Shown: one piece after another, positions 1 through 42,550 of the stretch
Position numbering within the stretch: position 1 is the stretch's first letter
Layout of the letters: each line of letters starts with the position of its first letter
Translations under genes and position numbers: made by a program
NCBI RefSeq assembly: GCF_000485595.1
Contig: NW_014577530.1
Location: 1 to 42,550, forward strand
Direction: 5' to 3'
Source of the DNA: Priapulus caudatus
Lineage: Eukaryota > Priapulida > Priapulimorpha > Priapulimorphida > Priapulidae
Length of the DNA: 42,550 bases
Notes under the pieces: model-generated
What the model was told of the DNA's origin: nothing
What the model saw: only the letters and a program-made list of their open reading frames with translations
Databases searched by the model: none

Positions 1-3000
1 CCCACCTACGCGACCATAACCGCCACCTCCACCTCCACCCCCACCCCCACCCCCACCTACGTACTGGGTCCCACGAAACCAGCCCGCTCCTTCGACCCCT
101 CCCATCTCTTCCACCCACTATGCCAGGACGATATGTAAATCACCCATTATGCGACAACAATGGGCCGATAGTGACCGCTCCACGACGCCTGACCCGAGAG
201 GACAGTTAACGACGCCACACATCGACAGCCGGCATAACAACAAACAATTACGTGTTCCAGTTAACCAACGGTCTGAGTATTCCAGANACGCCACACGCAC
301 CGCACACCATACACACACGTCATGCTACGCACACACAACACACCACTGCCACGCACACGCACACCGCACACAACACGGCACCACACCTACGCCCCTCGCA
401 ACGCCCACGCACACACACAATCACACCCCACACACATCACCCACAACCCCATCGCACGCACCACACACATACACACCACACACACAACACACACAACCGA
501 CGGCCATGCCCGCACGCACCGCACGCCGCACGCAACGCACGGTATTAACTCCGCAGGCATTTAAGCTGTTGTTGCTCAGCCCAATACACTTCTTGAACAG
601 CAATAACGTCAAACACACTTACAAAAACCTAGCCTCCGCTATTCACTGGTACAACATTTATCTCATTCCCCACTCAGCTCCCACTCTAAAAACATCCTTC
701 CTGCCTCGCCTATCAACATTCATTAGCTAAACGTTTATGGCTACAAACTAGCTGGCATACTGGTACAGCTTGCGCCCAACAATATCTGCCACTGGGCATC
801 AAATGTGCTCCATACTTTTACGTGTGCATTGTCAGGCTGACAAACTCGTCTGTTAATGGCGTCTAGCACACTTCAACAAAGCATTTTGCAAACCAATAGT
901 TGCCTCAGCAAAACCAAAATTTAGTATGCGCCAATTATCTTAAAACTCTCTACATTGCCAAATGTCGTTACTGTTACTGTGGAGTATTTTAAAGGGGGGA
1001 CCATGCTCTTCAGTGTGTAAGACATCCTACATACCATTTGGAGACCGTAGTTCCAACGAGCAACAGAGAGCAGATAGAAAGTTCCCCTAGCGACCGAGGT
1101 CAGAAAGGTTCTGCCCCCACACGGACTACAAAGAGACAAGCACGGGGGAGGGTGGGTCTCATAGCTACCAGCTCGTGGATGCAAGCTAATAGGAGACGGA
1201 GACGAAAGTCGTCGACTACTAGTGTGGCATTGCACGTCAGGTGCTGAGAGGGCGAGATTGCCACCACACGAGCACGTGGAAAGGCAGAGACAGCGTGCGA
1301 CGGGGCGACGCTGCGGACAGGGAGGCAGAGATGGGAGACGAGGCCGAGTACAGGGATTTCGACTCAAGGAGAATTGAAGAGTATTGTGGCAGTGTATGCA
1401 GGGACGCTCGGACATAGACTGGACAAGAGAGCTTGCATCACCCCAAGTGGCTGCACCGTTGTTGCAAAAAGCGCAGGGGGGCTGAGTATGGGTTGACAAC
1501 ACACAGGCACCATGGGCCCACTGTGAGAGAGGGGCACTGCACGGAATCCTACAGTCACCGCCCTCCAGTGGTCCTATATAAGCCAGCCGAATGATCGAGC
1601 GATATAGATCAGTACGCGGTCTTTCGCGACGGCGCGAAACGAACGAACGAGCTACGAACCGAGACAACAGAGAGACAAATCGACACGCAGACGAACAAAC
1701 AGAACATAGAACAAACAAGACGACGAAACGAAGACGAACGACTTGACGAGATATGAGCGAATTATATGTACGAACGAACGGCAAGTGAACTCGAACAAAC
1801 GACACGACAAACTACGAAAACGAACGCACACACGCTCACGATACGCACCTACGAACATTCACGAGTGTCACGAAAACAAAACGACGACCGACACGCGCGT
1901 CGAATGGCATGCGCACACACACCGTCGGAGGGAGAGCCACACACGAGCAAGACGCACTGCAGTACGCCGAAGTTATACTAGAAAATAACTAAATCTGATA
2001 TTACTAAGGGAAGAAGGGCCGGGAGATATAGCCTACTCCGGACAGCGAGACACACTGCAAGCACGAACTCGCTGGCGAGCCACGCAGCACACGATGGTCT
2101 GAGAGACAGACGAGGGAGCGGTCGCCGTGGGGCGTGAATATAATATATAACCCGTAAGCAATAGCTAAGATGTTAAGTTCAACGTGTATGAAGACCTAAC
2201 AGAAAGCCGATAAAGCGAAAAACGTGACGTCGAGTGAAATCGTGATATATACTATTAGATTATAAAGAATCTATACGCCACTCTATATTGAGATACGGTG
2301 CAATAGAATGCTAATATTCGATATACGATAAAGATATTAAACCATCCGCATTAGTATAAAGACTATCTAAGACTTCGCGTTCATTTCACTCTGGGCCGAA
2401 TATTTCATTGACTATCGATAGCTGGTATCACGTACCTCCTACCTTTACGCCGTTAGAGCGGAAAATGATCCCTACACAACCATATAATTACAGTGCCTAA
2501 CCACAGCACGTGGTGAGTAATCCAGATGTGCCACCCATAGGGCCACTACAAATTTTACTGCATATCGTCAGCTAATGCTTGATCGATTATTTATAGAACA
2601 AGCTTCGGCCTGTTCAATGTGAAACACCACGATACACGTGTGTTAGCATACGTGACTCGCATGTTGCAGTACAACTGCACCATGATAACCAAAGTGTCAC
2701 CCGTGAATAAATAAGAATTATTTGGAAATAGCCGTTAAATTGTGCATCAGCAGAGATCGCGCACCGCAGTGTAACCACTTTTTGCCAGAACTGCATATTG
2801 GTAGCCATGATTGACGTTACTGCCCCACTAGCTCGCCATGGACAATCAATATGGCCTGGCTATTATCAGCATGCTGTATGCGTCTAGCTCTGCATTAATG
2901 TATCATGACCTACTCAACATCAAACTTTTCGAGTCCATATATCTACTTTCGTTTTGTCATCGGCCTACTTTTTGCCTTCTAGGATTTCCTAGGAATTATT

Positions 3001-3487
3001 CTGATATTTGTATTTACCATGGGATCTAGTCAATGTTCTAGAACTTTCTACAATTTTCCAGAATTTTTAACTTTCTCAGAGATACCTTTTTATGACACTT
3101 TAGGTCCATTCCACATTTTCTAAATGTTTACACTAAATTTCATGTTAAATTATAAGTTATTTCCTCCCAGATAATATATGTTAATATATATGTTTAGATA
3201 TAATTTCTTGGCTTTTATATATACTTTGAATGCCCTAGTCACTATGCATCCAGTCATTTTATGCCCTAAATGCATAAAAACTGTGGGATTGCAGGGAAAT
3301 AACTGCCAATATTTGCTTTTTTTGCTGTTGTGTCGCCTATCACAAAAATCATCAAAAAGTTAGTTTACATCAATTTAAATAAAAGCCACTAAAGCAAGTT
3401 TCATCTTGTCGCCTGATTAACACTAACACCGGTAACCACGCCGACGCAAAACACGCAACTCTGCGACTTTCACGGAATTTAACCCAC
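1..3487. other. Left flank: repeat-rich non-coding DNA
   Basis: I see no convincing coding exon here. Positions 1-60 are C/A-rich. Positions 290-545 are a long degenerate CA/CAC-rich low-complexity tract whose open frames are composition artefacts. Positions 1620-1990 are rich in ACGA/ACGAAC runs. The open frame spanning 921-1805 on the minus strand matches no family I recognise and is Ser/Arg/Cys-rich. Positions 2000-3400 are AT-rich without long frames. I searched this side for the second half of the SKICH domain encoded by the exon at 3488-3746 and did not find it, so that gene must either continue beyond the window or be truncated. Confidence 0.5.
1575..1614 (+). promoter_or_regulatory. 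TATA box plus initiator-like core promoter
   Basis: TATATAAG lies at 1575-1582 and a TCAGTA initiator-like motif at 1609-1614, about 35 bp apart, followed by ACGAACGAACGAGC-type sequence. This arrangement is typical of animal core promoters and of LTR-retrotransposon LTRs. No downstream coding frame, primer-binding site or matching second LTR could be established, so the owner of this promoter is unknown. Confidence 0.3.
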
Positions 3488-3746
3488 CTTCGAATTTCAC
3501 AATGCAGGTCTTCTCGCCCGTCTCGCACTGGTCAGCGCCGATGCATGGTGCCCCCTGGCGGGCGATGAAGCTCTTTGCATTCGTCCAGCCGACGCGGAAC
3601 AGCCCGACCCAGTCTCCGCCCGCGGGCGTAATCAGCTCCGTTAGCTTGTACTGGCAGTCCAGCGGTTCGCCCGCGACGTAAGTGTCGCTAATGTCAAACA
3701 CGACTTGTCCGAAGTCGGACTTCACTAACAGCTCGCCGTCGGCCAT
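3488..3746 (-). CDS. First coding exon of a SKICH-domain protein (CALCOCO/TAX1BP1-like), partial
   Basis: The minus-strand frame starts at ATG 3746 (context GGAAAATGG: A at -3, G at +4, a strong Kozak match) and ends at the donor GAAG|GTGGGT. The translation begins MADGELLVKSDFGQVVF and continues with a DWVGLFRVGW motif. That matches the SKICH fold core of NDP52/CALCOCO2, TAX1BP1 and CALCOCO1, where the human equivalent is DWIGIFRVGW. In those proteins SKICH is the N-terminal domain and contributes to selective-autophagy signalling. Only about the first two thirds of the domain is encoded; the frame ends near the KFEG position where later strands should follow. No continuation exon was found between 1 and 3487. 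An in-frame GTG upstream (3770) could extend the frame but is not a likely start. Whether this is an intact gene or an orphan exon cannot be decided here. Confidence 0.7.
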
Positions 3747-3957
3747 TTTCCTGCGTCGCACGGAGGTCACGCGAGCAGCATCTGCGAACGTGCGGGAAAA
3801 CCAACTCTGATGTAGTCTCTATTGCACAGTTACTATCAAATTAGATTGACAAAATATGCGAAACTATGACGTAGCAAGTCAGGTAAACCCATTAATATAT
3901 GAACAATAGTGTTAGTGCCTATAAGAGCGTTCAATTTGGTAAACAAATTACGCCATT

Positions 3958-3971
3958 TTGGCGCATGCGCA
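3958..3971. promoter_or_regulatory. NRF1-type palindrome in the SKICH gene promoter
   Basis: GGCGCATGCGCAG lies about 215 bp upstream of the SKICH ATG (that gene reads leftwards). It is a near-perfect match to the palindromic NRF1 consensus GCGCATGCGC, common in TATA-less housekeeping promoters. No TATA box is evident between it and the ATG. The assignment rests on motif and position only. Confidence 0.4.
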
Positions 3972-5257
3972 GTTTCTGGTTGGCAGAACGCATTGCTTCT
4001 AAGCCGTGTTTATGCGGTGGCATCGTAAAAAAGAAACGTAATGAGCCATAAACAGGAACAACCAGTAACCAATAACCAGTGCAACAATGAAAAACTCGTT
4101 TTCAAGCTTATCAGCAAGTATATTGTTTACAAACGTAATTTTGCCAAAATCTTTACTTGTAACCATGCAAAGTGGCTCAGTGACAGTGTCAGTGTTATGA
4201 GTAATGCACAGTCGATACAGCACTGCATGTCAGCAGGTAATACAATTTTTGTGCTATGGTACATCTCTCATTCTATGGTTCTACGGTATATAATTTAGTA
4301 ACATTATTTATTATTGACTAAAATATTGTAAATGTGTGCATGTAACTGGTACAACATACATAAAAAAGTACATATATACTCATAATTTCTATTTGTGTTC
4401 AGTGTAGATCAGTGGACATATGTACCACTTCATCACAGAAAAGGTTCAATTACGCAATCTCAACGATTGCGAGACAAACCTCACCAACACTGGGTGTACA
4501 TGACATGTGTATAGTCAACTGGGGTTGTGTATTGTGCCCACTGCATGTGCATGGCAGGGTATGCATACTTCTGTAATAGTTTAGATCATTTCTAATAACT
4601 TATATGCGTTGCCTATAAATCATACTACATAGTGACCACACTGAGAAAATTCAATTAATCATCAGGCAGATTTAGTCATCTAGACATCACTAACTACTTA
4701 AACTTCAAACAAAAATTTACAAGTCCCTTGCTACCAAGTAGTAATAGTTTCAATTGCACATATGTATAAAAAACAACGTAAAGATTTAAATCCATTATTG
4801 ACACTCCAACCACATTTATGCATACCTACATACATATTTGTAAAGCTTGATGACTAATTATGTTTTCAATTTAAACAAATGCCAACAATTATCTATCATG
4901 TTGACATTTATTATGCAACAATATTCGTGCCTACATGTACGTATTCTCATTGACAGACTTGGCAAAACATGCAGCCACGTAGCGGCCCTGCTATTCAAAG
5001 TCGAAGTCATCAACTAGTCGGGCATGTGAATGGAATAAATCATTTCGCAAAGAAGTAAGTATACTGAATATAAATATCATTTGTTTCTCAATTGGCCGAC
5101 CTACTTCGTAAATGTTACTAAAACATATTCCCATTACACTATTAAAATGATTTATGTTTTTTGACAGTATGTCTAATCGCTTATTACATCGTTGCTTAAA
5201 AATACATTATCTATTATTATTCACTCCTGATTATATTGTAGTAGTTTATTTTAATAG
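3972..5257. other. AT-rich intergenic DNA
   Basis: AT-rich sequence with scattered short frames and no recognisable exon, repeat array or transposon ends. It presumably holds upstream sequence of the minus-strand SKICH gene. Confidence 0.4.
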
Positions 5258-5272
5258 GTGCATTTTATGTTA

Positions 5273-5632
5273 CAGTTACAGCCAGTTACCATAGCAGATT
5301 CACAGTACATTTTAAAAGGTGCCAGAAAGAAGAATGTAACTTTAGTGTCTGGAACGGAAAAAGCTCAGCTTTCGAGTGATGCTGTTCTCCTTTCCTTGAA
5401 GCAGGCATGTTCCACCGCCATGTTCTTTGACACGATCCACCCTGTCGGCGATGATGGCGAGGAAACTGACAGCGCTGACGAGGAGGAGCAGTTCGAGACC
5501 TATCGGTCCCCTTATCTCACGTCATTTTATATTGACTTTATTGTATGGATGAAATGCGAGTTGCACATGGAGAGGATTACATACGATGCAAAGTTCTGTT
5601 GGCGAGCAGTATACTGCAATAGCACTTTGTAG
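5273..5632 (+). CDS. Unplaced open frame, possible YqaJ-recombinase-like tail
   Basis: A plus-strand frame of about 120 codons opens after a possible acceptor (TTATGTTACAG) and ends with TAG at 5630-5632. Its middle is acidic (GDDGEETDSADEEE). The last ~35 residues (FYIDFIVWMKCELHMERI, then ITYDAKFCWRAV) loosely resemble the C-terminal part of YqaJ-like exonuclease domains found in invertebrate mobile elements, where an Asp-Phe-x-Val-Trp stretch is followed by ERI and a D-x-x-F-W motif. The match is from memory and weak. The first half is not recognised. No partner exon was found upstream or downstream. It may be a decayed transposon fragment, a terminal exon of an unknown gene, or chance. 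Confidence 0.25.
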   Translation, partial: QLQPVTIADSQYILKGARKKNVTLVSGTEKAQLSSDAVLLSLKQACSTAMFFDTIHPVGDDGEETDSADEEEQFETYRSPYLTSFYIDFIVWMKCELHMERITYDAKFCWRAVYCNSTL

Positions 5633-7474
5633 GGATTTGTTCATGCGACACATACTTCCAGAGTTAATTACTTAATTATACTATTAATTACTAGCATACT
5701 TATATTATTGGCTTTATATAGGTAATTTCTGTGTATTGATCTACTTGGGTGCAGGGTTCTCCAAGAGCACTTAAAGCCTGGCGGCCCGCCAAGGTATCGT
5801 CGAGCCCCGCCATCCTAAAATGCACCCGCCACTTTAAATATCCTAGCCGCCATGCTAAATATCATAGGCCCCGGACCCCCCTAGCACGCGAACCGCCTTC
5901 GACGATTTGCAACTAGGACCGTAAAAGCAGCACCTCCATGCTATAATGAAAAAGCTTGGAGAACCCTGGGGTGATTATGTGTATCTAACAAAGATATTAC
6001 TAATGTATACGTACTGTGTATAACACATTTTTAAATTTTTAAATTATAAATGCTCATCTAGGTTTTGCTAATTGAATGCACCTACGTCAGTTAAAAGATG
6101 TTGCATATTTCTTCTAACAAAACTGTCCATACATTCATGTTTGCTGATTTTTAGCGAGCTTGCGACTAAATCCGAACCGTGAATTGACCGTTTACTGCTG
6201 CAGGTTTCTAAGCTAGTTGTCATAATGTTCTATAGCAAATGCAGATATAATGAATAATTGTATTAGGTCAAATAAATTTTTGATTGACAAACAAATTATC
6301 GCTGACTTTTAGAAATTATTGTTATTATTATTTCTTATTTTAAGACTGGGTTATATCGACGTAACTTTGTAAATGACAAATGGAAATTAAGGAAAAACCC
6401 CTGACATGTAATTTGCAAGATAACATTCACTCACTCACTCACCACTCACACACTCACTCACTCACTTCCACTCACTCACTCTCACACTCTCACTCTCACT
6501 CTCTCACTCTATATATCTATCTATCTATCTCTCTTTATTTAACATTGACAAGTCGAGGATGCAAATTAACAGTGGCAGAGCAAATAGTGATGATGTTGTC
6601 AGCATGGGGAAAAAATATTCATTGACATGATGGTGCTGAGGACTTTGACATGTTTGATTCGCTCAATCGAACGTCCAACGTGGATACAGACGCTAGCAAG
6701 CTTTCTCGTTTTTTCGACGTCTCTCTGACTCGACTGTTTCTGCATGGCCGCGAGTAAATGCTGGTATTAAAAGGGATACATTGCTTGCTGCTGAATCCTC
6801 ACTTATAAGAAACCCCCCGTTAGCAGCTAAGCTAACACTAATTAAGTCATGATACTCAATAAGATCCGAAAATCATGATCTCTGTTAGCTCTAGTACTAT
6901 AGCCCGCATACAGTTGCCGCAGGGCTATAGAACATTTTATGCCAGGTTTCGTAGCTGCACCTGTCTCCCAATGTCTCCACGAAAAATGGCTCACAAAACG
7001 CAAAATGATCGGTCTTTTTGACACTTATTTATCTACATAGCCATCTCACCTATCTTTTTGAACACTTTCCACAAATTTACACCATGTATTTATGCATTTA
7101 TTCCTCAAAGTGCTAGCATTACTTGCGTTTCGTTTTGAATTGCTGTTGTGTACACGCGTGACGTCACCCAAAATGTAATAGGATGCATTATAGCTGCCCA
7201 TGTGTTTTGTCTACATACCGATCGCGAGAATTTCATGATTTCATTCGTGATTTTGCGTGACACAGCTCTGTTTTGAACTGAGACATAATATTTCTACAAC
7301 AAGTGAACACTGTTCTTCAATTAGCAGCAAAGATGGAGTCGGAAAGTTGAGTATTTGTGTTGTAATCATGTGAAATGCAGCGAGCGTCGAGCGAATTTCT
7401 GGCGCACGCTTTCTTACCTGCTATATATTTAACTGTCGCCGTGCACAGCACACGACCCCTGCGTATATATTTTA
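5633..7474. other. AT-rich intergenic DNA with one microsatellite
   Basis: No coding exon is supported. A CACT/CTCT/TATC compound microsatellite occupies about 6427-6533. A CRE-like TGACGTCA lies near 7159-7166. The remainder is unremarkable AT-rich sequence upstream of the GPD1 promoter. Confidence 0.4.
6427..6533. repeat. Compound (CACT)n/(CTCT)n/(TATC)n microsatellite
   Basis: Runs of CACT grade into CACTCT and then TATC repeats. The apparent protein frame across it is a composition artefact. Confidence 0.8.
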
Positions 7475-8189
7475 TTGAAACGCTTCAAGTGCCTGTGCTT
7501 GAACTTGAAGCGTTTCAATAAAATATAATGCTAAATAAATAGGCTTACGATTCACGAAATCTATTTACTACCAAATTCTTAAAGGCTCACAATGCGCATC
7601 CAAACGCTAATTTCTCCAGTACTAGACTAGCAAATACTTCGTGTCATGCATAATCACACTACCTTATGACAAAATAAACTCTAGTTGCACCCATTTCACT
7701 GCGCGTTTGCTTAAAACCCACAAGAAAGAAGTGAGAAAACTGGCATTCTGGCGCAAATGCCGACTGTTTCCCAAACAAAATAGCCTCAAAGTGGTGACGT
7801 GACGTCACGTTTTTATCTTTGCTGCGCCCGTACCGCTGTACCGCGGCACCGCTGCACGGTTGCTTGAAGATTGGGGAAACTGTCAACAACATCGGAGAAT
7901 TTCAACAACATTGGAGGTATTTTCAAAATACCTTTTATAAGACAACGCGCAGTGAAATGGGAGGAACTAGAGTTTATTTTGCCATAAGGTAGTATGATTA
8001 TGCATGACACGAAGTATTTGCTAGTCTAGTACTGGAGAAATTAGCGTTTGGATGCGCATTGTGAGCCTTTATCTTTAATGTTTCTCCTTTCACCTATTAT
8101 TTCCAGGAGAAACATTAAGAATTTGGTAGTAAATAGATTTCGTATTTATTTAGCATTATATTTTATTGAAACGCTTCAAGTGCCTGTGC
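7475..8189. mobile_element. Foldback element with ~200 bp inverted arms
   Basis: The sequence from about 7504 to 7715 reappears as its reverse complement from about 8180 back to 7940. Shared landmarks are CTTGAAGCGTTTCAATA, CTATTTACTACCAAATTCTT, TAGACTAGCAAATACTTCG and CCATTTCACTGCGCG. The left end also carries a short direct copy of the right end (7475-7499), forming a small palindrome. The unique centre contains overlapping TGACGTGACGTCACG. No transposase frame is present. It lies 0.5 kb upstream of GPD1 coding exon 1. Confidence 0.75.
8075..8118. mobile_element. Small hairpin insertion inside the right arm of the foldback element
   Basis: The right arm carries about 44 extra bases that the left arm lacks. 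They form a hairpin with arms TTAATGTTTCTCC and GGAGAAACATTAA. Absence from the other arm shows that it inserted (or arose) after the inverted arms formed. Confidence 0.6.
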
Positions 8190-8499
8190 ACTGAACAGGC
8201 ACAAATTTGATACAGTCGGTGTCAGTCACGGCCACACCGAGTCTGTGAAACAACTGAAGTAAACAAATCTTACGTGATCATGCAACGATGGCTCTTCGTC
8301 TTCGCCCTTGACTTTGAAGTATAGACGTGGAAGCTAAAATAAACCTGTTTATAGTAAAGCAAATCAAAAACGATCCAATTACCTGCTACTGCTAAAGACC
8401 TTCTATAAGATGTTACTGTTAGTGTTACGAAAGCGATACAGTTTAAAGTTCAACCTTCCTCTATCTCTGGGAAATGACGAATTTGCAAAATATTTGTGT

Positions 8500-8505
8500 C
8501 ACGTG
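8500..8505. promoter_or_regulatory. E-box CACGTG upstream of GPD1
   Basis: A palindromic CACGTG lies about 120 bp upstream of the inferred noncoding exon of GPD1. E-boxes of this type are bound by bHLH-ZIP factors such as USF, MYC and Mondo/ChREBP. A metabolic role here is inference. Confidence 0.25.
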
Positions 8506-8559
8506 TCATGACAGGCAGCATCGCCTAGCGGAGATGTTATTCGTTTGTTTACAGCGCCA

Positions 8560-8624
8560 CCTTTCGGTTCCTAAGGAGTGATCTGACGTTTTCACTCTGC
8601 GTTTTGTGAGCTGCTGGTCCGGAT
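8560..8624 (+). other. GPD1: Probable 5' noncoding exon of GPD1 (start uncertain)
   Basis: A strong donor (GGAT|GTAAGT) ends a GC-moderate stretch at 8624. A clear acceptor (pyrimidine run then TTTTTCAG) at 8721-8724 precedes the exon that holds the start codon. This gives a 100-bp intron in the 5' UTR. The transcription start is not visible; 8560 is only an approximate left edge. Confidence 0.45.
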
Positions 8625-8753
8625 GTAAGTGGATTTTATCGTGTTCAACTTCATTCATTAGTTATTATCAACTTATCTGATTAGCAATTTGCAAATTTGA
8701 ATGTATATTGGTGTTATTTTTCAGCACAGACATTGAAGAATCGATTCTACGGG

Positions 8754-8797
8754 ATGGCGCCGCCGACTAAAGTCACAATCATAGGTTCGGGTAACTG
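8754..8797 (+). CDS. GPD1: GPD1 coding exon 1
   Basis: ATG at 8754 with G at -3 and G at +4. The exon encodes [14 protein letters not shown] plus the first two bases of a Trp codon, then the donor CTG|GTAAGT. It contributes the first beta strand and the GxGxxG dinucleotide-binding loop, which is completed by exon 2 (WGTAIAKI). No other in-frame ATG gives the family start. Confidence 0.93.
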
Positions 8798-11700
8798 GTA
8801 AGTTAATCGATTGAATTTCTGCACCATTTTGATATGCAACGTTATCCATGGGTGTATGCAGGGGGGGGGGGTCGTGAGGGTCGTACGACCCCCCAAAAAT
8901 TTCAAAAGGTCCACATTTTTTCCAAAGACATTTTTTTCGAGGGCCTTTTCACAATGACATAAATGAAAAAGCATAATTGATCAGGTACCAGCAATGAGTC
9001 CAAAGACCTTGCCAATTGCGTGACGCAAATCTATCCCAATTCCAGCAATTCTGAAACTGAGCCTTTTTTTAAACACAATTTTTTGTTTAAAAAAACTGAG
9101 TTCAAAAAAGAGAGACAAAGACTCTGACAAAAACAAAGACAAAGACAAGACAAGATCAAGACAAAGACAAGATAAACAGTTCAAAAGACTGTTTTCAACT
9201 GAGTCAGAAAACTTGTTTAAAAAAACTGATCCAAAAACTTCAAATTTTTGTTTTAAAAAACGGACTTTTTTTTGGAAACAAAATTTTTTGGTTTCAATTC
9301 AATTGTAATTGTATTGACATTTTAATCACACCTTGCTGTTATTTCATTGTGAAAAGGTCCAAAAAATTATGATCACGACCCACCCAGAAAAAATCCTGGA
9401 TACACCCCTGTTATCTATGTAAAAACTAAATCATTGATACACGTAAATCCTTGTACTTGTAGTTTGCGAGTACATGTGAAAAGCGATAAGAGTTATGTGC
9501 TACTATACCGTATACGTCGTGTCAGCAATTTTCCCCTTTACTACTGTAGACCCTGTGTGTGGGACTGGGACTGGGAGATGCAATCACTAATTTGTATTGG
9601 CAAATGATTTTGAAGTACAGTATCATAAAACACATTGGTATGGTTATCATGCTACGTACGAATCACTGGTCTATCATCAACTCTACTCGAGTTCTCATAG
9701 ATTGAATTTACGAATGTAGTACTACTAACCCAAAGGGAAGAAAGCTAAACCCAGACATTGATTAATCTTCAAAGTCCAAGGGACTTTCCGAAGACAGAGA
9801 GAGTCAACGTTGATCAGCAACGTGTATTGCTCATCAAGGGGAACTTTACCTCATAAATATTAGTCTGCAAGAACCAAATAATCAGATTGTATACTAGGAA
9901 AAAAAGGTGCAATACACCTTTCCCAGTTTTGACATGAAATGATGCATCTGACACCTTCTTTGCTCATATATTCTAACTATTACTATACTAGATGTGTAGC
10001 TATTTGTGTATCTATAAACGTATATATACATCCAGAGAGACATGATACAAGATTGCGTGGCACAGCTTTGCTGTTGATCCTGAGCGCCGCGCACGGATGA
10101 TACGCGCAGTTCCGCGGCATATGCGCACGCGACCGCGGTGATGTTCAAGTATGAAGCGCTGTCCGCAGTGGAGACGTGCGCCAAATTCGAGGCCCGGCGC
10201 ACGTCACCACAGCGGTCAGCGGATGGTCTGTAGTCTTAGAAGATAACAATAAAGATTTTGTTCTAAATAAGAACTATCGGCGGCTAAATAAGTGCAATAT
10301 AAACACCTTTGAATTTCTTGACTAGTCAGTCAAAGGGCTTGTTGGGGGTTCATTATGCAGAGCTTCCAATTGAAATGGCCCATGAAATTGTCAAGTGGAA
10401 TTGTGTTTTTCGGAACTCCAAAGAAAATGTCTCCCTCTTACATGCACCCCCTCCCTGATCAATGACGCATTCAGGCGTAAACAATAGTGATGTCACGATC
10501 ATCGATTATACTCGATCATCGGTTGAACAGTGGCTCGAACCAAGTGCTTGCATGGTTATCAAAATCCATAATCAATTTCATCAAGAATTTTATTTTTTTA
10601 TTTTTATTTTTTTACTTGAACAAGAAAATTTGGAAAAGTGATAAGAATCAGAGATATCATCGCTACTATACAAGTTATCTTTTATTAACATACATGTATT
10701 ATACACACAGTTACACACAGTAGTAAACAGTGCAAAACAACCAGTAAACAGGGCTAAACAAGCACATACATGTACACACGTACATGCGCACGACGTTACG
10801 CACACGCAGGCATTCAACACCCCGAGTAACCGATTGTAACCGATCATCAGTTACTTGGGTCCAACCGATTGACAACACTAGTAAACAATAAGAGAGATGA
10901 AATTGTGTTGTTTGTGGCTCTTGACGCACGTGCATTGACGTACAAGACCGTTGAAAGCACAGGCACTTGGAACGTCTTAATAAAAATAAATATTCATACA
11001 ATTTTTCACAATGATTGACCGGAAATGCGAAAATGCAACAGAAGGACGTAGCGTTGTGCGCTAAACAGCGTGTTATTGTCGTATTTGTGGCAAACTCTAT
11101 CGTAGGAAACCGTTCTAACATAGCAGAATGCCCTAGTTCCCGAGATCGGCAATTTGGTGGTCGAATGGGTCCCCATCTTTAAAAATATCAGTCTGGTGCG
11201 GCGTAGGCTGTGATTGGAAGACACAAAGTGTCAATCCTCGGCGCGCCTTGTTATCATGGCCGCATCACGTCCAGTGTGCTATATGTGTGTGGGGAAACTG
11301 AGCCATTTTTTAAACTGTTAGTTCTGGAATTGTCCATTAATTACACTTCTTCACATTGTAATGAAGCTTTAATAGCCATTTTTGGGTCATAGATGTATTT
11401 CATAGAACATTCGCGTTGCGACGTGCCAGTGGCAGTAATATTATATATATACTATATATATATACTTATTCTATTATATATATAATAGTATATATATTAT
11501 ATATTGCAAGAGCGCATCTTAACCCGCGCGGCTTAATCAGCTCTTTGCTGATATTATTATACTAATTTTTATGTGTTTGTATATTTGTATTGTATATAGT
11601 GTAATATATGTAAATAGCGTAGCATATATGTGCCTCTCATGTATACATGTGTGTGTGTGTGTGTGCGCGCGCGTGCGTGCGTGCGTGCGTGCATGCGTGC

Positions 11701-14676
11701 GTGTGCGTGTGTTAAAAGCATATTTATTTAGCGCGTATCTGCCTCTCACGTGTGTGAGCCTACACATATATTCAGGAGTCTATCAATAGATAGAGTCTAT
11801 TGATAGACCCCTGATATATTTATGGCACGGGGAGTCCCAGCAAGGCCGTACTGCGTTGCACATGTATAGGCAGACACGCTTGTCTGAGGGCAAGGAGTGG
11901 CACGTGTGTGTCCATCCTCTCACCATATCTGTTTCGCAACAAGATATTTTTGGCTGTTGAAACAGCAAGCCTAAGCGTTTCTTCGACCTAGATTCGGCAA
12001 CGTGTTTCTGAAAATCTCCCAGGTGCCCATTCCACATAAACATCATACACGCACGATATGAGGACTTCGATCGGAAACCACTATAACCAACTTCTCGGAG
12101 ACATGAGCTCTGTGTTCGTGACGATAGTCCCAGGCAGTAACAATACTCAATAGCAATAATGTCATGCGTATAAATGTAAGCACGTAATGTAACTACTGGC
12201 AAAATTAGCACGCTTTTTGCCAAGCTGTGATCACTCTAGTATTCCTAGGAAGGTGTAAGGTATGCATGCAGCTGAGTATGAAATGTGGCGGGAAAACATA
12301 CTAGGGAGTATACTATTCTAAGATGTTAAATGTATTTTTGATTTTTACGAGTTAAATTGCGAAACATGCTGTTTGTCACTTCGTCTGAAACCAAAGGAAT
12401 TTAGCCGCTATATGGCTTTTGGACCCAAACAGCTTCACAGAAAGAGCGTTTCGTTCTATATTTTTATCAGTGGCCACCTCCGCAGTAGAGCATGTTACCT
12501 GTATTAAGACGTCTAACTATTTACAGTACATGTAATAAATAGTATAAGGTGGGGTGCCAGTTATCTGGTATGTTTTTAACCGGCATGTTAGTGGCGCGGT
12601 ATCAGAAGAGTACGAATGTGTGATGTAGTATCTGTAGTTTGGTTATCCAAGATATAACCCACCATCGGTGGTTGGAGGACTTGTAACGGAATTTTCGACG
12701 TGAGTTTCCACATATAATCTCATTGCTTTACTCAAGAAATTGCAAAATACAATAATATGACTAATACAGCGTAGTAAATAACTAAGCGGTGCACATGAAT
12801 CACAACTTCAGCGGTTCGGCTTACGGTTTTTCGGTTTTCACTTTCAGTTGCGGTATATTTTCGGTTCGAATATTCTGGCATTCACATTACAAATCTTATA
12901 ACACCAAACAGAAGTGCAAATTTAATAATCATGACTGGTTAATATAAATATTAATAATAATCTCACTTAAGAATCTTTTGAACAGACAAACCTTTATTAA
13001 TACACATACCCCAATGTTAGGGCAAATTCAACAAAACCTGTAGCAGGAAATTCAAATATTTGACTTCAGGTAAAAGTAAGCCAAATAGGCAAATTATGTC
13101 CAATAGTCCATCTCAGTGTCTTGTAGCTTCATTGATTAGGTGTAACGAAACACATGCCGCAATTATTTTGACAAGTACAAATGAACGCGATTTGTCCTTC
13201 TCGTGGCATGGTAGCAATGTGGTCTATCAAATTGTTATCTGCTCGCTGATTGGCCGACGCCGTTTACGACCAGCCAATCGCAGTGCGCTGTATATCTCCA
13301 AAAGCGCGTAATATATATCGAGTATATATAACAAATTATGGAACCCGAAACCGAAGCCCCGTAAAACACGGCACGAGGTCGAAATATCCGAATGGTGGTG
13401 CAAAACCGCGGTTTTCGGTTACCTGGGCGGTTTAACCAGTTACCACACTAGTAATAACCTAACTAAACAGCGTGTGAATGAAACAAGTAACACTAAATAA
13501 TCGAATCCACGATCAAGGGGTGGCAGGAGGTTATGTTTTCAGCCGGCGTTGTGTTTGCTTGCAGTTGTGCGTGTAACAGGCCTAACACTGAAAAAGTTAT
13601 AGACAGGATTGTCATAAAATTTTTCAAGGATAGGTCAGAATCTGCTCCTACTTATAATTGATGAGACATTTTGTGGCTGGTGATCGAATGCCAATTAATG
13701 ATTAAGTTACATTAATAAATTTCAGGATAGGTAGACAAGGGGTAACTTAGAATTGATTTACATTTTGGTGGTTGATCCGATCCAATTTAATTAATGTAAT
13801 TAATAACATATTTCAGGAATAGCGTCAGAAATGCGGTAACTTAGAATTGATATACATTTTGGTGGTGATCGCGACTCCAATGAATTTAAGATATTAATCA
13901 AAATAAATTTCACATGCAGAGAATTGAGCTGCCTTGGCGGAGGTCTGTGCTCTCCGAGTGCTCTAGTTGAATAGATATGATCCACGCTCGGAGGAACACC
14001 CGGAGATACGCAGTCCTAAAGGCTGATTAGGAACAGCTCTGGGGACTACTTGAAATGTTAGGGTCTGTGCATTGCCGATTAGAAAAAAACAATGTTCGAA
14101 TAAATCCAGGACACTAACAGACCACCTACTACGTACGGCATATAAACATGTATCACAGATAACACAACGATCTGGTTTTTCATATAGTATGGCATGTTAG
14201 GACCAGTCAATTCGGGGTGATCCCTCAAGACGCGAAAGGTCGATAGACGAATAATTGAAAAGGGACCTATAGACGCAGCGTCCGATATGACCGAAAGATT
14301 TCATAAAATCATAGTTAAAGATAACTTTCAGTTAATTTGTTACCAAACACGTACACGCACACAGCACACGCGCACCCGACACGTACATACAGCGATCTAC
14401 ACAGACCAGACACGCACACTACAGTGTGTGAGCGCTACGATGAGAACTTAGATTTTTATGACATCTGAATGACGATGTTAGATATTCTACCGGTATAGCT
14501 GGGACACTCCAGTGTGTGTGGTGTGTGTTGTGTGTGTGGTGTGTGTGTGTTGCGTGTGCGTGTGCGATGTGGCTGATGGTTGTGGCACTGTTGCGTAGTG
14601 CGTCGTGACGCTTCGCGTGTGTGTGGAGAAGAGAGAGAGCATAAGAGCGATCATGTGTCGTGGTGTGAGAGTAGAG

Positions 14677-14714
<38 letters not shown>

Positions 14715-16428
14715 TTGTCCCGTTGCGCAATCATGCGTGTACGCGAGTCGCGAGATCACTGTCACAGTGTGTGAGTGGATGTCCGGATGCGTAGCCTGGA
14801 GGCTAGGCGACCGGACGCGTAGCCACTGCGTATTCGAAAATGCATCTTTACACCTTGAACACATAACCTTCGGTCTATAGGGCTGTAACCGTCAATTCAA
14901 TCACTTTATTTTACACTTATAATATACAAATTACATTTAGCGGAAAGTATAACATGAAACAAAATAAATATATACAAGTAATGGAGGGTGAATTGACAAT
15001 ACAGTCTTCTAGTTAGCCACTAGTCTTCTAATCAGCCACTGGAAACACCCAGTTGGGGCATGCATAATGGTTGGACCATGCAATGCTAGTACTAGTCCAC
15101 TCCATCTTCCTCGTGTCGTGCACAGCATTGCTATCTTGCTGACCGCAGCTACATTCGCGTCTAGCGTTCAAGGTCACGGACGGGTGTCGAGTTATAGTTG
15201 CCATGGGAGCGAGGGGAGCCCTCCTGCCAATAGTCAGGCGTTTTCCCTCCTCATTTGGTGATCGCCATTATCATAATAAAATACTCTATGAAAAAATAAT
15301 CTATATTTATCTAATACAATGTATATAATTATCTTAAACTAATCTGTAGCTGTAGGTTATTGTTAGCATCATTAATGTAATCATCGTTACAGGCGCACGA
15401 CTGCAGGTCATTATTGACATGTAATAATTGTTACAGGGGCACGGCTGTAGGTTATTGTTAGCATCAATGTAATAATTGTTACAGGGGCACGGCTGTAGGT
15501 TATTGTTAGCATCATTAATGTAATCATCGTTACAGGGGCACGACTGCAGGTCATTATTGACATGTAATAATTGTTACAGGCACACGGCTGTAGGTTATTG
15601 TTAGCATCATTAATGTAATCATCGATACAGGCGCACGACTGCAGGTCATTATTGACATGTAATAATTGTTACAGGCACACGGCTGTAGGTTATTGTTAGC
15701 ATCATTAATCATAATGTAATCATCGTTACAGGGGCACGGCGATCGCTAAGATCGTCGGTCACAACGTGCGACGCAGGGAGCGGTTCGACAATGAGCTGAG
15801 GCTGTTCGTCTACGAGGAGATGGTCGACGGCAAGAAGCTGTCCGAGATCATCAACGAGACGCACGAGAACGTCAAGTACCTGCCGGGCGTGCGGCTGCCC
15901 GACAACGTGGTACGTCACAGACGCGGCGGGCGGGCGGGTGGGCATGCGGCTGCCCGATAACGTGGTACGTCACAGACGCGGCGGGCGGGCGGGTGGTTGG
16001 ATGGGCGGGCGGCTGCCCGATAACGTGGTACGTCACAGACGCGGCGGGCGGGTGGTTGGATGGGCGGGCGGTTGGATGGGCGTGCGGCTGCCCGATAACG
16101 TGGTACGTCACAGACGCGTCGGGCGGGTGGGCGTGTGGCTGCCCGATAACGTGGTACGTCACAGACGCGTCGGGCGGGTGGTTGGATGGGCGGGCGGTTG
16201 GATGGGCGTGTGGCTGCCCGACAATGTGGTACATCACAGACGCGGTGGGCGGGCGGGAGTGCGTGCGGCTGCCCGACAACGTGGTACGTCACAGACGCGG
16301 CGGGCGGGGATGACAGAGTGTGCCCTACTAGTGGGCCCTACTCACCCTGTGCTCTGTCTAGCTGTCTCACCTAGAGTGAGCATTCGTGGGTATGGTGTAT
16401 TACTGTAGTCTGTAACGTCTTAGAATTA

Positions 16429-16466
<38 letters not shown>

Positions 16467-19400
16467 TGAAACGCACTGAGACTTGCTTAGCACCATGCGC
16501 AGTGCTACAGTGTGTGCGCAGAAACGACACGTACCACTCAATCAGCACTCTTGATTGTATACAATCACGCCACATATATTGAACCAGATTAGCTTGCCTT
16601 ACTCACCGTTTAACATCCGTATGATATCGTTTGCATCGACGTATGTTGTACGAACGCTGCGTATCGATTATCATATCATGGGTCGCTTGCATCGTGATGC
16701 AGCAATGTATCGGTGCATCGTTACACCCCTAGTAGTGCGCGCCCGGGCCCCCTGTTCGATTTCACATCCGGCGAGAGCCGCAGGTCTGTCGTAACCGCGG
16801 CGACTGCATCGCTTTTGCGCAGGTGGCGGTGCCGGACATCAGGGCATCCGTGAAGGATTCGGACATCCTCGTCTTCGTCATCCCACATCAGTTTGTGAAG
16901 AACATCTGCGGTCAGCTGAAGGGAGCGGTCAAGTCGACCGCGATCGGACTGTCTCTCATCAAGGTGACGACAGTATATTATATTCTACTGACTGTATTGT
17001 ATCGTATTGTATTTTACTGTATTGTGTTTAATATTGTGTTGTATTGTACCATATCGTATCGTATTGTAATATAATTGTATTGTATCAGGAGCATTGCTGA
17101 TGTGTTGCTGGACTGTGACGACAGCGTTGTAGCTTGTATTATCTGATTAAGAAATGGTGGGAGTGGGGGATATCTAGGTAGAAAATCTGATCTTGCCCCG
17201 ATATAATTACTGTCAAACGTGTTGGTGGACTCCTAGGTAGACTCGCCGCCTGTCTGTAACAGGCACGTTCTTGCGAGCGGCAATTGTACAGTGAAGCTAC
17301 CTGTTTAATTGTATACCCCACGACGAAGTCGGCGGGAATACTATGGTTTCATGTCTGTCCAGCCGCCGCAGCTGCAGACACTTTCCCTTCCGCTCTATAA
17401 CTCGACCCCTAATTGACCTAGCGTGACCAAACATGGTCTACTTACACATCTTGGGGAGAAGGTGCGCAGCGTACCAAAACCAGGTCACTACGACCTTTAT
17501 TTGACCTTTACCTTGACCTTGATCATATTTCCCTTCCGCTCTATAACTCGACCCCTAATTCACCTAGCGCGAGCAAACTTCGTATACTTACACATCTTGG
17601 GGAGAAGGTATGTCGCGTACCAAAACCCCTAAGGCAACCAATTTTAACATACTTGCACATCTCAGGCAGATGAGTTGTGTAACAAACCTTTGTCTTTGTG
17701 ACTTATTTAACTTTACCTACCTTCTACGTCCTTACAGAGATATTTCATTGATACTAGATCACGGGGGATACATGTAGTTGGCGACAACTGCCCTTCCTAG
17801 TTTTTTTTAATTTTTACAATTTTTTTATATTGGACACGTGTCTGGTAAGGAAACTTGATTGACAATTTATTCAGTGAAACTGCCTCCATAGAACAGACAG
17901 GTCTGTTGTCTATAAAGAAGATTTTTGGCATTAATATCGGGTGGCAGTTATAGTATACAGTGAAACTGTCTCCTTAGAACTGACAGCTGTCCATGGGGGA
18001 GACTTGTGGTTCTCCTTGACTGACGCCTATATCTAGGTTCGACTCCCAACAGACAGGAGCAGCCATCCTGGATCGCTGGCTCCTGTTGTTCGTGATGTAT
18101 TTGCGTTGGCTGGTCCGACCTGCACCGTCTTTGCGCGCACACCCTAACCACACATGCGTGCCAATTCGATTTTATAGAGGTTGATATGCAAAAACCGATT
18201 ATGTGTTTTTGGGCGAGGAAGGGAGGGGCACTCGTATGTTTCTCGACTGACGCCGAACAACGCGGGCGATCAGTAGGTTGTCACTGCCGTAATTGAGCCG
18301 TGAGCGTGACAAGTGCAACAGATTTGTCGATGTACGCGAACTATGTTTTACACTTAAGAGCTCTGTGGGGCTTTGGCTAAAAGTGTTTCGTGTAGCAAAC
18401 GACTAGATCGCTGAGCACTGAGGCCATCCTTAAAAAATTATATGTTTGCTGTCCTCCGACCGACCCACGAAAATAGCCGCGACCCAAAAGTTTTTTGACA
18501 TTTTTTGTTGACATTTTTTTACATTTTTTACAGTTTTTTTACATTTTCATATTTAAGACTGAAACACAAAGCATGTGTGGCAAACATGAGGACAGACTTA
18601 AAATAACTATTATGCCTCACAAAAAAAGACCTACCTACATACCCACTAAAAATATCATGGGTCGGGGGACAGCAAACATAGAATTTATTAAGGATGGCCT
18701 GATAGACAGACCTTTGTAGAAACATTTACCTACATGCTCTGCTAAAAATATGTTTTACCTGTTTATCTATTGAGATGCTATGATCAGTAAACTGTGATGC
18801 AATGCTGGCAGCTCTGTTTAACTACATAGTGTGATCTATTGAACTGTACACCAAATTGTGATGTGGGTGTGGTTCGTATTTTTTCCTGGATTGTATTTTA
18901 CTGTATTGTTACCTCCGCGCAACGGAGTTGCAGGGAGGTAATGTGACCCCTCTCGTGTGATGTGTTCGTGTGTGTGTTCGTGTGTGTGTGTGTAGCCAGC
19001 AGCGAGCCAGCTGTTATACACATGTATACATGGTACACGCGTTGGCGCGATCGATTCAGCACCAGCTCGCCTTAGGCCGTCCAGTCAGCAGCAGCTCGCC
19101 TTAAGGCGTCCAGCCAGCAGCAGCCCCTAATCCTCTCACCATATCTGTTCGCACAATATTTTGGCTGTGAACAGCAAGCCTAGCGTTTCTTCGACCTAGA
19201 TTCGGCCAAACGTGTTTCGAAAATCTCCCAGGCTCCCACTCACATAAATGATAAACACATACACAGATATGAGGACTTTCTGATCGGAAACACTATAACC
19301 AACTTCTGGCAGACATGAGCTCTGTGTTCGTGACGATAGTGGCAGTAACAATACTCAATAGCAATAATGTCATGTATAATGTAGCACGTAATGTAATAAT

Positions 19401-21814
19401 GGCAAAATTAGCAGCCTTTGCAGCTGTGATCACCTAGATCCTAGGAGGTGTAAGTACTGCATGCAGCTGAGTAGTGAAATGTGCGGGAAAACATACTAGG
19501 GAGTATACTATTCTGAGATGTTAAAATGTATTTTTGATTTTTACGAGTTAAATGCGAAACATGCTAGTTTGTTACTGTCTGAAACCAAAGGAATTTAGCG
19601 CTATATGGCTTTTGCACAGCTTCACGAAAGACGTTTCGTTCTATAATTTTATCCAGTGGCCACCTCCCATGTAGAGCATGTACCTAGTATAAGACGTCTA
19701 ATATTTACATACATGTATAAATAGTATAAGGTGGGTCCAGTGTATCTGGTTGTTTTTAACCGGCATGTACTGCGGGTATCAGAAGATAAATGTGTTGATG
19801 TAGTATCTGTAGTTTGGTTATCCAAGATAACCCACCACGTGTTGGAGACTTGTAACCGGATTTTCGACGTGAGTTTCCCATATAACTCCTTGCATTACTC
19901 AAGAAATTAACATAATAATGATAATACAGTAGTAATAACTAGGGGTGCAATGAATCACAACTTCACGGTTCGGTTCGGTTTTCGGTTTTCACATTTCGGT
20001 TCGGTTATTTCGGTTCGAATATTCTGGCGATTCACATTACAAATCTTATAACACCAAACAGAAGTGCAAATTTAATAATCCAGACTGGTTTATAAATATT
20101 AATAATAATCTCACTAAGAATTCTTTGAAACAACAAAACGCTTTAAATAATACACGATACCCCCAATGTTAGGGGCAAATTCAACAAAACCTGCTAGCAG
20201 GAAATTCAAATATTTTGACTTCAAGTAAAAGTAAGCCAAATAGGCAAATATGTCGCCAATAGTCCATCTCAGTGTCTTGTAAGCTTCATTGATTAGGTGG
20301 TAACGAAGACAACAATCCGCAATTATTTGGCAAAGACAAAATGAAACGCGTTGACCTTCTCGTGCGCATGTAGCAAGTGGTCTATCAACTGTTATCTGCT
20401 CGCTGATTGGCCGACGCCCGTTTACGACAGCCACATTCGCAGTGCGCGGATATGCTCCAAAAGGCGTAATATATATCGAGTATATATAACAATATGGAAC
20501 GGCCGAAACCGAAGCCCCGAAAACCGGCACGAGCGTTCGAATATATCCGAGATGGTGGTGCAAAACCAGCGGTTTTTCGGTTAACTGGGGCGGTTAACCA
20601 GTTCCACGACTAGGTAATAACCTAATAAACAGGCGTCGTGAATCGAAACAAGTAACACTAAATAATCGCACTCACGATCAAGGGTGGCAAGGAGGTTATG
20701 TTTTCAGCCGGCGTGTGTTCTGCTTGCAGTTTGTGCGTGCTAACAGCCTAACACTGAAAAAGTTATAACAGGATTGTCATAAGAATTTTTCAAGGATAGG
20801 CTCAGAATTGCCCCTACTTAAGAATTGATGAGACATTTTGGTGGTGAATCCGAATGCCAATTAATTGATTAAGTTAACATTAATAAAATTTTCAGGATAG
20901 GTAGACCCAAGGGGTAACTAGAATTGATTACATTTTGGGTGGTGATCCCGATCCACCATTAATTAATGTAATTAATACACTATTTCAAGGAATAGGTCAT
21001 CGAATGGCGTAACTTAGAATTGATATAGCATTTTGGTGGTGATCGCGACTCCAATAATTTAAGGAGATTAATCAAAATTTTCAACATGAGAGAATTGAGC
21101 GCCTTGGCGCGAGGTCCTGTGCTCTCCGAGTGCTCCTAGTTGAATATATGATCCACTCGGAGAGACACCCGGAGATTACGCAGTCTTAAAGGCTGATTAG
21201 AACAGCTTGGGGACGTACTTGAAATTTAGGTCGTGCCCTTCCGATTAGAAAAAAAACATTGGAATAAATCCAGGACAAAAAACCACCTACTACGTACGGC
21301 CAATAAACATGTATCACAGAACACACGATCTGGTTTTTCATAGTAGTGGCAAATGTTAGACCAGTCAATTCGGGGTGATCCCTATAGACGCGGAAGGTCC
21401 GATAGACCCGAATATTGACAAGGGACCCTATAGACCGCCAGCGTCCGATAGACCGAAAGATTTCATAAATCATAGTAAAGATAACTTTCAGTTAATTGTG
21501 ACCAAACACGTACACGCAGCACCAGCACACCGCACCACGCACCACGTACATCACAGGTCTACCACCAGACCACAGACCACGCACACCTCCACACTGTTGA
21601 GCGCCTACCGATGAGAACTTAGATTTATTATGACATCTGAATGACGATGTTGAGATATTCTACCGGTATACGTGGGAGCACTGGCCAGTGTGTGTGTGTG
21701 TGGTGTGTGTGTGTGTGTGTGTGTGGGCGTGTGCGTGTGCGTGTGCGTGTGCGTGTGCGTGTGCGTGTGCGTGTGCGTGTCGTGTGAGAGAGAGAGAGAG
21801 CTAGAGGTGCTGTG

Positions 21815-21863
<49 letters not shown>

Positions 21864-24800
21864 AGAAGCGAGAGAGAATTGTCCGGTTGCGCAATCATTG
21901 CGTGTACGCGAGCTACTGCGAGATCACTGTCACAAGTGTGAGTGAGTGGATGTCCGGATGCGTAGCGGCCTGAGGCTCAGGCGACGCGGCACCACGCCGG
22001 GCCACACAAAGACTAAGCCCTTCGCGTATTCGAAAATGCATGCTTACACGCTTGAACACATAACCTTCGGTCTATATGGGCTGTACCCGGGGGTCAATTA
22101 CAAAACTCATTATTTTACACTTATAATATTACATAAAATTACATCTAGCGCGGAAAGTATAACATGAAACACAAAATAAATACTATACAAAGTAATAGGA
22201 GGAGTAATTGAACAATACAGTCTTCTAGTTAGGACCCACTAGTCTTCTAATCAAGCCAGCTGGAAACACGCCAGTTGGGGCATGCCATAATGGTTTGGAC
22301 CCATGCAATGCTAGTACTAGTCCACCTCCTCTTCCCCGTGTCGTGCACAGCATTGCTATCTTGCTGACCCGCAGCTTTACAATTCGCGTCTAGCGTTCAA
22401 GGTCAGCGGACGGGTTGTCGAGTTTAATAGTTGCGCATTGGAGGCGAGGGAGCCCTCCCTGCCAATTAGTAGGCCGTTTTTTCCCTCCTCATTTGGTGAT
22501 CGCCATTATCATAATAAAATACTCTATGAAAAAATAATCTATATTTATCCTAATAACAATGTAATAGAATTATCTAACTAATCTGTAGCTGTAGGTTATT
22601 GTTAGCAATATTAATGTACATCCGTTAGCAGGCGGCACGGCTGCAGGTCATTCATTGACATGTAATACATTGTTAGCACGGGCCGGCTGGGGTAGGCTTA
22701 TTGTTAGCATCAATGTAATAATTGTTTTACAGGGCACCGCNNNNNNNNNNNNNNNNNNNNNNNNNGGGTTAGGGTTAGGGTTAGGGTTAGGGTTAGGGTT
22801 AGGGTTAGGGTTAGGGTTAGGGTTAGGGTTAGGGTTAACTGAATTCACTGAATTCAGTGAATTTCAGTGGATTTGCCATCATTTTGGTAAATTGAATAGC
22901 GTTCGAGTAAATTTCAGTGGATTTGGGGGTGGATTTGGTGGATTTGGGGGTGGATTTGGCCCCCAAATCCACCAAATCCACCCCCAAATCCATGGATTTG
23001 GGGGTGGATTTGGGTGAATCGTGTAACCCTTTTTGAGTGCCCTCTGTCTAGTTTTGATTGTGTTGTTTCATGTTGTCTTTGTATTGTGTTGTACTGTACA
23101 TATCATATAATATTGTATTTTACTGTATTGTGTTTATTGTGTTATATTGTATCGAATTGTATTTTACTGTATTGTGTTTATTGTGTTGTATTGTATCAGG
23201 AGCATTGCTGATGTGATGCGTTGACAGCTGACGCTGTGTTCTCATCGTTGTTGTTGCGCGCGTGTTGACAGCTATGCGTGTTTTCATAGCTACGCGTGTT
23301 ATACTGATTCTCATCGTTGCCGCGCGCGCGCGTGTTGACAGCTATGCAAGTTATGACAGCTACGCGTGTTATACTGATTCTCATCGTTGCCGCGCGCCCG
23401 TGTTGACAGCTATGCGTGTTATACTGATTCTCATCGTTGCCGCGCGCGCGCGTGTTGACAGGGTGTGGACATCAACGAGACGGGACTGGTGCTCATCTCT
23501 TCCATCATCGAGGATGCACTCGCAATCCCCGTCAGCGTGCTCATGGGAGCCAACCTCGCTAACGAGGTCGCGCAGGAGAAGTTCTGCGAGACCACTATAG
23601 GTGAGCGATCTACACCGGCGCCCTCTGGTGCGCGTCGGCAGCCCCGTGGTGCCTCTCTGCCACTTTATTTTATTTTTTATTTATTTGTTTGGGTGATTAT
23701 ATACTTTTTAATTATATTAAAAATAATTATAAGTTAAGTAATTATAATTAATTAGTTATATATATATATATATATATTAAATTCATAAAATTACATAACT
23801 GCCAATGATATATACACAAAAAGTGTGACTAGCACGCTTATTTACATTGTGGTCCTTGTTCACTTCCTTCCCTTCATTGCCTTTCTTCTATGCCTTCGCT
23901 CGTTTCTTGTTTTTGCTTTCTGTCTTTCTTCCTCTAGATAACTCCTGCGTTACATTCACCCTTTCCTTTTCAAAATTTGCTCCCTGAGTGAACCCAAGAA
24001 ACTGTTTTATGCCCCAATAATTGTGAATTGTTCTAGGAAGCCATGTAAAAATATGTACATCTTGTGTAAGTTGCCTAGGCACAGTAACGTGAGCAGGCTG
24101 CCGAAGTATTTACGTAGCATGTCCAACCATGCACATTGCACAATAGTCGACACCATATCTAGACTTACCGAGCGAAAATACCCCCGTGTATCATTACAGG
24201 CAGTGAGAAGTGAACCATTGGCGGGAAAAAACTGCTAACGTTCACTCACCTCTGACATTTTCTGAGTTTCCTAACCGTTTTCCGCTCGGTCCACCGTCTG
24301 TCGATATCCAAATAGGCTGTTGTTATTGTTTTTACGCGCCATGCTCTAAACAGGTGTACAGACCTACTGCGGAGGGATCGGGGAACACTTAAACATGAAC
24401 CTGGTTGAAGTTTTAATTTCACCCTTGCACGCCGCGGATCAGTTTCGACTGCAACCTCTATTGGCTGAATGACCTTCAACCGTGACTGTGACCTTGGCCC
24501 TGACTGTTGCCCTTGACCTTGACCTTGACCATTGACTGTGACCTTACCCCTGGCCTTTAATCCCAACCTTTGACCTTGACCTTGACCCCACAGGCTGCAA
24601 GGACAAGGACGTGGGAGTGATGCTGAAGGAGATGTGTCAGGCTCCGTACTTCCGCGTCGCCGTCGTCGACGAGGTCGAAGCCGTCGAGCTCTGTGGTGCC
24701 CTCAAGGTGAGTGCGCGTGCGGCAGTGGCGCCACCTAGCCCAATTCGTCGTCGCGCTGTTCGGTGGTGCCGCGGCGTCCTCTGTGTGCTTGTAGTCGTCA

Positions 24801-27800
24801 CCGTGACGCGTAGCTCTGTGGCGCACAAGTACAATTACAAGTACTGGTAAGTATAATTACAAGTGCTGGTAACAAGTACAATTACAAGTACTGGTAAGTA
24901 CAATTACAAGTGCTGGTAACAAGTACAATTACAAGTACTGGTAAGTACAATTACAAATGCTGGTAACAAGTACAATTACAAGTACTGGTAAGTACAATTA
25001 CAAGTGCTGGTAACAAGTACAATTACAAGTACTGGTAAGTACAATTACAAGTACTGGTAACAAGTACAATTACAAGTACTGGTAACAACTACAATTACAA
25101 GAACAGATAAGAAGTGGTGAACTAGGAAAGGTGGATTTCCTTGTTACCGTGCGTGGACCGAAGGTATCTAATTACGCAGGTTCGGGGCTGCCATGTTATT
25201 CATATATATAATAATAGAGAGAGAGAGCGCAGTAAAGTCTATGTGGCACCCAGGAAGGAAGTATTGAAACCATAAACCCTCTAAACTGGGGGTACGTGAT
25301 TTTTTTTTGGCCGCCGCAGTAGTTGGTATCTACAATAATAGAAACGGTGTGTGTGTGAGAGAGAGAGATGTTCCGGCGGGTGAGGCGGCAAGCGTAGAGT
25401 CGAATCGCGTGTTTTCTGGCAGCGAGCGAGCGCACCTATCCTCCCCCTCGCTGTGGTGGTGGAACAACAGCTGTGGCACGCTGGCGTGTTTTGTTTGTAG
25501 AGCAGAAAAGCTGAAATAGCTCAGGGCGGGGGGGGGGTTACAACAGCAAGTGTTCCCCCCTTTCCCCCTCGCTACCATCATGTACAGCACACGTGCACAG
25601 CGTTTGCGTGCGTGCGTGCGTGCATATGTGTGTGTGTGTGCGTGTGTGTACGTGCGTGCATATGTGTGTGCGTGTGCGTGTGTGTGCGCGTGCGTGCGTG
25701 CGTGTGTTTGTAGTATGCATGTAGGCAGGTTTAGGGTTAAAAAAAGGTAGGTCCTAAATTGGCAGGAATTGTTATCGCAATCCTAGCAGAGGTACGTTAA
25801 TTATAACTCGTTTCTGGCAGCGCGCCAGCCATATTGGATTTCGAATGTGCCGGCCAGCTGTACAGGCAACGTGCAGGGATGCAATGCCGGTTCGAGTCTT
25901 GCGTACCTCTGCAAAAGCCAGAGCAGTGTGCGTTGATGCACCGCCGAGGCTATCTCGCATTTTACCCTCACGTCGAAAGATTCTTACACCAATATCCCCT
26001 TCCTAGTATCATAAATTCATCACAGAGGCACAATACGACTGGGTCACGTAAAGTACATGGTACTGTTGCTTCTTATGCGATGGTTGTTGATTGTTAGTGT
26101 AGCCGGCGGGCAGTATGTAGAAGATTGAGAGGTGCGGAAGTAGATGGAAGAGTAAGAGAGGGAGAGAGAGGAGAGAGTTAGAAAAGTGGGGTGAGGTAGA
26201 AAAGTTGAAGCAGGTGGAGAAAGTGGTAGACTTGGAGGAGGGGGAGAAGGCGGTACAAGATGGAAGAGGAGGTGGAAAGGCGAGGTAGTGGAAGGCGCTA
26301 ACGCATGCGCAGTCTGGAATCGTGGGCGATGTAACGTTCGGCCATCGGAATTTTGACTATCGTGTATGTGTTTCCGTTCATATCTTAACAGTCGTGTGTG
26401 TGTGTGTGTGTTTGTATTTGCTTTCGAATCTTCAGGTTTCTATTTGTGTTACCATTCAATCAACTCTTGGCAGTCATATCATGATCACTCTGATTCTGAC
26501 CGTTCCATCTGTATTTCCATCTGACCAACCGGTGATCGTCTGTATGTATATTCCCCATGTGGGCTGCTGTCCCTCCGTTCTAACGGCAGCATTGCTGTCT
26601 GTGTTTACATCCAACCAACCGGCGATCGTCTGTATGTATATAATTATTATTTCCCATGGCGGCTCTGTGTCAGTGTGTTCTAACGGTGTCTGTGTTTGCG
26701 TCTGCATAGAACGTGATCGCCGTGGCGGCGGGCATCACAGACGGTCTCGACCAGGGCGACAACACCAAGGCCGCAGTCATCCGCCTCGGCCTCATGGAGA
26801 TGATCAAGTTCATCGAGCTGTTCTATCCAGGTAGGTGGCGCCACGCGGCGACGACGTGGGGCGGGAGCGACGCGAGACGCGCGTCTCGGCACAGTGCCGA
26901 GACAGGGTGAGGCAGGTCTCTGCAGGTGAGACAGGCTGAGGCAGGTGAGACAAGTTTATGAGCAGGTTATGGAGCGAGGCCGGTTACGCCGGGTGCCGGC
27001 ACGCGAGTTGAGACCTGTCTCGCTCGACAGTAAGGCCTGCCTGTCTGTCTCGGTGCGTGACGAGACAAGACTGGTGGTCTCAATGGGCGCTGGGTTGAGA
27101 CGTGTCTCTGTGGTTGCGGTCTCGATTACGGACGTCTCATTTGCACGTGTAGTGAGGCCCAGCAATCGGCGTTTACGCTGGCATAAAACCGCCGGTGAAT
27201 TATTAAACTCATTTTTCGCCCCCTCTAATTATTAACCATGCTCGCACGATTGTGCGCGTTTAAGAATGCTTAGCTGCGCAGGAAAATTAAACGTCGTTTG
27301 TTCTTTTGGGTTTTTTTGCCGAAAAGCTGGGTCTCGTTAACAGCCAGCCGGAAGTGAATTGTGGTCGTTTAATGGCGGTTACCTCGATCGCCATGTTTAT
27401 CACGGTATTTTGCACCTACCTGGCTGGTATTTTGCACCTACCTGGCTGGTATTTTGCACCTACCTGGCTGGTATTTTGCACCTACCTGGCTGGTATTTTG
27501 CACCTACCTGGCTGGTATTTTGCACCTACCTGGCTGGTATTTTGCACCTACCTAGCTGGTATTTTGCACCTACCTGGCTGGTATTTTGCACCTACCTGGC
27601 TGGTATTTTGCACCTACCTTCCTGGTATTTTGCACCTACCTTCCTGGTATTTTGCACCTACCTGGCTGGTATTTTGCACCTACCTGGCTGGTATTTTGCA
27701 CCTACCTAGCTGGTATTTTGCACCTACCTAGCTGGTATTTTGCACCTACCTAGCTGGTAGTTTGCCACCTATGATCTGCGCGCATCACGCGGCGATGACT

Positions 27801-30800
27801 TGTGGTTCTCGAACGGCATTTGGTGTCTGGCTGATGCGTCGAGGTCACCGTGCATGTCGGTGTGATGCTCGCTGAGTGTATTTGGTTGTAGTAGCTGTGG
27901 AAATATTTTACTAGCGAGAGTATAAGCGTTTGCTTGCAGCTGTGTACAGCACGTGGCGTACCTGATATGGCTTAAGTTGATAATCGTACTAAATGAGTGT
28001 ACTTTTAATAAAAGATCGTGCGCATGTGTAAAAGGCGTCGGTGCCTTGTGCTATAAATACTGGGTATTTAAATTAATATTAACAGCATGCATCATGCAGT
28101 GATCTAACTTTGATCGGTAGCACCTGAATTCCAGAAGCACTACTCAGGTATGTAGATCTCCCCCAACCTTCCCCTCCCCCACCCTTTCTCCACCACCCAT
28201 GCACATGTCGTGCTTTCATAAAATTGCCATGTTAGGTTTTACGAGTCGGGGTATCAACATGCATACATGTGGGGGTAGGTAATGACAAAGATAAGACAAT
28301 AGAAATGACAAACGACAAGATGATTTGTCATTATCTACTCCTGATACACGTATACATGCAGTATAATATGTAGAGAGTGCAGAACACACGCGGTCAGAGA
28401 GCTACGGCTTAGAACTATGGCTTCCGACAGTTATCGCGCGCAGTAAAACAGCTCCCGTGCGTTGGTTAGTGCATGCCGATTTTATATATTGATTATTCTA
28501 CGTGTTTGTTATTGCTGCTGTTATTTTTTTTCCCCTTGGTTTCGACGTGTGCACAAGCTTGCGTTCGATGGCAACGGTAAAGTTCGTTCAAACCCGAAGC
28601 GTGATCGTGAAGCATGTGTTTCTAGCGACTAGACACGTGGCGATGTCGTTTCCGTGGTCAGCTTCTGAACTCATCAGCATGTTTACTGCCTGAACTCTCT
28701 AAGATGTACTTAACTACAATATAAATGGTGTATACACGTGTATATATACATACATAAATATATGTGTATATGTGTATGTATATATACATATATACGTATA
28801 TATATTATATATATACATATATACATATATATTATCAAGAGCGTATAAAGAAGGAGAGCGTACAACGGTGAAATGCTGAAACCATGTTGCAGTGTTAGTC
28901 GAATTAATAAACTTTCCCCCGTTTTATTTTTTTACAGACTCGCGTTCTGTGCACTGTATGTTGCTTCCGGTCGCCGCCGTGTAGCGCTGACTCGATTCGT
29001 TATTACTACAGCGTTGCTACATCCAGCGTAAGGGGCGGATCATCACCATGGTGATAAATAACAAGACGTTTTTGTGGAGTAATGGCTGCGTCAATGACTG
29101 GAAATGCGAGAAAAGATAGTAGAAGGAAAATACATTTCATTGTCAATGAATGACGGAAACACGCGAGGTTTCCCGAAGCTATCACCAGAACGCGAGTCGG
29201 TCGCAGTACTGACTAATGTCGAGTCGGTGTTCGGCGAAAATACCAGACTTTCACCACTCATTATCTCAGCGTAGGGGCATCGTAGGGACATGCGGTTTGT
29301 TTTATATGAACAAGGTAGGACAGCTGATCAATAATACTGGTTTTCAGCATTTTACTGTTGTACGCTCTCCTTCTTTATACGCTCTTGATATTATATATAT
29401 ATATAATCAGGAGTGTCTAATAAAAGCAAATTGTGTTTTTATTTAGAAACAAATTTGTTTTTCCTTACTCCTGATTTTATTTGCACGAACAGTGGTTGCA
29501 CTGGTCTGTGTTTTGCATGTCGGCTCATCTTGCTTCCCATTCTTTTAGCAGGTTCCTCGCGCGCTGGTTGCTGTCACTGGTCGCTTCTGCCTCTACTCTT
29601 AATATAATCTCTTATCAACGCGCACTCCCTGCTATGCAGTATACATGTATGTGTGCGTGTGCAACCTCGTCTGCTGCTTGTGCATCTGTGTCGCTGTCGT
29701 TGTGTGTCTGCGTGTGGCGTGTCTGTATATGTCAGTGTATGTGCATTTGCGTGCGTGCGCGTGTGTGTGTCTTTTTTCCGTGCAATTTTTTTTTGCTGCT
29801 TGTATCTGCATTAGCGTTCCAACTAGTGCTTCGGCATGGGTGTAGGTAGGCATGGCAGGCAGGCAACCCTCGCGAAATGAAAGTTGATAGCGGTGGGTAA
29901 ATCCTACTATTACTAACAATAGTAATAATTTACCTGACAATTGCTCACGCTCTGAAGTGATGCAAACGAACCGAGAAGAGTGACCGATCGTTCTACGCGA
30001 GAAACGGTCGTGTCTGCAGCATCAGTATGACAGGGTGACAGGGTGACAGGGTGACAGAGTAGCATCAGTGTGCGGCGTGACACCTGTGTGAGTGCCGTGG
30101 TGCGTCGCCTCCGCCGCCGTTGCAGCTTTCATTTCGTTTTGCCGTGCCGCTGCGGTGATGCCAGGGTCAGTAGAGACCTGTGTGGCGGTAGTGTCTTATC
30201 CAACCACCGACTAATACTGCTTCTGATGCTGCGCAAACCACAACAGCTGCTGCATCTCCTTGCTACGCTCCCTGGCTCCAAACCGCTTACTGTTCGTAAC
30301 TGTAGAGGGCGTTGATTCGATAAAGAAATGTGTTGGATTTTGTGTGAGGTCATTAATTGACAATAATTGCTATTAACTTCAATTTAGAGATCGACTTGTG
30401 CGGTCACAACATTTAACTATTTGGTTTTAGGCATGTTATGGTTAGTTGGTCACTAAATTATATTGTTAACTGCGTGTTTAGTTTGAATTTAAAATTGTAG
30501 AAAAAAACGAACAAAAAAATGTTAGTGGTAATCTTCATTCCATTTCATGCGATCATAATATTATAATTTAACATTACATTTATATCAAAAAATTGAACGG
30601 TATTGGTTTCCAAATTCCATATTTATTATCGTTTTGCTCACGTTTTATTTTAAATCATTTCTTGTTGTTATTGATTTTCTGAAAATTGTCACAATAAATT
30701 TATTTCGCCATCCTTTGGCCTGGTTTTCTCTGTGAACTATTCAAAAATCAATTGACATTTCGTCCGACTAGGGTGTGGGGAGGCGTTAGCAGGGAGGTGT

Positions 30801-33800
30801 GAAGCGCATTGTGTGTGTGTGTGCATGCGTTTCTTAAAACCAACACATGTACAGTAGTAGTTGCCTTTCTAGAGCGAATTGTTAGCGCGCACATTAGACA
30901 AGTGGGCTGTGATTAGACACTGTCGCTATCCTGTCTCTTTTGACTAACCGGGGGTCGTTTGTTTTGGCTGTAGGTCGCGACAAATGGATATTCCTGCAGT
31001 CGTGTGGCATAGCCGATATAATAGGTGGCTATTGCAATGGGACAAACTACAAGATGACGATGCAGTTTATGACGTCCGGCAAGGTACGGTGAGGGCGCCA
31101 GGCGCCGCGCCCGCCACCAGAGGGCGGCAGCATCGGGGAGCCGTCCCGCCCGTCCCGAGACGCGCACGCACAAATTCTCCCGCCCCCAGCGGTGGCACCC
31201 CCACCGCCCTGGCGCCCACGCCCGCCTGCTGAGCGTACAAATTTCTCTTCCCGTTGCGCCGAAAAAATCCAGCGTGCACGCCGGCGTTATTTCTAACCCC
31301 CCGCCACCACCCTCGGAACGAGAATTGCGTTTCCGGCCGACAAACAAGAGCGTCTCCAGTTGCCGCACTCTCTCGTGCTCGGGCGCGGCCCTTCCCCCCG
31401 CGGTGGTGTTCGCCGCCTCCCTTCATCAACGCGGTCCCGCTTTGCTTTTGTCTCGCTGCAGGCTGTAGCACTGAAACGTTCCTAGAGAGCTGTGGCATCG
31501 CCGACCTCGTCACGACCTGCTACGGCGGCCGAAACCGGAGACTCGGCGAAGCGTTCGTCCGCACCGGGAAGGTAATGAGAGGCGGTGCCCCCTGCCGGTG
31601 CGCGGGGGGGAGGACACCCCACGCCGGGCGGGGCACGCCCTGCCGCCTCGTGCGTCTCCTCACACTCGTCTCGTTCGCCGAGTTTCCTTTCTAGCGGATG
31701 CGGCTGACGGACCATGCCGATCTTCTGCTGGTGGCGCGGGGTGCTGGCGTGGATTCGCGTCGCCGCGATTGCCCGTGGCGCGCTCTGGCGGGCGTTGCAT
31801 GAGCGAAATTGTGCGAGAACGAATGCGGATGATTGTTGGTGTGCGAGCGAGCGTGTGTGAAGTGGCGCCACCTTGTGGCAAGCGCTGTCGGCTGCGGTCA
31901 CGGCGAGTCGCGGGCTGAGGTCGGAGAGTGGTGGGTGTGGCGTTTGCGCGGGCAATCATAGGTGTTTGATTCTCCTGTGTTTTATCCTGTGCTTTTTCGC
32001 AGAGGTGTGTTCTCTCTCGGTTTCGCACGTCGAGGGAATTTGTGAAACGATTCTAACGATCGTACACAAAATCCATCGATTCTCACCTAGTCGTGTCTGC
32101 AATCCTCTTCTGTGCATATATACTTTAATGCTATAGTAGCAGTTCTAGAACTTAAGGCAGATAGAAGAGATGTAGATAGAACGTTCACTGGTTTTACAAT
32201 GTCTATAATTTTTTAGAAGTATTTACTCACTATATTATTGTAAACGAAGTTGTATTTTTCGCATACAACGTGACATTTGTGCGAAACGCGTTTGCATAAA
32301 GGTATTAATAGGACTCTTACATCAATATGTTTGAATTAGTTTAGGATCTAAAAGAACAGGCAATATTTTTGCAATGCCACTATGTGTAAAAAACCGTCCT
32401 GCATTTTCCTATTTATATTTCGTTTAAAAAAACATTTTTCTGGTACTATTTATGGTGCCTTTAGCCAGCACTGCAATGATAGCTCTATTACTAATGTTTA
32501 AACCGGTGCAAAATCGACTGAGGTGGGGCCGCTGTCAGCAGTGTTGTAGTTCTACAGTAACGATTAGCACTATTGCAACGCTAGCGTTAATGCGAATGAT
32601 GAAAATGCGATCGCATAAATACTGTAGACACCCCCACTGCAATCCCCGCGGCAATCTGCCCGCTTACAATACAATAAATGCTACAGGGAAGAAGTAACGG
32701 CCCATCATTACCGACTGGACCGATTCACCGAGACTAGTATTACGATATTACGATGTCTGATGTTATTACTGATCAGACCGATTCACGGAGACTAGTGTTA
32801 CGACGAATACATGTCTGACAGCGGCCTCATCATGTCAGTCTGTATGACGGGTGTCACTGCCACCGACCTTGGTCACTCCAGCGGTTGTGCTTCTAAGCAC
32901 TTCTTCTTGCTTCTTTCAGAGCTTCTAAGCTCTTCTTCCATCCTTCGTTTCAGAGCTTCTAAGCTCTTCTTCCATCCTTCGTTTCAGAGCTTCTAAGCTT
33001 TCCTTCTTTCAGAGCTTCTAAGCTCTCCTTCCTTCCTTCGTTTCAGAGCTCCTAAGCTCTTCTTCCTTCCTTCGTTTCAGAGCTTCTAAGCTCTTCTTCC
33101 TTCCCTCTTTCAGAGCTTCTAAGCTCTCCTTCCTTCCTTCGTTTCAGAGCTTCTAAGCTCTTCTTCCTTCCTTCTTTCAGAGCTTCTAAGCTCTTCTTCC
33201 TTCCCTCTTTCAGAGCTTCTAAGCTCTTCTTCCTTCTTTCAGAGCTTCGTGCAGCTTGAGCGGGAGCTGATGAATGGACAGAAGCTGCAGGGTCCGACGA
33301 CGGCGGCCGAGGTCTATGAGATGCTGAAGAACAAGGGCATGGAGGACCAGTACGTGCACGAAGAAGCCCTGCAGGGTTTCTCTTTCCATCTTCCCCCTCC
33401 TCCCCCGTATCTGGTTTCGCGCGGCGTATTTTTGCGGGGAAAGGTTTAGCCTGTTGCTTTACCACGTGACGTGTGTCGCGGTGCTTGCCGCGTGCTCGCT
33501 TGATGTTCAACCGCGAGTGTTCACCACATGTTTACCTTTTGTCTAGCCAAAATGTTTCCTGTGTCTTTACCTGATCAATGTTGTTTTACCTGATGTTCGA
33601 CCAGTGTTTGGCACCCGGTTCCTGCCTTGTTTTCCTGCTCACTGCCCTGGTTGCTCCTCTCTCTTCCTCTTCCTCTTCCCGTAGATCCAAAAGTACCTCA
33701 CCAGGTGGCAGCGCTGTGCCGGTAGTTGACTACTTCGCTCGGTAATGGATTTGTTACGTAGTTTGAGCGGCTGGGATGTCAGAGGCCGACGTGGTGGTCC

Positions 33801-34804
33801 GGTGGTCTGGTGACGCGTGGATGTTAGAATAGTAGGAACGCGGATGTATGTGAGGTGGATGGATGCGTATGCTGCATGTGCGTGCACCCGTGTGTGCGTG
33901 CATGTGCCGGTGCGTGTGTAGATAGATGTGGTGACAGTGATGTGTGGATCGATGGATGGGACTGTGACAATGTGTTGTGCATGGTGGGAGTATGGATATG
34001 ATGGTGACAGGTGGACAAATGTGACAGTGGCGTGTTGATGGATGTTGTGACGGTGACACATTGACAGATGTTGTGACAGTGACACGTTGATGGATGTTTG
34101 TGACAAGGACGTATTCGTGGATGGTTGTGACAATGACACGTTGATGGATGTATGTGAATTGTGACAGCAACGTGTTGATGCGATGTTGTGACAGTGATGC
34201 ATTGATGGATGTATGTGACAGCGACGTGTTGATGCGATGTTTGTGACAATGATGCATTGATGGATGTATGTGACAGCGACGTGTTGATGCGATGTTGTGA
34301 CAATGATTATGATGCATTGATGCGATGTTTGTGACAACGACGTGTTGATGCGATGTGACAATGACACGTTGATGGATGTATGTGAATTGTGACAGCAACG
34401 TGTTGATGCGATGTTGTGACAGTGATGCATTGATGGATGTATGTGACAGCGACGTGTTGATGCGATGTTGTGACAATGATTATGATGCATTGATGCGATG
34501 TTTGTGACAACGACGTGTTGATGCGATGTGACAATGACACGTTGATGGATGTTTGTGACAATGACACATTGATGGATGTATGTGACAGCGACGTGTTGAT
34601 GCGATGTTGTGACAATGACACATTGATGCGATGTTTATGACAGCGACGACACCCCGTCCATCGTCGCCACCGCTCACGCGTGTTTCTCTGACTCTCCTCC
34701 CCCGCAGGTTCCCGCTGTTCACCGCGATCCACCGCATCTCGTCGGAAGGCATGCCTGCGAAGGAGTTGATCAAGTGCCTGATGCATCACCCGGAGCACAT
34801 GTAA
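8754..34804 (+). CDS. GPD1: GPD1: cytosolic NAD-dependent glycerol-3-phosphate dehydrogenase (spliced gene)
   Basis: The enzyme interconverts dihydroxyacetone phosphate and sn-glycerol 3-phosphate with NADH/NAD+, linking glycolysis to lipid synthesis and to the glycerophosphate shuttle in the cytosol. Nine exons (8754-8797, 15732-15909, 16823-16963, 23462-23600, 24594-24706, 26710-26830, 31462-31571, 33243-33349, 34708-34804) join in frame at GT-AG sites. They give 1050 nt, which is 349 residues plus stop, the same length as human GPD1. Landmarks are the N-terminal Rossmann loop IGSGNWG, the lysine of SLIK at the exon 3/4 junction, the catalytic Lys-Asn of ALKN across the exon 5/6 junction, TCYGGRNR in exon 7, NGQKLQGP in exon 8, and the C-terminus HPEHM. 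An alternative exon 7a lies at 30974-31083. Intron 1 (6.9 kb) and intron 3 (6.5 kb) contain the duplicated, possibly misassembled block. Confidence 0.95.
8847..9410. mobile_element. Non-autonomous DNA transposon with terminal inverted repeats
   Basis: The left end CATGGGTGTATGCAGG and the right end CCTGGATACACCCCTG are inverted copies (14 of 16 matches). They are flanked by a direct TTATC at 8842-8846 and 9411-9415. Inverted similarity continues inward (CTTTTCACAATGA near 8945 against CATTGTGAAAAGG near 9346). The middle is A-rich with AAAGACAAAGAC repeats. No transposase is encoded. It sits 50 bp inside GPD1 intron 1. Confidence 0.7.
9411..10484. other. GPD1 intron 1 sequence
   Basis: Ordinary intronic sequence. 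I see no exon, tandem array or transposon ends apart from the flanking elements. Confidence 0.4.
10485..10880. mobile_element. hAT-like MITE with perfect 8-bp target duplication
   Basis: The element starts TAGTGATGTC and ends GACAACACTA (inverted, 9 of 10 matches). It is flanked on both sides by the same 8 bases GTAAACAA (10477-10484 and 10881-10888). Subterminal GATCATCGGTT and AACCGATCATC are also inverted. The 8-bp duplication and the TAGTG/CACTA termini fit the hAT superfamily. At 396 bp it has no transposase. Confidence 0.8.
10889..11913. other. GPD1 intron 1 sequence with AT and TG microsatellites
   Basis: No exon is seen. There is an AT-dinucleotide-rich tract at about 11440-11510, a (TG)n/(TGCG)n microsatellite at 11649-11712, and a palindrome around 11775-11815 (CTATCAATAGATAGAGTCTATTGATAG type). 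Confidence 0.5.
12783..13450. mobile_element. hAT-like MITE in segment A
   Basis: The left end TAAGCGGTG (a corrupted TAGGGGTG) and the right end CCACACTA are followed by GTAATAAC and preceded by a similar GTAAATAAC. Subterminal repeats of CGGTTCGG/CGGTTTTCGG are present at the left, and CGGTT/GGGCGGTTTAACCAGT at the right. The cleaner duplicate at 19940-20612 shows the exact boundaries. No transposase. Confidence 0.65.
14410..14720. repeat. CA/TG and GA microsatellites in segment A
   Basis: TG-rich runs at about 14511-14570 and a (GA)n run at about 14683-14714, within sequence also found near 21680-21870. Frames across them are artefacts. Confidence 0.75.
15382..15740 (+). repeat. Minisatellite built from the GPD1 exon 2 acceptor
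   Basis: Seven copies of a TTACAG-GGGCACGGC-type block, spaced about 44-56 bp apart (AG at 15392, 15436, 15484, 15535, 15579, 15630 and 15674), precede the true acceptor (AG at 15730-15731). Each copy carries the acceptor AG plus roughly the first 9-10 bases of exon 2 and is linked by GGTTATTGTTAGCATC or GGTCATTATTGACATG spacers. Reading from a GGGCACGGCTGTAGG decoy in the exon phase soon meets a TAG. Confidence 0.85.
15732..15909 (+). CDS. GPD1: GPD1 coding exon 2
   Basis: It begins with the G completing the Trp codon, then [11 protein letters not shown], and ends LPDNV before the donor GTG|GTACGT. At 178 nt it is phase 2 in, phase 0 out. It encodes the rest of the Rossmann turn, the VYEE strand end and the HENVKYLPG segment typical of the family. 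GC content is much higher than in the surrounding introns. The exon is sandwiched between two minisatellites that contain copies of its own two splice sites. The first donor must be the one used: the next copy is 55 bp downstream (out of frame) and the extension hits a stop at 15958-15960. Confidence 0.93.
15889..16312 (+). repeat. Minisatellite built from the GPD1 exon 2 donor
   Basis: Seven copies (the exon end itself plus six) of GGCTGCCCGACAACGTG|GTACGTCACAGACGCG, joined by GGGCGGG/TTGGATGGGC spacers of variable length. Five of the six downstream copies keep GTACGT and one has GTACAT. Long frames on both strands ([13 protein letters not shown], and on the other strand the CDVPRYRAA type) are by-products of the repeat. 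Confidence 0.9.
16313..16822. other. GPD1 intron 2 sequence
   Basis: No exon is seen apart from the flanking ones. An (AT)n run sits at about 16431-16463. A CATGCGCAG motif occurs near 16494. Confidence 0.45.
16823..16963 (+). CDS. GPD1: GPD1 coding exon 3
   Basis: Acceptor TTTTGCGCAG, then [19 protein letters not shown] through GLSLIK, then the donor AAG|GTGACG. At 141 nt it is phase 0 both ends. It encodes the second half of the nucleotide-binding region with the conserved VPHQF segment. It ends on the lysine equivalent to Lys120 of human GPD1, which lies in the active-site cleft. Confidence 0.93.
16964..17113 (+). repeat. TATTGTAT-rich stretch, left copy of a direct repeat pair
   Basis: Degenerate TATTGTATCG/TTTACTGTATTG repeats ending in GTATCAGGAGCATTGCTGATG. 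A similar stretch, with the same ending, lies at about 23050-23217, just before exon 4. Confidence 0.7.
17114..19130. other. GPD1 intron 3, left part
   Basis: No exon is supported. It contains a ~100 bp unit repeated directly (17388-17488 and 17530-17630, sharing CTCTATAACTCGACCCC and CACATCTTGGGGAGAAGG), a CACGACGAAGTCGG stretch near 17318, and two AACTG.CTCC(A/T)TAGAAC repeats near 17880 and 17965. A GGTTCGACTCC B-box-like motif near 18037 could belong to a tRNA-derived SINE. A CTCCGCGCAACGGAGTTGCAG dispersed-repeat-like palindrome lies near 18914. Confidence 0.4.
17388..17630 (+). repeat. Two direct copies of a ~100 bp unit, period ~142 bp
   Basis: Copy 1 is at 17388-17488 and copy 2 at 17530-17630. 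Both start near CCTTCCGCTCTATAACTC and end near GCGTACCAAAACC, separated by a TGACCTTTACCTTGACC spacer. Confidence 0.75.
19940..20612. mobile_element. hAT-like MITE in segment B with 8-bp target duplication
   Basis: The element starts TAGGGGTGCAATG and ends CCACGACTA. GTAATAAC flanks it at 19932-19939 and again at 20614-20621 (one extra G lies between). TAGGGGTG and CAC-x-ACTA termini with 8-bp duplication fit hAT. The left subterminal region carries repeated CGGTTCGGTT. The ATATATCGAGTATATATAAC palindrome lies internally. No transposase. Confidence 0.75.
21682..21875. repeat. TG/TGCG and GA microsatellites in segment B
   Basis: (TG)n followed by (TGTGCG)n, then two (GA)n runs. The Ser/Leu-rich and His/Thr-rich frames here are artefacts. 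Confidence 0.85.
22741..22765. other. Assembly gap of 25 N
   Basis: Exactly 25 N separate the broken end of segment B from a telomeric repeat array. A fixed 25-N run is a placeholder size rather than a measured gap. Confidence 0.98.
22766..22837 (+). repeat. (GGGTTA)12 telomere-type array
   Basis: Twelve perfect GGGTTA units (72 bp) immediately follow the gap and lie inside GPD1 intron 3. They match the TTAGGG telomere motif of most animals. Confidence 0.95.
22905..23015. repeat. Palindromic GGATTTGGGGGT repeat
   Basis: Units of GGATTTGG(GGGT) run forward to about 22958, then invert as CCCCCAAATCCACC to about 22992, then run forward again. This gives a long hairpin-capable G-rich/C-rich structure next to the telomeric array. 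Confidence 0.8.
23219..23461 (+). repeat. Minisatellite built from the GPD1 exon 4 acceptor
   Basis: The true acceptor reads TCATCGTTG-CCGCGCGCGCGCG-TGTTGACAG. Several copies of the same block (TGTTGACAG near 23271, 23341 and 23408, GTTGACAG near 23226, and a TTATGACAG variant near 23357) lie upstream, joined by CTATGCGTGTTATACTGATTC. A decoy acceptor would read CTA TGC GTG TTA TAC TGA in the exon phase, that is, five residues then stop. Confidence 0.8.
23462..23600 (+). CDS. GPD1: GPD1 coding exon 4
   Basis: [20 protein letters not shown] through KFCETTI plus one base, donor ATAG|GTGAGC. At 139 nt it is phase 0 in, phase 1 out. It contains [13 protein letters not shown], the conserved MGAN-A-EVA segment that links the nucleotide-binding and substrate-binding domains. 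Confidence 0.94.
23601..24465. other. GPD1 intron 4 sequence
   Basis: No exon is seen. An (AT)n run sits at about 23755-23777. The 3' part (24466-24593) is described separately. Confidence 0.45.
24466..24593 (+). repeat. TGACCT-type repeat forming the exon 5 pyrimidine tract
   Basis: Degenerate TGACCTTGACC units run up to and include the polypyrimidine tract of the exon 5 acceptor (TTGACCTTGACCCCACAG). Confidence 0.6.
24594..24706 (+). CDS. GPD1: GPD1 coding exon 5
   Basis: It begins with GC completing Gly, then [13 protein letters not shown] through [10 protein letters not shown], donor AAG|GTGAGT. At 113 nt it is phase 1 in, phase 0 out. The last codon is the lysine equivalent to human Lys204, the general acid/base of the reaction. 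Its partner Asn opens exon 6. Confidence 0.94.
24826..25110 (+). repeat. 47-bp tandem array of CAAGTACAATTACAAG units
   Basis: A dimeric unit made of 25-bp and 22-bp halves (CAAGTACAATTACAAG-TACTGGTAA and GTACAATTACAAG-TGCTGGTAA), about six dimers, in GPD1 intron 5. Many copies contain CTG|GTAAGT, a perfect donor-like motif. Confidence 0.9.
25111..26500. other. GPD1 intron 5 sequence
   Basis: No exon is seen. A (TG)n/(TGCG)n microsatellite is at about 25608-25712. An 11-bp inverted pair (GCAGAGGTACG at 25787-25797, CGTACCTCTGC at 25901-25911) encloses a GGTTCGAGTCT B-box-like motif and could be a decayed tRNA-derived SINE. A purine-rich GAGAGG/GGTGGA tract lies at 26120-26290. AACGCATGCGCAG near 26301 resembles an NRF1 site. 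Confidence 0.4.
26508..26709 (+). repeat. ~100-bp tandem units leading into the exon 6 acceptor
   Basis: Two copies of a unit (CAACCGG(T/C)GATCGTCTGTATGTAT ... GTTCTAACGG ... CTGTGTTT) start near 26524 and 26617. The sequence across the true acceptor (CTGTGTTTGCGTCTGCATAG, then AACGTGATCGCC) aligns as a degenerate further unit. Confidence 0.5.
26710..26830 (+). CDS. GPD1: GPD1 coding exon 6
   Basis: Acceptor GTCTGCATAG, then [20 protein letters not shown] through IELFYP plus one base, donor CCAG|GTAGGT. At 121 nt it is phase 0 in, phase 1 out. The first residue is the Asn that follows the catalytic Lys. [16 protein letters not shown] is one of the best-conserved helices of the family. The phase-1 exit is what both alternative copies of exon 7 match. 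Confidence 0.94.
26831..27403. other. Start of GPD1 intron 6
   Basis: Contains CAGGTGAGAC/GAGGCAGG-type short repeats (about 26895-26960) and several GAGACNTGTCTC-type palindromic stretches to about 27140. No exon is seen. Confidence 0.4.
27404..27775 (+). repeat. 22-bp minisatellite, about 16 copies
   Basis: TATTTTGCACCTACC-TGGCTGG repeated almost perfectly, with TAGCTGG and TTCCTGG variants. Because 22 is not divisible by 3, three units read as one 22-residue periodic frame in all three frames. That explains the long [17 protein letters not shown]-type frames, which are not genes. Confidence 0.95.
27776..28833. other. GPD1 intron 6 sequence
   Basis: No exon is seen. A CA/pyrimidine-rich tract near 28160-28200 and an AT-dinucleotide microsatellite at about 28727-28833 are the only clear features besides the hairpin element listed separately. 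Confidence 0.4.
28268..28343. mobile_element. Small hairpin MITE, GGGGTAGRTAATGACAAA family, copy 1
   Basis: The left arm GGGGGTAGGTAATGACAAA and the right arm TTTGTCATTATCTACTCCTG are inverted copies around a short A-rich centre. The same arms occur at 35915-35965. Confidence 0.6.
28834..29390. mobile_element. 557-bp MITE with near-perfect terminal inverted repeats
   Basis: The left end ATCAAGAGCGTATAAAG, continuing through GGAGAGCGTACAAC (28834-28866), is exactly the reverse complement of 29358-29390. With a few mismatches the match extends inward to AAATGCTGAAA (about 28881 and 29344). It is flanked on both sides by AT microsatellite, consistent with insertion into (TA)n. The interior has no transposase; the 66-codon minus-strand frame inside is not recognised. 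Confidence 0.8.
29408..29473. mobile_element. Possible 66-bp hairpin element
   Basis: CAGGAGT at the left and ACTCCTG at the right, with AGCAAATTGTG and ACAAATTTGTTT arms inside. It may be a divergent relative of the GGGGTAGATAATGACAAA hairpins. Confidence 0.35.
29474..30973. other. GPD1 intron 6, right part
   Basis: No further exon is supported. There is a TG-rich stretch at 29645-29775, a short CAGGGTGA repeat at 30028-30060, and AT-rich sequence at 30340-30720. A good branch-point and acceptor context (TTTTGACTAAC, then GTTTGTTTTGGCTGTAG) at 30938-30973 serves exon 7a. Confidence 0.45.
30974..31083 (+). CDS. GPD1: GPD1 alternative exon 7a (mutually exclusive with 7b)
   Basis: After acceptor GGCTGTAG the frame entered from exon 6 reads G, then [18 protein letters not shown] through MTSGK, then donor AAG|GTACGG. 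It is exactly 110 nt (2 + 36 codons), the same length and phases (1 in, 0 out) as exon 7b. By eye 13 of 36 residues are identical to 7b, including the FL-x-SCGIAD block and the final GK. The Asp of GIAD (human Asp260) and an Asn at the Asn270 position are kept. The Thr (Thr264) is Gly and the phosphate-gripping Arg (Arg269) is Thr: TCYGGRNR becomes GYCNGTNY. Codons are more A/T-rich than in 7b. It has no stop or frameshift and both splice sites look usable, so I read it as a real alternative exon rather than a relic. Expression is not shown. Confidence 0.85.
31462..31571 (+). CDS. GPD1: GPD1 coding exon 7b (canonical)
   Basis: Acceptor CGCTGCAG, then GC completing Gly, [18 protein letters not shown] through FVRTGK, donor AAG|GTAATG. 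At 110 nt it is phase 1 in, phase 0 out. It carries TCYGGRNRR with the Thr, Arg and Asn equivalent to human Thr264, Arg269 and Asn270. The Arg binds the phosphate of dihydroxyacetone phosphate. This is the version matching GPD1 across animals. Confidence 0.95.
31572..32896. other. GPD1 intron 7, left part
   Basis: GC-rich for the first ~400 bp, then AT-rich. No exon is seen; overlapping frames on both strands between 31254 and 32030 are GC-rich shadows. A ~62-bp unit (GACCGATTCAC(C/G)GAGACTAGT) occurs twice in tandem at about 32698-32822. Confidence 0.45.
32897..33248 (+). repeat. Minisatellite built from the GPD1 exon 8 acceptor
   Basis: About ten copies of TTTCAG|AGCTTCTAAGCTCTTCTTCC (27-36 bp spacing), then the true junction TTTCAG|AGCTTCGTGCAG. 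Each decoy contains a good pyrimidine tract, the AG and the first six bases of the exon. Splicing to any decoy in the required phase reads Ser-Phe-stop (AGC TTC TAA); one copy has AGCTCC instead. The Lys/Glu/Ser-rich frame on the minus strand is a by-product. Confidence 0.92.
33243..33349 (+). CDS. GPD1: GPD1 coding exon 8
   Basis: [20 protein letters not shown] through NKGMED plus CA, donor CCA|GTACGT. At 107 nt it is phase 0 in, phase 2 out. NGQKLQGP holds the Gln residues lining the active site in human GPD1. The exon follows either 7a or 7b in frame. Confidence 0.94.
33845..34655. repeat. Minisatellite of GATGGATGTATGTGACAGCGACG units
   Basis: Degenerate ~30-bp units (GTTGATGGATG/GTTGATGCGATG + TGTGACA + GTGAC/GCGAC) with a higher-order period of about 230 bp (34134 and 34364 share the unusual GTATGTGAATTGTGACAGC block). 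It produces minus-strand His/Ser/Thr frames up to 283 codons, which are not genes. Confidence 0.9.
34708..34804 (+). CDS. GPD1: GPD1 terminal coding exon 9
   Basis: Acceptor CTCCCCCGCAG, then G completing Gln, [20 protein letters not shown] through HHPEHM and TAA at 34802-34804. HPEHM is the exact C-terminus of vertebrate GPD1. The stop codon lies inside a donor-like sequence (CACAT|GTAAGC), which would permit splicing to a further 3' exon, as occurs in Drosophila Gpdh. I found no convincing downstream exon. Confidence 0.94.
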
Positions 34805-37690
34805 GCGCCGCGCGCACACACCACGCAGCCGCCGCGCGTAGATCGTAGCAGAATAATCACTGATGATTGCTGCGCGCTAAAGAGGCATCTGCCGCTTCGC
34901 TAGCTACTAACTTCGATCACGCACGAGCGAGCGTCGTGCCTTTCTCGTCGCGTCGGACATGCCCGGGGGGGGGGGGGTACTGTCGTGCAAAAATGTCATT
35001 TGTCAATTATATTTCTCAATTTGTTAATTTTATTTGTCACTCGCACAAAATTTTTAGTTTTTTTCATTCCTTCCCCAAACATGTTCGCTATGTTCCGCTC
35101 ATAGGTCGCTTTTTTATCCCATTGTTTTTAATGTGCTGTTTTTGAGTGTTACATAATTCATCACGTTGGCAATCGATGAAAAATTTCGAACCCAAGGTTG
35201 TACGTGTTGCCGCTGTAACATGGCACACTGCCTTTTTCCTACCCTCAAAATTTGCCACGGAGGCTATGAGGTCAGGGTTTGCAAGTTTTATCACGGGGCT
35301 GGTGACCACTCTTGTCCCACAGCTGGGAGCCACTATTCTATTATCGGCGGTATTTCCGGGCATGTCTGATCAGGGTGCGGCGTGAGCTGCACTAGATGGT
35401 ATGGCTGTAGTTGTCTGATAACACAGATGGCTTCTTCTAGCTGCAAGGATGACACGCGAGGTGAAGCAAGCGCGCGAGGGGGAGGGAGGGGGGGCGAAGA
35501 AGCAGAGGGAACGGGATGTCGGTTGTGACGATCATGTTGAACCGACCCCAGGGGGGAGGGTGGGGTGTGTGAGATCTGTGCAACTTTCCATTGCTGTTGC
35601 CCCGCGGTTTGTGCCTTGCTATTAATACAACAAGCAGATAACCACTGATTGCTGCTGGGTATAGTAGTGGTGGCATGCGCATAGCAATAGCGCTAGTTCG
35701 CGTACTAAGATGCAATCGACGCGCGCGGAGCGTCGTGGATTTGTTTGTTGTTTATCGTTAGATTGTTTGTTAACTGGTGCTTGGCGGTCGGGTGTCGGTG
35801 TGTTAAGGTTGCGGGCGAATCACGCACGCACGTGAGACGCAGAGAGGCTGGTTGTGATGCTGCGTAAACCCCCTATTCCCTGCTGCGCATATAGAGGTCT
35901 GATCTCATTGTTACCAGGGGGTAGATAATGACGAATAAAGGAAGATTTGTCGTTATCTACCCCTGTTGTTACGTAGGTTTAGCGGCTAACCGTTCGTAGC
36001 TCGCCGTTGCCGTAGCTAGACTAACGGGTCGTTACGAGGCGCGTGAGAGACGTGACGTTGTTGTTTTTCGTTGTTATTTATTCGCGGCGACTGTCACTTT
36101 GTGTCACCCGTCACTCACTGCAGGTACCGTTCTATCGTAGCAGTGAATGTGGCTCGTGTTTCACCTCGTGTTCTGTTGTTCTATTCGCCTGCAGAGTTCG
36201 TTCTCTCGAGTACTTTTCGTGTGTTAAATGCGTATGCTTGATAAAGATGAGATATACATACTCGTTTTAAATTGATAAGGGAAACTTGTGAAAGTAAAGA
36301 TTAGCCACAGAGAGAAAGTGCAATGATTTCTGTGCGTCTGTGTGTGTGTATGTTTGTGGAATAGTGAGTGATATAGTGTTGAAACTACCTGTGTGATTTG
36401 TAAGTTGAAACTACCTGTGTGATTTGCAGGTTGAAACTAATGTGAGTGAAATATCCCCTGAAGAATGCGACGTGTTGAATAGCATAGAGTAACTAAAATT
36501 TGTCGGATGCATACTATCGTTGAGTCTTAGTAGCTTATTGCCTTTTGCTTCGTTCCTGCTTACATTAATTACTATTAATTTTACTTAATTATTGTCGTTT
36601 TGCGTGATTCCGTCAGCATGAACCTGTGGCAGTTGTCATGGCGATCAACATAGCAGTCCTGGCAAGGCTACCACAGGTGTCATGACGACGACCTGGAAAG
36701 GCCGCCACGACGCCAACCTGGCTAGGTCGTCATGGCGACGACCTAACAGGTGTCATGGCGGCCGCCGGATTTCCGACGTGTGAGATTAATGTTGTCATTT
36801 TGTGGCAGGGACAAAGAATACCACGAGCATCCCTTCCTTCACCTACGATCCGTGCCCGCCACCTCCCCAACGAGCCCCTGAAGCAGTCACCAGGTGGAGC
36901 CACCTGTCTGCGCATGAGGACGCGGTTGCTGCACGCGCATGAGTGTCGGCCGTCCGCTGCAGTCGGCCGAGATTTAACGATCAGTGTTTTTTGTTGCGTG
37001 TTTTGTTCGTGATTGACGCGTCGTACTGCTGAACAGAAGATGAGAAGGGGGCGTGGAAGAATTTCACAAGGCAAAATCGGGTTATTTTAGCTTGCGTTGT
37101 TGTCGTTGTTGTTTAATTCTGTGTTCGTGTTTATGTGTGTGTACACGCGCGCGCGTGTGTAGTGTATTTATCATCCGCTATCGCTTCGCTGTTGTTTGCC
37201 TGTTCAGTTATTCACGAAAAATCGCACCACGCTGCTCACATATGGCTTTTACCGATACATAGGCAAGGTACTAGGACTGTACCTTACTAGGACGCAATCT
37301 TACCGCCCACTTTTCATATAAAACTTTTCCCCATATCCTAGAGCATGTTTCAATCATGATAAACATCATAACTGCGATGTTGCAATCTTATGTAGACGAT
37401 ATTTTAGAACAGGTTTTGTCGGTAAAGTTGACGCAGTGACAGAGAGGTGGAATTCATAATTCACTGGTGGTTAGGATGCATAGGGTATATCAATACTGAA
37501 TGTAAAATAGGCAAGGGTTAGGAAGACAAACAAATGTATGGAATATCTGTATGTAGAGTGGCAAATACATCAGCATTGTGTCTCTCGTTCTTTATAGTGT
37601 ACATGTATATATATATATGTTAATAATTATGACAGTTACTCAGATGATAATATACATATTCATCTATATATAGAAATGCAAAACTTTCAT
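34805..37690. other. GPD1 3' flank and intergenic DNA
   Basis: No exon is supported. A G-homopolymer at 34964-34977, a direct 33-bp duplication (TTGAAACTACCTGTGTGATTTG) at 36380-36450 and imperfect GTCATGGCGACGACCT repeats at 36635-36770 are visible. The first good AATAAA on this strand is inside the hairpin element at about 35934-35939, so the GPD1 poly(A) site is not fixed. Confidence 0.4.
35915..35965. mobile_element. 51-bp hairpin MITE with 7-bp target duplication, copy 2
   Basis: The left arm CAGGGGGTAGATAATGACGA and the right arm TTGTCGTTATCTACCCCTG surround a 12-13-base centre. TTGTTAC flanks it on both sides (35908-35914 and 35966-35972). The arms match the element at 28268-28343. 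Confidence 0.75.
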
Positions 37691-38008
37691 TTATTTTTTA
37701 CGTGACGCGCGTGTGACCGTGTCCTGCGCACGCGCGACGGGACAGGTATCGATGTAACGACACAGTCCCAAGTCGGTGTCGAATTCTCGAATATCGCGTT
37801 TCTCCTGCCGCGCGCCGCACAGCTCGAGGTTACACGCCAAACTCAGGGCAACATTGTCATTGATGAAACTTTTTCGACCGATACTCACGAGTTTTTCTCT
37901 GTGGTATCTATTACCCGAATGATTTGCAAAATGCTGCGGTCCTTTGGCAGAGGACGGATCTCGGTCTCTCTCGTTTTGTTTCGCCTTTTGTGTTGCAGGC
38001 TTCACCAC
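37688..38008 (-). other. Unrecognised open frame between GPD1 and PECR
   Basis: About 106 codons are open on the minus strand with no ATG at the start, so it would have to be an exon rather than a whole gene. It is basic, with a KR-DIREFDTDLGLCRYIDTCP segment near the end, and closes with AAA AAA TAA. An AATAAA overlaps the stop. It resembles no family I know. GC-rich chance openness is the simpler explanation. Confidence 0.15.
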
Positions 38009-39570
38009 GCTATATGTACAGCTGTTGTGTGATCACGCATCGACTAGTATATGTATATATATAATCGGCATGTTGTATTCTCCTTCCCTCGTCGATTCCG
38101 CTCGACTCTGTAGCCCGCATTTCTGCTTCCAGGCCCCTCATTATACCCGTATAGGCAACAGTCGATGTGTGTTGTTCTGACCATAGAGCATAGTTGTTCT
38201 GATCATAGAGCATAGTTGTTCTGACATAACCATCTACGATCATTGCAAAAAATTTGTCCAACGTGATTTTTTCATGTTGCCTATTCGCTATCGTCATCTC
38301 TGGGTGCTGGTTACCAAGTATATCTGACATGAAATTGTTACTATTGGCATTAGTTCGAAATTAATTCTACATGAATGGTGCATTTCTATAGAGAGTAGCC
38401 TATTGATAGTTTGACAGCATACAGTATGTAGTCGTTGGTTATGAAGCGCACAATCTATATTAGTTGCTGTGTTAGGGCGTCTTCCATCCCTTACTCGTTC
38501 AATTAGGGCAAACGCTAATAAGCGGTTAAGTTTATGGATGGAAGGAGGCGTTAATACAGAACTAGCTGTTACCATGAACAAAGCACAGGCACGACGAACG
38601 TTTACGTATATCATCGCGACGAGGATTAGTTGTTTATTATCTCGTGCCTGTGCTTTGCTTGTCGATGTCATTTGTTGTCTGTGTGAGCAATCGATTGAGC
38701 TTTATATTTTGCAAAATGTGTAAGGAATAACACCTTGGTTAGTTGATTGCTTTGTTCTGGCTATTTTTCAAAACTTTTGCTCAGTCAACATGAGAGTGCA
38801 ATATTGACAGAAAAAAAACAATAACAGGTGGAATATAAACAATATTGTAGGTCACTTTGTTTTGACAATTAATTACACGAGACAATAATATCAAGAATCA
38901 TTTGAAAATATGTGCACTGCTTGCAAATTCCAACCCTCATGGTATCTCACAGATTACACTTCGTGTTCATTTGTGTGAATACTACATATTGCCATGGTTT
39001 CCATAACAGTAAAATAACTGTGAAGCTTGCATACAAGACCCAATTCAAATGCTATTCACTTTCAATCTCACAATTTCAGCCCTATCCATCGTGATAACCT
39101 AGGAACCAAAATTAAACTTTTTGAGGGACATCTCAGAGAGTCCAATCATCTTTATTGCGCCCAAACTTTCATGTGCCTGTACGGTAATACCATTTCCAAG
39201 GCAAAAGGTTTGTTGTATGTCATACACGCCACAGGCAACTTCACACTATCCCTGAGTCGCGTCACAACGGGTACTGAAGGCGTCGCGTGTGTGCCTCACA
39301 GCTTTGAGGGAGGTGTGGAACCTTGGCCTCCATCGTCTTCTGTCTGTCCCTCCAACGGTGCCGGCCAGCGGTCGTGATCTGAAAAAATCAAACCACTCGC
39401 TCTGTACGAAGAAACGTAGAACCGAGACGCAACGGCCGAAGCGCATCATCGCTACACTAAACTCCAGCGTGAGCTATTGCCTTCCAATTTGGAATCCCCT
39501 CCTAGGTTCTGTCGCCTGATTTGCAATCATACTGCATGCTTAACGTCTCGTTGTATTTAGGTATGCAGAA
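38009..39570. other. Intergenic DNA between convergent genes
   Basis: No exon is supported. Three tandem copies of a TTGTTCTGA-CATAGAGCATAG unit lie at 38163-38225. An inverted pair AAGCACAGGCACGACGA and CTCGTGCCTGTGCTTTG sits at about 38581-38657. Confidence 0.4.
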
Positions 39571-39576
39571 TTTATT
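39571..39576 (-). terminator. PECR: Candidate PECR poly(A) signal
   Basis: AATAAA on the minus strand, about 150 bp downstream of the PECR stop codon. It is the nearest canonical hexamer. Confidence 0.4.
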
Positions 39577-39724
39577 CACTGTAGCTGTGCGAAATCGAGA
39601 GAATTCCTTCCACCTACCAGCTCGTATTCGTAGATTTCATTTTTCCGAACAATTTTGACAAATCTGAAGTTAGCTCTCGTCACACCGGAGTGATACAGAA
39701 TGTTGTCGTTGGTCGTAAATTTCA

Positions 39725-42035
<2,311 letters not shown>

Positions 42036-42550
42036 CTGTTTGCAAATAAGGAAGCCGGAAATATATATAAATTAGACTTACTTAGACCTAGAGATAAATG
42101 GATGGCTACATGGTGAAATCATGAAAATGATACCAGGTGCAAGTCTGGACTGGAGACGTTTCAAGAGTCATTCCTGATAATATTTCAAGATCAAATATCT
42201 AGTAGGCCTATGTGAAACATGATAATGAGGTATTATTCATAAGAAACACAGACCTGACCCTCGCTAACCCCCCACCCTTACCACCACTGGCACCACCCCA
42301 CACACACTAATCATGTCAGTTGCAACCTTTACTTGGGATTAAGTTCAAGTAATTAGTATGACTAGGCTCTCCAGCCTGCATCTATATATTTATCTACATT
42401 CATAAATTTGGCGCAAATCTTAGCACCTTAGGTATCACGAAGTGATGCACAGATTTCTAGTGTGCGTAGACATCCGACCCGATCGGCGAGTGCTGAAGAA
42501 AATTGACCAATCACAGAGCAGCGCCATGGGAACCGCATTCGAATGGAATG
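42036..42550. other. PECR upstream intron, right edge
   Basis: Intronic sequence preceding the first visible PECR exon on the minus strand. I looked for the N-terminal TGGxxGIG exon here and did not find it. Confidence 0.5.

Follow-up and report, generated by a model that had tools for sequence, protein, structure and literature searches.

The question raised by the GPD1 locus of Priapulus caudatus is whether an animal can exchange, by splicing, the part of the enzyme that carries Arg269, a residue well studied as a case of phosphate binding energy driving catalysis (PMC12874384). The window, by which we mean the whole 42,550-nucleotide stretch of contig NW_014577530.1 that was analysed, contains two versions of exon 7: 7b, which is standard, and 7a, in which the substrate loop is rewritten. 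This exon pair, with its clear catalytic prediction, is real and well formed, and the sequence makes it quite likely that 7a is really used in the animal.

The coding sequence of Priapulus GPD1 is divided into nine exons, the seventh of which can be either 7a or 7b (Table 1), and either choice yields a coding sequence of 1,050 nt and a protein of 349 residues. The best protein match is the predicted NCBI Priapulus GPD "isoform X1", which is identical to the 7b isoform at 349/349 positions. The C-terminus of isoform X1 differs; it is encoded by the alternative last coding exon, which is reached via a splice within the last codons of exon 9.

Table 1 Coding exons of the Priapulus GPD1 gene, in positions of the window.
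Feature	Position	Strand	Basis or remark
GPD1 exon 1, coding part with start ATG	8754..8797	+	tblastn/splicing; same as NCBI Priapulus GPD
GPD1 exon 2	15732..15909	+	
GPD1 exon 3	16823..16963	+	
GPD1 exon 4	23462..23600	+	
GPD1 exon 5	24594..24706	+	
GPD1 exon 6	26710..26830	+	phase 1 at end
Exon 7a, alternative	30974..31083	+	110 nt, entered in phase 1 and left in phase 0; altered substrate loop GYCNGTNY
Exon 7b, standard	31462..31571	+	TCYGGRNR; 110 nt, phase 1 to 0; in NCBI isoform X1
GPD1 exon 8	33243..33349	+	
GPD1 exon 9	34708..34804	+	stop codon of the 349-residue proteins; 5' splice site within the exon, after 34800, joins to 36809
GPD1 alternative last coding exon	36809..36881	+	DKEYHEHPFLHLRSVPATSPTSP; in NCBI isoform X1

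No second GPD gene or haplotype copy was found in the 385 Mb assembly with the PF07479 and 7a-isoform searches, which diverged copies may escape: the 7a-isoform query missed 7b, and PF07479 missed 7a. Both matches (2/2) of the PF07479 profile in the whole 385 Mb genome fall in the GPD1 gene, the scan (E ≤ 0.001) reporting exons 6 and 7b and not 7a. With the 349-residue 7a isoform as query, nine of the ten scored places in the genome correspond to the GPD1 gene, and the tenth has an E value of 6.6.

As judged by eye, 12601-15720 recurs at 19740-22840 with many small indels, followed by an N run and GGGTTA repeats; this repeat, which lies within GPD1 introns 1 and 3, looks like an uncorrected-read patch of the assembly. 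Roughly 11 copies of a 34-nt unit form a minisatellite at 32889-33242 that reaches into exon 8. In ten of these copies TTTCAG precedes AGCTTCTAA or AGCTCCTAA, giving a decoy 3' splice site of exon 8 with an in-frame stop at the third codon, and the true 3' splice site of exon 8 is that of the last copy only. On the minus strand, 3426-3818 holds an open frame with a SKICH domain, a piece of another gene.

The initial annotation had described 7a and 7b as exons of 110 nt and 36 codons, entered in phase 1 and left in phase 0, with 13 identical residues and a reading frame that admits exactly one of them, and each element of this description was reproduced. AG and GT flank both exons at the positions given in Table 1. 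The two share 13/36 residues and 49/108 bases in whole codons, and insertion of 7a or 7b alone between 26830 and 33243 gives 349 residues. Inclusion of both leads to a stop after seven codons of 7b, 86 nt ahead of the next exon junction, and inclusion of neither to a stop after five codons of exon 8, 90 nt ahead of the next junction. Such products would presumably be directed to nonsense-mediated decay, and the cell would splice in exactly one of the two exons. The pair shows several of the features by which mutually exclusive exons are recognized, namely adjacent homologous exons, the same constitutive neighbours, equal phases, a frame lock and splice sites on both members.

When ranked locally with a weight matrix, the 5' splice site of 7a stands at the 98th percentile of 471 GT and its 3' site at the 95th percentile of 306 AG; by the same matrix, a second 5' splice site (ACG/gtgagg), located 5 nt downstream of 7a, slightly outscores the in-frame site (5.0 vs 4.0), and its use would break the frame. 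A 15-nt inverted repeat (31088-31102/31208-31222, 87% complementary, evaluated without a control) begins at this second site and could mask it in the RNA. Five inverted repeats around 7a and 7b were considered for competing RNA pairing, and none is convincing, again without a control. Steric exclusion as the splicing mechanism appears unlikely because 378 nt of intron separate 7a from 7b. The GC3 of 7a (0.65) lies below the values for 7b (0.78) and for the whole gene (0.84), which tells against a genuine pair.

Chance similarity between 7a and 7b was ruled out. The score of the 7a peptide is 68 against 7b and at best 31 against the same introns with 7a and 7b removed, and 0/200 Markov-1 control sequences reach 68 (median 32, maximum 43). 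Tblastn with four animal GPD1 proteins matched 7a at E values of 0.0008 to 0.002. The peptide SCGIAD is common to both exons; its DNA differs at five bases in 3/6 codons, all silent in sum, with the serine encoded by TCG in one exon and by AGC in the other. Counted by codon position, with the split first codon included, the exons are identical at 18, 20 and 13 of 37 sites, which indicates that the third positions are nearer saturation.

The age of the copy was approached by comparison with other animals. In an alignment of 31 columns, 7a agrees with 7b at 13 and with exon 7 of other animals at a median of 13 and a best of 16, and 7b matches the same 239 homologues at a median of 24; these are a biased sample, consisting of the best 120 of 1,083 and the best 120 of 4,947 matches to 7a-isoform queries, less P0121 (the Priapulus GPD that is identical to 7b), with none dropped for gaps. 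Being as far from 7b as from other phyla, 7a is an old or a fast-changing copy. It has lost 9 of the 17 near-invariant columns of exon 7, including Arg269. None of the 240 proteins (best 120 of 1,083 plus best 120 of 4,947) fits 7a better than 7b, and a search of 5.8 billion clustered proteins, made with the 7a region only and requiring three shared 5-residue words, returned no relative of 7a, although clustering at 90% could hide one. The Priapulus cluster P0121 has two members, and an isoform that differs in a single exon may hide behind its standard sister because the database is clustered at 90% identity.

Alignment to human GPD1 places the difference between the exons in the active site. 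In this alignment, the Priapulus numbering runs one above the human before a gap near 247 and is equal to it thereafter. The motifs at 264-271 are, as first proposed, TCYGGRNR in 7b and GYCNGTNY in 7a. In full, Gly263, Gly264, Tyr265, Cys266, Asn267, Thr269 and Tyr271 of 7a replace Thr, Thr, Cys, Tyr, Gly, Arg and Arg of the standard enzyme. The replacement of Thr264 by Gly and of Arg269 by Thr, with the equivalents of Asp260 and Asn270 preserved, had been put forward from the sequence and is borne out by the alignment, which adds Gly268 to the retained residues. Position 269 is Arg in 239/239 homologues and position 264 is Thr in 237/239 (best 120 of 1,083 plus best 120 of 4,947); at these two positions the 7a isoform has Thr and Gly. 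The 7a isoform has the equivalents of Lys120, Lys204, Asn205, Asp260, Asn270 and Gln295, the residues of the hydride-transfer centre, of which those of Lys120, Lys204, Asn205 and Gln295 are encoded by shared exons; the roles of these residues are as described in PMC12874384. According to the same source, the R269A substitution in human GPD1 causes a 41,000-fold loss in kcat and a 4.5 million-fold loss in kcat/Km; the review also describes a bond between Thr264 and Lys204 and a greater reactivity of N270A towards glycolaldehyde, a truncated substrate. The human R269A kinetics (PMC12874384) lend good support to the prediction, made in the initial annotation, that the 7a isoform should handle dihydroxyacetone phosphate (DHAP) poorly.

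The PF01210 and PF07479 domains and TIGR03376 all exceed their curated cut-offs in the 7a isoform. Relative to the 7b isoform, the PF07479 score falls from 153.7 to 121.9 bits and the TIGR03376 score from 492.8 to 462.5 bits, both values being far above cut-off, and from these family scores we infer that the 7a isoform keeps the fold. The predicted structure of the 7b protein has a mean pLDDT of 88.8 and a TM score of 0.91 to human GPD1. In this model, the part encoded by exon 7 covers helices 249-254, 257-267 and 269-280 and has both ends in loops; a unit of whole helices with its ends in loops should be swappable as a module. The 7a isoform is a predicted product of the GPD1 gene and should not be called a working GPD1.

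We conclude, with a probability of roughly two in three, that 7a and 7b are true mutually exclusive exons, derived from an ancient duplication within the single GPD1 gene identified, and that the 7a isoform is crippled for DHAP and either changed in specificity or regulatory. On this account, an old duplication of exon 7 would have produced both versions, and the 7a isoform would keep the hydride-transfer centre while losing the Arg that grips the phosphate and the Thr that bonds to Lys204. With Arg269 and Thr264 lost, the isoform should be nearly inactive on DHAP. Splicing could then toggle the active site of GPD1 between its normal and its rewritten form. The role ranked first for the 7a isoform, held tentatively, is action on a different carbonyl substrate, one without a phosphodianion or carrying its own cation.

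A doubtful alternative, ranked second, would have 7a encode a catalytically dead subunit, the inclusion of which lowers GPD1 activity with no change in transcription, mixed dimers perhaps being inactive. The magnitude of the human R269A defect (PMC12874384), which results from loss of Arg269 alone, is in keeping with this role, every other exon is shared by the two isoforms, and the Pfam and TIGR03376 scores given above imply that the 7a isoform should fold. A pure off-switch, however, would require neither the changes at 263-267 and 271-276 nor the retention of Asp260, Gly268 and Asn270. Much less probable is a function at the level of the RNA, in which 7a acts as a poison exon, and joint inclusion of 7a and 7b or use of the downstream 5' site produces early stops and less GPD1 mRNA. 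The position of the 7a+7b stop, 86 nt before the next junction, and the additional 5' splice site only 5 nt beyond the in-frame one are consistent with such a function. Against it, a poison exon need not preserve the exon 7 frame, the exact length or SCGIAD, all of which 7a has kept.

Unlikely too, and ranked third, is the explanation that 7a is a drifting relic, an ancient copy of exon 7 whose inclusion in the mRNA has ceased or persists only as noise. The lack of relatives among the 5.8 billion proteins (clustered at 90%), the loss of near-invariant columns that include an Arg found in 239/239 homologues, and the slightly stronger out-of-frame 5' splice site all agree with it, and an open frame alone would survive drift with a P of about 0.17 to 0.46. 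Yet 110 nt of unconstrained sequence that has undergone about 0.8 substitutions per site should have acquired 4 to 13 indels (for assumed indel ratios of 0.05-0.15), and the length, the frame and both splice sites of 7a are intact. The amino-acid identity and its clustering also lie above drift. When 7b was allowed to drift in 3,000 simulated runs, with the identity at codon positions 1 and 2 matched, the probability of an identity ≥ 13 was 0.008 and that of a run ≥ 6 was 0.002; over six settings of 1,500 runs each, the probability of an identity ≥ 13 ranged from 0.001 to 0.013. The same test gave a P of only 0.10 for the COQ2 exon pair discussed below, which is of a kind functional in other animals; the drift test therefore has little power and cannot alone carry the case for 7a. 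Unconstrained drift fits 7a poorly, as judged by this weak test.

A possible physiological context for the mutually exclusive pair is offered by the COQ2 gene of Priapulus (C1542, minus strand), which has two versions of one exon, e (39956-39825) and a (37944-37813). Each is 134 nt long with its two leading bases and lies between AG and GT, in the same phases as the GPD1 pair. In C. elegans numbering, e has Leu204 and Ser243, and a has Phe204 and Ala243, these residues being placed by motif and by their spacing of 39 residues rather than by alignment of the C. elegans sequence. In the COQ-2e exons treated in PMC7434440, the Leu and Ser residues are invariant, and in C. elegans, too, each of the two exons measures 134 nt. 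The agreement of Leu/Ser in e and Phe/Ala in a with that report identifies a rhodoquinone-type exon pair. The 2020 paper (PMC7434440) restricts its list of animals with rhodoquinone to nematodes, platyhelminths, molluscs and annelids, and a 2026 preprint reports rhodoquinone in mammals as well (PMC13174367), so the list of animals has grown and the e exon need not be required. No paper on rhodoquinone in priapulids was found in the searched open-access literature. Judging from the COQ2 exons, priapulids probably make rhodoquinone, a prediction that would place 7a in a plausible physiological context. Another priapulid, Halicryptus, is associated with long anaerobiosis in the title of a reference in PMC11026434.

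These observations suggest, as a distinctly speculative scenario, a low-oxygen splicing programme in which COQ2 would switch to the rhodoquinone exon while GPD1 would switch to the 7a isoform, which would no longer reduce DHAP and would apply its Lys/Asp centre to a non-phosphorylated or cation-bearing carbonyl. The link between rhodoquinone or anaerobiosis and 7a is a guess. In a table of PMC8659336, RNAi of C. elegans gpdh-1 has a score of 0 in a rhodoquinone-dependent survival screen, which, if anything, speaks against a link between GPD and rhodoquinone. The same paper, on helminths, was retrieved with terms for mutually exclusive exons and GPD and was rejected as an earlier report of a GPD variant, as the exon pair it describes is that of COQ-2. 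Within the titles and abstract openings of the searched open-access literature, no GPD with mutually exclusive or duplicated exons, and no such variant from alternative splicing in Priapulus, was found.

If the proposed pair is used as envisaged, an animal that splices out Arg269 would provide a natural test of the phosphate-binding-energy idea, and splicing would be a new control of glycerol-3-phosphate and of the NADH balance. Were the low-oxygen scenario also true, 7a would amount to the R269A experiment carried out in nature by splicing.

Mutually exclusive exons that tune a core metabolic enzyme are known from KHK (exons 3a/3c), and the exon switches of PKM and KHK change regulation or substrate affinity and are not known to remove a key active-site arginine. 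The mutually exclusive exons 9 and 10 of PKM, which likewise tune a core metabolic enzyme, resemble 7a and 7b in this respect (PMC3498831). A closer parallel is seen in coq-2 exons 6a and 6e of C. elegans and other rhodoquinone makers (PMC7434440). Like 7a and 7b, these exons lie side by side, are homologous and identical in length, which in coq-2 is 134 nt, and alter the core of one metabolic enzyme. The unusual coq-2 version alters residues near the substrates (PMC7434440), and in Priapulus COQ2 the unusual exon comes first, as does 7a. The enzymes differ, and coq-2e is marked by two hallmark residues (PMC7434440), whereas most of the loop 263-271 is altered in 7a. RNA sequencing has confirmed both coq-2 forms in C. 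elegans, and without the e exon hardly any rhodoquinone is made (PMC7434440); GPD1 7a is known from its sequence alone.

Among animal cytosolic NAD-dependent GPD1/GPD1L enzymes (PDB 1X0V, 6E90, 2PLA), the 7b isoform is a standard member. The 7a isoform shares with them the length, all exons but 7 and probably the fold, and it differs in lacking Arg269 and Thr264; Arg269 is absent from 0/239 of the homologues compared. A close counterpart of the 7a isoform is human GPD1 R269A (PDB 6PYP; PMC12874384), which has lost the same Arg and kept Lys120, Lys204, Asp260, Asn270 and Gln295. R269A is a laboratory point mutant to Ala, whereas 7a carries Thr at this position together with many nearby changes, all supplied by a separate exon.
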